NCBI GenBank assembly: GCA_030386875.1
Contig: CM059576.1
Location: forward strand, 16,806,058 to 16,870,057
Source: Morinoia aosen
Lineage: Eukaryota; Arthropoda; Malacostraca; Amphipoda; Talitridae
Reading direction: 5' to 3'
Length of the DNA: 64,000 nt
Position numbers and translations under genes: made by a program. Below the pieces are notes generated by a model. The model did no database searches, was not told where the DNA came from, and was given only the letters and a program-made list of their open reading frames with translations. Position 1 is the stretch's first letter. The number at the start of each line of letters is the position of its first letter. Of this stretch, positions 1 to 64,000 are shown piece by piece.

Positions 1-420
1 TTTCAACCTTTCAAATGGCAGATTTTGAGATCAGAGCTAACATCAAATTTTTAACTAAACTAAATTGGAAACCTGTTGAAATCATCGAAGCTTTGCTAAC
101 AGCAGGTTTATGGAGACTCTGCACCACGTAGAGCAGTCGTTTATGATTGGATTGAACGCTGTAAAGAGGGAAGAGTCCAACTTGATGATGACCAACGAGG
201 AGGAAGACTCACAACAGCAACAAATGAAAACATCTCTCTCGTACAGAACCTACTGGAACAAGCTCCCTCTCCCTCCAATTTTATCAGGAAGGCATTCACA
301 GGTGGAAACATAAATTACAAAAGTGTATAGACCACAATGGAGTTTATGTAGAAAAATAAAAGTAATGAGTTGTTAAATAAAGAAATTATGGCATTGTCTG
401 AGAACTTTTTGACTAGGCCT
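1..420 (+). pseudogene. mariner-family transposase remnant, internally deleted
   Basis: Translation from the ATG at 15 gives MADFEIRANIKFL, followed in shifting frames by text matching the paired-type helix-turn-helix of mariner transposases: an RRAVVYDWIERCKEGR-like stretch, then DDDQRGGRL near 185-215. Directly afterwards, near 290-350, comes the C-terminal signature of the same family (HRWKHKLQK, then IDHNGVYVEK). The whole catalytic DDD core is therefore missing, an internal deletion typical of non-autonomous mariners. The 3' terminal repeat probably ends near 410 (TGTCTGAGAACTTTTTGA), and the 5' end lies outside the window. The remnant is not functional: the longest ORF (110-313) is in the wrong frame for the family over part of its length. 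Confidence 0.7.
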
Positions 421-1737
421 ACTCCTCGTATCCCCCTGGGATAGCTAATTTCCTTTGACGCAGTAGTTGTGTCTCCCTGATGATTAATTACATACTGGGT
501 CCTAAACCCCTTGACACCAATTAGTATTGTGAACTACTTCAAGTCTTCTGGTAGCTTAATAATCGCATAATAGAATTCTAAGAAAAATTTGCCCCTCTTC
601 ATTTCAACAGAAGTGCTCCGTGTTTTCCATCATTAAAAATTGAAAGTTATAGTTAGATACACATTTGTAAAATTCTGCAATGCACTGCTGTACCCCAGAA
701 TATTTTGAGGACATGCGAATAAAATTCAACTTAATAAAGTAAACGCAATAATTTATGTTTTGTTCAACGCTCCTGTAGCGCTGCAGGACTGTGCATGATG
801 CACGGGTCATACCAGTCTTACCAAAATGGGACACTTTAGAGACCAAGTTTCATCGAGGGGAAAAACTTAATTGTTCTTTATTTTGTCCCTTTTTCTTTCA
901 CACATGTCTTTCGTAATGATCTACTCTGATTGATTGTACATTTCTACACTTCACATAAAACTTGAGGGAGAATGTAATCTGCGAGCAACAAGTGTTAGGC
1001 TTGGGACAGTTTGAATCGATTACTTCACGAATTGTCTTACCAAAGCCAGGCAAATGACTGATTTCTGCTTAACAAAACCAAGAACTGAATGAGTCCGTAA
1101 AAAGCAAAAACCTATTCATTATAAAAAAGGGCTACTTAACCGTCAGCTCGAGATCTCATATGCTCCTTATTGGAGCACTAATTCACACAGATAAAATACT
1201 TGTATCCCCCCAGGGGTGCTTTTAAGTTGAAGTTATTGTGAAAACAATTCAGAGTTGAAGAATTCTTCCTTCAGCAACAAATATATTTTCATTTCCACAC
1301 ACGTACGGCCTTTCACTTTTTCTGGTTCAAAAAATTTTCGTTTTTCCATACTTCCCTTGCACATAACTGGAGACATTTCCTCTTCTTATCCGTATTTTTC
1401 TTGCTAATGGATTGAGGGTCCTTTTTCTTCTGTTTCGGAACCTGAGAGGCAAAAAAAAATTAGCAAACTCACAACAAAACAGCATTGCTGTGATGTAGGT
1501 GCAATTCATCATCACAGTGAGAGAAGTTGGAACTTGGAAGAGATGTCTGTGTGATGAAAGGAGACTTGTAGTAAGAACAGGATGAAGAGGATGACTATAA
1601 ATTGCAAACCGTGAAGTGGTGAGCAGGACCAAAAATGTACACCAGGAAATGCAAATGAATCCGAAATTCCCCGAAAACGAGCAGGAGAAAGGATGGGAAT
1701 GAGAAGAATTTGGTTAGATTATTGGTTAGTTTGAACC
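421..1737. other. non-coding stretch with two short repeat fragments
   Basis: No gene is recognised here. Two short pieces resemble the CCCCCTGAGGGG-side end of repeat family R described below, near 415-480 and near 1161-1215 (TTGTATCCCCCCAGGGG). An 80-codon minus-strand ORF at 604-846 matches nothing I can name. Confidence 0.4.
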
Positions 1738-2065
1738 TCTCTATCCTCAACAAATGAGACCCAAAGAGAGGAAGGAAGAAGACACCATTTAGTAAGGAGT
1801 TAAAGGAACGCTGAATCTGTGCAGAAAGGGCATAGAAATACTAAGTTGAGAAAGAAGTTAATGAAACGAGATCAAAGTTGAAGTAGAAAGTAGTAGGTGC
1901 TGAAAAACAGGACAACAGTGAACCGAAAAAAGATTGTCAGTTAACATAACCAAACATTCAATTGAAAAAAAAGAAGGCCTACCTAAACCTAAGCTCGGGC
2001 CCTCACATTGTCCCCATGGGAGCGCTAATTCCCATGGATACAAAAGTTGTCTCCCCCTGAAGGGG
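1738..2065 (-). repeat. repeat family R, copy R1 (retroposon-like)
   Basis: One of five clear copies of a dispersed repeat of about 330-390 bp. On the plus strand, copies share a start like TAGTTTAAGCCTCCCTA, a purine-rich middle (GAAAGTAGGAGGTGCTGAA, then GGATAGCAGTGAACCG), the string AAGGCCTACCTAA, and an end with CCCATAGATACAATAGTTGT followed by TCCCCCTGAGGGG. R1 is a diverged copy with every block present. The minus strand is taken as the sense strand because simple-sequence tails sit at the low-coordinate end of other copies. Confidence 0.6.
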
Positions 2066-3848
2066 AATAAGAGGAGAGAGACATGGAAAGAAGATAGAAA
2101 AAAGGAAATGGAAAGGAAAATGACATACATCTTTCTTACAAACACTGTAGCAAGTTGACAGGAGTTATGTTATATGAAGCTTTTCATTACCAAAAAATTA
2201 ACCTATCATGAATAATAAAACACTTCTCTCAAAGCAGGCCTTAATTTTACAAAATAATTAATGTAACATCTCACATGTTAACTCAATGTAATTCACCTGA
2301 AATACTAAATATATATACACAAACCATCACCTGAACCATGCTGACTATCATTGTGCAATTTATTTTTCCATTCTGACTAGAGTTCAATCATCTTACCTTC
2401 AGAAAGAAGCCCAAGGTGTCTCTCTCAGCTGCTGATCAGAGAGTCTTGCAATTGCAGGCAAAAAGGGTACGGATGAGAAACTCCACGGGGGTCTTCATAT
2501 ATCTCAAGATGAAGACGAACATTTTGGAGTTTCTGCAGTAGACGAGCCTTGTGGTAAATGTTAAAGCTTCCATAATGCACTTTGCAATGCCAGTATCCAT
2601 TACTGCCAATCATGAATTAGAAGAATAAATATTGTCAAAAAGGATCCCACCTTTGAATGTATTTGTGATATAATGTTGAAATTTTTATACAGAACAGGAG
2701 TTCTTTTCTTTCTAACAGCATTTTTTCTGCCATTCCTTGTTTTTTGATGTCCTTTTGACCTCATGGGGCATGAAAATAAATTCATTCAACAAGATGGGTC
2801 ATAAAATGCCTTGATATTTTCTGCCACTAGACATTCATCAAAATTCAGATCTGGTTGACCCAGGGTTCTTGACAGCTTCTATTAGTTCCAGATGGGGAAG
2901 TTGTAGAGATGCTTCAAAAAATTGAACTCCTTCTAGTTACACTTTCAGGAGTTACAGTAGTAAGGATGTCATAGTAACATCATAAACAGTCTGGCAAGCT
3001 TCATGCTTGCCAATTTAGGAGATCGAGAGGCTCTCTTTTAAGCTGCTTGTGGAGTTGAGCATGCTTACTTAGTTACTGTCTGAGAAGTAGAATGTTTTTG
3101 ACACCTTGTGAATTACCTAACTTAGTTGACAATTATTTGAACAGGCAATGTAAACTCATGTTCAACTGAAGTGGGTATATGGCATGATGCAGCATTTATT
3201 AATGATGAAACATTCCCAGGGCAGTGACTGGCAAGTAGCATACATTAACTTGACCACACTCTTCCCGTTGGACAATGAGAAAGAATTAGAAAAGGTACAG
3301 GAAGTTGGTAGAATTGGCAATCATGACTAATATTACTTGCTCCTACAGCCGTAATAACAAAATCTTGATACTACTGAAACCAGAACTTAGTACAAGAACA
3401 AAATTAATTGGACTATAACAATAAACATACTACAACAACAATGTGTAATAACTGATCTATACATGCCTCTTGATTGAAGCATTTCTGTTTCAGCTGGGAA
3501 ATTTATTTTTCCCTACTGGAAATTGGAAGCAAAGAGGGCTGAGATTAGTTGAAGACTGCAAAAGCCTTACAAATCTTTTTCATTCACATAAATAGTAGGA
3601 TGTAATCTCATGACCCATAAGATTGGTTTCCAGTGTTCCTCCCTCAATCACTCAATCCATTACTAAATTCTTTCCATTCCAGCTTGTCATTTCATCTTGA
3701 GAGATTTTTAATAAACTACTCATATTCTCCCACTTTCCCCTACCCTAATTATATTTTAGAACATACATCAGGCAGTCAATGTAAATGTAAAACTCATTTT
3801 CACCCATATATTCTGTGTCATTACTCTCTCTTTTGGGTATTTGAGAAG
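2066..3848. other. non-coding stretch; one possible unidentified minus-strand exon
   Basis: A minus-strand open stretch at about 2425-2613 ends near a good donor (CTGAAG then GTAAGATG, near 2393-2402). It has no recognisable domain, and its longest frame stops before the donor. I do not call it a gene. The rest is AT-rich DNA with no supported feature. Confidence 0.3.
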
Positions 3849-4559
3849 GAGAGGACCATAATCGATTTTCCAGTTTTTGCTGCCTAAATGTAGTTGATAT
3901 GATGAAACAAAAAATTTTTCTTCTATGCATTTTCTGTCGTAAATGAGTATTCAACAAGTTATAGCGGTATGTTAATTTTTGTCTTTGATGACTGGAATGC
4001 GCTCGAATAAGCAGCTACTAATCGATTTTTGAATTTTTGGTCCTTAAATCATGGTAATAACATCAAAATAAACTACTTTTCTACTAAACACTTTTTGCGG
4101 CGAATGAGTATTTTACGAGTTATAGCGGTAGGTTTAGTTTCGTGTTCTATACAGCAGAAACCGTTGCACGCTTGAGCTGTTAGAATATGTTTGGGTACTT
4201 TGAAATTTATCAATAGCAAACCCCGCAAAGCCTGAACCCACTTCTAGGATCTTTTAGCTAACAACACAATAAAGGTTATCACCAATAAACAACAAGTTAT
4301 GGCGGTAAGTTAATTTTCATTTTTGATGGCTGAAATGGGCTTGATCATTCGAACGCATCGATAGGGAAAGTCCATTGTAGTCTTCCCCTCTGATCAATTT
4401 CCTTCCGCTTCAAACATTAGAGTAGCGGTAAGTAATTTACACCTATAACTCGATAAATACTCATTATTGACGGAAAGTGCAGCGAAGAAAAATTGTTTAT
4501 TCAGATCTAATTAGATATGTTTAGGCACCAAAAAGTGGAAAATAGATTATGGTCCTCTC
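3849..4559. repeat. foldback element family FB1, copy 1
   Basis: The two ends are inverted copies of each other: GAGGACCATAATCGATTTTC at 3851 reappears as its complement ending near 4557. Inside the left arm are two related direct half-units (about 3860-3990 and 4020-4145), each with a variant of AATGAGTATT..GAGTTATAGCGGTA. No ORF is convincing. It looks like a MITE or foldback. The ends show no clear target duplication, so the superfamily is unknown. Confidence 0.6.
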
Positions 4560-5147
4560 TTTCACATTTACTCTCTTTAGTTTCAATCATCCATATAACA
4601 TAGTCAATTGCTCTTTTCAACCCCTTTTTCTTTTATATCAGCTCAATATAGACAATAAAAATTTGTGATTTTAAAAAATGTCCCACTAATATCAATCACC
4701 ATATACATCTTTCCTCCAAGCATAGCCACATTAAAATTCATACCCTTAGACATCTCTACAAGCCAGCAATACCATTGCATTCAAACATTAACTTGCATTT
4801 AAAATGCTCTTCATATATCAAAGGCTGTGTAGTTTTGATACTAATAACAACAAATATACATTTATAGGCTAACACATTTCAATATTTTCTTATTATTAGA
4901 AAACGTCCCCACAGCCTGGTTCTTTATTCTTTCTACAAATCTCCTGCAACTGATAATTTAAATCAATACAACTAACTAAACATTTGGCCCTTGTTCATCT
5001 AAAAATTGTAGTTGCAAAGTTACCTTTATCCTGAAACCTAAAATTAAAAATCTATGACACATGCTATCTGCGTAGAATTGTCATTTATTTGAATAATTAG
5101 TTTCTTATCAACACTTCTGGTTTAGGTAAATGTGTAGCGCTCAGCAG

Positions 5148-5667
5148 TAATCAATTTTCCAGTTTTGGTGCCTATACATAGTTAATTAGGTTAAAATAAA
5201 GAAGTTTTCTTCTATGCATTTTCCGCAGCAAATGAGTATTTAATGAGTTATAGCGGTAGGTTGAGTTTCGCCTTTGATGACGAATGCGCTCGAATAAACA
5301 GCTACTGATCAATTTTTTAATTTTTGTTGCTTTAATCACGGTAATAACATAAATATCAACTACTTTTCTTCTATACACTTTCTGTGACAAATGAATATTT
5401 TATGAGTTAAGAGCGGTAGGTTTAGTTTTGTCTTTGATGACTAGCGCCTTGGAAGCGAGACTCCATTGCAGTCTTGCCATCCGACGCGGTCGATGAATTA
5501 CTTGCCGCTTCAAACACTTGAGTTGCCGTAACTAATTTGCTGCTATAACTCGTAAAATACTCATTTACAACGGAGAGTGCATAGAAGAAACCTTGCTTCT
5601 TTTTATCTAATTATCTATATTTAGGCACCCAAAAGTGAAAAATCGATTACTACCCAACGCTGCACAT
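5148..5667. repeat. foldback element family FB1, copy 2
   Basis: Same orientation as copy 1. The left arm begins TCAATTTTCCAGTTTTGGTG, contains two half-units with AATGAGTATTTAATGAGTTA and the AGCGGTAGGTT motif, and the right arm ends near 5665 with the complement. It is about 190 bp shorter in the centre than copy 1. Confidence 0.55.
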
Positions 5668-5689
5668 TTACCCTGGTTTTTGTCAAAAT

Positions 5690-6452
5690 CTGTGGTCAAT
5701 ATAGATTTTAGGTGCCTCACGGAAATTAATAATTCCGTTCCAAACAATCACTAAAGGAACACATTTAAAATCGTTTTACAGGGATGTCATTCTGCTCGCT
5801 GATGCGTTATTTTATAATTATTCAACTTTGAAGTTGGCTTTCGCGCTCCAAAGGAAGCGAGCCTGCCAAGCAGAATATTAATAACGGAAGCTAACCCCCT
5901 AGCACAAATGTAAACAGGTTGGGTCGTGAGGGGGAGCCACAGTTCTTCTGGTGAAAATTATAAATAAAGGTTCCAACCCACCCATTAGGGTGACGTCGGC
6001 AATTACGTTTACACTGTACCGGGCGACCATACCGGGTGGCCGTCATTTTTGATGGCAGCCATCTTTCTACGATGGCAGCCATCTTTCAACTGATTGTTTC
6101 TCTGTACAACGTGAACATTATTACAGTTGAATAACTGTAAAACATCGCATCAGCAACAGAATGACATTCATGTAAAACGCCTTCAGGTAACATTTATTTA
6201 TAATTTTCACTAGAAGAACTGTGGCTCCCCCTCACGACCCAACCTGTTTACTTTTGTAATAGGGGGTTAGCTTCCGTTGCGCTCTCTTTCTTTGGCGCGC
6301 GAAAGCCAACTTTAAAGTTGAATAATTCAAAAATAATGCATCAGCGAGCAGAATGACATTCATGTAAAACGCTTTTAAATGTATTCCTTTAGTGATTGTT
6401 AGGAACGGATTATTAATTTCTGTGAGGCACCTAAAATCAATATTGACCAAAT
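5690..6452. repeat. foldback element family FB2, copy 1
   Basis: Arms of roughly 280 bp (about 5690-5970 and 6189-6452) are inverted copies: TGGTCAATATAGATTTTAGG on the left matches CCTAAAATCAATATTGACCA on the right. The arms share ACTAAAGGAACACATTTAAA, GATGTCATTCTGCTCGCTGA and a purine-rich GTGAGGGGGAGCCACAG segment. The spacer (5970-6189) holds a partial third arm copy and a duplicated GATGGCAGCCATCTTTC. A second member of the family lies at 30795-31619. No coding capacity is seen. Confidence 0.65.
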
Positions 6453-6487
6453 CTGCATTTAAATTGGTAAATCCAACGCATATGACA

Positions 6488-6990
6488 GTAATCAATTTTG
6501 TAAATTTCAATGTCTAAACATAGGTAATTTAATGAAATTAAACAAGTTTTCTTATATGCACTTTCCGTCTGAAATGAGTATTTTATTAGTTATAGCAGTA
6601 AATTACTAATACTACTCCAGTGTTTGAAGCAGAAAGAAATTTATCGATCCCGCGGAATAGCAACATTGCAATGGAGTTTCGCTTACCGCGCTCTCATCAT
6701 CAAAGACAAAACCAAACCTACCGCTCTACCACGTTAAATACTAATTTGACAAACAAAATGTACAGAAGAAAAGTAGTTTATTTCGATGTTATTACCATGA
6801 TTCAAACAAAAAAAATTCGAAAATCAATGAGTAGCTGTTTATTCAAGCGCATTTGTCTTCAAAGATGATACTAAGCCTACCGCTATAATTCGTAAAATAC
6901 TCATTTCAGACGGAAAGTGCATAGAAGAAAACTTGTTTATTTTGATTCAATTAATTAGGTTTAGGCACCCAAAAGTGTAAAATCGATTAG
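6488..6990. repeat. foldback element family FB1, copy 3 (inverted)
   Basis: It carries the half-units of copies 1 and 2 in reverse order and opposite orientation; AACCTACCGCTATAA-type complements replace TTATAGCGGTAGG. It ends near 6990 with the complement of the FB1 start (AAAATCGATTAGGGCC). With copy 2 it brackets FB2, so three foldbacks sit nearly end to end. The ORF at 6620-6868 runs through the repeat and is not a gene. Confidence 0.55.
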
Positions 6991-7503
6991 GGCCTACTGT
7001 CATATTTTTCAGATTAACCTTTGAATTTAGTATAACCTAACTTTGTATTAATTGTTGCAAAATTATTTTCTAGACTATTTTTTGCAATTTGTGGTGTGAT
7101 ACATGTCTTTCTGTTTAAATGAAATCTGATTTTTGTATTTTTACTGCAACAAATCTACAAATTCAGCACATCATTTAGAACTACAATTTGAAGTAATGTG
7201 ATAATTCAGTCGTGTAATGCATAGGTGGAATTATTATTGATCAATTTTTCAAAGTCTTTCCATCTTTGCCAAGTATCCAGATTATGATCAATAATCATAA
7301 TTGAACTATTAAACAATACTGGTTACTATCATTAATAAGTCACTCAATAAAGTGAAACTTTGAAAACCTCATAAAAAAGAAATAGACAGACATTTATAAA
7401 CGTTAAATTCAAGCAAATTGGCATACCAGCTGACTAAAATATCATCTTCAACCACCCTTTTAATTGGAACGGAAAATTACAATTTATGAAGAAATGTTTT
7501 AAA
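6991..7503. other. AT-rich DNA without recognised features
   Basis: This is the left flank of the BEL/Pao insertion. No gene or repeat is supported. Confidence 0.4.
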
Positions 7504-7508
7504 ACATA

Positions 7509-8803
7509 TGTGAGAAATTTTGGGGCGCGCTGTGAAGGCCTCTCGTCAACAAAGTTCCTCACTTCGACCGTGGTCTTCTTTAACAAAGCAGTCAGGCAGA
7601 GAGAGAGATCTCGGCAGCAAGTGCCGTTGTGCTCCTCTATTATTATGTTCCTTTTCCTTTCTTTTGCTTACTTTTTTGTTTAAACGGTGCCGTTATTTCA
7701 TTTTGATTATTTAAGTAATGCATGTTCGTGCTCCTGACCAGTCCAGTGATTAGTTCTAGTAAAGCCCGTTGGTGGGCTTTCAAGGTTTTGCCTTGATGGC
7801 GTATTAGCCGTAACCTTAACCCATAAACTTTAACGTGCCCAAGGGCCACTTAACCTTTACCTTGAACTTTAACGTGCCCTAGGGCCACTTAACCTTTACC
7901 TTGAACTTTAACGTGCCCAAGGGCCACTTAACCTTTACCTTGAACTTTAACGTGCCCAAGGGCCACTTAACCTTTACCTTGAACTTTAACGAGCCCAAGG
8001 GCCACTTAACCTTTACCTTGAACTTTAACGTGCCCAAGGGCCACTTAACCTTTACCTTGAACTTTAACGTGCCCAAGGGCCACTTAACCTTTACCTTGAA
8101 CTTTAACGTGCCCAAGGGCCACTTAACTATTAACCTTAACGTGCCCACGGGACAATTAATCTTAGAACGCGCCTTAAGGCTATTTAACTGCTTATGTAGA
8201 CTAGGGTAGTTCGTAACTTTAATCGCATGCCTGCGCTGGACTGGCACCTTATACTGATTTCCTCTTTAAATCTCTGAAAGCCGTAGGGCTCTTCTTCGGC
8301 ATAAAATAAAGTGAGTATGTGTCGAAGGTTGCCTCATAAAAGAAATTGAAAATTGACGAACAGTTCTCTTCGAGATTATTTCTCCGAATTGAATTTCTTT
8401 ACTCTTCTTTAGGAAGAATCAACCTTCATGTAATCTCCTGCCGCCTCCGCTGCATCAGCGTATGTTGCTGGTTTTTTAATGTCTTCACCTTGTGGGAAAG
8501 AGCAAGGCCAAATAAAGTTTAAAGCCTTCGTTGCATTTCTCGGTAAGAGTTAACTTTTGCGATACAGAGTATAATCTGATGTCATACGTTTCATATTACA
8601 TGAGCCTAGTTCTTTATTAGATCTTTAATCTATTGTTAAATCCTTTTCACAGTTGTGTTGGTTCGTTCGCGCTCGCCTAGTCCTTGTTCTTGTTCCTCGT
8701 TCCTGTTGACTGCGAGAACTGCGACGCGCCTTATGTAGCCGAAGAATTCTTCTTAATAAAAGGATAAAGATTCTGTACGAGTCATTCTTATCTTGTTCCA
8801 ACA
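7509..8803 (+). repeat. 5' LTR of the BEL/Pao element
   Basis: 1295 bp, nearly identical to 14362-15695. It has TG..CA-type ends (TGTGAG..CCAACA) and an internal 39-bp tandem array. ORFs inside it on both strands come from the array period being a multiple of three and are not genes. Confidence 0.9.
7826..8137. repeat. 39-bp tandem array in the 5' LTR (8 units)
   Basis: Eight units start at 39-bp steps from 7826, each with AACTTTAACGTGCCCAAGGG followed by CCACTTAACCTTTACCTTG. One unit carries GAGCCC instead of GTGCCC. The core GCCCAAGGGC is close to a palindrome. An array inside the U3-like part of an LTR could hold repeated regulatory sites, but that is inference. Confidence 0.85.
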
Positions 8804-8958
8804 CAATTTATTCTTCTTTATTTTTGATTGTTTTCTTCATTTTTAGGATTAGTCTTCATTGCTTTAACGTAACATTGCTTCTTAAGCGTAGGTTTGACTA
8901 ACTGTATTGTAGTCAGCGTGTTAAATCATGTATCAGCCCTAACCAGCAATTTGTCCCT

Positions 8959-11900
8959 ATGGCTGAATCTTCAAACGTCAGCGTGCCCGCCCTGGTACGT
9001 CGGCGAGCGGTCCTCAAGCGCAAAATAACCATGACTCTCAATGCTCTTCAGGTTGACAGTTCTGAGGAGCTCGCCGTGTCTGCTAGGGAATCTATCCTCG
9101 CCTGGCTAGGTGAGGTTAAACTATTAGATAAAGAGATTGTTGACTTAATGTTAAATGTAGAAGACTCTGTCGATATGTCCAGCTCTTTGCAGGACGAAAT
9201 TGATGGTCAGTCCTCTTACGAAGTTGACATTAAACGGGAGCTAAACCTACTCTCTTTCCGTAAGGAAAATAAAAAAGAGCTTCCTCCGTCTCAAAATTTT
9301 GAGATAAAGTTGCCCAACTTGAGCTGTTGTACCTTTTCGGGAGAGGGAACTAGTGGTCAGGAATATTTCTCTTTCATAACACAATTTCAAAATGTTATTG
9401 GCTTGCGCACCAATTTGTCACCATGTGCAAAGTTCACGTATTTACGAACCTATTTGAAAGGTTTTGCTCTGAAATTAGTGACTAACCTACAAGTAACTGA
9501 CGAAAACTATGAAGTAGCTCTGTCAATATTAGAGTCAGAGTTTCTAGACAAAGAAGCCTTGATTGATTCATTCTTCAAGAAATTATTAAGCTTGAAGCCA
9601 AAGTTTGACCCAACTTACCTGCAAACGAAAATATTTTTAAGTGAAGTTAAATGCGTATTGTCGGATTTGAAGTTGTATCAAATTGATCTTCTGTCTTCTT
9701 TCTCTTCAGGGAAGCTTATTAGCCATATAGTGTTTAATAAGTTACCTGTACCCTTCCAGCATGAACTCATTTCTAAAGTTGCCAACTCTTATCCTTCTGT
9801 TCAGGAAATTTTTGATAATGCTGCTGAGGTTGTCCGCAGTCTTAACTTGAGAACGCGAAAGACTGATTTTTCTCAGGATAGGTCTGTTAACCAGGCAGAG
9901 TCGGGTAAATCCCCTTCTGCTAATCCTTCCTATTTCAAGCCTGTTTTGACTAACTCTAATGTTGCTTCCGGTAAGACAGAGTATAGGAACTACTGTAAAT
10001 TTTGTTCTAGTAACAACCATTCTATGGTCAACTGCTCGAAGTACCGTTCCTTCTCTGAGCGTAGGGACAGGTGTAACGAGTTGAAGCTTTGTAACATGTG
10101 CACTAGCTCTAAACATTCCAGGACCCAATGCAACAAGAAGCTGGATTATGCATGTAAGTTTTGTGGTAAAAATAATCATATTGCAGCTATGTGCGCGGCA
10201 AAGAGTCCGGTGTCTTCAAACTACTGTTTGAATCATTCCCAAGATTTCAGCGGAAGATACCTGTTGCCCTCCTTGACTATAACCGTGAGTAGGGGTAATA
10301 GGAAAACTAGGGTGCGTTGTCTCTTGGATACTGGGAGTCAGCGCTCCTATATTTCCGGTAAAGCTCTTGACCGCATCAAGTTTCCTACTGATAGGCTACA
10401 ACGTAGCTATTTGGTAAACAGTTTTCTGGAAAGCGGATATCGCTCCTTTTCTGAAGTCAGTATCGCTGTAGATCTGACCGATAAATCAGGTACTCTACAA
10501 CTACCTGTCTTGGTAGATGATGACTTTAATCTCTCCTTTACCATCGATTGCCTGACCGATGCCTTAAGCAACGTGAAGGGGTATGGTTTGGCAGATAATG
10601 GTCTTTGCAACTCCGACACCGTGATGTTGGAGGGGCTGTTGGGAGTAGATGCTATTCAGTACCTCAACCTTTCTGTTGTGAAATGTATGTACGGGTCAGC
10701 CTTCCGTTACGAAGGAGGAATTATACCGTTCGGAAATATTGAAAACTTCTTGACGCGCAAGCAGGTAGAAAAGAAAAATTTAACTGAAAGTAAATCATTA
10801 GATAGGGACGAAAATGTAGACTCGTCTTTAGTGAACTTTGTTTTAGACCCCACTGCAGTTCCTTTGGACCCCATTCCTAGTATTATGCCTGATAATATGG
10901 TTGAGGGTCATTTGGAGAACTTGTTCAAAGTGGAGTCTCTAGGAATTTCTGATCAGTCAGGATCTTCTGTCGATCAGGAGCAAATACAAAAGTTCTGTTC
11001 GAGCATAGAGTTTCTCGACAATAAATATCATGTTGACTTGCCTTGGTATGAGGACAGGGTCGGAAATGTAAAACCTAACTTTAATGTTGCTAAGGCTGTT
11101 CTTGATAAGGTGACAACTAGGTTAGACTTGAACGGTCTGTTATCTGATTATAGAGATCAGTTTGATAAGCAAGTTAGTGACGGTATTTTAGAGAAATTAG
11201 ACCTAAGCAAGATTGATGTTTCAAAACATGTCTGGATTCCGCACCGACCAGTCATAAAAACAGAAGCCCAGGTGACTACTAAAATTCGTCCTGTGCTTAA
11301 CTGCAGTCTTAAAATAGGAAATACGCCTTCGTTGAACCAGGCTGCCTACCCGGGCGTTGACTTGCTACAAAAATTGTTGGGTCTTCTTATTCGGATTCGT
11401 CTGGATGATTTTTTAGTTACTGCCGATATAAAATCGGCGTTCTTGCAGATCCGGTTAAAGTCTGATGCTGATAAAAATAGGTTTTCTATCCTCTTGAAGG
11501 CTGAGGATGGCACTTTGATGGCTTATCGCTACACAACCCTTGTGTTTGGCTTTGTGTCATCTCCTTTCATTCTGAACTACATCATTAAACATCATTTAGC
11601 TCAGTTTCCTGACGACTCTTCTAAAAAAATCTTAAAAACCAATTTTTACGTAGACAATGTTTTCTTCACTGGAAATTCTGCCGACTCCTTGGAAGAACTG
11701 TACGAAGTCTTCAAGGATAGGATGCTGCGGGGGGGTATCGAGCTCCGGAGTTGGGCTTCGAACAATCCTTGCCTTAATGAGGTATTCAAGAATGATGGTA
11801 CCTGCGTTTCCCATGGCTGTGACTACGAACGCGTGTTGGGATACAGATTTTTTCCAGACGCAGACGAGTTGCGCCTTGCAGGCGTGGATGTTACTTCACA

Positions 11901-14334
11901 GGCTGGTCCCCTCTCGAAGCGGCAAGTTCTCTCCACATTGTCGAAGATATTTGACCCTTTGGGTTTGTGTCTGCCGGTCACTGTTCGCGGTAAGATTTTG
12001 CTTCGAAAGATTTGGCAGACGGGGATATCGTGGGATGATGAGCTCCCTGACCCTCTTGATAAAGAGTGGAAAAAATTAGCTGTAGATCTCGAAAAGTTGC
12101 CTTCCGTGACTTTTGATCGTAAGACATGTTGCAGGGGAGACGAGGTAGATCTGGTGGTGTTTACCGATGCTTCGAAAGAGCTGTATGGGTGCTGTTTTTA
12201 TGTTCATGTCCCTTCTAAATCTAACACTTGCGTAGCTTCATCTAATTTGATATTTGCGAAGAGTAAAGTAGCCCCTTTGAAGTCAAAGTCCCTTCCTACT
12301 CTCGAATTGCTAGCCGTGTTCCTTGCATTCAAATGCTTGAACTCTATTTTGGAAGCTCTAAATGATGTAAGTGTGAGGTCGTTAACCTTTTGTGTAGACG
12401 CTCAAATTGTCTTATCGTGGATTCTCTCCAAAAACGTAAAGACAAAAACCATTTTTGCTCGAAATAGAGTAAGTGACATCTCTAACTTCCGAAAAGAGAT
12501 TCGTGACACCCATAACTTGCAGTGCCAATTTAGGTATATTCCCACAGACTTGAACCCTGCTGATTTCCTGACGCGGGGTTTGAGGGCCTCTGATTTTGCT
12601 CAAAAACTACAGAATTGGGTCCATCGCCCGGACTTCCTAGCGGCGGACCAAATTAGTTGGCCCGTTGGGGAATTACGTTGCCTTAGTGAAGCTACCAAAC
12701 TAATGACACATGCAGTTTCTAGTACTTACGAAACTGAACCTATCATACCTTCGAATAAGTTTTCCGACCTAAAAAAGCTATTGAAAGTTACCTCGCTTGT
12801 GATTTTGTTCATAGCAAAACTAAAAAAAGAATCGTTGTCTCTCTCTGACGCAATGCACCGAGGGAAGACTTACTGGATCAAACGTGAACAGAAGCTCGGG
12901 TTTGCCGAGGAAATTGAATACCTTGAAAGCCCTGCCCACAGAAGGTCTCTACCTAATCTGGTAAATAACTTGAACCTTTTCTTGGACAAAGAAGGTATTC
13001 TCCGCTCAAAGGGAAGGCTTGCCAAATGTTTAAAGTTTTCGTATGATGTCAAAAACCCAATTTTGTTGCCTAAAACTTCTTTTTTTACAGAATTAGTAGT
13101 TTGGGAGAGTCACTTGCATTGTAAGCACTTAGGTGTAGCCTCAACCTTGAATGTATGCCGTGGGAAGGCATTTTGGATTCCCCAGGGAAGAACGGTAGTT
13201 AAGCGAGTAATCGCTAAATGTATAACGTGTAGAAAGCTCAACAGTCTGCCGTTCCGCTATCCGAAGCGCACGGATTTTAATAAAGATAAAGTGAATTTTG
13301 TGATGCCGTATCAGCATACTGGCGTAGATTTTACCGGCCATTTTTGGGTAAAATTTGGCAACGAAGTCGTAAAAATGTATCTCCTCTTGTTTACTTGTTT
13401 GAAAATACGAGCCATACACTTGGAGCTCGTACCTGACCTCTCGTCCTCTAGTTTCCTTCTTGCCTTTGTAAAATTTTGCAACGCGTATTGTATCCCAGAT
13501 TGCATTTACAGTGATAACGCTTCCTCATTCTTGCAGGCTGCTTCTATATTTTCCGGCTCGAGTGTTGGTAACGAGTTCTCCGAATACTTGTTGCGAAATA
13601 ATATCAAACATCCTACAATTCCTTTGTATTCTGCTTGGGTGGGATCCGCCTGGGAGAGAATGATTAAAACTGTAAAATCATGCTTGAGAAAGTCTATTGG
13701 TCGTAAAAGAATGAACTACTTTGAATTCTCTTCTCTTCTGTCCGACGTACAGAACTCGGTTAACTCACGACCGTTAACTTACTCTGATAATGATCCTAAC
13801 TTTACAATAATCACGCCAAACTCTTTCCTTAAAATTCAGCCTAGTGGCAGTTTGTTTCTTAGTGTTCCTAATGAGAACTTTGTACCTGCAAATAAAAGCA
13901 ATTTGGTTTCCACTTTAGCTGTCCGAGAAGAGGTATTTGCCCACTTCAGGGACCTATGGTACTCGGACTATCTCTTGTCGTTGCGCGAGGGAAGTAAAGA
14001 TCTTTACGATGACCGGTGGGTAGATAAAATTAGGCCTGGCGATGTCGTGCTCATTGAAAGTGTTGTTAAGCCCCGTCCTTTCTGGCAGATGGGACGCGTA
14101 GCGAGGTTGCTCACTGGGGCAGATGGTGCGACGAGGAGTGCGGTGGTGGTGAGGCCCGATCGTTCTGAGGGCGTTTACTCTGTCTCCCACCTTTACCCTC
14201 TGGAATTGTCGCTGGCGACGGTTGCCCCCGATGAAGTGCCTTCACCGCAGAACTCCGTGGAAACCCTTCCAGAAGGAAGGCCTGTTAGAGCTGCCGCCCT
14301 TAAATGCAAGAATTTGTTGAAACAAGGCAATTGA
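8959..14334 (+). CDS. BEL/Pao gag-pol polyprotein (1791 aa)
   Basis: A single ORF starts at ATG 8959, 155 bp after the LTR. The Gag-like N-terminal third contains cysteine-rich zinc knuckles at about residues 345-415 (CKFC, CNMC and CKFCGKNNH motifs). An aspartic protease follows (LLDTGS, Asp near residue 457). Next come reverse transcriptase (DIKSAFLQ, then YVDN near 897), RNase H (FTDASK near 1070) and integrase. The integrase shows an HHCC-like finger (HCKHLG..CITC, about 1388-1420) and a DDE core (GVDFTGH, YSDNASS and WERMIK near 1458, 1519 and 1565). A DUF5641-like tail (RPGDVVLIE) closes it. The protein would be cut by its own protease; the YVDN form and domain order are those of BEL/Pao. 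The element looks whole. Confidence 0.93.
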   Translation: MAESSNVSVPALVRRRAVLKRKITMTLNALQVDSSEELAVSARESILAWLGEVKLLDKEIVDLMLNVEDSVDMSSSLQDEIDGQSSYEVDIKRELNLLSFRKENKKELPPSQNFEIKLPNLSCCTFSGEGTSGQEYFSFITQFQNVIGLRTNLSPCAKFTYLRTYLKGFALKLVTNLQVTDENYEVALSILESEFLDKEALIDSFFKKLLSLKPKFDPTYLQTKIFLSEVKCVLSDLKLYQIDLLSSFSSGKLISHIVFNKLPVPFQHELISKVANSYPSVQEIFDNAAEVVRSLNLRTRKTDFSQDRSVNQAESGKSPSANPSYFKPVLTNSNVASGKTEYRNYCKFCSSNNHSMVNCSKYRSFSERRDRCNELKLCNMCTSSKHSRTQCNKKLDYACKFCGKNNHIAAMCAAKSPVSSNYCLNHSQDFSGRYLLPSLTITVSRGNRKTRVRCLLDTGSQRSYISGKALDRIKFPTDRLQRSYLVNSFLESGYRSFSEVSIAVDLTDKSGTLQLPVLVDDDFNLSFTIDCLTDALSNVKGYGLADNGLCNSDTVMLEGLLGVDAIQYLNLSVVKCMYGSAFRYEGGIIPFGNIENFLTRKQVEKKNLTESKSLDRDENVDSSLVNFVLDPTAVPLDPIPSIMPDNMVEGHLENLFKVESLGISDQSGSSVDQEQIQKFCSSIEFLDNKYHVDLPWYEDRVGNVKPNFNVAKAVLDKVTTRLDLNGLLSDYRDQFDKQVSDGILEKLDLSKIDVSKHVWIPHRPVIKTEAQVTTKIRPVLNCSLKIGNTPSLNQAAYPGVDLLQKLLGLLIRIRLDDFLVTADIKSAFLQIRLKSDADKNRFSILLKAEDGTLMAYRYTTLVFGFVSSPFILNYIIKHHLAQFPDDSSKKILKTNFYVDNVFFTGNSADSLEELYEVFKDRMLRGGIELRSWASNNPCLNEVFKNDGTCVSHGCDYERVLGYRFFPDADELRLAGVDVTSQAGPLSKRQVLSTLSKIFDPLGLCLPVTVRGKILLRKIWQTGISWDDELPDPLDKEWKKLAVDLEKLPSVTFDRKTCCRGDEVDLVVFTDASKELYGCCFYVHVPSKSNTCVASSNLIFAKSKVAPLKSKSLPTLELLAVFLAFKCLNSILEALNDVSVRSLTFCVDAQIVLSWILSKNVKTKTIFARNRVSDISNFRKEIRDTHNLQCQFRYIPTDLNPADFLTRGLRASDFAQKLQNWVHRPDFLAADQISWPVGELRCLSEATKLMTHAVSSTYETEPIIPSNKFSDLKKLLKVTSLVILFIAKLKKESLSLSDAMHRGKTYWIKREQKLGFAEEIEYLESPAHRRSLPNLVNNLNLFLDKEGILRSKGRLAKCLKFSYDVKNPILLPKTSFFTELVVWESHLHCKHLGVASTLNVCRGKAFWIPQGRTVVKRVIAKCITCRKLNSLPFRYPKRTDFNKDKVNFVMPYQHTGVDFTGHFWVKFGNEVVKMYLLLFTCLKIRAIHLELVPDLSSSSFLLAFVKFCNAYCIPDCIYSDNASSFLQAASIFSGSSVGNEFSEYLLRNNIKHPTIPLYSAWVGSAWERMIKTVKSCLRKSIGRKRMNYFEFSSLLSDVQNSVNSRPLTYSDNDPNFTIITPNSFLKIQPSGSLFLSVPNENFVPANKSNLVSTLAVREEVFAHFRDLWYSDYLLSLREGSKDLYDDRWVDKIRPGDVVLIESVVKPRPFWQMGRVARLLTGADGATRSAVVVRPDRSEGVYSVSHLYPLELSLATVAPDEVPSPQNSVETLPEGRPVRAAALKCKNLLKQGN

Positions 14335-14361
14335 AAATTGCCTTCTCTGTCCCGGGGAGTG

Positions 14362-15695
14362 TGTGAGAAATTTTGGGGCGCGCTGTGAAGGCCTCTCGTC
14401 AACAAAGTTCCTCACTTCGACCGTGGTCTTCTTTAACAAAGCAGTCAGGCAGAGAGAGAGATCTCGGCAGCAAGTGCCGTTGTGCTCCTCTATTATTATG
14501 TTCCTTTTCCTTTCTTTTGCTTACTTTTTTGTTTAAACGGTGCCGTTATTTCATTTTGATTATTTAAGTAATGCATGTTCGTGCTCCTGACCAGTCCAGT
14601 GATTAGTTCTAGTAAAGCCCGTTGGTGGGCTTTCAAGGTTTTGCCTTGATGGCGTATTAGCCGTAACCTTAACCCATAAACTTTAACGTGCCCAAGGGCC
14701 ACTTAACCTTTACCTTGAACTTTAACGTGCCCTAGGGCCACTTAACCTTTACCTTGAACTTTAACGTGCCCAAGGGCCACTTAACCTTTACCTTGAACTT
14801 TAACGTGCCCAAGGGCCACTTAACCTTTACCTTGAACTTTAACGTGCCCAAGGGCCACTTAACCTTTACCTTGAACTTTAACGAGCCCAAGGGTCACTTA
14901 ACCTTTACCTTGAACTTTAACGTGCCCAAGGGCCACTTAACCTTTACCTTGAACTTTAACGTGCCCAAGGGCCACTTAACCTTTACCTTGAACTTTAACG
15001 TGCCCAAGGGCCACTTAACTATTAACCTTAACGTGCCCACGGGACAATTAATCTTAGAACGCGCCTTAAGGCTATTTAACTGCTTATGTAGACTAGGGTA
15101 GTTCGTAACTTTAATCGCATGCCTGCGCTGGACTGGCACCTTATACTGATTTCCTCTTTAAATCTCTGAAAGCCGTAGGGCTCTTCTTCGGCATAAAATA
15201 AAGTGAGTATGTGTCGAAGGTTGCCTCATAAACGAAATTGAAAATTGACGAACAGTTCTCTTTGAGATTATTTCTCCGAATTGAATTTCTTTACTCTTCT
15301 TTAGGAAGAATCAACCTTCATGTAATCTCCTGCCGCCTCCGCTGCATCAGCGTATGTTGCTGGTTTTTTAATGTCTTCACCTTGTGGGAAAGAGCAAGGC
15401 CAAAAAAAGTTTAAAGCCTTCGTTGCATTTCTCGGTAAGAGTTAACTTTTGCGATACAGAGTATAATCTGATGTCATACGTTTCATATTACATGAGCCTA
15501 GTTCTTTATTAGATCTTTAATCTATTGTTAAATCCTTTTCACAGTTGTGTTGGTTCGTTCGCGCTCGCCTAGTCCTTGTTCTTGTTCCTCGTTCCTGTTG
15601 ACTGCGAGAACTGCGACGCGCCTTATGTAGCCGAAGAATTCTTCTTAATAAAAGGATAAAGATTCTGTACGAGTCATTCTTATCTTGTTCCAACA
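14362..15695 (+). repeat. 3' LTR of the BEL/Pao element
   Basis: 1334 bp, the same as the 5' LTR apart from about four substitutions and 39 extra bases. Its tandem array (from about 14679) has nine units against eight. It follows the gag-pol stop by 27 bp, with a short G-rich stretch (CCCGGGGAG) just before it as the weak candidate polypurine tract. Confidence 0.9.
14679..15029. repeat. 39-bp tandem array in the 3' LTR (9 units)
   Basis: Same unit as the 5' LTR array, with one unit more. Since LTRs are identical when they insert, this is a unit gain or loss since insertion (or an assembly effect). It accounts for the full 39-bp length difference between the LTRs. Confidence 0.85.
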
Positions 15696-15699
15696 CATA

Positions 15700-16010
15700 A
15701 TTAATTAAGCACTTCTAATAAAAATTTGCCCGGCATTATTTCTTCCATTGTAGCGCAGCAACGTATTTAGAAAAACTTTCAACTAAATTATAGTACCATA
15801 AATCCACAAACCATTTGAAATGCCCCCCACAAATTTCCAATAAATTCCCAGATAACAAACTAGTTATAAAAAATTTTCAATTTCACACCTTCCACTTTTA
15901 AGCTACAGTGAATAATTATGAGGCAATTACCTTACACCTGTTTCTAGATATACGTAGATTTTGTTTTAAAATCTAGTCGCCATTGCGCTCGATTCAATGG
16001 CCGCCAATGT
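15700..16010. other. intergenic DNA between the BEL/Pao element and the LINE
   Basis: About 310 bp of AT-rich DNA with no supported feature. It is the left flank of the LINE insertion. Confidence 0.4.
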
Positions 16011-16022
16011 GGTATTGTTGTT
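16011..16022. repeat. LINE target-site duplication, left copy
   Basis: GGTATTGTTGTT, repeated exactly at 22060-22071. The two copies bracket the LINE precisely and define both of its ends. Confidence 0.85.
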
Positions 16023-16349
16023 CTTCTTCTTGATCGGGGTGAGGCCTTGTTGAGACCTCTTAAAGTCACAGATCTTCTCAGCTGGAAGACCGTTGGACCT
16101 GAGAACCTTTGGATGAAGCTAGTCCAATGGTGGTGACCGTCTTGCACGGTTGAAATTTGACACTGGCAGAGAGCAGCAGCAAGTGTCTGACATACACATT
16201 TAGGTATATTGGGCAGAAAACATTTCAGTTTCAACAATGAAAATTCACAGAATTAATTGTTTTATCAACATCTCATGTTTTTTTTTTTTAAATCATACTT
16301 TTAATGTTATCAAACTAAATTTACACATTGTTTTATGATATTCTATGTT

Positions 16350-19300
16350 CTATAGGGATAGCAATCGACCAGTTGAACATAAAAAGCTTGCTAATGCGTA
16401 CATGACTCTCCTTTCAACATATACAGGCCTCTCTCCACATCCCAAAACATTTCCTATGTCAAATGCAACGTTCAGGCCATTACACACGTCCTTAAACTTT
16501 TTACGAGGAGCTATATATTTCTGGCACTCAAACAAAAAATGAGAAACTGATTCAGGGCAGTCACAAGTGGTGCACATTGGGGTAGGGCTCATGTTAAATC
16601 TATACAGATGTGCCAGGACTCCAACGTGCCCCATTCTTAGTCGACCAACAACACATTCAAGCTGGCGAGAGGGGAGCATGAACCAAGGTCTGCTAATAGG
16701 TTTATTCTGCATATCTGACAGAAATTTCCCTTTGCCGGTTCTCTGCACATTAGACTTCCATTGAATTGTCCAGCATTCCAGGAATCTCTTCTTCAAAATA
16801 GACAGCACCTCTTCATAATGGAGATAGGTCCACACTGATTTTTCATTGTTATGCCCCACTTTTGCAGTTTTATCTGCAACCTCATTTCCATGGATTCCAC
16901 AATGTGCTGGAATCCACTGTAGTCTAACCTGGCCTTGTAGGTCTTGTATTAACATTTGTATTTCATGGCAAAAATTCCTATAAGATGGAGTTAAAACATT
17001 ACTTATTATACTCAGTGCTGAAAGTGAGTCACTTAGAACAACGGTTTTCCCCAACCAATGTTTATTCAGTCTAACATAACGCAGAGCTTGTAGTATAGCA
17101 AATAGCTCTGCTCCAACTACAGAATGATTAGGATTCATTAACCAAGCAGTTGACTTGTTCTGAACAGGTAGGTACATAGCTGCTGCAACAGAACCATCTG
17201 TTTTGGACCCATCTGTATATATGACATTGAAATCAGGATATTTACACTCAAGAAAATCAGTAAACAGATCATTAACAGTTACAACAGAAGGGTACTTAAA
17301 ACTAGGACAGCACAATGATATCACATGAGAAATGTCAACATTTGGACACACTAAAGGAATATGTGGACTCCGTGACAAATGCAGATGTTGGAGATTTAAG
17401 GCACGCCACAGGTTTGAATATCTGTATGAATATGTTTCTGATGGCCTGTTACTTGCAAGTGCCAAGGTTGAATTCAACTCTTTAGCACCTACCGGACCTC
17501 CAACAACGCGCAAGCACCATTTCATATAAAGGAACTGAAGATACAGCCTTAATGGCATCATAAATGCTTCCACCTCCATAGAGCTGACAGGAGTTGTCCT
17601 GCGTGCTCCCAGCATATACCTCAAAGCAGCGTTTTGTATAACATTAAATGATTTCATATAAGATTCTGGAAACTCTGGGAACACCACATGGCCATATACC
17701 AACTTGCTACGAATAAATGACACATATAAATTTCGCAAAACTTTACGAGATGATCCCCAAGAAACACCTGCCAGAGCTTTCATAATTTGCAACCTGCGCA
17801 TACATTCTGCTTTAACGTACTTTATATGTGGTTGCAGTGTTAATTTGGGTGCATCAAAGATCACCCCTAATACTTTTTGCTGGTTAATATTCTTAAACTG
17901 GTGGTTTAGCAATTTCAGGCTAATGTGTGGTATAAGTTTCTTTGAAGTAAAGACTTGGTATGAACATTTACATGGGTTAATTGACAATTTCCATTTTTGG
18001 AGCCACACAGATAACACATTTAAATATTTTTGTAAATTTCTCTGTACTTGAGCAAGTGATGATCCACAAGACAATAATGTTATGTCATCTGCATATGAAA
18101 TAACTCTCACTCCATTAAATTGGGGGATGTCACACAGCATTACATTAAATAAGATAGGGCTCAGTACTGCTCCCTGCGGCAAGCCACACTCTAAAACTTT
18201 ATCCGACGAGTATTCACTGTTAACACGAACTCTTACAGTGCGTCCCATCAAGTATGACCTTATCCAGCTCACAGTGCGTACATCACATCCTAAATGTAAC
18301 AATTTGAATAGCAATCCTGCATGCCAAACACAATCATAGGCACTTTCTAGATCGAGATACACTGATACACAATACATCCTATTACATAGAGAATAAGAAA
18401 TAGATTGATACATAAGAGCATGAGCATCATTGGTTGATCTCCCCTTCCGAAATCCTGTTTGAAAACAGTTAAAGACATGTCCGGACTCCAAGAGATGTTC
18501 CAGTCGGTTTTTGACAAGCCTTTCCATCAACTTACCAACACAGGGTAACAATGTGATAGGTCGATAACCTTCAACAGTGGAATGATCCTTATTAGGCTTC
18601 TTAATTGGGCAAATGATACCCACTTTCCACTTATCTGGGACAGATGCGGAGAAGAAACTTGTGTTGTACAAGTCAAGTAGCTCCTCCACTGAAGCTTCAG
18701 GGAGATGTTGCAAAAAGATGTTTGAGATTCTATCATATCCCGGACTGGTTTGCCTGAGATTTCTAACTGCTTGAGTTATTTCTCCTTTGGTGAATGGTGA
18801 ATTATATTCAGATTCAATAATCTGTTCTGTCAACATGCTGGAAACTTTTCCCATGGTGAGCTGTGAGTTTCTATCAGCTGTATCAATTTTATGTCTAGTA
18901 AAGTGCTCAAGCAGTTTTTCAGCCTTACTTGTAGCAGAGTCGTTGATTTCTCCAACTGGTACTGAGGGGATTGTGCTATGACTTCCCTTCATTGAGCGGA
19001 TAGTCTGCCACACTCTTCCAACTGGGGTGTTGGCATCTAGAGAGTTGGAATATTTTTGCCAACTTTCCATTTTTTTCTTCTTTATTATATTTTTGGCAAT
19101 TGCTGCAGCACGACGAAAGCTTATGAGATTTTCCAATGTTGGTGACTTTGCAAGGATACTTTGAGCCTTCCGTCTCCTTGCAACTGCTTTTGAGCATTCA
19201 CCATCCCACCATGGAGTGCTTCTACGACATCTGATGGTGCCTGCAGTCTGCGGGATATGGTCAACTGATGCAGCTAATATTCTTGAGGCAAGTGCATCAT

Positions 19301-20150
19301 ATAATGCTTCAGCAGAGGTAGGCTTGGTTCCATCATATTTAGATTTTTGTAGTGAAATCTTCCACTCAGGCCAATTTGCTTCTTTGAATTTCCACCGCTG
19401 TTGACCTTTGACATCACACTTACTAACAGAAACATTAAAACAACATTCAATAGGAAAATGGTCACTGCCTAAGTCTGGACCTCCGGTCAACTGACCACAA
19501 TTTAAGAGATTCATTGAAACAAGACACAGATCTAGAGTGGATGTAGTGCCAACCCGTTTGTCTATATAGGTAGGCAAATCAGGGGGATTTAAGACCCCAA
19601 CAGGGCATTGATCTAGTATACTTAATAAACTCTGACCAGTTTGATTTAATCTCATCCTATGATCCCACATAGGAGAGTGGGCATTGTAATCACCTATCAT
19701 AACAAATTCACTGTTTAATTGTGAAAGGTAATGCATAAATTCTGAGGCCATTACATTGCAATTAGGATTGTACACATTAATCACATCTATACAACCCAAA
19801 CTTGTACACACCTCAATTGCTTGCAACTCAAGTTTACCCTGTTGGCATAGATTCAGAGGTTTTATCTTAAAAGGTATATCTCTTCGTACCAAGATGCCCA
19901 AGCCCCCTCTGTTCCCATTTTGTCGATGATGCCAAATGCTCTGATACCCCACAAATTTAGGCTCACGAGAATAAATCCAAGTTTCACATAGACATACAAC
20001 ATCTGGTTTTTTGGTGTACAAATACAGCTTAAGCTCAGACAACCTATCACGTAGCCCATTACAGTTGAATTGATATAAAAGTAACTTTTTTTCTGTTGCA
20101 GAATTTCTTAGCAATTTCTGGTCCACGATCTTGAATGGCCTATTTACCAT
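16350..20150 (-). CDS. LINE ORF2: endonuclease-reverse transcriptase-RNase H (1266 aa)
   Basis: The N-terminal AP-like endonuclease spans about residues 22-240 (QFNCNGLRD, GDYNAHSPMWDH, SDHFPIE). Reverse transcriptase follows at about 480-760, with KPNKDHSTVEGYRPITLL, YLDLESAYD and the catalytic SYADDITLL near residue 687. RNase H lies near 970-1110 (YTDGSK, GAELFAIL, SDSLSAL, HCGIHGNEVADK). A C-terminal cysteine motif (CTTC..H..C) is near 1190. All active-site motifs are present and the frame is unbroken, so the enzyme could be functional. It nicks target DNA and primes cDNA synthesis there. Its ATG overlaps the ORF1 stop by 11 bases (ATGGTAAATAG, 20150-20140), suggesting translational coupling or re-initiation. 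Confidence 0.92.
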   Translation of the reverse strand: MVNRPFKIVDQKLLRNSATEKKLLLYQFNCNGLRDRLSELKLYLYTKKPDVVCLCETWIYSREPKFVGYQSIWHHRQNGNRGGLGILVRRDIPFKIKPLNLCQQGKLELQAIEVCTSLGCIDVINVYNPNCNVMASEFMHYLSQLNSEFVMIGDYNAHSPMWDHRMRLNQTGQSLLSILDQCPVGVLNPPDLPTYIDKRVGTTSTLDLCLVSMNLLNCGQLTGGPDLGSDHFPIECCFNVSVSKCDVKGQQRWKFKEANWPEWKISLQKSKYDGTKPTSAEALYDALASRILAASVDHIPQTAGTIRCRRSTPWWDGECSKAVARRRKAQSILAKSPTLENLISFRRAAAIAKNIIKKKKMESWQKYSNSLDANTPVGRVWQTIRSMKGSHSTIPSVPVGEINDSATSKAEKLLEHFTRHKIDTADRNSQLTMGKVSSMLTEQIIESEYNSPFTKGEITQAVRNLRQTSPGYDRISNIFLQHLPEASVEELLDLYNTSFFSASVPDKWKVGIICPIKKPNKDHSTVEGYRPITLLPCVGKLMERLVKNRLEHLLESGHVFNCFQTGFRKGRSTNDAHALMYQSISYSLCNRMYCVSVYLDLESAYDCVWHAGLLFKLLHLGCDVRTVSWIRSYLMGRTVRVRVNSEYSSDKVLECGLPQGAVLSPILFNVMLCDIPQFNGVRVISYADDITLLSCGSSLAQVQRNLQKYLNVLSVWLQKWKLSINPCKCSYQVFTSKKLIPHISLKLLNHQFKNINQQKVLGVIFDAPKLTLQPHIKYVKAECMRRLQIMKALAGVSWGSSRKVLRNLYVSFIRSKLVYGHVVFPEFPESYMKSFNVIQNAALRYMLGARRTTPVSSMEVEAFMMPLRLYLQFLYMKWCLRVVGGPVGAKELNSTLALASNRPSETYSYRYSNLWRALNLQHLHLSRSPHIPLVCPNVDISHVISLCCPSFKYPSVVTVNDLFTDFLECKYPDFNVIYTDGSKTDGSVAAAMYLPVQNKSTAWLMNPNHSVVGAELFAILQALRYVRLNKHWLGKTVVLSDSLSALSIISNVLTPSYRNFCHEIQMLIQDLQGQVRLQWIPAHCGIHGNEVADKTAKVGHNNEKSVWTYLHYEEVLSILKKRFLECWTIQWKSNVQRTGKGKFLSDMQNKPISRPWFMLPSRQLECVVGRLRMGHVGVLAHLYRFNMSPTPMCTTCDCPESVSHFLFECQKYIAPRKKFKDVCNGLNVAFDIGNVLGCGERPVYVERRVMYALASFLCSTGRLLSL

Positions 20151-21921
20151 TTTTCTTCTTTGCTCTGCTTAAGGGCTGCCTGTTTGAGAATGAATTCTTG
20201 GTTCCTTGACACTTGGTTTTAGGATCTTGATTCTTCATTGAAACTCCTTGAGGAGGGTTAGTTTCTTTTGATTTTTCAACTTGTTTACAAATTTTCGGAG
20301 TATCAGTTCCTCTCTTTGATGTTTGCGCTATGTTTTCTTCCAATGTTGGCTCAGCAGCAATGGTCTCTCTCAAATGGTATTCATTTAGGATGGTTTCCCC
20401 AGTTTTGGGGCCGAAGTGGTTTCTGATCATACCAAGAATTAGTAGATCTTTTTCTCTTTTGTTCTCCAAGGACAAGTTTACTGAAAAAATTTCCAAAAGA
20501 AATTTTCCTAATTTGAAGAAGATTTTCTCTAGCACACTGTCAACAAGTATTTCACACTTTTCCATGATCTCTGCTTCCTGGAGTACTGGATCTTGATTTT
20601 TTGAGCGCTCCAAAGCTACGGCTTGATCGGTTGCACCACCAAGTGCAGAAGCGTAAGTCTTAGGTTTATTTGGGATTCTTCTGGGTATGTAATAGGATCC
20701 TTGAGTCTGATGAACTTCAACTTCAACATCAACGGTGTTTGGTCTTGATTTGTCTGAAATGTCTGCTACTGATGTCCTCATTTCTGGTAGTTGATGTTGT
20801 GATTGAGACTGTATTGTGCTCTGCTGTGATATTTCAAAGTCTCCCTGTCCAGTCTTCTGCAGTAATGCACTTCTTGCTTCATTGAATGAGAAGCCCTCTT
20901 TCATGAGTTGTTGTAGCTTTGAAGCATCTTGCACGTACCTGCATTCACGTGAGCTAGCCACATGCGGGCCCTGGCAGTTAGCACACTTTGGGGAACCAGC
21001 CTCACATTTCTCTTTTAGATGATTGCCACCACATACCAGACATCGCTGAGTTGCTGAGCATTCACTTGCAAGGTGCCCTAGTCTCTGGCAACGGTAGCAC
21101 CTTAGTGGAGGTGGCACAAAAGGTCTCACCTGGAATGACACGAGGTCAATTTTTAGGGACCGTGGCAGGTATGGCCCTGCAACTGCAACCTTGATTGAGA
21201 GCGATGGCTCTTTCTTACCACTACTGAATTTGTTTAACCTATAGAGACGCAGAACAGTGTAGCCCTCACATTTCACCGATGGAAGCAGCTCTTCAGGGTC
21301 TAACTCTGTATCAATTGGCCCAATGACCCCAAAGCTAACCTCTCCTACATCCATAGAAGGCTGATAGCACTGAACAGCAAACTTCCCAATGTGATCCACT
21401 GATATAAGGTCTCCAATACCAGCAGCATCCACACTAAGAAACTCCACTGCAACAATGTTCCTCCGCTTGTTCACTCTAACATCCTTGACTGTGGAATAGT
21501 CAAGAATATCCTTCAGCCCTCTTGCTAGGTTCAGCGGATCCAGGGTTATTTTCTTCTCATCTGCTCCAAGATATGTTCCATTTGATGCTTGCGGTTGTGC
21601 AATAAGCACGGTTGTGCCAGCTCCCTGAGACACAAGAGTCTTGTTAGCAGGGAAAGATTTCTGGAAGTTTTGCCTCACCTTTTTTGTTACGTCTTCCGCA
21701 GTATCACTTACATCTGATTCCACTCTGCCTCTTGGTCTCTTGGAGCGCCTGTTAGGCTCAAACCATGAGCCAGCTACGGCCGATTCGTTGGCGTCCATTT
21801 GTTCTGTGGAACTATCTTCGCTTGACGGTGGTTCTCGATCATTGATCTCTAGCATTGCCGGCGTTATCACCGGCTCTTCTTCTGCAGTAGATAGATTGCT
21901 TCTATTTTTCACAGAAGCCAT
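20140..21921 (-). CDS. LINE ORF1: nucleic-acid-binding protein with CCHC knuckles (593 aa)
   Basis: The acidic and basic N-terminal region ends near residue 110 (RRSKRPRGR). It is followed by a PRE/RRM-like middle segment and three cysteine knuckles around residues 275-325 (CYRCQRLGHLASEC, CLVCGGNH and CANCQGPH motifs). It has a lysine-rich tail (SRAKKKNGK). Such ORF1 proteins bind element RNA and form the RNP for target-primed reverse transcription. Its stop overlaps the ORF2 start. The ATG at 21921 lies 138 bases from the element's 5' end. Confidence 0.88.
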   Translation of the reverse strand: MASVKNRSNLSTAEEEPVITPAMLEINDREPPSSEDSSTEQMDANESAVAGSWFEPNRRSKRPRGRVESDVSDTAEDVTKKVRQNFQKSFPANKTLVSQGAGTTVLIAQPQASNGTYLGADEKKITLDPLNLARGLKDILDYSTVKDVRVNKRRNIVAVEFLSVDAAGIGDLISVDHIGKFAVQCYQPSMDVGEVSFGVIGPIDTELDPEELLPSVKCEGYTVLRLYRLNKFSSGKKEPSLSIKVAVAGPYLPRSLKIDLVSFQVRPFVPPPLRCYRCQRLGHLASECSATQRCLVCGGNHLKEKCEAGSPKCANCQGPHVASSRECRYVQDASKLQQLMKEGFSFNEARSALLQKTGQGDFEISQQSTIQSQSQHQLPEMRTSVADISDKSRPNTVDVEVEVHQTQGSYYIPRRIPNKPKTYASALGGATDQAVALERSKNQDPVLQEAEIMEKCEILVDSVLEKIFFKLGKFLLEIFSVNLSLENKREKDLLILGMIRNHFGPKTGETILNEYHLRETIAAEPTLEENIAQTSKRGTDTPKICKQVEKSKETNPPQGVSMKNQDPKTKCQGTKNSFSNRQPLSRAKKKNGK

Positions 21922-22059
21922 ATTTTTTAAATAAGTCTCCTCCTATGGAGGAAACTTACACTTGGAATGGTTTTGATATCAGTCGCAGCCTTACGTCAGT
22001 ACAGCTGTCCGTGAGGTACCAAGAAGATGTCCTCCCACTCAGAGTCATAGACATTTCCC

Positions 22060-22071
22060 GGTATTGTTGTT
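22060..22071. repeat. LINE target-site duplication, right copy
   Basis: GGTATTGTTGTT, identical to 16011-16022. It lies at the 5' end of the minus-strand LINE. Confidence 0.85.
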
Positions 22072-23798
22072 GTCCAACTTGTCGGACAGCTGACTCGATA
22101 ATGTCACATATTGTCGCCAGGTGGCGTATTCCTGGGTTGCTATTCGTTCTAGGCCCGTGACGTCACCACACCCAGGGCCCTTTCGAGAAATTACTTGAAT
22201 GCTCCTACCTGTCTTGTGTATACCGTGGTCCAGCATGACTCAGGCGTCATTCGCGGTAGTTTGAATTTAGCGACTGTCTGAAGTGAAGTGTTGCTGTGCT
22301 CTTCAAGCTTAGGACATTAATTGTTTAGCTATCAACAGCAGGAGGGCAGCTAACGTGAATTTGAATTCATTTAAGTAACTGGAGCAAACGTGTTACCATT
22401 TTTTTGTTTCATTAGGTTTTCAACAACAACTATATTTTTGAAACGAAAACGTTCGCTGCGTTTCAAATTTAACCAAACTACGCGTAGACAAACGGCTTTC
22501 ATACTCCCGTAAAATATAGAGTAGACATAATTTATGGTACAACTCATTGTAAAACAGTTGTTCATGAATTAATGGTCCATAGAAATCTTTATTCAGCAAT
22601 CGTCATATTCGAGTTACTGTGCAGTAAAGGGAATGAATAATGGACATGAGAAACCTTGTTCTGAACGCATCGATGACAATGGTGACCTGACACGATTGGT
22701 ACAATTGAAAGTGTGGGAAGCATTGAAGAATTTATTTTTCCAATTATTGATCTTGTAAATGAAGTTATAAATATCCTTTATGAAGACATGGAAAATATTT
22801 GTGAAACGATTTATTTTCAACATGACAAAAGTTTTAGAAGGGTGACAAAAAAAGTAGTATCTGCTTGGAAGGCTTCTCATTTAAGGTGTATTTTATTGAA
22901 AGTTTTGCAATTTTACAATGTGTGTAAATAACTAAAATAGTGATAGCTTTTTGTGTGATGCAGTGTGATCTCAACGCACATATGTGAGTTCTGACTATTA
23001 AATTATTTGAGAAAACTTCAATACCATTTCTTTAATTTTCTTATTTCATTAATTTATTCAAGTTCTTTAAATTTTGTGTTATAATAGCTCTATGTATTGT
23101 ACATATGTATTCTTAATTGTTGATAAGTGATATTAATGTTTTTTTAACTATTATTCTCTATATTTTTAATAGTACTTCTATTTTTCTTTTTTATTGTCTA
23201 GACCAGCTGATTAACGGTTTATTCATTAAAATACTGCGCAAATACTACGGAAATGAAAAAGAATTAATATGGCTTTCACAAAATTGTGAAGGAAAGATGT
23301 ACACCCAAGGTAGCAGAAACACTACTCAATGACTCACAAGATTGCCAACATTCCTCCCTTTGGAACGTCTTTGCTGTATGGTTAGGGCTGCCTAAGCTAA
23401 TTTATAATCTAACCTTTCCTTTTGGCATTTTGGTAAGCATCAATGTTAGTGCCTGTTGGCGAATTGCATGTATGGTACCATATTGACATGTATGGTACCA
23501 TATTAAATTTTGAACCATACGTTATTCATTAAGGAAGTCAGCCACAATGAGTGGGCCATGGCACCCATGATACCCTTCCGTAATACTCACTTGCAAGTGA
23601 CAAAATTTTATTTACTTACGTTCGATACATTATATTTGCATAAACATATTTCTCTTTACAGCACTTTTCAATGTAAAAATTAAATTCTTGCAAATGGGGG
23701 GACTGATATTCAGAAATCTACCCAAAGGATCCCAATGAGAGTCAGAAAACATATTCTGATCTACAAGGAGTTCAACTTCTGATTTTTCTATGAGGTTA
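22072..23798. other. gene-poor AT-rich DNA
   Basis: No gene is recognised. One 18-bp direct repeat (CATGTATGGTACCATATT) occurs twice near 23468-23504. The short ORFs show no family resemblance. Confidence 0.4.
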
Positions 23799-23906
23799 CC
23801 CAGTCTAACTTTTTTGCCAGGGCATGCATAATTTTTGCTGCCCAAGCAATTCAATTATTTGGGCGGCGAAAAACATGCATGCAGGCTGCAAAAATGTTAG
23901 ACTGGG
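23799..23906. mobile_element. hairpin MITE with TA flanks (108 bp)
   Basis: The two halves are inverted copies (CCCAGTCTAAC at the left end, GTTAGACTGGG at the right), with about 50-bp arms. TA dinucleotides lie at 23797-23798 and 23907-23908, as for Tc1/mariner-type insertions. It has no coding capacity. Confidence 0.65.
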
Positions 23907-23908
23907 TA

Positions 23909-25664
23909 TACATGTACGAGTTCAAACAGTGGTGTGGATTGGTGCAAAAGACAAGGATGGTAACTTGAACGTTTTTATATATACTTATTTTATCATACCA
24001 AGTGAATGAATACTGCTTGCATTACGTTGTTCCAATGCTGTGCTTGATAACTTTTTATGACTAATCAGTTTTGTTAGGGATTATCTGAATTAGTTGGCCT
24101 ATCTTGTCAAAGGGACCAGAATAGGTCAAAATATTTAATTTCTAGAGATTTATGTTGTCTTAAATTAATGTAATCAAAAAAACCATATAGTTTTTTCACT
24201 TCAATTTTTCCCAACTCTTAAAGATGCATGTGTATAGAGATGCTGGTAGATTGCAGCTAAACTTTTCCTGTGACCAACAATAAATCATGTTTTTATATTC
24301 CTCTTCACTATGCAAAGCACAAATCTACAGTAACACTACCATCTATCGTACATTGTGCAACAAATGTGAGAAGGTATAATTATTTTTCAGTTATAAAATA
24401 TGGGCCCCATGTCAATCCCACATTTGTGTCTACTTGGGTATTGTTCGATTGTGCTGATATTTTGCACGCCTTGTTTATATGGTATTTCCTAAGTTTTTTA
24501 TATCCTGCTTATCATTTCACGAATCAAAACTGGATTGACCATTTTCACCTCACTATTAGGTATGTATATCTAGGTAGTATGTATTTAGCTACTAGTAAGC
24601 TAGGCTAATATGTAAGTATCCACACATTAACAGTTATAATGGTGATATAAAAATAATGGTGACATAAAAGTACTGAACTTATATACGTATATGTACCTAG
24701 AATATTATATAAACCAGAATGGTAAGTTGCCCTGTTAAAGGTGACCAATTTTAATTTTTTTTAGTTTGAACTTAATCTGAAGCTACACTGACAGTATTTT
24801 TAATTTGTTTGTTATACAAACTGTATTTGTAATTTTTTTTAGTTCCAATGTAATAATTTTAATTCATTTGTAATTGAAATCATGTATTTTTTCAAGTCAG
24901 TAATGAATATATTTTCATGCACTTTGGATTTAGTATGACCTGAAGAAATTTTGAAACAAGCCCGCTAATATTCTTGAAGCAGTCATAATTTGTAAAATAT
25001 TTCAGCTGTATATACAGTCACCTTTAATCCAGTGTGTACCTCAGTTTTCTACTATTTAACTTAATGTAATTAATAACTAAATTGGCTGCTCATGAACATT
25101 AGCATTCGTGCCACAATGAAGGATTTGGGCTGTCCTGAAACCCTCATTAATACCAAGATGTATCGTACTGACTATTAGTCGTGAGCAAAACCGGTCCCTC
25201 ACTCTTTTATAATGGCAAGAACGCAGTTTCATTCAATAACGAAATACTGGGAACTCGATTAGCTACCTGTTATCAATTTAATGTCAACTATGTAACCGCG
25301 TTCTTATTTTTATTTGCAATGAACCGAATTACTGTAGCCAGGAAACGAGCGGCTACCACTTCTGCCATCATCGCTGGCAGTAATTTTTTCAGTACTTTTT
25401 AATATAATTATAGCTAGTTACCTAATTTGAAATGCATCATCATGAGCATTTTTGCATTTTTGAGCTAAAATGATACATCTTGGGGGGACACGATTTCTTT
25501 TCAGGTGAAACAGGATCAAACCGCATGTACAGGGTGCCCGACCACTGGTACGTGCAATACAAAATTTGGACTTCTACCCTACGATGGCAAAGAGGTTGTA
25601 ATCATGGAATCATGGATTTTAGATAAAATTTGAATGCTGTTTAGTAAATATTTTTGAACCAGTA
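23909..25664. other. gene-poor AT-rich DNA
   Basis: No gene is recognised. A 12-bp inverted pair (CCAAGATGTATC near 25153 and its complement near 25470-25484) may mark another small MITE, but nothing else supports it. Confidence 0.35.
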
Positions 25665-26250
25665 TCAGCTAATTATTGTGTCAATATTGCATTGATATTG
25701 AGGTGTTTCCTTAAACAACACTTTGGCTCAGTAATTTATTTCTAATTTCACATCAATATTGAGAAGTATTCAAAGACCAGAAATATATATAATTCTGATA
25801 ACTATGTACAGCAGATAACATAGTTATCAGAATTATATATAGTTCTGGCCTTTGAATACTTCTAAATATTGATATGATATTAGAAATTAATTACTGGGCC
25901 AAAGTGTTGTTTAAGGAAACACCTCAATATCAATGCAATATTGACACAATGATTAGCTGATATTGGGTTAGTGAAAATATGATTATCGAGACAATATGTA
26001 TTACCAATATCAACTTGATATCAGGAATTGAATATTAACCCAATGTTATTGTAGGGAACACCTCATTATCAAGTCAATATTAATGCAATAATTACTTGAT
26101 ATTGGGTTGATGTTAATATTGTTATTGGGCCAATATATTTTTCCAATATCAACCGAATTTTCCAAAATAAGGTATTGCCCCAATGTTCATTTTCAATATA
26201 CAGTCAATATTGGGACTGTATATTGGCTCAATATTAGGTCAATAAATTTT
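25665..26250. repeat. long palindrome followed by CAATATTG-rich repeat field
   Basis: Arms of about 135-145 bp (around 25668-25806 and 25817-25957) are near-complementary around a 10-bp loop at about 25807-25816. ATAACTATGT and ACATAGTTAT flank the loop. The arms include ACACTTTGGC and GTTTCCTTAAACAA with their complements. From about 25957 to 26250 follow degenerate copies of words such as CCAATATCAA and CAATATTG. It is probably a foldback/MITE or a nest of them. It has no coding capacity. Confidence 0.65.
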
Positions 26251-26254
26251 GCTA

Positions 26255-26385
26255 CCTGGGGGGTATTGTGCTCGAGCTTTCCCTTATACCCAACGGGGAA
26301 AATCTCCGCGCCAGCGCTGGGAACGAACCCGCGACTTCCAGCATACAAGTTCGATCCCTTAACCGCTGTGCCACGGAGAGCACAA
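26255..26385 (-). mobile_element. tRNA-derived SINE, copy 1
   Basis: The minus strand reads from 26383 like a tRNA: an A-box-like TGGCACAGCGG, then 35-40 bases later a B-box-like GGGTTCGTTCC. A body containing CCGTTGGGTATAAGGGAAA follows. The same body and box spacing recur at 31296-31422. It abuts the truncated LINE copy that begins near 26420. Confidence 0.6.
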
Positions 26386-26419
26386 TTATTCTTTACATTT
26401 TTCTACTATGTGTTAAGGT

Positions 26420-29400
26420 GTTCTCCTCTCATGGGTATCTTGATCTTCTAAATGTCTACAATCCAAATGCTAATCTAACTGTTGATGAGCTTAATCATTA
26501 CTTTGTGCAATTAGGTGAACTAATTATTATGATAGGTGATTTTAATGCCCATGCACCTCTTTGGGACCCCAGACAGAGATGGAATGCCACTGGCAGGAAC
26601 CTCATTCAGCTTATGGATGATAATTTGCTGGGAATACTTAACCCTCCTGATCTTCCTACTTATATAGATGCCAGAACAGGTACATGCTCCACTCTCGATT
26701 TGTGCATAGTTCCTCCAACCCTCTTGGCCTGTGGCTCCCTGCAAAGAGGTGCAGATCTTGGCAGTGATCATTTTCCCATTGAGTGTTCCTTTGGTGTAGT
26801 TCTTAAAAATTTAGATACTATGAACCCTCCAAGGAGGATCATCAAAGCAGCTAACTGGGCTGGCTTCCAGCAAGAACTGTGCCATAATAAAATAAATTTG
26901 ACTCAACCATCTTCAGTTGATGAGCTAAATGCTGAAATAACCCGTAAACTTGTAAATGCTGCCCATAATAATGTTCCTAAAACCTCACCAGCTAGGAGAG
27001 TTACCCGCAGAACACCTTGGTGGGATGTGCCTTTGCAGTAGCAAGGAGACGCATAGCCCGCAATGCTCTGGCCAAATCCCCAACATTGGAAAATTTAAGC
27101 GCTTATCGTAGGAATGAGGTGTTACCAAAAAACATTATAAAACAGAAAAAACAAAACAGCTGGAAGTATTTCATTAGTGGCTTTGACTCCACCACTGGGG
27201 TGGGGGATATTTGGAGACTAATCCGTTCAATGAAGGGTAGCACTGTAAGTCCACGAGTGGAGGTAGGTGACATTGCAGAAGACTTAGGTGGTAAAGCAAC
27301 TATATTACTGAATTATTTTTACCAGACATGAGATAAGTTTTAGAGATAAGCATAGCACACTAGTGGAGAACACCATCTCAAGTGTATCTTCAGTTGAAAT
27401 TGAGGAGTCCAGATATAACTCCAGTCTAAAGTTGGTGAAATTAATAAAAATCTGGAAAAAATAAAACAAACAAGCCCTGGATATGATGAAATTCATTACA
27501 TTTTTCTACTGAAAGCACCTGATTCAATTATGAACTACATCCTTTACTCGTTCAATCTTAGTTATTTTACTGGGTACTTCCCTAAGGCTTGGAAATTGGG
27601 TATAATCTGTCCAATTAAAAAGCCGGGGAAAAATCAGGCAACTCCTGAGGGCTATAGACCCATAACTCTGTTATCATGTCTGTCTAAGGTCATGGAGCAA
27701 ATTATCAAAACAGACTGACCTCCTTCCTTGAAGCCAATAAAGTGTTTTCATGCTATCAAACAGGATTCCGTCAAGGACGATCTACGTACGATGCCATGAC
27801 TCTAATTAAGAACGCTATCACTCGTGCATTTGCCAGTAGAGGCTACTGTTTAGCGGTTTATATTGATTTAGAGAGCGCCTATGGTACTGTGTGGCATGCT
27901 GGTCTTCTTTATAAGCTGTTGAGATTAGGATGTGACAAGCGTACTTTTCTTTGACTGCGTTCTTATCTGGCAAATAGAGCAGTTAGAGTGAGAGTTGGGG
28001 GGGGTGTACTCGCAAGACAAAACTCTGACGTGTGGCCTACCTCAGAAGGCAGTTTTGAGTCCATTGCTCTTTAATGTAATGTTGCATGACTTACCCCAGA
28101 TGGAGAAAATTGAATGTGTCTCATATGCAGATGATATCACTATCATCACAAGTGGGGGATCCCCGGCGGAGATACAGCGGATGATGCAGGAGTATTTAAA
28201 TGAACTCACTCGGTGGCTCTTAATATGGAAATTGACAGTAAATAAAAATAAAACTAAGTATCAGGTTTTTACCAAAAAGAAAATTGTTCCAATACTCAAC
28301 TTGAAATTGAATTCCAAGCATATTAGTAGGGCAGAAACTCAACGAGTGCTTGGGATTGTCTTTGATGCTCCAAAGCTTACCTTTCTTCCTCACTTAAATG
28401 ATATTAAAATTGATGGGCAAAGACGAGTGCAGATACTTAGGGCGTTGTCTGGGGTCTCCTGGGGATCCTCACAAAAGTTACTGCGACAAGTGTACATTTC
28501 ATTTGTGAGAAGCAAACTTGTAAATGGGCATGTGATATTCCCGGAGTTTTCGGAGAGGAGCTTGAATTTGTTAAACAAAATTCAAAACTCAGCCCTCAGA
28601 TGTATATTGGGTGTTCGAAAGACATCTCCTATATCTTCAATAGAGGCTGAAGCATCCATTATGCCTCTTAAGCTGTACTTGTATTTTCTCTATGTTAAGT
28701 GGTGCTTGAGATACAGCAATTCTAGCAGTGACCCTTCAGAATTTGTTCCAAAAATTGGTCTATATGCTTCATCCTGTAAAAGCTTCTTTTCCTCTAAAAG
28801 AGTTCAAATACTGAATAGCATCCGATTTACCTTCCCTCACCTAGAAGTAAACACTGATTTCCCTGTTGCTTCATTTGAACTCCCCACTTTGCCCGTCTGC
28901 ACATCCTTTCCGGACGTACAGTCACTTAGTTCAGACGAGATCAATAGAAAATTTGAGGATTATGTTGTGAAGCAATATGGCGATAGCTACAAGGTGTATA
29001 CTGATGGATCTAAACTAGAGTCAGGTTCTACATCTGCTACTATGTACATTCCACATCTGAAATTATCCACAGCTTGGTTGCTCAATCCTGGCCACTCTAT
29101 AGTTGGAGCGGAGCTGTTTGCAATCCTGAAAGCAATCAAATTTATCAGGAGTAACATGCTAAACCAAATAGTGATAATTTTTAGTGATTCCACAAGCGCC
29201 TTGAGTATTATTTGTAATCTTGTTAATCCATCATATAAAATTGTTAGTAGGATTATCCAAAGACGTTTGCTAGAAGCCTCATCCAGCATCCAACTTCAGT
29301 GGGTTCCCTCTCACTCTGGAATAGCAGGTAATGAAATTGTTGATAAATGTGCAAAATTGGGCCACAGAAATTCCAAATCAGTTCTTACTCAGCTCAACTA

Positions 29401-30060
29401 TGAGGAGAATGTGAACCAACTAAAATTGAGAATAATAGATCATTGGAGTGGGTGCTGACAGAGACAGGTGGAGAGCTCTGGAAAGGGGAGATTCTATTTT
29501 GAGCTGAGCAGGAAGCCAGAGTTTCGATTAGATGTTGACTTGGCAAGGAAATTTCAATGTATTGTTAGCCGATTCCGAGTTGGCCATGTTGGTGTTTTTG
29601 CTCACCTGAATAGATTTAATATGTACCCTAGCTCACTGTGCCCAGAATGCTCCACTCCTGAGACAATTGAGCACTTCCTGTTGGTGTGCCCAAGGTATGC
29701 TCTGGCTCTAGTGAACCTCACCATGTATCTCTCTATATTTAATCTGGAACCCTGTCTTGTAAATGTTCTTGGCTGCGGTAACTACTCATCTTGCGTTCGT
29801 GCAAGGATCCTTCATTCCGTGATTCGTTTCATAACTTCAACAAACAGTTGGAAGACTTTGTGATCTCCTTGAGTGATTTATGCATGTGAGATTTAACATT
29901 TGAAGTGAACCTGATTTTCTCTGCTCTTCGGAGCTGTTTTTGCCCTCAAGTACCTCTACAAGCTGTCAGGTTGCACGGACTTCTGCTGAAAAAATCCATC
30001 GACTTTCAAGATCCTCCTGGATCCCCCCTGAAGAAGAAGAAGAAGAAGAAGAAGAAGAAG
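26420..30060 (+). pseudogene. 5'-truncated, decayed I-group LINE (ORF2 remnant)
   Basis: It begins inside the endonuclease domain (LLNVYNPNANL corresponds to about residue 120 of the intact ORF2) and runs through GDFNAHAPLWDP, SDHFPIE, RPITLLSC, YIDLESAY, SYADDITII, YTDGSK, SDSTSALSII and the C-terminal cysteine motif (CPEC..H..C). The coding text is split over frames at about 26434-27041, 27017-27331, 27530-27718, 27742-27954, 27995-29458 and 29468-29863, so roughly five or six stops or frameshifts break it. It is a diverged relative of the intact LINE. It ends in a GAA tail at 30029-30060. No ORF1 is present. Confidence 0.85.
30029..30060. repeat. GAA microsatellite tail of the LINE copy
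   Basis: About ten GAA/AAG units at the 3' end of the decayed LINE. The intact LINE has a short version of the same tail (complement of CTTCTTCTTC at about 16023). Confidence 0.8.
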
Positions 30061-30309
30061 CTTCAATTCACACTACAAATTCATGAGACTTCTCTTTAAA
30101 TGCTTGACGATAGCATATAGAGAAAGTTGAGAAATACGGTGTTTATGGGACATATGAAGAGAAATTTCTAAAAACTTTTGAGCGTAAATGCACATATATA
30201 TATATATATTTAAATTTATGTGCACATACGCATGTTCACATATACCAGGATTCAAGCAACCAGGAAATTTCGAGTTTGTTTCACTAATTAATATGTTTAA
30301 AATCAGGTG

Positions 30310-30373
30310 CATTTATTGATAAGCATGTTTTTATTTGAAAAGTATATAAATTCTTAAAGAAAAGTAAACGAAA
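30310..30373. repeat. 64-bp exact direct repeat, copy 1
   Basis: CATTTATTGATAAGCATGTT through AAGTAAACGAAA, identical to 32943-33006. The sequences beyond both ends do not match. Confidence 0.85.
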
Positions 30374-30794
30374 ATTTCAAATTGTACGCTCTCAATCCAC
30401 ATCAGCGGAATGGCGTTGCAGATTCCAGTCACTGTGGTCTGCTATTGCCTTTACCTCGTTGTCCTGGTACTAAACTCTTACGTGAATATTGTTGGTGCGG
30501 AGGGAATTGTAGGCCGTTACAAAGGCACCGTCGCTGTCGGCCCTCAACTTCAAGTTCTCTCATGTGATTGGCAAGTTGTACTCGGACTCAAAGCCTCGGT
30601 AAACCCCACGGAACTACAAGGTGTACTCGGTCCTACAAACACTTGCCTTTGATAGGCCAAAGCCCTTGGTTTGCATTTCATATCTGGTTTGTAGTGCTTT
30701 TAGCAGTCATTGAAATAAGTTCATACCTTTATACCAAAATAATTCACATTAATCAGTAAACCTGTGCTCAATGAACAAAATATGTTTTGGTGAA

Positions 30795-31619
30795 TATGCA
30801 GTTTAGGGGATCCACCAATATTAGGAATTCCATTCACAAGAATGACTAAAGGAACGCATTTAAAAACGTTTACAAGAATGACATTCTGCTTGTGGACGCA
30901 TAATTTTTGAATTATTCAACTTTGAAGTCATACAAACGTCTATTTAAAAGTGAAGGAACGGACTTAAACGTTCTGTAATACAATATTGACGTAGCGATTG
31001 GTAAGGTTTGGGTAGGTAATGTTAGGTGAGGTAAATAAACAAACCTAAACTAACGTAAATCAAGCTGAAATAGCTTACCTTAACTTACCCAACCAACGCT
31101 GTTTTTTTCGCACTTTAAAGTGGGCGTGTCCCGCAAGATAATAATGAAGGCATCTACGGATGCTTTATTTCTAATCAAGCCTGATACATATCACCTCGTA
31201 CATTGGATTTTCAAATGCCTTACAACTAACGCCAGGACGCCATTACGCTTTCCCCCGGTCAAGACCGGTACCCATTTCAGACACCTGGGTAGAGTGGGGT
31301 ATTGTGCTTGGAATTTTTCCCCTATACCCAACAGAGAAAATTGCCACCAGCGCCGGGACTCAAACCAGGGTCTGCCTGGACGGAGGCAAGTTCGCTAGTC
31401 CCACGGCTACGACGAGCAAAGTGGGCGTGACCCAACAATGCGGCGACTAAGCAGCCAACCATACGTTGTTATTCCTATCTGAACGTAATTATTGTTATAT
31501 CTTAAAAATAATGCATCAGCAAGCAGAATGTCATTTGTGTAAAACGTTTTTAACTGGGCCCCTTTGATGATTCTTGAGAATGGAATTCTTGATTTTGGTG
31601 GATCCCCTAAACTGCATAT
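30795..31619. repeat. foldback element family FB2, copy 2
   Basis: Exact 23-bp terminal inverted repeats (ATATGCAGTTTAGGGGATCC at 30795 and its complement ending at 31619). They are followed inward by FB2 arm sequence (GACTAAAGGAACGCATTTAA and GAATGACATTCTGCTTG) that matches the element at 5690-6452. The interior differs from copy 1 and contains a SINE at 31296-31422. Confidence 0.7.
31296..31422 (-). mobile_element. tRNA-derived SINE, copy 2, nested in FB2
   Basis: The minus strand has a tRNA-like head with A-box-like TAGCCGTGGGA and B-box-like GGTTTGAGTCCC, then the shared body TGTTGGGTATAGGGG. It may extend to about 31180. It is diverged from copy 1, so both are old. Confidence 0.55.
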
Positions 31620-31905
31620 TTAGGAAGCCTTATAAATTATCCAAAGGTAATAACCTATCAACTTTCGACATTTCAATAATGTCTAAGGTTTTTCATTAAT
31701 CAAATAAACTATTCCTCATGAACAGATCTTGAAGTTTTCAAAACTAAATAAAGGTTGGGAAAAAGTAAACTTTTTTCACGTATGATTGAAAATTTTTGGA
31801 ACTCTCTTTCAATTTTTTCCCTTCAATTCTGAAATTACATCCTGTTATCAGTTAACACATTCTCACCAGCTAGCCATTTTAGAGAACCCATCTAAGATCC
31901 TTCCC

Positions 31906-32577
31906 GAGTTACCCGACAAAAAGGGTAATTTCTAAACTATAAGACGTACAATCTTGAAATTAGTACCAAATTAATCGGCGTGACGAGTACAACATATTTA
32001 TGTAATTCAAAAATTTTTTACACCCCTGTGGGGGGCAGGAAGAGGGCCTCTCGTGGCCCGTCAATGGTCGGCCGATTTTCTCTATAACGCTCATTTTGTA
32101 CTCGTCATAATTTCTAAACTATTGCACCTAAAAATTTGAAATTAGTCTCATTATAAAGATAAATTATTTCTCCAACTCTGAGTGTATAATGAAACTGTCA
32201 TACGCTCCTTGGAGGAAGATGAAGAGCAAGTTTCTCCAAGCCTCTGAATGGTCGACCGATTTTTCCAAAGGCTCATTTTGTACTCGTCATAATTTCTAAA
32301 CTATTGCACCTAAAAATTTGAAATTAGTCTCATTATAAAGATCAATTATTTCTCCAACTCTGAGTGTATAATAAAACTGTCATACGCTCCCTGGAGGAAG
32401 ATGAAGAGCAAGTTTCTCCAAGCCTCTGAATGGTCGACCGATTTTTCCAAAGGCTCATTTTGTACTCGTCATAATTTCTAAAGTATTGCACCTAAAAATT
32501 TAAAATTAGTCTCATTATAAAGATCGATTTATTCTCCAACTCTGAGTGTATAATAAAACTCTCATACGCTCCCTGGG
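31906..32577. repeat. 183-bp satellite-like tandem array
   Basis: The string CTCATTTTGTACTCGTCATA recurs at 183-bp spacing (about 32089, 32272, 32455). The units carry TTTCTAAACTATTGCACC, CCAACTCTGAGTGTATAAT and TGGTCGACCGATTTTTCC. The first two units are about 97% alike. The third is cut off near 32577, and a much more diverged unit precedes the array (31906-32088). It is non-coding. Confidence 0.8.
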
Positions 32578-32942
32578 GGATGACAGAGAGCAAGGTTTCT
32601 CCGCCTTTTCCTAGCCTCGTAATCCGCCCTGCCGAACGCCGCGCTCGCCTAAGTTATGAAGTGCTGTTTGAATTCTTGTCCATAGCCTTGTCGTTCCCAC
32701 ATCGTGGGTCTTCGAATCCCGGAGGTGACGAAATTTTTTTTCTCAGTTGTAGAATAATCATTTTCATGTGTCTTACTCATGTAGACTTTTTCTACGTAAT
32801 CCCGCTCATTTGTTGTTAAATATGGTTCATCAATAAAATACAATAGAGGTGTCCGAACTGAACTTAATGCAGTTTCAAGTTTTGAAGACTTTTTATAGCG
32901 TGATAGTTTTGTGCATCTAGTGATATTTTTCTTGTTCTCTTC

Positions 32943-33006
32943 CATTTATTGATAAGCATGTTTTTATTTGAAAAGTATATAAATTCTTAAAGAAAAGTAA
33001 ACGAAA
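32943..33006. repeat. 64-bp exact direct repeat, copy 2
   Basis: Identical to 30310-30373, 2633 bp away, in the same orientation. Confidence 0.85.
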
Positions 33007-33772
33007 TAGCTTACCTATACGTACAAAAGTGTTCAAGTGAAAATACAACTGTGAAATTTGTATCAATTTCCGAAACATATGCATTCAGTGAAGTAATAAT
33101 AAATTCCTCTGTTGTGCTGTGCCTGTTTATTAAAAAATGAGAAGAAACTCAACAACGTAATCCCTCTAATTCCAGAAATCAAACGAATTCCCAAAGTTTG
33201 CATCGTTATAGTGATTTCGCTTTCTGGACTTAGATAAGGGCAATCAAATCTGCAATCGACATTTAGAGATTATATACTGATTTGAATATTCCTGCATTAC
33301 TTCGTTATTCAAAACCTAATGCGAATGTTTGGTATTCTGGGATCTCCGAAATGAGAGGGATTACGTAGAGGAAAATTATGATAATTTTTTTTCTAATTTT
33401 TTTTATTAATTTTCGTATTGAAATTTAGCGATATATTACATAATATGTAGATGATTGAAGAAGTGAACAAATTTCATATACTATTCTAATGATTATCATT
33501 ATTCAGTAGTTACACCATGCGCAAAGTACCCCAAAGTGTAAGGAATGATACTTTCATGAATGAATTCCCAGAATATGACTCTGTGGACGGAAATCTGTAC
33601 AATACTTATTGCGGGAAAACTGTTCGTTTATCGTGAAACATTATAAGAGTCTACACTGTTTTTGTCCAAATATCGGCTGAGACTTTATCTTTATCAATAA
33701 CGAAGATTATCCTTTTGGTTCGGCATAAAGTTAACTAAAATTAACCATAGTCATCTACGGTAAAATCAAAGA
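33007..33772. other. AT-rich DNA without recognised features
   Basis: No coding or repeat signal is supported. Confidence 0.4.
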
Positions 33773-33848
33773 AAGCTGGTATCTCGCTTTGACTAAGTTC
33801 CCTTCTGCCCAGGTGTCGCGGGTTCGAATCCCATCGCTGCGCATCGAT
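33773..33848 (+). repeat. tRNA-like sequence (degenerate SINE head)
   Basis: A perfect B-box (GGTTCGAATCC) follows a weak A-box-like TGGTATCTCGC at tRNA spacing. I cannot fold acceptor and anticodon arms into a tRNA, so a SINE head or tRNA relic is more likely. A second lone B-box-like string lies near 32709-32720. Confidence 0.35.
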
Positions 33849-34030
33849 TTTTGCATGGCATCCAGTGAATATTTTCATGTTTTCTTCATTAGCAGCAAAT
33901 GCATGATATTTTAAATATTGAAGAATATCGTAAAGAATCATTACTTTACGGTCCAATATTTGATATATCGCACAATATCCAATTAACTGAAGCCCTTCAT
34001 TCAGCAGTCGCATGTTGCTTGCAAATAATT

Positions 34031-34161
34031 GCGAGTACTGTGCATACGACACTCCGCAATCGCATATATCTAACCTGGAGCCGCATATTTAAAGCGCTGA
34101 CAATTTCACATACGCGTCCATATATGCATGTGTATATTAGCACAGCTTTAATTATAAGCAT
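34031..34161. repeat. 130-bp dispersed direct repeat, copy 1
   Basis: GCGAGTACTGTGCATACGAC through ATTATAAGCAT, matching 36032-36154 with small indels. The nature of the repeat is unknown. Confidence 0.65.
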
Positions 34162-34314
34162 TATTAGGTTTCCTCAAAGCGTTACTGCAGAAATAGAAAG
34201 TTAGTATCAAGTTCTTAGTTGGAAAAGTTATGCGAATATGCCAATACAAAAAATCGCCAAGACAAACGTGCCCCAACGAGAGTGTTCTCAACTATCCGCA
34301 GTTTTGGGCAGCTG

Positions 34315-34452
34315 CGCAGCAATAAGTTGCGACCGCAATTACGATCGTAACTTTTTCTGTTGCGGTTGCAACCGGTTGCGCCGCAATAATTTTTGGAAAG
34401 TTGCGAACCGGTTGCGATCGCAACAATTTTCGACGTGTCAGGCCACAACTCG
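34315..34452. repeat. TTGCG/CGCAA-rich segment
   Basis: Many TTGCG and CGCAA words in both orientations, including GCAACCGGTTGCG and CGAACCGGTTGCGATCGCAA, form short nested palindromes. It is unusual in AT-rich surroundings. No function is apparent. Confidence 0.5.
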
Positions 34453-34748
34453 CCACCGCAACATCACGATGTCAATTAAATTTGCAAAATAACTTCAATA
34501 AAGTTCAATACGCGTTTCATTCTCGTTTGAAACTAAACCGTACAGGGTACAACCCATCTGGCAACTGTTTATTATAAGCATTAGGCGATACAGTGAATAA
34601 CATACACTTTGCTTACAGTATATAAGTATATTTTAATGTAACTCATTATATAACATATGTTATTAGGAATGATGTGAGTTGTCAGTGTAGAATTATGTGT
34701 TATACGGCAAATTTACATAGCTAGATGATGCGATTTGCCAATGTACTT

Positions 34749-35018
34749 CAAATCGACGATTTTATCTTGGCGTCCTCTCTGCATCCACATTTTAAGCTAA
34801 AATGGCTAAACGAAGTGCAAAGAGTGGAGGTAATAACAACAAACTAATCGCCCATCTTGATGACAGATTGGAAAATGGTATTTCAGCTTAGGGGAGCAGT
34901 GCCGAGGACGTAGATGACGAAGATGACTTCTTCAACGTCGTAATGAAATCGGATGAGATGGAAAAAACGAAGAGAAGTTCGTTGAAACAAGTCGATGATT
35001 GGGTGAAACATTTTTGAG
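34749..35018 (+). pseudogene. hAT (ZBED-like) transposase C-terminal fragment
   Basis: The plus-strand text ILASSLHPHFKLKWLN, then EDVDDEDDFFNV and LKQVDDWVKHF, resembles the region before the dimerisation domain of BED-finger hAT transposases. It is broken by stops and has no catalytic part. It may be one end of an old hAT copy. The N-terminal hAT fragment at 39310-39925 is on the other strand and need not be from the same copy. Confidence 0.5.
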
Positions 35019-35452
35019 AGGCAACGTTGATCGTCATTACAGTGCATAGACATTGTCACATCGAGATCACGAACCAGTATTAAAATCATAGGAGAGGAAT
35101 AACAAAAAGCAGAGGAATATCATATATTACAGGAGCATATGCATGGTTTTTCTTTATGCGTCATATAGGCAATACAAATGGTCTGCACTTTTCTGTTTTC
35201 TAATTTATTTGCTATATACGGAACTCCTATCAAAATATAGCTACTAGCTAAGTACCTTATCATTGTTATTAGTAAAAAATGAGATTCATTTTATTTTAGG
35301 GTGTCACAAGCAAGCGAAGTGAATCGGACACACTCCAGCACTTGTTGCCCTTGTTTCCTATCGTAAGAAATTTAACCATGGAAATTTTCAGCTTCATATC
35401 TCGTCTTTTACTGGTCGCGCATTTCATTCAGTTTTGTGCTGGGCGTCAGGTT
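35019..35452. other. non-coding stretch
   Basis: Possible further hAT-like text near 35330-35400 is too weak to call. No other feature is supported. Confidence 0.3.
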
Positions 35453-35556
35453 GTGCAGCGGTCACTGGTATAGCGTGCAGCGGTCACTGGTATAGCGTGC
35501 AGCGGTCACTGGTATAGCGTGCAGCGGTCACTGGTATAGCGTGCAGCAGTCAATGT
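35453..35556. repeat. 22-bp minisatellite (about 4.5 units)
   Basis: Four identical GTGCAGCGGTCACTGGTATA-GC units starting at 35453, 35475, 35497 and 35519, then a decayed part-unit. Confidence 0.9.
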
Positions 35557-35967
35557 TGTAGGGGCATTAGGTAGGTGAGCTCTATTTTACAATAACAAAT
35601 ATTTTTCTTGTTTCATGAACTTCTTCCTTAGCTTAATGTTTCTATGCACCTTGTGCAATGTGCATAGATTCCGCGTTCCTTCAACTACATACTAAATGAT
35701 GCCTTCATCCTTCCTCTTTTTGAACATCTTAGTTGTGGTAAAGGGAGGCTAAAACTTTCTTATATAATAATAGTAATGCTTCCATAAGATAAACCGAGCT
35801 CGCGTCTCGTAGGTACTTGTGAATCAGACTTCTATGACGATTTTCAAATTTTCGTGTCAGCTTGTTTGCTTTTTGCTTTTTCACCGGACTTATTGCGGAA
35901 ATTTAGCTTTCACTCATCTTATGGTGCCTTATGGGGTGAGTAGAGGTGTGAGTGATGCCTTATGGCG

Positions 35968-36034
35968 CCACTCACCCCTCTACAGCGAGGCACCACTCAC
36001 CCCTCTACAGCGAGACACCACTCACCCCTCTGCG
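35968..36034. repeat. 25-bp minisatellite (about 2.7 units)
   Basis: CCACTCACCCCTCTACAGCG units start at 35968, 35993 and 36018, with an inverted echo (GGGTGAGTAGAGG) just upstream near 35934. The array butts against the 130-bp repeat copy 2. Confidence 0.8.
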
Positions 36035-36154
36035 AGTACTGTGCATACGACACTCCGCAATCGCAATATATCTATCCTGAAGCCGCGCTGACGATTTCAT
36101 ATACGCGTCCATTGGCACAGCTGTGCATATTGGCACAGCTCTAATTATAAGCAT
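36032..36154. repeat. 130-bp dispersed direct repeat, copy 2
   Basis: Matches 34031-34161; shares GCATACGACACTCCGCAATC, ACGCGTCCAT and TAATTATAAGCAT. Confidence 0.65.
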
Positions 36155-36880
36155 GGAAATGTTATAATTCCGTTGCATTATGTAAAAAACTCTGACGGTT
36201 ATGTTGCTCACAATATTCGACAAGAATAATTTTGTTTTAGATTTTAATGACTTAGGAAACGTAAAAATTAGTTCATTTCTAATCTTCTAGCAGGATTTCT
36301 ATGGAAATCAATTCACAGTATAAGAGCAACCACTTTTTCATCCTGTCAGTATTCTCATTAACAAGCAAGAAACAGATATGGGTAGGTAGGATAAAATAGA
36401 GGTACTGTAATCAATTGATATTTCACTAATATCACATAGCGACTCTACCTAGGCTTCACCTCATGCTAATGAATGACATCGCCTCCTCCGACTCCACCAC
36501 ACTCGAAAAAGCGACCCTGACTCCATCTCCACTGTATAACATGTGACTCCAACTCCATGACTCAAACTTGGCTATACTGGCTTCATCTAATGGCAGGGCA
36601 GTGTTTACCATCGTTATGGTTTGTTGTGAACATGACATTTTAAGAGCTGTGCTTACGTCGCACTCACACACACACTGTTTAAGTGTCGTGAGAGCGGTCG
36701 GTGACATGTTCGTGAGAGCATTTCATGTCTAGTATCGTTAAAGCTGCCTTCGTGTCAGGTTCAAGTTCTATTAGCTACTGTAATTTTTCATACTAAAAGA
36801 GTGACGCAGAATTTTCATAAGGAAAAAGACAATCTGTAAAGTGGGAAATAAAGAATAAACATGGAGAGTGAAATAAAGTA

Positions 36881-37294
36881 CAGGTGAAGCTCCTATAACG
36901 GGAGGAATTCGTTCCAGAAAAACACCCGTTGTAGGCGACAAATCCCGTTGTGCAAGCGGCACGTTTACTTTAGTTTACAACACAAACATCTTTTATAATT
37001 GCCTTTAATAGAAAATAGTTTATTGAGCTATGACAACAGTCTGAACGTTGTTCAATGACGGTATTAATTTAACGACATTTTTCATTATTTTTATATTTAA
37101 ATATATTACATGACTAAAATCGTAAAAAATAGTTATTCAGTATACTATAAGAACAGTAAAACTAAGTAATAAATATCAAATTAAAATAGACGTTGTAGGA
37201 GCAAAACATACCCGTTATAACTACCAATAAACTGCGTCCTACCCGTTGTAGGAGAGTCCCGTTCTAAGATCGACCGTTATAAGAGCTTTACCTG
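36881..37294. mobile_element. pogo/Tigger-like MITE (414 bp)
   Basis: Terminal inverted repeats CAGGTGAAGCTCCTATAACG (left) and the complement of CGTTATAAGAGCTTTACCTG (right), flanked by TA at 36879-36880 and 37295-37296. The CAG start and the 'CTCYTATAACGG' block are characteristic of pogo/Tigger termini. The interior repeats ACCCGTTGTAGG-type words in both orientations. It has no transposase. Confidence 0.75.
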
Positions 37295-37699
37295 TATTTG
37301 AAAACTCTTGAAGGCAATAGTGTCGATTTCAAAGTAGATATTTACAGGAAAATCATTGCGGAATTTCGTTATAGCAGATCTAATAAAGAAATAACTCGAT
37401 TCAAAAGGTTAGAAAAATCCAGCGCAGAATTCAACTTCCAGATTCAGAGAATTTTACGCGTAAGTATTACCATTGAGAGCTTATAATTCAATTTTTAACA
37501 TAGGGTGCAATATCACTCCTTGTTCTATTTTTTCCCCCTTTATCTTTATCGCTGATTCCCTCTCAATTTATTACGTTGATCTGTGCGGGAGAAAATATCA
37601 AAGGAAAAGCTAAAGACAACATTTGAGCCGCACGTATTGAACCATATCCCTAAACCGGGGTTTTGGCCGGGGTTTTTAGTTTTTTACTCCACCTTTTTC

Positions 37700-39055
37700 A
37701 CTTCAAATTAATCCAAGTCAAGGTCAATTTAATCCAAGATAAGTTCAATTTAATCCAAGTCAGATTGAAATTAATCCGAGTCAGGTTCAAATTAATCCGA
37801 GTCAAGTTCAAATTAATGCAAGTCAAATTCAAATTAAACGTGCTAAGTATCCAGCATCAGGAGGCAGAGTGTGATTCAGATCTTTGAGCGGAGTAACATA
37901 TAGAAATCAATTATAAAAACTTCGTATTAACTATTCATTAAATATGTTTTCAATTTTACACTAATGGCAGTGTGCATCCACTCAAATATTTATGTTCAAA
38001 GACAATTTTATGTTACACATGCACATACGCATAGTAGTATCGAGGATTTAATTACTCATATAGAGATTTATATGCGTGAAATTTCGTTCGTATGCATGCA
38101 ACTACGAAAGATTACCATTTGATGATATGTAGATTTAACCTTTAAAAGAAATTTAGCAACGAAGTCTGTTTTTGCTTGTTCAAACGATTTTTGTAAAAAC
38201 AGGTTTCAACTTTTTTCACCGGTGGAGATGATATATTTGCCTAGGCCTATTCATTTGAAGGGATGGCCCAATTTTTATTGCTATTACAGAATTGTATCTT
38301 TATAGTAATGTACTCATATAAATTGTAAGCAAATGGTATCGTACATAAGTACTCAGTGAATCGCATTTGCTCATTTCTTTAAAATGTTAAATCTACACAT
38401 CGTCCAGTGGCAATCATCTGTAATTGCATGCACATTTGATTTCATAAATGTGATGGAGTGGAATTTCAGGCATGTAAATCTTTATATGAGTGTAAATAAA
38501 TCCTCGATACTATGTGTATCTGTAACATAAAAGTAACTAAGAACATAATTATTTGAATGGATGCATACTGCCATCAATTTAGAATTATAAAACAACTTTA
38601 ATGTGTAGTATAATACGAAGTTTTTATAATTGTCTTCTAACTGTTACTCCGCCCAAAGATCTGAATCACACTCTGCCTCCTGATGCTGGATACTTAGCAC
38701 GTTTTACGACAGCTTGTTTTAACGCTGCAGAAATTTTATGTATTCCTTGCTTGAAAGGAAAAACGTTTTTCTTGCTCATCACAACCAACAGATACATTTT
38801 TAATACAAAAAACGCTCAAATTAACGAGGGATTTATGTCAATTCTAAATTCAACTTGGAGCTGGATTAATTTGAACTTGATTTGAATTAATTTAAACTTG
38901 ACTTTGATTAATTTGAACTTGACTTGGTCTAATTTGAACTTTACTTGGAATGATATGAACTTGATTTGGATTCATATGAACTTGACGTGGATTAAATTTA
39001 ATTTGAACTTGACTTGGATTAATTTGAACTTGACTTGAATTAATAATTTGAAGTC
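37700..39055. repeat. foldback element with minisatellite-bearing arms (1.36 kb)
   Basis: The left arm (about 37700-38157) and right arm (about 38373-39055) are inverted copies: CCAGCATCAGGAGGCAGAGT at 37850 is mirrored at about 38670-38690. The outer part of each arm is a run of about 21-bp units (AATTAATCCAAGTCAAGTTC and its complement); the right arm has more units than the left. The spacer is about 215 bp without a gene. Long arms built of tandem repeats recall Drosophila Foldback elements, but no transposase is nearby. Confidence 0.75.
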
Positions 39056-39309
39056 AATAAAGCGTAGTGTGCCCGGCTACCCGCTCGTGAAAAATTCACG
39101 TGCCTTTTAAATGAATTTAAAACAATTTCTCACGAGATTTGCGATTTCATTGCAATCCTGAAGAACATGCAGTCACTGAGAAGAAAAAGCAGTATCTATG
39201 CTACCATCCAGTGTAATTATAATCCAGTGCGCAGTTATTGACATGAAAGAATCTCGACTTGGAGAAGTCCTAATATCAGCAGTTATTGAGAAGACGCTAT
39301 TTTCGTTAA

Positions 39310-39925
39310 TTTACTATTGTATTTCCTCTGAAATAGCAAACTGAATTTGGTTACTGAGATCCGGAATTAGTCTTGTTGTAATTACCTTCTCTGATGGAAC
39401 TTGAAATTTCTTATTCAAAAACCCAACAAAATTAAAAAAGTTTCCTTCCCCATAGGGTCGTAAGGATTGAGCGCCTCACAAAGCCAGTAAATTAAAAATT
39501 TCTCTCTATGTACTTGTACAGTATTATTTGGCTCCCAGTTTTTAGATTGAGTAAATGTTGTTTTCAAAGTCAGCTGTTTGCCAGTAGACGAAGACGACTT
39601 GCTGCAATCGGCAGTTTTGTCACTGCTGCAGCCTAAACTGCCTTTGTTTGTTTTCAATACATAGACATTTAGTTTTTCTTCTTGTTCGTTTTTTCTATTT
39701 TTCAATTCTTATTCAATGTTTGGTTTTTATTCAGCTTCCAGGAATTGATCATTTTGTGTCGATTTTAGATGGCGCCATAAAGATTTAGTTGAGAAAGTTT
39801 TGTAAGATGCACCAGCCGCTCCTCGTCGTATATATTCGCTTCACAAATGATGCACACGGCAATTTCTACACTCTTCACCGATTTGTGAAAGTAATCCCAT
39901 ACTGCTGACGCACTACTTATAGTCA
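39310..39925 (-). pseudogene. hAT transposase N-terminal fragment with BED finger
   Basis: Read from 39925 downward: SSAVWDYFHKSV..EIAVCIIC, then after a frame change GASYKTFSTKSLWRHLKS. These are the two halves of a BED zinc finger. About 60 residues later comes KQLTLKTTFTQSKNW, the usual segment after BED in ZBED-type hAT transposases, followed by LNKKFQVPSEKVITTRLIP after another frame change. At least three disruptions are visible, and the RNase H-like core is absent. It stops five bases short of the mariner-type element, which may have cut it. Confidence 0.65.
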
Positions 39926-40251
39926 TTATACCGGGTGTCCGGCAAAAATGTCACTGAGTTTTAATTGATTATATTTCCGCTTTAAATTTACATATTTTAA
40001 TTTTCATCTTTTCAGAATGTAGTAAATTTTATTTGATTTTCGAATAATTTATGTTTTTAATAATCGTTTAATAACAACTTTACATTGATCGATTAACTGA
40101 AACGGATAGGAAAACTAATTTTTCGAAGGACAACATTTTAAAACAATATTTATAGTCTTCCTTATTTTGCACTTTCCAAAAAACCGAACAAACAAAAACT
40201 TAAAAGAGTAACAAAGCAATACATTAAATAAAGTTTAAATAAAAAAGTAAT

Positions 40252-40524
40252 TTAGAATCCTTCGACATACCCACCATTTCTCTTAAGGCAAGCATTACTT
40301 CTAGCCACTATTAAACGAAGAGTTTTGCGGATCATTTCACTGTTTTCTTTTAGTTCTTGAAACACTTCAACTCGTTGTCGAAGAATTATTAACGATGGAG
40401 GTGATGTTTTGAAATTGCGTTCCTTCACAGTAGGTATTGAGAGATGAAGATGATCACCAGTGTTGTTTTGAAAACTTTTCCTTTGAACAAATAGTTTTTC
40501 GGTCTCTTTCAGTAAATCGATCAC
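40252..40524 (-). pseudogene. mariner-type transposase C-terminal remnant
   Basis: A 90-codon ORF ending VFQELKENSEMIRKTLRLIV..CLKRNGGYVEGF. The pattern (R..R...C....GG..E) is the usual C-terminus of mariner/IS630-type transposases. No catalytic Asp motifs are found upstream in the element. Confidence 0.55.
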
Positions 40525-40984
40525 TGTAAAGTGGTTATTATACGATTTTCAAGAACTCGAATTATTCGTAAAATGAAAACAAGAACCAATATAAAATGTA
40601 CAACTACAGAGGAATTTGACATTACAATTTTGGAATCATTGTTCATTTTTACCCATAGACCTCAGCTAAATAATGATCAAAGTGCGATGAAATTAAATAT
40701 TGCCCCAACTGTATAAATAGGAGTGTGTCGGAATGTGTGTGTGTCTGTATCTGTGTGTGTGTGTATGCAGCTCTGTTACTTAGTGTAAATGTTATTGTGT
40801 GGTGGTTTGATTCCTAGAATTAAGGTGTATGTGTACGTATAGCTTCGAATATTTAAGAGAAATTGGGTTTTTATTTTTAATGGTTAGGCATAGCTATTTT
40901 CTAATGTTGGAATAGTGATATTCATTTGCTATAGCTTTTTTCGCAATTTGGTCATTACCGTTTTTTTGCCCATACTTTACAGCA

Positions 40985-41018
40985 CTGATGATGGAATCAG
41001 AGATTCCGAAACGTTTGC
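40985..41018 (+). ncRNA. hammerhead-ribozyme-like core, copy 1
   Basis: CTGATGA (40985-40991), then a perfect 6-bp hairpin GGAATC-AGA-GATTCC, then GAAAC (41008-41012). This is the conserved order of a hammerhead core (CUGANGA, stem II, GAAA). The following GTTTGCC would give a very short stem III, but the expected U-H cleavage position reads CC, so activity is doubtful. Such minimal motifs are known from Penelope-like retroelements of arthropods. The same string family occurs at 60716. Confidence 0.4.
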
Positions 41019-41224
41019 CATTAAAAGAATGTTACCTTTTATATTGGTTCTTCTTTTCATTGTACGTATTAGATTTCCTAAGAATCGTCTTTTTAATTCT
41101 ATTAACTTATTCGAAATGGAGACAAGATTTACCACATTGTGGAAAAAATAATTCAAATATGTTAATTTAAAGCGGAGATATATTCAATTAAAAAGTCGAG
41201 GAAATTTTTATGGAACACCCGGTA

Positions 41225-42210
41225 CATTTAATCACTGTAATTGTTTCTGTATTAATTAATCCAACAAGCACTGCAACTGCAAGTATACAAAACTTTCTTG
41301 ACTTGACATAAATACACACCTAACCGCAACCGTAATTCAACATGCATTGAGCCACTAACTGGCGTTATGCATTACGTTGGCGTGACACGTCCTGACTCGG
41401 TCTGAACCCCGGCCCCGGCCCCGGCCATGACAAATTTGTTGACCCCGGCCCCGGCCCCGGCCAAATTTTCAGCCCCGGTCGGTCTATACTATGATGCTTT
41501 GAGAAGTTTTAATTAATTAAACCTAGCATATTCCCTAACGGTTGTGTTTGCTACACTTGTGCACAGTGAATGAAATGACTAAGAGGTGACGTTGCATGTA
41601 AAGAGACCTTTTTCTATTTGCACTAATATTCTTTGAACGTGCGTTATTATTTCGAGTGAAACTATGCCATCGTAGATGCTCGTGGACAACTGCGACGGCT
41701 TTGGTGTTGAAGGCGGGTCTTCTTTAATGTATCCTTGTTTTCGTGTTTCTTGACACTTGGATATTCGAGTGTTTTTGTACTCACACAAACAAACGATTGT
41801 GAACTTTACTTAATTAAGAGATGGTGTTCTCAGTTTTCCTCCCTTACGGTGGTATTTTCGTTAATCAGTTTAACAGTTTTTAATTGCGGAAAACGGCTGT
41901 TTCATTCCTTCAAGCCCGACACGTTTAAATTTATTGAGTTATACGAAAGATTTTAGAAAGGATTGAGAAATTAAATGCCGATATAGCCGGGAGCACTTTG
42001 TTTTACTGAGAAAGTGGTGACATAGAAAATACCGTTGCGGATGAATTCAAACGTTAACAAAGTACTCCGAGAACTTCCGGAGTTTCGAAGGACGACAAGG
42101 CGCTCATCCTCCGCCAATCCCTTCATCTCCCGTTGCCTGGTTGGAACAGAGGAAAAGGCGAGTTTAGTTTTCGTTATTAGGAATAAGTAATTAAGATTGA
42201 CAGTTGTTAT
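41225..42210. other. non-coding stretch with CCCCGG-rich tract
   Basis: About 41403-41475 consists of CCCCGGCCCCGGCCCCGGCC-type runs twice, separated by ATGACAAATTTGTTGA, conspicuous in AT-rich DNA. A related inverted string (CCGGGGTTTTGGCCGGGG) lies at 37656-37674. No gene is supported. Confidence 0.5.
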
Positions 42211-42480
42211 AAGGGTGCGCTTAGACACGATTAGTTATATAAGGGTGCGCTTAGACACGATTAGTTATATAAGGGTGCGCTTAGGCACGATTAGTTATAT
42301 AAGGGTGCGCTTAGGCACGATTAGTTATTTAAGGATGCGCTTAGGCACGATTAGTTTTATAAGGATGCGCTTAGGCACGATTAGTTTTATAAGGATGCGC
42401 TTAGGCACGATTAGTTATTTAAGGATGCGCTTAGGCACGATTAGTTATTTAAGGATGCGCTTAGGCACGATTAGTTATTT
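42211..42480. repeat. 30-bp minisatellite (9 units)
   Basis: Nine uninterrupted 30-bp units of AAGGRTGCGCTTAGRCACGA followed by TTAGTTATAT or variants, in exact phase from 42211. Variants are blocked: first units GGGTG/AGACA, later GGATG/AGGCA, showing stepwise spread. The in-frame ORF (decapeptide repeat) is a by-product of the period. Confidence 0.92.
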
Positions 42481-42864
42481 AAGTAACAAGTTATAAGTTA
42501 TAAGTTATGAGCTATAAATGATAAATTTGGGGTATATACCAGGCAATTAGGTTCGGTAGTTGTGCTCAATTGACATCAGAATCACCCATAAGCTAGCGCC
42601 AAGCTTACCAGCAACTAACCTCTGAATGCCAATTGGTAAGGCGTGCTACCCAGTCCGCATTTGTCGATGGCTGTTCAAAGGGTCGTTACAGAGCACAGAG
42701 AAGGAGAACCAGCATTCACCCAGTAAGCTCATTACTGGACTTTTCACGGAATGTCCAAGCTGTCCGGTATTGGATTGACGAAGGCAGCCCATTTCTTACC
42801 GCCGGACCAGTAACGGAAGACCATCCTGAGGCACGGGCAAAATATTATATCCCATTACCGTAAG
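42481..42864. other. non-coding stretch between minisatellite and 87-bp repeat
   Basis: The sequence is somewhat richer in GC. The ORF at 42633-42863 has no recognisable domain. Confidence 0.3.
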
Positions 42865-43112
42865 ACTGGCTTGCCTGCAGTATTCCGTCTCTAGCGCTGG
42901 GAAGCCTGCCCTGACCCGTTCACAATTGTGGGATTCCTATCTTTTCCTAGCACTGGCTTGCCAGCAGTATTCCGTTTCTAACGCTGGGAATCCTGCCCTG
43001 ACCCGTTCAGAATTGTGGGATTCCTATCTTATCCTAGCACTGGTTTGCCTGCACTACTTGTCCTGACGTAAGACCGAAGCTCCTTGCGTCAAGACTGAGT
43101 AGTGCAGGCAAG
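42865..43112. repeat. 87-bp tandem repeat ending in a palindrome
   Basis: Units start at 42865, 42952 and 43039 with ACTGGCTTGCCTGCAGTATT. Two are complete. The third is a short start that runs into a hairpin: TTGCCTGCACTACT near 43044 and AGTAGTGCAGGCAA near 43098-43111, with a roughly 40-bp loop. Confidence 0.8.
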
Positions 43113-43809
43113 CCTGCATCTTGATTAGTTAACATCTACAGATATAAGTAACAATTCACTCCCATGAACAAATAAAAAAACTATAAGATATTCAGGATAA
43201 GGAATCTGATTTAAAAAATGCACATATATTTAAAGAAATCAACGTATAAAGTACTTTTAATGGAGCGACAGTAAAGATCGCGTTCAAGCATAAAAAAATG
43301 ATAATAATAAACCAGAATCAGGCACACGCACAGACTCACCCAAAACCAAGATCCCACCAGGCGCGCGAAGTGGCTTAACAATAAGGCATATAGCTACTGC
43401 ACTGGAGCAAATTACCTCAATTGGACGAAATTTATTTGCGAAAATGGCTAAATTACATGATACATTGATTAGATGATACATTATGAACAGTAATAACAGG
43501 GTGTCTACTATGATTCCATTTTCAAATTCTACTACTTTTTACAACGTTCCAGAGCAAAAAATTACAACCTAAATCCTTCATATAAATAGTTATTGCTTTA
43601 CAAGTTCCCAGATATATCAGCCTACAGCTAATGTCTAGTTCGAGTCAATATATAACGCCATAGCAACGGTGAAGCAGCATGTCAGAAAGAAGAAAGAAAC
43701 AAAGAGAAATACTTTATACTACATAACACATAACATAAGATAGTCTATTAACCACCATGAAAAAAGTGCCTTTGGTACCATTAATCGAGATCAATTGCTG
43801 TCATACACA
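43113..43809. other. AT-rich DNA without recognised features
   Basis: No gene or repeat is supported. Confidence 0.35.
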
Positions 43810-43816
43810 TCTAAAT

Positions 43817-44203
43817 AAGATTAGATTATTAATTAGTTTAAGCTTCCCTATCCGATACAACAACGATTTAAAGAGAGGAATAATGAAGGGATCATCTAGT
43901 ATAGGCCCGTGCACGGGGAATCTATGAGCAAGGTGTGTTTTTCCATCATAGGACACCAAGTGCATAGAAACAGTAAGTCAAGAAAGAAGTTCGAACAAGA
44001 AAAAGTTCAAGAAGAAAGTAGGAGGTGACGAAGAAAGTAGGAGGTACTGAAGAAAAGGATAGCAGTGAACCGGAAAAGCTGGTCCTCAACTAAACAAAAC
44101 TCGATTCTATTTCAACAAAAAGAAGGCCTACCTAACCACATCGGGACAATCCCTCTGGACGTGCAAATGCCCATAGATACAATAGTTATATCCCCCTGAG
44201 GGG
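43817..44203 (-). repeat. repeat family R, copy R2
   Basis: A full copy with the internal block GAAGAAAGTAGGAGGT duplicated. It is flanked by TCTAAAT at 43810-43816 and 44204-44210, a plausible target duplication. It lies downstream of the last exon of the DUF4806-like gene. Confidence 0.65.
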
Positions 44204-44370
44204 TCTAAATCCGACTATTTCCATGAAATACATATCAACAGAGGGCCACTTTGAACAAAAACAAGTTAAATAAACTTCCACTTTCTATAAGCGTGCAAAC
44301 AAATCATAGAACAGAAAACATAATCAGATTTCAATAGTTTTTGAGTTAGTTACATACGTTAGTTTAAGCC

Positions 44371-44560
44371 TCCCTAACCACAACAAAGGTGTTCTAAGAG
44401 AGGGAATAATGAAGGAGACCATCCAGTATGGCCACGTACAGGGGATTCTACGCACGAGGGGTGCCCCGCACATTACATCCTTGAATGGAAATTAGAAGAA
44501 GAAAGTCACAAGAACTGAAGAAAAGACAGCAAGCAGTAAACCCATAACGAAAGTCCGGAG
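44371..44560 (-). repeat. repeat family R, copy R3 (partial)
   Basis: It shares AGGGAATAATGAAGGAGACC, CAGTATGG..ACGTACA and GGGATTCTACGCACGAGG with R2 and R4. The CCCCCTGAGGGG end is missing. If the minus strand is sense, this is a 5'-truncated copy. Confidence 0.6.
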
Positions 44561-44883
44561 CAAAACAGAAAGCTCAATCTATTTCAATTAAATGGCATGC
44601 CAAATAAAAACTCAAATGAACAAACACTTAACTAAATAAAACAGTGTCAAGTCTTATTGAAATGCTGTTCGTATCATCATGAGGGGCTTATTAAAAAACG
44701 AATCAAGAATACAGAATAATAAGATGGATGCGTTTCCTTGAGTAAAAATAATGCACAAAGCTACTGAGAAGCTACTCTTGTTCAAATAATATCCGCTCAC
44801 TTTCTGTAAAGCAAAGTAATGAATTCTAATCACTGACTTCTCTCATTTTTATGAAAGAAAAAAATGTTCTACGAAATCAACTT

Positions 44884-47800
44884 TTAAAGCGAGAACGATG
44901 TCTCGAGGGCTCCCCCGAGGACGGAGCACTGTTCTTCTCGATTGGGGCACTCATGTTCCACCACAAATACTTGCTCAGAGGGCGCACCAACAAACGTACT
45001 GGCTGAGCATCCCGCCGCACAATACTCTCGCTCCACCACAAATGCTTGCTCACAGGGCGCACCAACCGACGTACCAGCTGAGCATCCCACTGCACTATCT
45101 GAAACAATACAATTTCGCTTAGAAAAAATCATCGTAACAGTAATGATTTTGACAACTTCCATTTACCGGGGTAGGAATATTGAACGTTCCGGATTTGCAA
45201 CACTTTATAAGAAAGTAAGGGCCGGAGCTATGAGTTAGGTAAAAGTTGAACAGCATCTCAACAAGCTAATTATGTTTTCGAAGATTTTTTTCATAACTGT
45301 TTACATTTTCCCATTTACTGCTCTTTCGTTCTTCTAGCAGTTTTTACTCCCAACTTTCTAGTTTTTTCCAATCTCAATATTGCAATGTTGCAGGTGAACG
45401 ACACAAATTTCGTGCATAGATTCCCACATCCCAAAGAACGTGCTATCGTTTTCCCTCTCACAGAATCACTCGCAAACACCTTAAATATATAGAATTACAT
45501 TGTTTTAACTTAGTCTCACGAGACAAACAATCGAAGTACAGCTTTTAATTGAATATTTGTGCCTCAGAATGCAGTACAAAAATACACGTTTTGCGCCTAA
45601 ACATCTGCAACATGGCAGATTGGGCTACCACTATTCGTCATTTTCTGTTTCAACACCGAATGATATTGAACATATCTCAAAATTCATCTGTTCTAACAGC
45701 TTCCCTATACACATGTCATACGTACAGCAATACCTCAAAAAAAATACATACGCTGACAAGGTCATTTAGAAATTCCTCGTAATTTCTATGTTCAAATGCT
45801 GAAATTTTATAACAGTAAGAACATCTACCATACCTCGAAATTGAATCAATTCATTTTAATATGCTCTGGTATTTGCTCCTTTTGCACGGCTGGGCATAGT
45901 CTCCCGTGATCTACCGTGCACCGGAAATTATTATTATATTAGTGGTTTAAGACTCCGTTTTCAGTAACAAAGACGATATCACAGAGGAATAATGAAGGAG
46001 ACCATCTAGTATGGACACGTACAAGGGGATTCTATGCACGAGGTGTGCCCCGCACAGGATACCAAGCGCATAGTAACATCAAGTTACGAAGGAAGTTCAA
46101 ACAAGAAAAAAAGTTCAAGAAAAAAGTAGACGGTGCTCAATAAAAGGATAGCAGTGAACCGAAAAAAGTTGGCCCTTAACTAAACAAAAGACACAATATT
46201 TCAACAAAAAGCAGGCCTACCTAACCAGTGATTCGGGCACTGACATTATCCCCCTGGGAGCGTCACTTCCCATAGATACAATAGTTGTATCCCCCTGAGG
46301 GGCCGTGCACCGGAAAAAATTTAATATAGCAGGTGTTGTTTCCTGAATTGAGGCTGAAATCACTTGTTTCAGGTGTTCAACAGTGTTGATTTTTACCTGG
46401 CACACTTGAGGCAAGATATGTCTTCATGTAAACTACACTCAACTACAACCGTAGCCTCGAGCTCACCATTATTTTCGTAAATTTACTTCTCATTTAAATC
46501 AAACCTATGCAGTTTTATTTAAATTCATTCATAATTATTGTAATTTAAATAACTTAGTAAATATAAGGTGATTTAATGTATATTCTCAGCATCTTTGTAC
46601 ATCATCAAATAAAATTCTGCATTTTTCATACTTATAAATATTGCAATGTATAACTTCACTGAGTCAAACCTTAATTCAATCAAACGCCCAATTCGGTTAT
46701 GAAATTCAAATTGATAGAGAAAAATCTTGAATACTCTACACATTCTAATTTTATCTCTAAATCCAGATGGATTACAAATGGTTTCTAAATTCAAAAAGAA
46801 GGTACTTACTACGTTTACGCTTGCGAGTACTTCCGGACCAGTCCACAGCCTGCCTCAGGAGCAACGCAGTTCGTTTCTCTATGTCGGTGAGGGACACGTC
46901 TCTAAATCTTGTCCACCGTAGAGCGCCTGGAAAAAACGAACACATAATAGCTAGTAGCTAAAACACATTGGTCACGTATGTTCCCTCTCCATTAATTATA
47001 GGAAACAAGTACAGAAAGATCGTACGAAGCTTTCACTGATAGCTAATTTACAATTAATATGTAACTAATTTTCAACACGCTTATATTATGACATGCTTGA
47101 AACATTAAAAACTTACAAACAAGCTGGTAGGAAGAATATAACAGTGCAACATTTTCACGACAAAAATCATACCGCTCCTATATAGAAGTAGCTACAGTGA
47201 ATTCAATTCACCATGAAATATAACTTACTTAAGAGAAGCTGATATGCCTTATGAGAAGAAAATTTATTCTTCGTAGGCTGCCGATTGAGACCAAGCCCAG
47301 TGAATGAATACGTCTGGGCCAGTGTTCTCGTCATCATTCGCTGCAGCATTCGACGCAAAGTATCTTGAAGACTCGGGGTTTCCAATGCTGCCAAGCTCAT
47401 GACCTGACGAAAACAATGATAACGTTCTAGTTCCCCTAAATTACTTTATAATAATTGTAAGTTAAAAATAAAACGTAAACGTGCATCGGGGGTTTACTCG
47501 TTATGTAAATCTAGGACAAGTAAAGGTAGTGAACCTGAGCATTAGCTAGCTGCATAAACATAATTGGTTCCGTACGTTTATTCACATATTTGTATTACTG
47601 TAGTACATATATATACATACATACATATATACATATATATATACATATATATATATATATACATATATATAATAGTTTTGGCTTCCCCTAGCCACTACAA
47701 GGCGTTCCCAAGATCAGAAAAGGAAGGAACAAAAGGAAATGTGTAATCTACGCACAGGACACTTATATTAGCGCATAGGAACAGCACATTAAGAAAAAGG

Positions 47801-50800
47801 AGGAAGAATAAAGTATAGAAATTAAAGGAAATAAAGTGGCCAAGAAATAGAAGAGGTAAGTGCTGTCTAAGTTGAAGTAACCTAATATCTGTTTATTCCC
47901 ATAGAACAGTATGGACAAACCTAACCTTGTTGCTCTTCTCTATGCTCACTGATGGGTTATATATTTGTGTCGTGTTACTCGTGTATAATCCTCAAGGATA
48001 CGCAAGAAGAAATTAGCACTCGCGTTAATGGTTGGAGGTCTCTGCTTAACTAGAAGTTACATTCATCTTCACTCTGCAACCGCATTATAATAAGTTACTG
48101 TCAAAAATTACTAGGCCTAGGAAGATCTAGAGCGTTATATACACGCAAGTCGATACCGTGTACAAGCAAGTCGTACAAGCTCGTAGTACAGTATCTTCAA
48201 ATAACGCTGAATTTCTCTATCTAGGGTAAAGCACAAACAGTTATAAGTAGGTACTTCTCTTGCAGCATAAAAATGCTGTATTCCAGAAAAAGACTCAGGT
48301 ATTTAAGAGGAAATAATGATGAAAGAAATGCTAAATCGCCACACTCGCATTGGCACAGATAGGTAAGTGATAAATGAGTCTATATAAAACACTTGGCAGC
48401 TCATCATATAATCAAGTCATTAAGGTATACGCCATGGAAGCTGCGCCAATAACCGTATGGACTTGAATGTATATTGACCTTGTTACATTGAAATGAGCGA
48501 GACTTCGAACTTGGTACCTCCGTTGAGGGTTTACCGAAACATTTCGGTAGCAAGTTAAGTAGAATCTACACAATTAGCAGGTAGAAACGACAGCAGTCTG
48601 AACTTTTAAGCTCTAAGCAATAGTGACTTACAAAATGGTTCGATGAAATGAGTGCAGACAACTCATCATCATTGTTGGCAGGGGGACCAGCAATAAGATC
48701 TTCCTTGGAAAGCTTTGCGGCCAAACCCCTCAAATCCTCAAGTGCTAGGTCCAGCTTCTCTTCTATCATGTCCATCTTCACTTGCATATTTGCTGCAACT
48801 TTGCTGACCTTCGCTGAAAGTGCAGCTGTCAAGTCCTGGCAGCAACAGCGCGCTTGAGGTGCGTTTGAACTACTGGAGGCATCCACAGTAGATCTGATCG
48901 TTAAGGCTGACATTAGCTAATTGTACAATAGCATTGCTACTGCTTAATGAAAGGTCTTAAATGGATGAGTTGTAAGTATATTACATACCTACATAGTTAT
49001 GCTAACTTTCTCATACTGTGCTATATCACAAACTAAAAAAATTAACTGATTATTTTATGTGATACACAATATGGACCACGTAATCAATATCGACTGAATA
49101 AATGACGTGGTCCACAACCGGCAAGCCAGGTTTAGTTTAATGATCGTGTTCCAAGAAATTGTTTCAATTAACTGGCAAAAAGATTGCCAAGTGGATTTTT
49201 TTCTTGCAATGATAATTTTAACAATTTGCCAGAAAATTTAGTTTCACAAAAGCAACTACGTCTGTGCTTTGGGGCAAAATGGGGTTCCACAGTATAGGTC
49301 AACGTCATGAACACAATGCTAAGTTATAGCTTGACATATAGAGAAATTATTAAAAGAAAGCTACAAGTTGAGGGTCGAACTGGAGTAAGTTTATGGGTTA
49401 GGGCTTCAACTCATTTTTGAAAATTAATTTAATGAATTTCATTTCTGTCAAGAGAGACGCGAGCCTTATAAAGAGTTAAATATTACCTCATCAAATGTTG
49501 GTATTCGAAACCCACCCACCCCAACACCCCTTCGACGTGATTTGGAGGGAGTAAAAACAGGTATGGCGGATTGGATCGAGGTAGAATCAGAGAACATGTC
49601 AAGGAGTCGTTGAAATACCTGTCTTTGAAAAAAATCTTCATTTTAAAAACCCTGGTCACAGCAGAAGTGCTGAGTACTTTACTACTCCATACTTCAGAAT
49701 GATGAACTTGGACTCTTCGGCAGAGAAGATTCTTTACTGAAAGTTAAACTTGGTTTGAAACTCAAGCTGAACTAGGAGTTAACTTTATTATTAGGTGAAC
49801 ATTTTGTTCAGCTTCATGTAAGATTCACCCTTTGCTGCTAAAGAATCCAAGTTCATCATCTGCTAGGATGGATAAGACAAGTAGCAACACGGCAGCCGTG
49901 AAGAAAGGTTTTGAAACCAAGTTCCACCCGAAAAATACTCAAAAGGTTTCAACTACTATTGCAGTGCAATAGCCATCAACCAGTTCCAGGATTATGCCGC
50001 AGTTCAACCCTCTGCTCAATCTCAGGATGATTAAACTGGTGGAAATTGCCAGCACCTGATGAGATAGGTAATAATTTACCCTCTATGTAGTCCAGCTATT
50101 CCTCATCAAGAATAGACTACTATTGAATATACTTTTAATAATGTTGTACAGAATATAAAATTGTCACTATTGCTTGTTGAGCCTAAACCTAACTTTGAAT
50201 CTTCATATAATACCTAGGTATGTAGCTACCAATTAGAACAGAAATAAGATGTTCTTAGTAGTGCACACACCATGAAGCAACATTATCAGCTGAGTTCATT
50301 TCATATTTTTGAATTGCTATAGCAACAATTGTGAAAATATGTAACTATTTACATAAAATACATACATATACAGTATATTCTACATAGTGGCAGCTAAAGA
50401 CACTAGTTCTGTGTACCCATGTTGCACAATACCTGAAATGATATTGGTCACTGGTACGTACACCTTATTACCAATGACATTATTATTGCTTACATTTACC
50501 CTTTTTTATAGCACTGTGACATTAGAAATAGCTGCTAATGATGCCCAGTTGAAAAAACTGCTATTACTGGCTATTTTCTAAGAAATTTTACCTTGAAGAT
50601 TGTAGGCCACCAGCATCACTCCACTCCACAGATGACATACCGCTGTCCGTGTCAAAACCATCCAGCAGCCGGTAGCACTTCTTGTAGGAATCTACAAATA
50701 AGAAACATTTTAGACCCAGAGAACCTAGTAAAAATTTGCCCAACATAATAAACACAACACTTCAGCACTACACACAACACTGGAGAACTGTATATGACAC

Positions 50801-51599
50801 TGCAGCACTGAACACCACTGCAGCATGCTCTGTAGAACTGTACACAACACTGCAGCACTGCACACAACACTGCAACACTGTAGACAATACTGCCGCACAC
50901 CATGCAGCACAGCAGCACTGTACACAATACTGCAGCACTCTACACAATATTGCAGCACTGAATGAACTAAACAATCATCCACTAGATAAAAACTTCTTAA
51001 GACAGTTTTGGCTGTTTCTCATACAAAAATGGCTGCAGATAGGCACAATATATTAAATAAAATTTCAGCCATCATTATTATTGCTGCCTCAAATAGTTCC
51101 TTTAAATGAGAAATTATTTCATTGACTTACAGGGTCACAGTTCATCAGTGACCCTGAATCACAGGGTCAATCCCACTTTATGAGTAATTAATCACTGTAT
51201 AATTGGTGAATTTTAATGGGATGTATCACTAAAATTATGCCTTGGCAATCAAAATGTTACTAACATATAAAACTTTTATCATTACCATTAACATGTGTGT
51301 ATGCATGCTCTAAATATTGAAAATTCAGATGTAGAAATGAACATAATTCGACCAAAATTTATGACACGTAGCTACAAAAATTACTTACTGGCAGATGTAA
51401 TGATATGGCAGCTGTAGAAAGACCATGAATCTTCTGGTGGTTCCAACTGCTTTGCAAGGGCTACTGGATCACCATGTGAAGGCCAAGAACTTTTGTGTGA
51501 ACCATTTTTTCTAGTTTTTACCCACGATGAGGGTACCACTGCTTTATCATTAGATTTTTCAAAATACACTCCTACATATTTTTTTATAGATGAAGACAT
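44884..51599 (-). CDS. six-exon gene, DUF4806-like protein (about 359 aa)
   Basis: Exons on the minus strand: 51599-51389, 50691-50592, 48893-48632, 47403-47229, 46926-46810, 45098-44884. All five introns are GT-AG, donors are mostly GTAAGT, and phases agree; the sum is 1080 nt with a single stop. Exon 1 (YVGVYFEKSNDKAVVPSSWV, then PPEDSWSFYSCHI) and exon 2 (NSYKKCYRLLD) match the N-terminus usual in arthropod DUF4806 proteins. Exon 3 is helical and coiled-coil-like. Exon 4 (LRRMLQRMMTRTLAQTYSFTG) is the DUF4806 core. Exon 5 is basic (STRKRKR). Exon 6 has two 25-residue repeats (GCSAGTSVGAP and GCSASTFVGAP). ATG 51599 is chosen; ATG 51635 in the same frame would add 12 residues. Family function is unknown. 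It may be a host gene or the second gene of the transposon whose transposase lies just upstream. Confidence 0.75.
45928..46302 (-). repeat. repeat family R, copy R4, with 14-bp target duplication
   Basis: A 375-bp insertion in intron 5 of the DUF4806-like gene. It is bracketed by exact CCGTGCACCGGAAA at 45914-45927 and 46303-46316. The low-coordinate end is a TTATTATTATA run, which read on the minus strand is a TAA-type tail. Long exact duplications and a simple tail suggest target-primed retroposition (a SINE or truncated LINE end). No A or B box is evident. Confidence 0.75.
47600..47672. repeat. TA/CA-rich microsatellite
   Basis: ATATATAC and ATACATAC runs, at the low-coordinate edge of R copy R5. 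It could be that copy's expanded tail. The ORF across it is an artefact. Confidence 0.8.
47675..47830 (-). repeat. repeat family R, copy R5 (partial)
   Basis: It starts TAGTTTTGGCTTCCCCTAGC and keeps ATCTACGCACAGGACAC and GCGCATAGGAACAG before losing similarity. It lies in intron 3 of the DUF4806-like gene. Confidence 0.5.
49690..49868. repeat. imperfect inverted repeat in intron 2
   Basis: GATGAACTTGGACTCTTCGG at about 49700 is mirrored by AAGAATCCAAGTTCATC near 49841-49857. Roughly 50-60 bp per arm match imperfectly. It is probably a small old foldback. Confidence 0.5.
50755..50965. repeat. degenerate CACTGCAG-rich minisatellite in intron 1
   Basis: About a dozen variants of ACACTGCAGCACTGTACACA in one run. 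Long ORFs on both strands across it are artefacts of the repeat (Cys/Val-rich on one strand, Thr/Asn-rich on the other). Confidence 0.75.
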
Positions 51600-51853
51600 C
51601 TTCTCACCTGTAGAAGTCTGTATGAAGAAGCTCAATTACAACAAATTTTCTTTTGTAGGGGAGAATCATACACTTTTTCTTCACATTTTTCACTTTCCCT
51701 TTTTTTCCATGCCTAAATATTGGAGCAAGTGTATGCCAACATCAGATGAAGAAATTGGATAATGGAATAAATTTTCCTTGGATTCAAACACTCTGAGTTT
51801 CAGTGTTTCATGAGATGCACTTGTAACAATTGCAACAGACTTGTCATTAAGCA

Positions 51854-53719
51854 TTACACAGTTGTCTTTGCTTGGGTTTTGACTTGGTTTAAGGAGTAAT
51901 TATTAATAATTACTCCTTTTTTAGAAAATTTCAATTCAGGTTGCTTTCTTTTTGAATGGAGGTGACTTAATGTAGAAATTTGTTCATTTTTTACTGTAGC
52001 AAATTTTTCAATTTGTTTGAGTGGTTTATTACCTGACCTGATGCAGCTTTTTAGCTCACCTAGAAAACTTTCATATGGGAAGCAGCTAATGTTTTCTAAG
52101 TTTCCATACCTTGCATAATCATCTGGTAAGTGAATAAGATTATGCACGTTATATGTAATAAATTCAGTGCCATAATGTTGCTGACACTCTTCAACAAATT
52201 CAAGTAAGAGGGATTTAATGAAATTGAGCTTCTCTTGCTGCTCATCACTTAAGAGAAGTCGCATGCTGACACTAAATTTAAGAAAAGTTTTGAAATGATC
52301 ATGTGACATTATAGCTTTGTTTCTTAAAACAACAGGTCCAACATATAGCAACATTAGTCTAAACTCAGTGGCTTTCCAGAACCGATGTTTAGAAAGTCCA
52401 ACCTGAAAATGCCTAACAAATTCACGGCAAATGAATGGTTCAGCACCTTTTATTGAAAGCTCAAGTGTTGCAACAGCAATGCGAGAAAATTGAGCTTTTC
52501 GGTTGGCTGCAGGTGACTTGAGCCATCTTTGCAGCAGGCGTTTCATAACACCTAAGCAGCAGAGATGCATATAATCAAGAACCATGGAACCGACTAAATC
52601 AATACCAATCGATTCTAAAATTAATGTTGAAGAATCATGATGATGCCTAGTGTCTTCACGTGACAAAAATGATTCTTTAGTTCGCAAGGGAGCATCGGTC
52701 TTATTTAATGTTACATGCCCACCATGATAAGAACCATGAACATAACACCTCTCACAAGAATTATACCCTGAATGGTATACAATGTTTTTTAGCTGAGCTC
52801 GACAAGGGGCATCACATATTATTGGTCCAGATATATCAAATTTTACTCTGCCATTCTGAGTTGGAATGCTTTCAGCCAATAAGTTTTTCAAATCATTTAC
52901 TAACATTTGTAAAAAACGATTGCAATCAACTAACTTTTGATTTTCACTTCTATTAGTACAAAATAATCCTGCTGTGAAAATTTTAGTTGGACACTCTTGA
53001 CATTTTATAAGAATAGGATACAGATGAAAGTTAGGAGATTTGTCAAAAAGAGGAATTCCGTCAATGTTGATGGCCAAGGTAAAATTACTCCCAAGATCAG
53101 TTGACCAGTTGACTTTCAAGTGTTCTTTCAGACATTTGATCCAGTTGTTAACATGAACATATTCAGCTCCACCTTCAAACAAGTCACTTTCATTGCCCTT
53201 AGTTATGCTATTGTGGTGAACCAAAGTTCGCACATCTATCGGAAACCCTGGAAAGACATTGGCTTCCACTAATTTTAGTAATCGATCAACTGCATCGTAA
53301 GGCACACTTTTTTCCTTTTGAAACCATTCTGCAATGGTAAATTTCAAAGAATTTTCTTTTTGAAATAAAGTACTACTTTTAGGGTTTAATGAATAATTTT
53401 GACTAAAATTTTCTGTTTGAGAAGAACTTGTAAGCCTGGAAGAAAAAGAACCAGAGGATGATTCCAGTAGAGTTTCATCATCATGATTAACTACTACTCC
53501 TGATGAGCAAGGCATAGAGTCCAACAGTGAATCACTCTCGACGTCGCTAGCTTCGCTGGTGCTCACTGGTGAACCTGGATCAATGCTTGACAAACGAGCT
53601 TTTACATTCAAAGTGTCATATACTCTTCGTTTTTTCTGTTTTTTTGCCAGCACGTGGAGAGGTTTTTTCAAACGTTTTCTATCCATTTCTTTCAAATTAG
53701 TACAACTGCACTGACACAC
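51854..53719 (-). CDS. CACTA/EnSpm-like transposase (621 aa or longer)
   Basis: An intact ORF of the animal transposase family with LAINIDGIPLF, CDAPCRAQLKN, CERC, RTKESF..EDTRHHHD, LDYMHLCCLGVMKRLL, FWKATEFRLMLLYVGPVVL, YNVHNLIHLPDDYARYG and FPYESFLGELK. The presumed catalytic acids are Asp near 303 (CDAP), Asp near 382 (DYMH) and Glu near 549 (YES). The N-terminal 110 residues are basic, then Ser/Asp-rich. The frame stays open upstream of this ATG to a good acceptor (CTTTGCAG, exon start 53802) and adds a cysteine-rich piece (DCQPC..CVHSVY..CQCSC), so a spliced upstream exon is likely. Its stop lies 254 bp upstream of the next gene's ATG on the same strand. Assignment to CACTA is by motif resemblance; terminal repeats were not found. 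Confidence 0.75.
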   Translation of the reverse strand: MCQCSCTNLKEMDRKRLKKPLHVLAKKQKKRRVYDTLNVKARLSSIDPGSPVSTSEASDVESDSLLDSMPCSSGVVVNHDDETLLESSSGSFSSRLTSSSQTENFSQNYSLNPKSSTLFQKENSLKFTIAEWFQKEKSVPYDAVDRLLKLVEANVFPGFPIDVRTLVHHNSITKGNESDLFEGGAEYVHVNNWIKCLKEHLKVNWSTDLGSNFTLAINIDGIPLFDKSPNFHLYPILIKCQECPTKIFTAGLFCTNRSENQKLVDCNRFLQMLVNDLKNLLAESIPTQNGRVKFDISGPIICDAPCRAQLKNIVYHSGYNSCERCYVHGSYHGGHVTLNKTDAPLRTKESFLSREDTRHHHDSSTLILESIGIDLVGSMVLDYMHLCCLGVMKRLLQRWLKSPAANRKAQFSRIAVATLELSIKGAEPFICREFVRHFQVGLSKHRFWKATEFRLMLLYVGPVVLRNKAIMSHDHFKTFLKFSVSMRLLLSDEQQEKLNFIKSLLLEFVEECQQHYGTEFITYNVHNLIHLPDDYARYGNLENISCFPYESFLGELKSCIRSGNKPLKQIEKFATVKNEQISTLSHLHSKRKQPELKFSKKGVIINNYSLNQVKTQAKTTV

Positions 53720-53802
53720 TCCAAAATCAGGGGCTTCTAAATAAACACTATGAACACAGACCTGAGGCAGCAGGCAAGGCTGACAATCAGATGTTAAGAT
53801 TT

Positions 53803-55450
53803 CTGCAAAGGTAGGTAGCTATTATTTTTTCTTACTAGGCTATTATTATTCATATTAGCTACTAACACATTTTGAGACATCTGTGCTGAATTTCCAACAA
53901 TTTCAGTTTTCTTTGTGATTGTCCCATATTCTCATAGTCAGGTACAAGTTTAGTCAGCTACAAGTAGCTACTTCCAATAAAGAAATGTCTCCTGCAGCTT
54001 GTCCAATAGGTGTCATACTATATGTAGTACATTGCACATTTTGGTCAATTTTTTGAAGTGGACAGTAGCTAATAGATTTTTACGCAAATTATCACCGTTT
54101 GGCAGGGTAGAATTATTGAATCATCGTAAGACAGTCGTACCCATTGCTTAACTGTCGCAAACGCAGTTGTCAGATTAGCCTACGATGCTATTAATTTCCC
54201 GTAACAAAAATATTGTTCAATCAACTTAACAATGAAAAATGGACTACACAACTACAAAAAAGTGCTTAAAAACCTACCTTAGTATAATTAAATTCTTTTT
54301 GTAACACTTTTTAATCTCAATATGTACGAGCAGAAACAAGACAGGGCCGAGCACTCCTGCATCTACCCTACTGGGGAGGATAACAGCTTTTTTGAAAAAT
54401 ACGGTTTAAATATTTACAGGTGCACATAGGTACACTTCTTAATTCATGAACAATTAACAGAGTGCATAGGCTAACCCACTCTATGTACAAGTACAGTTAC
54501 TACTGAAATCTTATTTAATACACAAAAAACTTAACAGAAATTCCTATCACAACTCAAAAAATATTAGATTCTACCAATAAATTTCTACTTTACAAGAAAG
54601 AAGGTGGTAACAAGGTTTGTAGGGACAATTTTATTAAACTACTGTATAAATAATATATTTTTGCTTGGGGAAAACACTTTGTTGCTGACTAGTTAGGCCT
54701 ATCCATAGAAGGATATGTATGATGGAAACTTCTTGAAACCTCTGAGAAAAAGATTAAAATCTAGCCTGGTTTCAGCAATAAAATACAAACACAAGTGTTG
54801 CCACGGAACAAATTTAATACAGCCTTTTGTGAGCGATTAAAACTTAAATGTAACTCATGGGCTGCATTCACATTTATTTACTGATTATGGGCAGCAATGT
54901 TTTTGGTAATACTTAAGCAGATGACCATATAAATATAAATTTATTTCTTTTTGTCAAATTTTAAATCTGCTGCTTTTCTAGAAAACAGACTTGGGAGAAA
55001 CATTGATAAAATTCACTTTAATATCTGTTCCTTATCAAAAATTTGAGGGAGGAGAGCAAAAAAATTGATTTTTCTTTCACTAAAATTATTGAAAACAGTA
55101 AAATAGACACACACAGACCAAGAATAGGTTAAAACAAGAAAGTTCAAGTTCTATTCCCCTAATTTTTGTAAAATAAAAGGTCAAAAAAAGTGAAAAAAAA
55201 TCCATTTTCACCCTCATATTTGTGAGAAGGAATAAATAGTATTGTGATTTCAATATTATATCAATATTTTGCCTCAACTCTATTTTCTAGTTAGAGAAGT
55301 GGCAGTCACAAAAATTGCCCCAAAAGACTATAGCCTATTAAAAGGAGTTAGACACAGCTTAGGCTAGTTCTAACTAGGCCTAGATAGTTCAACACTGCTT
55401 AGCCGTATGTAGGCTAACTAGGTATAGTTAACTAGGCCTAACTTAGGTAG
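53803..55450. other. upstream region of the transposase gene, no gene seen
   Basis: AT-rich and non-coding. A promoter or first exon for the 51854-53802 gene should be on the minus strand here, but I cannot place it. I searched by eye for CACT-type terminal repeats and found none convincing. Confidence 0.35.
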
Positions 55451-55453
55451 TTA

Positions 55454-55606
55454 GGGTAAAGGCAGGAACGACCGGCCCTGCAGTAATAACTGGCCTCCTT
55501 AACAAAAAGCAATTGGAGTAAAGAGCCTGCTCCTTTTTTCCATTGCTTTTTGTTAAGGAGGAGAGTTAGCTTATTAGTGCAGGGCCGGTCAGTCCTGCCT
55601 TTACCC
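55454..55606. mobile_element. hairpin MITE with TA flanks (153 bp)
   Basis: Ends GGGTAAAGGCAGGAACGACC and the complement of GGTCAGTCCTGCCTTTACCC. Inner arms CTCCTTAACAAAAAGCAAT and ATTGCTTTTTGTTAAGGAG also pair, leaving a loop of about 25 bp. TA lies at 55452-55453 and 55607-55608. It has no coding capacity. Confidence 0.8.
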
Positions 55607-55608
55607 TA

Positions 55609-58600
55609 GCTAGGTAGCCCTACTTTACACTGCCTGGGTCATACTTCAACACTGACTAGGCATAGCCTAATCTAACTAAGCCTAGCTACTTCTCATTTTA
55701 TTAGCACAAAAGAACAGAAATAGCTGCATGGTAAACTTAAACACCCTAATTTTAAGTTATGAATATCCTAAAACAATGCACAATGCCTATACAGTTGATA
55801 ACACGCTAAATACGCGCGAATTTTTTGCGCGCACACACACACACACAAACACCGGTCTGACAGGTTTAGGTTATTGCTTGTTTAAAAAAGCTGCGTAGTA
55901 ATACCAACATTAACTTTATCAACACTTTTCCGCAAGTAATTCTGTAATCTATACGTTTATTAAATAAAAATATCGAACATAGCATAATTATTTACGAAAA
56001 TTTCTACATTTTTTTATTTAGAATAATTCTATTCTAAATTCCTGCGCTGAAGAGTATAGTTCTACGCAAGAGTCTCTTCATTTTTCTTAACACGACCGCT
56101 TGTGCAGCTACATAAAACATGTAAGCCCGATGTGATAGATAAAAACTTATCACCAATAAAGTTGATACAAGCAATGAAATATGGCCAATATTGGCTTCTA
56201 CTAAACTATAATATTAGAGTCCTCAATTGGTATACGTGTCTTTATAGTGCATAATACCCGCTAGATATTAAAGGGGGCTAATTGGTGACAAAGCATGACA
56301 TTTCAACAGACTTAAACCCTGTATACAGATTTAAAATGCCCTGAAAACCACAAAACGTACAAGCATTTGTTCTGAAATGCACTAACTTGATACTTTAAAA
56401 TTTTCAAGTCTATTACTTCCCAATCGATATACGTATAGGCCTAGTGGAAGCGCAAATAAAAGAGTTTTCCTTATTAAGAAATGTCTGTTCTGCCCATAAT
56501 CTTAAAACATTTAACTTAGGTAGTTATTCAAGTTTTCCATACATTTATGCACTTATTATCAACTGCTTATATGTTAGTTCTTGTTAGTTACCAAAGTCCA
56601 AAATTTAAATGAACTTTGTTAATATATGTGTATTTTCTGTCAACGAAACTTAACGGCAAACTCAACATGCCATTTTTCCCGGCAAAGTACTATAGGCTCC
56701 TACACTTCATACAGGCTATAGATAAAAGTTGCTCTTTTGAAAGGACAACTTGCTGTAACCTATAAGCTACATATGCAAGTTTGCCTTAACACCTATTCAC
56801 AGCGATATTTTACTCGAACCAATGATTCAATTATTTATATAAGCCAAAAAGCCAAAATTATTATTCATACAAGCCAAAATTAATTCAACTAAAATCCATC
56901 AAGCAAAGAGTTAAGAACTTCATTGATGAATAATTACTATTCGAGGTGATATAGGGCCTGTAACTTGTAAAAAGTTTTTTTATGTATGGACAGGAACAGT
57001 TTCATTAATTTATTACGACCATGGTGTATTGTCAATATTTTATTACCTTACTTTCTTCATATTAACTGATGTCAAATGTTTTTTTTCTTCGACCTATGTG
57101 TTCAACAGAGTTTGATGTATTATAGGTACTGTTCTGACTGCGTCGTTAGAATTAGTATTTGCGTTCATAAATTATTAAGACCTTATTGTATTGTAAATGT
57201 TTTATTTTTTTTTCTAATTTCATTGCCGCGAAATGGTTCTTGAATGTATGTGTTTAATCGAGTTTTCTCAAATTTGATACATTAGAGTTACTATTTTGAT
57301 GGCTATTGTTCGTAACAAACATAAATCGTCGTTTCCTATCTCTCTTTCCCCTTTTTCGATTGATGTCGAGTACGATACACCGTGACCGGTTTTGAGATAC
57401 ATGATGAATAGACAATTTCTCTCAGTGAAGGATGCGCCTTGTAAGAAAAATCAATCAGTATGGGGGATTCGGTTCCCATAATTGGTGACTCTGTACCATG
57501 GTACCTAGCCTAATTTTATTTTTTTTAGCAAATAACTATTGAACAATTTCGTATCTACAAAATCCTTATGTTAATAGTAGTTTGTAAGGATTTAGTAATC
57601 AGGTATGGTTGCTGTAATGAATGATTCTTAGGTACTTAAACGTTTATTTAAATTTCTTGGCGTTACAAATTCATGAAACATACACTAACGCACAACTTTT
57701 TTGCTCGTTGTATTTTTTTATATTTCACGATTAAATTATTTCCCTTGTAGCGTAACACCAGGTGTTTATATAATTTAATTTAATTTAATTTATAACTACA
57801 CAATATGCATTTTTAAGCATATTCTTACGCTTGGTTTCCGGTAATGTAATTGGTATAGTATTTTTCTTGGAGTGCCAGTACGGGCTTACAATCGGTTTTC
57901 CTTTTCAACTGAAATGAATATACCGGAACGAAACAGGCTTCCCACAATACTCTCGTTGAGAATGGGAACCCATTACTGACCCAACTCGCCCGAGACGTAA
58001 ATTTACTCTTTAAAGAGAAGCCAGAGTTAATCCCGTACTGAAATTACACTTTCCACGGGAATCCAGTACTGACCCTTCGTTTCCTACGTCACCCCATTGA
58101 ACAGCCATTAATAAATGCTGACTGGGTATCGCTGCAGACGCTGAATATTCCCACGATGCACAGGTGCAGGGTAGGCGTGTGGGCGGAAGATGGTCCTGCT
58201 CCCAAGCGTCTAGACGGCGAGCCAGAGAGGCAGACGCGACGAGCTGGACGAAGGCTGGCACTTGTTTAGGATTTAGTCCATCATCCTTATGCCACTGATG
58301 ATGAAGTGACAAGAACGATGCATGTGGTGATCTTAGCGTGCGGCGAAGAAGCGAGAGTCCAGTTGGTTACTCCGTCAGTGCTCATAGTTATCTGCTGAAA
58401 CTGTTGAAAACTCTCCAGAGGAAAAGTATAAGTTGCGTTCAGAGGGCATTAGCTAATGGTTGTATTCAAGGAAGTTGCAAGAAAGAATGGCAAAAGCTAT
58501 GGGAGACATTGAGCACACATACCCCTATATTTGATATCTTCGACAAGTTAAATCTTTTCTTTTGAACTTTCGAGGATGTGCATTGGTGATTTCATATTTA

Positions 58601-59004
58601 TAGAAGCTAGGAAATTGATGTTTCGATTTTTAAGTCTATTTTTTATTTTCGTGCTTTTCAGACTTTATTTAGTTTAGACAAACGAAAGTCTTCAGATAGA
58701 AACGGCGTTTCTTCTTTAAATCTGAGCATAGGTATGATAAGCCTCACAGTAGCATTTTAAAAAATAATGCTGAAACACATTCAAATCACGAAAATGTCAA
58801 TCTTCGATCAGTGTCTTTTTTAGTGTTCACTATTTTTGAGTGTTTACTTTTCTTGAATAGTACTCTGCCTACCTCTTATACTCCGCTTTGTGTAATGTCG
58901 CATTACAACTCACTAAGAAAGGATATATGTCATAAAAGACTTATAATTAAAAGATATTCTCGAGACTGGAAATCATTCTCGAGACTGGAAATCATCATCA
59001 GCAA
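55609..59004. other. long gene-poor stretch
   Basis: AT-rich, with a short CA run (about 55831-55850) and a TAATT microsatellite (about 57773-57793). The 57950-58330 segment is clearly richer in GC than its surroundings and carries a 100-codon minus-strand ORF (58010-58312) without recognisable domains; a promoter or CpG island is possible. At 58962-58998 a 20-bp string (CTCGAGACTGGAAATCAT) is duplicated. Confidence 0.35.
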
Positions 59005-59229
59005 AAAAACAAATTTGAGTGAAAAGACATGAAATGAATTACATTGATGATAAATTGAAAAAATAACCCTAAAAACTACCGCTTAACGCTTGATAACGGA
59101 AAAGAACTAAAGTGGTTGTTTAGAATTGGATTACTTTTTAGAATGAATTAAGACTCTAAAATTCTGAAATCGGTGGCAAATTAAGATCTGGTGAGGATTT
59201 TAAAATCTAGTCTTCGTACTCATCTGTTA

Positions 59230-59885
59230 AGCGGCCCATACACGATCAATTATACTGCGCAACATCATTGTCAATACCCTCAATGGTCAATTAAATTGAC
59301 CGTGTATGGGCGATATTGAGGACTTGCGCGACTGTATTGAGTAAATCAAGTTCTGCTTGATATCTTTTGCGCAAGTCTCTAGCATTGCGCAATTATTTGA
59401 CTGTGTATGCTGCCCTTCAATGGTATTGTGCAAGCTAAAATATTTTCTGTTCCAGATTGAGTAAGTAGCCTATAATTAAAATGTATGGAATAGAAGACAG
59501 GCAATTCGTATTTGAAGGTTTACAAGTTCATAAAACTTTACCACTTTTATCGAAAGTAAAATGTGATAGTTACTCAAACAGGCCGAAGAAAGATGCAGTT
59601 TATGCTGTCTTTGTTGAAAACTTCCAGGAAAAATACTCAAATTCCATGGGAGGAGATGTAAAAAAAGATAATAGCATATAGGACCAACTATCGCAAAGAA
59701 CTGAGAACAGTTTTGGATTCAGAAATATCTGGCGCTGGAGCGGACCAGGTATATCAGCCAACTTTGTAGCAGAACAAACTGCCTTTTTTACGCATGTATA
59801 TTGATCGTGTGCGGCTAACTGAAAGTTGTCAATTACGTTGTGCAAGCCAGACTTGCACAATACAATTGATCGTGTATGTGCCGCT
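59230..59885 (+). mobile_element. PIF/Harbinger-type element with TTA target duplication
   Basis: Ends AGCGGCCCATACACGATCAA and the complement of TTGATCGTGTATGTGCCGCT. TTA lies on each side (59227-59229 and 59886-59888), the 3-bp W-type duplication typical of Harbinger. Subterminal GACCGTGTATGGGC repeats are present. It carries only a decayed MADF gene and no transposase, so it is non-autonomous. Confidence 0.8.
59481..59745 (+). pseudogene. MADF (Myb/SANT-like) protein fragment of the Harbinger element
   Basis: MYGIEDRQFVFEGLQVHKTL..VKCDSYSNRPKKDAVYAVFVENFQEKY is followed, after one frameshift near 59660, by RTNYRKELRTVLDSEISGAG and a stop. This is a nearly complete MADF domain, the DNA-binding companion protein of PIF/Harbinger transposases. 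It lacks the end of the domain (the usual LWYF segment). Confidence 0.75.
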
Positions 59886-60140
59886 TTAGGGATCATTGAG
59901 AGCATTGTAATAGCCCGTTTGACATCAGTGATTTTAAAATTCTTACCAGATTTGAATTTGCCACCGATTCGATAATTTTGGAGTCTTTACTATTTATTCA
60001 TTTTCAAATATAAACCGATTTCAGATACCCAGCTTAGTTGTTTTCCGTTATCAAATGTTAACTAGCAGTTTTTAAGTTTTTTTCAATTTATCATCAATCT
60101 AAATCATTGCATGTCTTTTCAGGTGAATTTGTTTTTTGCT

Positions 60141-60704
60141 GAAGATGAACGAATGGTCTAAACGTCATATTTTATGTTTACTTGCAATTTTTACTTAGAG
60201 TAAGTATTTTATATGGTATTTCTATTTATCTCCTTTTTACTTAAGATTAGGAAGCCTCCCGATAACTTTTTAACAATTTTGAGTATGTAAGTGACATGAA
60301 TCAGCTCTGTTAGGCCGTTGACGCAGTTGGCGTTTTGTTTTTGATTGGATTTTTCACCGTTGCGGCCGTACCAGAAGCATCGCGTAGGATTAGATTGTTT
60401 CGGACACATTGAGCTGAAAAATTAACATTGGTAACATTACAGTACTGCCATCGGCTTGTTTGTGGAGTGTGTTTGCGCGCGTCTGTTTGTTAGGTTCCCA
60501 TGTGTAAATGTATGGATGTATGTACTGGTATAATGGTGGGTGAATGAGCCGATGAGAATGATCGTTTTTGCTGTAGTTGAATCATCAGTAGGATAAAAGT
60601 TTTATAGATGTTTGTATGCTATAAATTTATTTTTTATATAGTTGTTTTAAAATGTATGAACTTTATGTATTTTGAGTTTTTTCATCTTTTTGACCTTTTT
60701 GTAT
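60141..60704. other. non-coding stretch
   Basis: Between about 60470 and 60700 the sequence resembles 40735-40980 loosely (GT-rich, then T-rich), leading into the shared hammerhead-like motif. No gene is supported. Confidence 0.35.
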
Positions 60705-60715
60705 GTTTTTATGCA

Positions 60716-60750
60716 CTGAAGATGGAACTGAAATATTTCGAAACGTTTGC
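60716..60750 (+). ncRNA. hammerhead-ribozyme-like core, copy 2
   Basis: CTGAAGA (60716-60722), a weak GGAA/TTTC stem, then GAAAC (60740-60744) and the same GTTTGCCATTAAAA that follows copy 1. Stem II is poorer than in copy 1. Downstream both copies share CCTAAGAATCG after about 70-80 bases, so they are relics of one repeat family. Confidence 0.35.
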
Positions 60751-60850
60751 CATTAAAATAAATAAATAGATATGTATATTTGTACGTTGGTTCTCCTTTT
60801 TATCTTACGCGTGAGAGTCCCTAAGAATCGACCTATTGGAAATATATCAT

Positions 60851-61556
60851 GATTTTTTGCTGTATCGCAGAAACAATCACTTAACAACTTTTACGAGCGT
60901 GAAAGGGAGAAACACCAAGCAAGACGGACTAACCAATGTCATTTATTCAATGAAATTTCCATTGTAATAAGATAGGAGAAATTATGAACAGTAAAACCCT
61001 AAATCTATTTATGAAATTATTTGTTTAAGGAGACACTTTGTATTTTATTGTATAAGAATTTTCGACGGGTCCTATGCACTCGTAATATTAGAACTTCATT
61101 TTTGAACTTCTGTTGCCTATTTAAAATTAGTATAAAAAATTATAGGGTAAACATATGTACACATTGCAACACATACAAACATTGAGAAATAAAATAGTCA
61201 TACTATAAATTGTGAATAGGTAGAGTTTAAGTCGCAAAATTATGAAGATGTGCAGTCTGAATCAAGAGCCGGAATCGCTCGTGTAGACAAATCAGATCGG
61301 AAACGAAACTCCGAGTGTGTCACCGGCATGAGGAATACCATGCATTTATTTTGTCGTGAGCATTTTTCACTTCATCGTACAATGACTTCCGCAATTTCGC
61401 TCTCTCGCTCTATCTCTCCCCTCCCTCACTCCCTCCTTCTGTCTCTTCGTCTCCCTCCCTCTCGCTTTCTCTTTACGCTTGATACACCGAAGAGTCACAA
61501 ATGAAGACCGTTCTTAAAGCTGTACGTTGCTAGTGTTCTGTCCTTTTCCTCTTCAG
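60851..61556. other. upstream region of the MULE gene, with pyrimidine tract
   Basis: About 61398-61472 is an almost pure CT tract (CTCTCGCTCTATCTCTCCCC and similar). GAGA-type tracts occur in arthropod promoters, but this is also simply low-complexity DNA. A first exon is expected here; none is assigned. Confidence 0.4.
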
Positions 61557-64000
61557 CGCCAATGCGAGGCTCTCCCAGACCCCCCTGCAGGGGCGGTCCC
61601 TCTGAATGAATTCTTCCACGCCGAATTTGCAGCAGCAGCAGCAGTAGCTACGAAGAAATCATCATATGTGAGTTCCTATAATCTATTGAGCTTGGAGAAT
61701 TGTTTACTTATATATGTAAATAAGTGTTAGCAATTGTACCAATGATGGGTTCCAAAATGAGCAATACAAATGTTTCCCTTGATTACAATCCCACTTTTTT
61801 ACATCCAATCAATGCAGATATCTGAAAATGACTCCGAGAGTAACGACGGCGCCGAAAGTGAAGAGCACTCCAACGACTCACAACATTCAGACGACGACTT
61901 CCAGAATAAAATATCTGAAAATGACTCCGAGAGTAACGACGGCGCCGAAAGTGAAGAGCACTCCAACGACTCACAACATTCAGACGACGACTTCCAGAAT
62001 AAAATATCGGAAAATGACTCCGAGAGTAACGACGGCGCCGAAAGTGAAGAGCACTCCAACGACTCACAACATTCAGACGACGACTTCCAGTATGAAATGT
62101 CCTCCGGAAAATGCGAACGAAAGTACGAAAGTACGACAGATAACTTTTTTATGGAATGGCAACTAGCAGCGCAAAGAAGAACCGTCGAAGAAAATTTCGA
62201 AAGGTTCATGAGAGCAAAGAAAAATCAGATTTATCGTTTGAAAGAACGGTTTACTGTAAGGCTGAACGGTTGCAATAATAAACATATTTATGAACGAGGA
62301 CATGAAAGGCACATTGCTCTGTTGAAAGGCATAGCAAATCTCAACCAAGAGTGTGATTGCACATTTTATAAGAGAAAATTATATCCGAGCTCCCTTCTTG
62401 CAGGACGACCCTTGTTCAGTTTCCTAGTTCGCTGCCAAGACCCGCTCTGCGGCCTCAAGCAAAAAATTGTCTGTTTCAACGGGCAGGAAGAAATAGCGGG
62501 AAGATGTACAGTGTACTTGTTGGAAGCACACGAAGCGAATAATAACCATAAAATTAGTAAGAGACAGGCAAAAGTTGAGGAAAAACAACGCATTGGACAG
62601 GCTGTCTTACTGGAAGGCGCGACGAGTGTTTACTATAAACAATTTGCCAATACGGGAAATGGTACGGATACCACGAAAATTTCGTCCCTCGATCGTCTCA
62701 GGAAACTTGGACAGATGGTGAAGAACCGCAATAAACTTGCTAAGGATGACAAGTCGGACTTAGAGTTAACCATCGAAGGCTTGAAAGCCTCTGACAAGGC
62801 CAACAAAAAAACTATCCCCACTTTTGTGCAAGAATACGATACGATCAACTCGAAAATAATACTTCAGACCGAAGAAGAGCTGCGCGAGCTTGCCAGAACC
62901 CCGGATGCCACTCTTCATTTGGATTCCACTGGAGGAATCGTACAAGGTGACGAATCGAACAAATACCTCTATCATGCAGCAGTTTTTCAAAGAAAAAAAG
63001 GTGATTCGCCATTATCAGCCATCTCTATGGTATGTAAAAAAAGTTCTACAAGCTACATCGAAGGTATGCTCGCAATCCTCGTACAGAACTATAGAGAAGT
63101 CAACGGCAAAGACTTCAAACCGAAGTGCATAGTAGTCGACCACAGTTTCGCATAGTTACATGCGATAACTGCTGCCCTGAAATTGGGCGAACTACCATCA
63201 TATCTTGACCGCCTGTGGATGACTCGCGATCAGGCGGAGCTCAATTATTCACAGGTGAAGCTTTGCCACGCGCATTTTATGAAGACAATTGCTGGCAAAT
63301 CTAAGAAGTTCTTCCCAAAACTGAAGCCTCAGGAACGCAGTATAATAAAGCAGTATTTTGCCGATATGGCGCAAGCTCCTTCAAAACAGCATATCTACGC
63401 AATCTTTAGGAAACTTACCCAACTTCTGCTCACTCCTTTCCTTGGAGAGGGAATTGAACGTCTCATGAGTCGTGATGTTTCCATCGACATTGACCCTGAC
63501 GATGTCGAGCCTACTAACGCAATGATAGTAGAAGACACCGGGAGATACCGCGATAAGTGTGCCGTGGGTAAGAAATTCGTGGCTATCGCGGCAGACGTTA
63601 AAAAAAACATGACTATTGAAGGAACAATCCCTAATCCTTTGTATTCCCCTGAGATGCTGGAAGACGTATTGACGTTTTCCATGCCATTCACTCCACTTTG
63701 GTGTGGAGTGCATGGTGGAACTAAGACAAATGGATTAGTAGAAGGGTGGCATAAAATTGTGAAGCAGGATATACTTCAAGGAAATCGAAAAACACTAGCA
63801 GAGTTCATTCGTACTATGAAGACACAAGCGGAGGGTAGAGCGAAAGAAGCATCGCTCGATTACAAGGAACGCAATAAGAAGGCCGTGAAAGAAGTGAAAG
63901 AAGTCGAAAACGAGTATGAAGAGCGCTGGGGGGGAGAGCGATCTCGGGCACAATCTTTAACTGAGAAAGCTCGAGAGAAATTCAATCAAATTCTGCAGGG
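61557..64000 (+). pseudogene. MULE-type transposase gene, one in-frame stop, runs off the window
   Basis: Exon 61557-61667 (ALPDPPAGAVPLNEFFHAEF..KKSSY) has acceptor CTCTTCAG and donor GTGAGT. The next exon begins at 61818 after AATGCAG, phase 0, in frame with ISENDSES. It encodes an acidic triplicated segment, a cysteine-containing region (CDC, later CQDPLCGLKQ), then a MULE-like DDE core: LHLDSTGG (first Asp), CIVVDHSFA (second Asp), and NGLVEGWHK (Glu, near 63740). A TAG at 63153-63155 follows DHSFA; the same frame is then open to 64000 and stays transposase-like. One nonsense change or readthrough is thus the only visible defect. The acidic and basic 3' part (AEGRAKEASLD) continues beyond the window. 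No terminal repeats were seen. Confidence 0.7.
61818..62090 (+). repeat. 93-bp coding triplication (31 residues per unit)
   Basis: Units start at 61818, 61911 and 62004, nearly identical at DNA level (the third reads ATATCGG for ATATCTG and diverges at its end). Each encodes ISENDSESNDGAESEEHSND followed by SQHSDDDFQ. It is a recent in-frame expansion. Antisense ORFs across it are artefacts. Confidence 0.92.

Follow-up and report, generated by a model that had tools for sequence, protein, structure and literature searches.

The window analysed here, a 64,000-nucleotide stretch of the genome of the amphipod Morinoia aosen, carries a 15,478-bp mobile unit that holds two genes on its minus strand, one for a transposase and, downstream of it, one for a protein of the DUF4806 type. 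The features of the unit are as follows, in the order of transcription:

58127..58128, no strand: target-site duplication TA, right copy, from the flanks of the mapped ends
42649..58126, minus strand (the transcribed sense): whole transposon, 15,478 bp, from sister-copy edges, inverted repeats and target-site duplication
58093..58126, minus strand: 5' terminal inverted repeat, 34 bp, starting CCC; 29 of 34 bases match the opposite end
51857..53686, minus strand: open part (610 aa) of a CMC/EnSpm-type DDE transposase, from homologues, invariant residues and a RAG1-like model; its final ~10 codons are read in the wrong frame
51604..51886, minus strand: transposase C-terminus, shifted out of frame here (two frame changes), from profile matches in two further frames; 16 of 18 copies have it open
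51389..51599, minus strand: DUF4806 exon 1, conserved N-terminal domain, from the splice model, profile matches and tree
50592..50691, minus strand: DUF4806 exon 2, from the splice model; all 19 copies covering the exon keep its splice sites
48632..48893, minus strand: DUF4806 exon 3, middle part, from the splice model; all 18 covering copies keep its splice sites
47229..47403, minus strand: DUF4806 exon 4, first part of the DUF4806/BEN-like domain, from Pfam and profile matches; all 16 covering copies keep its splice sites
46810..46926, minus strand: DUF4806 exon 5, domain end and basic tail, from the splice model and relatives; the unspliced reading runs to a nearby stop
44884..45098, minus strand: proposed exon 6, uncertain, about two 75-bp tandem units; the splice phase fits
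42649..42682, plus strand: 3' terminal inverted repeat, 34 bp, from edge mapping and the inverted-repeat match
42647..42648, no strand: target-site duplication TA, left copy, from the flanks of the mapped ends

The boundaries of this unit, which is larger than the stretch at 44884-53802 singled out in the first-pass annotation, were defined with two sister copies of ~99% identity, the similarity to which is lost abruptly at each edge; the left edge is common to all 39 non-window places scored. A search for inverted repeats limited to 43400-57000 gave nothing convincing; the actual ends are beyond those limits and were located only with the sister copies. The element is present in many copies in its own genome, internal deletion derivatives among them. 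Both ends were found in 17 of 20 further copies tried, the predicted 5' end being absent from its predicted place in the other three, and all 17 are flanked by exact 2-bp duplications, never by 3-bp ones; sister copy A has no 2-bp duplication. Inverted repeats starting with CCC and duplications of 2 bp are the features of animal CACTA/EnSpm (TRC) elements, as opposed to the CACTA termini and 3-bp target duplications of plant elements. Subterminal repeats that might serve as sites for a TnpA-like protein did not stand out in the element, and the motif TAGCTA was set aside as a lead after the ends had been mapped (15 sites inside the element and 15 outside, without clustering at the ends). The density of TAGCTA inside the element is about three times that outside.

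The transposase frame runs from stop to stop over 53818-51857 on the minus strand, with its first ATG at 53686, and its product has 270 homologues at E<=1e-5. Seven residues (D209, D292, C311, C314, H515, H519 and E539) are invariant among 16 aligned sequences, and correspond to catalytic and metal-binding motifs as defined in the available portion of PMC12730594. The predicted structure matches RAG1/Transib and has the RAG1-like catalytic region of the CMCT clade. Pfam DUF4218 matches the window transposase at E 0.0009, under the family cut-off, while among the 16 aligned proteins DUF4218 is matched in seven and Transposase_21 in one at E<=0.01, and a PDB sequence search with the transposase alignment gave no match. 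The first-pass annotation took this reading frame for an intact transposase, but it is broken here, the family's C-terminal domain being split over two other frames (51693-51899, E 2.1e-12; 51607-51741, E 9.2e-9), which puts about 94 codons at the end of the gene out of frame. Among the 18 copies with the exon-1 start found, 16 have a frame open for 738 aa, its stop 4 nt upstream of the DUF4806 ATG, and the 254 bp that seemed to separate the two genes in the window are therefore out-of-frame transposase. The same frame change occurs elsewhere, at C4:39389027, C21:52589953 and C10:31539714, which align to the end of the window frame and all carry internal stops.

For the second gene, the proposed six-exon model stands as to strand, GT-AG borders and compatible phases, giving a spliced product of 359 aa; what does not stand is the intergenic gap, and exon 6 is uncertain. 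Exon 6 is read in the same way in copy A, but its exact acceptor string is absent from copy B, and it is without counterpart in relatives, whose proteins, except P0130, stop shortly past the basic tail of exon 5; the coding sequence may end with exon 5. At exons 1-5 the splice sites are conserved in the copies covering each exon, a weak test given that the copies are ~99% identical.

That the gene is DUF4806-like, as first proposed, is borne out by wider profile homology. Against a profile built from fish and insect DUF4806 proteins, with the window left out, the spliced protein scores 43.5 bits (no more than 5.3 in 1000 shuffles), with only 9.7 bits contributed by the C-terminal region; when the same profile is run over the 1969 six-frame pieces of the window, exon 1 ranks first (E 2.6e-8) and exon 4 next (E 0.07). 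Curated Pfam taken alone is weak: PF16064 matches exon 4 at E 0.034 and 14.9 bits against a cut-off of 25, and a search with the full spliced protein returned no family at E<=0.1, so that by the Pfam cut-off the window protein falls outside DUF4806. Its N-terminal domain and C-terminal region are nevertheless those of proteins that pass that cut-off, and in the L074 family of the same genome the exon-1 domain occurs together with a PF16064 match above the cut-off. Direct searches with the spliced protein found nothing at E<=0.001 among proteins and no match in PDB. The five PDB matches of DUF4806 alignment A2 (best E 3e-4, a putative translation initiation factor) were rejected, the matching stretch being taken as coiled-coil. 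A fold comparison done on the predicted structure of a fish DUF4806 relative, rather than on the window's own protein, matched the BEN domains of BANP, BEND6, BEND3, Insensitive and Bsg25A, at a Foldseek E of only 0.37 and 7-16% identity over 13 BEN rows. The DUF4806 proteins also differ from BEN-domain proteins in that the domain is joined to a different N-terminal domain and is transposon-borne.

The central question is whether the two genes belong together. Seen in isolation, the stretch first noted, and nothing else, would allow for a host DUF4806 gene lying beside a transposase by chance, a reading with practically no chance of being right: it is refuted by the terminal repeats and target-site duplications that enclose both genes, in the window and in the 17 further copies alike, together with the finding that all 68 scored transposase places of the element's family in its own genome are followed downstream by DUF4806 exon 1, whole or in part. 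The DUF4806 gene is here a multi-copy one that lies inside the element. The proposal of one two-gene transposon accordingly holds; element ends between the genes, which would have spoken against it, are excluded by the position of both genes inside the repeats at 42649-58126, and the locus is the mobile element itself rather than the domesticated derivative that had been offered as an alternative. In diverged families of this genome, too, the pairing recurs far above chance, with the order unchanged. Although these rows are copies of a few families and not independent events, at least 40 of 71 listed diverged transposase rows have a same-strand downstream Pfam DUF4806 row, and at least 49 of 71 a downstream partner when exon-1 rows are included, 22 of 71 being without a partner among the matches listed. 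Conversely, at least 39 of 138 listed Pfam DUF4806 rows have an upstream transposase row (null mean 0.04), the partner having been scored with one transposase query among the matches listed. Beyond the amphipod, the transposase and DUF4806 are fused into one gene model in fish, a moth and a beetle. Searches of viral contigs and prokaryote genomes confirmed no relatives.

A captured host gene could also travel within the element as a passenger without part in transposition. DNA transposons do capture genes, as exemplified by TET/JBP genes in fungal elements (PMC12730594, in the part available), and dN/dS of the DUF4806 exons among copies, computed exon by exon (a whole-region alignment misplaced rows with insertions), is 0.63 on few changes (8 synonymous, 16 non-synonymous and 1 stop), a value that gives no sign of constraint. 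We nonetheless consider a passenger improbable, because retention with unchanged position and order in diverged families of this genome, in fused models of fish, moth and beetle, and on both sides of the midpoint root of the tree is hardly expected of one. The locus is very probably one copy of a two-gene DNA transposon that has spread recently, moves by cut and paste and belongs to the animal CACTA/EnSpm (TRC) kind, with a probable helper role for the second protein.

The closest known systems are SmTRC1 and other animal TRC elements of the CACTA superfamily, described in the available text of PMC1636069 as having terminal repeats beginning with CCC and 2-bp duplications, with an SmTRC1 transcript of two tandem ORFs and a second protein that the authors, in 2006, report to be without relatives in other animal elements. 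Likenesses include an EnSpm-type transposase with a CxxC motif, CCC-starting inverted repeats (CCCAGTCAAC in Aedes TRC; CCCAGTCAGC and CCCAGTCCGC here), 2-bp duplications, two ORFs in tandem and internal deletion derivatives; the differences are length (15.5 kb here vs 4.5-9.2 kb) and, with SmTRC1 known here from its description, a second protein identified here as DUF4806-type. Plant En/Spm, with TnpD and TnpA, follows the same two-protein logic of a transposase and an unrelated partner, but the element here lacks CACTA termini, has 2-bp rather than 3-bp duplications, and shows no subterminal repeats. ProtoRAG, too, pairs its transposase with an unrelated protein in a two-gene transposon, and the transposase here is RAG1-like by structure model; unlike RAG1-RAG2, ProtoRAG and Transib, whose type leaves 5-bp duplications, the present element duplicates 2 bp and has a DUF4806 partner instead of RAG2.

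The first gene encodes a RAG1-like DDE transposase which, judging from fold and residues, would cut at the CCC...GGG ends, with insertion leaving the 2-bp duplication. The second gene, starting 4 nt past the stop of the first in open copies, encodes a protein in which a middle part joins a conserved N-terminal domain to a C-terminal DUF4806 domain, the latter BEN-like in the fish relative. In maize Spm, tnpD and tnpA both derive from one transcription unit; by analogy with it and with SmTRC1, both proteins here would come from one unit through alternative splicing or reinitiation. The DUF4806 protein would then bind element DNA and help or regulate the transposase, as TnpA does in plants, and most likely represents the animal counterpart of TnpA. 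We give a small but real chance to its being instead a chromatin or silencing factor (a derepressor or repressor) rather than an end-binder in the transposition complex. The BEN-like fold of the fish relative is common to chromatin regulators, the available text of PMC11075544 treats DUF4806 as a BEN subtype with a suggested chromatin role, and plant TnpA affects promoter methylation besides transposition (PMC1636069, in part); nothing direct speaks either way, the search for binding sites in the element having found none.

With the TnpA-like role as the preferred reading, DUF4806, a domain of unknown function, gains a concrete home and a likely job as a transposon helper. It may also be the second protein of animal CACTA elements, for which the 2006 study found no relatives (PMC1636069). 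The accessible portions of the DUF4806 literature yielded no link to transposons and a search for PF16064 no papers; Repbase, in which an entry may exist, was outside the scope of the search. Because near-identical copies and deletion derivatives are at hand, the helper question is testable in a cell assay. DUF4806 is listed among enriched or expanded families in the accessible parts of the Hydra and ambrosia beetle genome papers, and caution is warranted, as such expansions may be transposon copies. That all DUF4806 proteins are second proteins of animal CACTA transposons is possible, if somewhat doubtful; if true, the many copies in Hydra, fish and beetles would be genes of transposons or their domesticated remnants, and host BEN-domain regulators would be linked through the BEN fold to a DNA-binding protein of transposons.

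The transposon in the window carries two genes in its sense orientation, the first encoding a CMC/EnSpm-type DDE transposase and the second a protein with a domain of the DUF4806 type (Pfam PF16064):

53818-51857, minus strand: transposase reading frame, stop to stop, first ATG at 53686
51599-51389, 50691-50592, 48893-48632, 47403-47229, 46926-46810, 45098-44884, minus strand: DUF4806-type gene, six proposed exons, 3' of the transposase frame, 359 aa when spliced

As judged from its sequence, the second gene is predicted to encode a DUF4806-type protein. A profile built from fish and insect proteins, the window protein itself being left out, gave the spliced product 43.5 bits; none of 1000 shuffled versions exceeded 5.3. 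When the window was divided into 1969 six-frame pieces, the top match to this profile was exon 1 (E 2.6e-8). The N-terminal domain accounts for most of the protein's score, at 34.9 bits, and the C-terminal region contributes 9.7. Matches to curated Pfam are weak: exon 4 alone reached E 0.034, and the full spliced protein matched no family at E<=0.1. We take this profile identification to be new for the element's second gene, a literature search having returned no earlier one, with Repbase outside its scope.

The ends of the element were located in the organism's own genome (1.99 Gb, 29 contigs searched), where the transposase family occupies at least 68 places, most of them 97-99% identical. 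When two sister copies, A and B, were compared with the window beyond both genes, identity dropped abruptly at 58126-58142 and 42646-42649; inverted repeats at both edges match at 29 of 34 bases, start with CCC and are flanked on each side by TA. The left edge is common, within 10 bases, to all 39 scored places other than the window. For 20 copies the 3' end and the predicted 5' end were fetched; both ends were present in 17 of the 20, each of the 17 with an exact 2-bp duplication (TA 7, TT 4, TG 3, TC 2, AC 1). The window itself has TA/TA and copy B CT/CT, while the duplication is missing in copy A (flanks GC/GA), giving 19 of 20 overall. Shared terminal inverted repeats and 2-bp target duplications enclose both genes, the outcome of a check that the first-pass annotation had proposed. 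Length is 15.45-15.50 kb in 12 of the 17 two-ended copies and 15.8-22 kb in the other five, the extra presumably representing insertions. These data show a single mobile unit that holds two genes, has defined ends and exists in many near-identical copies; by its ends, target duplication and transposase it is of the animal CACTA (TRC) kind. Plant-type CACTA termini are ruled out, the element's termini beginning CCC.

All 68 of 68 transposase places, which as copies of one element do not count independently, have exon 1, whole or as a piece, no more than 3 kb downstream in the same orientation, and in 56 it lies 251-254 bp beyond the point where the transposase match ends; conversely, 5 of the family's 77 exon-1 matches have no transposase among the matches listed. 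The transposase frame, at first read as intact, proved to be shifted in the window. The exon-1 start string was located in 18 of 20 fetched copies, and in 16 of these 18 an open transposase frame of 738 aa from stop to stop ends 4 nt before the DUF4806 ATG; the two exceptions are a frame of 709 aa that stops 90 nt short of that ATG and one of 656 aa that stops 476 nt short of it. Three older-looking copies (C4:39389027, C21:52589953 and C10:31539714; 87-93% identical, 4-7 stops) also align with the window's shifted frame up to its end, so the window's copy may have inherited its first frame change instead of acquiring it on its own. The proposed six-exon structure held in part, GT/AG being kept at exons 1-5 in all covering copies, a weak test at such identity. 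Measured against the majority codon, the transposase has a dN/dS of 0.51 (21 copies; 26 synonymous and 49 non-synonymous changes) and DUF4806 exons 1-5 have one of 0.63 (16 copies; 8 synonymous and 16 non-synonymous changes and 1 stop), the latter changes being too few for a claim of constraint.

Among 40 scored 3' ends, 24 have a transposase among the matches listed, one belongs to neither class, and 15 are deletion derivatives, identified from their 3' ends, that keep pieces of exons 1 and 3 but have no transposase among the matches listed. One near-identical derivative group comprises at least 18 exon-1 fragments (e.g. G000:C1:46383798-46390850). That derivatives are near-identical yet without a listed transposase suggests mobilisation in trans. 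Within the transposon, a repeat resembling a SINE and very roughly 370 bp long occurs in one orientation at 43833, 44359 and 45942, with a further one seen by eye at 47672; three other own-genome copies of the transposon carry an additional one, L013 and L014 near 47690 and L016 near 47540. A foldback, MITE-like hairpin at 55448-55612, upstream of the transposase, is also present in copies A and B.

Several other elements occupy the window. An LTR retrotransposon at 7509-15697, presumably BEL/Pao-like, has a 1810-aa ORF and LTRs about 98-99% identical, each with a 39-bp minisatellite. A two-ORF LINE-like element at 16350-21942 encodes a 600-aa protein that carries a CCHC zinc knuckle, together with a 1272-aa ORF that we assume to be endonuclease/RT-like; an apparent second LINE-like element, broken, lies on the opposite strand at 26238-29458. 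A 464-aa ORF at 61761-63155, which we take to be MULE-like, has three 93-bp in-frame tandem repeats at its N-terminus and matched no Pfam family at E<=1.

The pairing extends to diverged families of the same genome. At least 150 exon-1 matches were listed, 55 of them diverged; in all eight diverged loci fetched (33-46% identity, about five lineages by alignment), transposase sequence lies directly upstream on the same strand, with the catalytic core in seven and the C-terminal domain alone in one. Curated PF16064 gave at least 138 matches over cut-off (150 of 224 candidates scored) and none in 14 control genomes. A transposase query from L074, a locus of a diverged family, returned at least 71 matches in a few families (~77-100%, 45-51% and 42-44% identity). 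Of the 71 listed, 40 are followed on their own strand, within 8 kb, by a PF16064 match, none has one upstream on that strand and one has one on the opposite strand; an exon-1 match in 9 of the remaining 31 brings those with a partner to 49 of 71 among the matches listed. The expectation that the two genes co-occur in the same order above chance was borne out by the reverse count, in which an L074-type transposase lies upstream of 39 of 138 listed PF16064 matches vs a mean of 0.04 (maximum 1) when positions on 75-Mb contigs were drawn at random 500 times. In some own-genome DUF4806 families the domain sits in one open frame of 298-309 aa rather than in a many-exon gene (e.g. C5:56275427 and C4:59116173).

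In other animals, 6 of 131 fetched proteins unite transposase parts and, after them, DUF4806 parts in one gene model (3 of 120 transposase matches listed; 4 of 12 DUF4806-region matches):

Fused gene models
P0079, beetle Brassicogethes: from transposase search
P0095, moth Choristoneura: from transposase search
P0106, seahorse: from transposase search, also found by DUF4806-region search
P0124, bass: from DUF4806-region search
P0127, catfish: from DUF4806-region search; short core piece and transposase C-terminal domain
P0130, catfish: from DUF4806-region search; of the transposase, C-terminal domain only

The transposase C-terminal domain is skipped in four of the six, as splicing from the transposase core into a DUF4806 exon would do. 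These models are predicted rather than read from cDNA, and in some of them annotation could have joined neighbouring genes; such joins would still show adjacency.

We envisage that transcription would start from the 58126 end, that both proteins would derive from one transcription unit via alternative splicing or reinitiation, that cutting at the CCC/GGG ends would be RAG1-like, and that the DUF4806 protein may bind element DNA and assist or regulate the transposase. For SmTRC1, its authors describe a transcript with two tandem ORFs, argue that the second protein must act like TNPA, and state that its relatives in other animal elements were not detectable (PMC1636069).

The midpoint root of a 74-tip tree has DUF4806-bearing transposases on either side of it, so the pairing of transposase and DUF4806 protein is old or recurrent.
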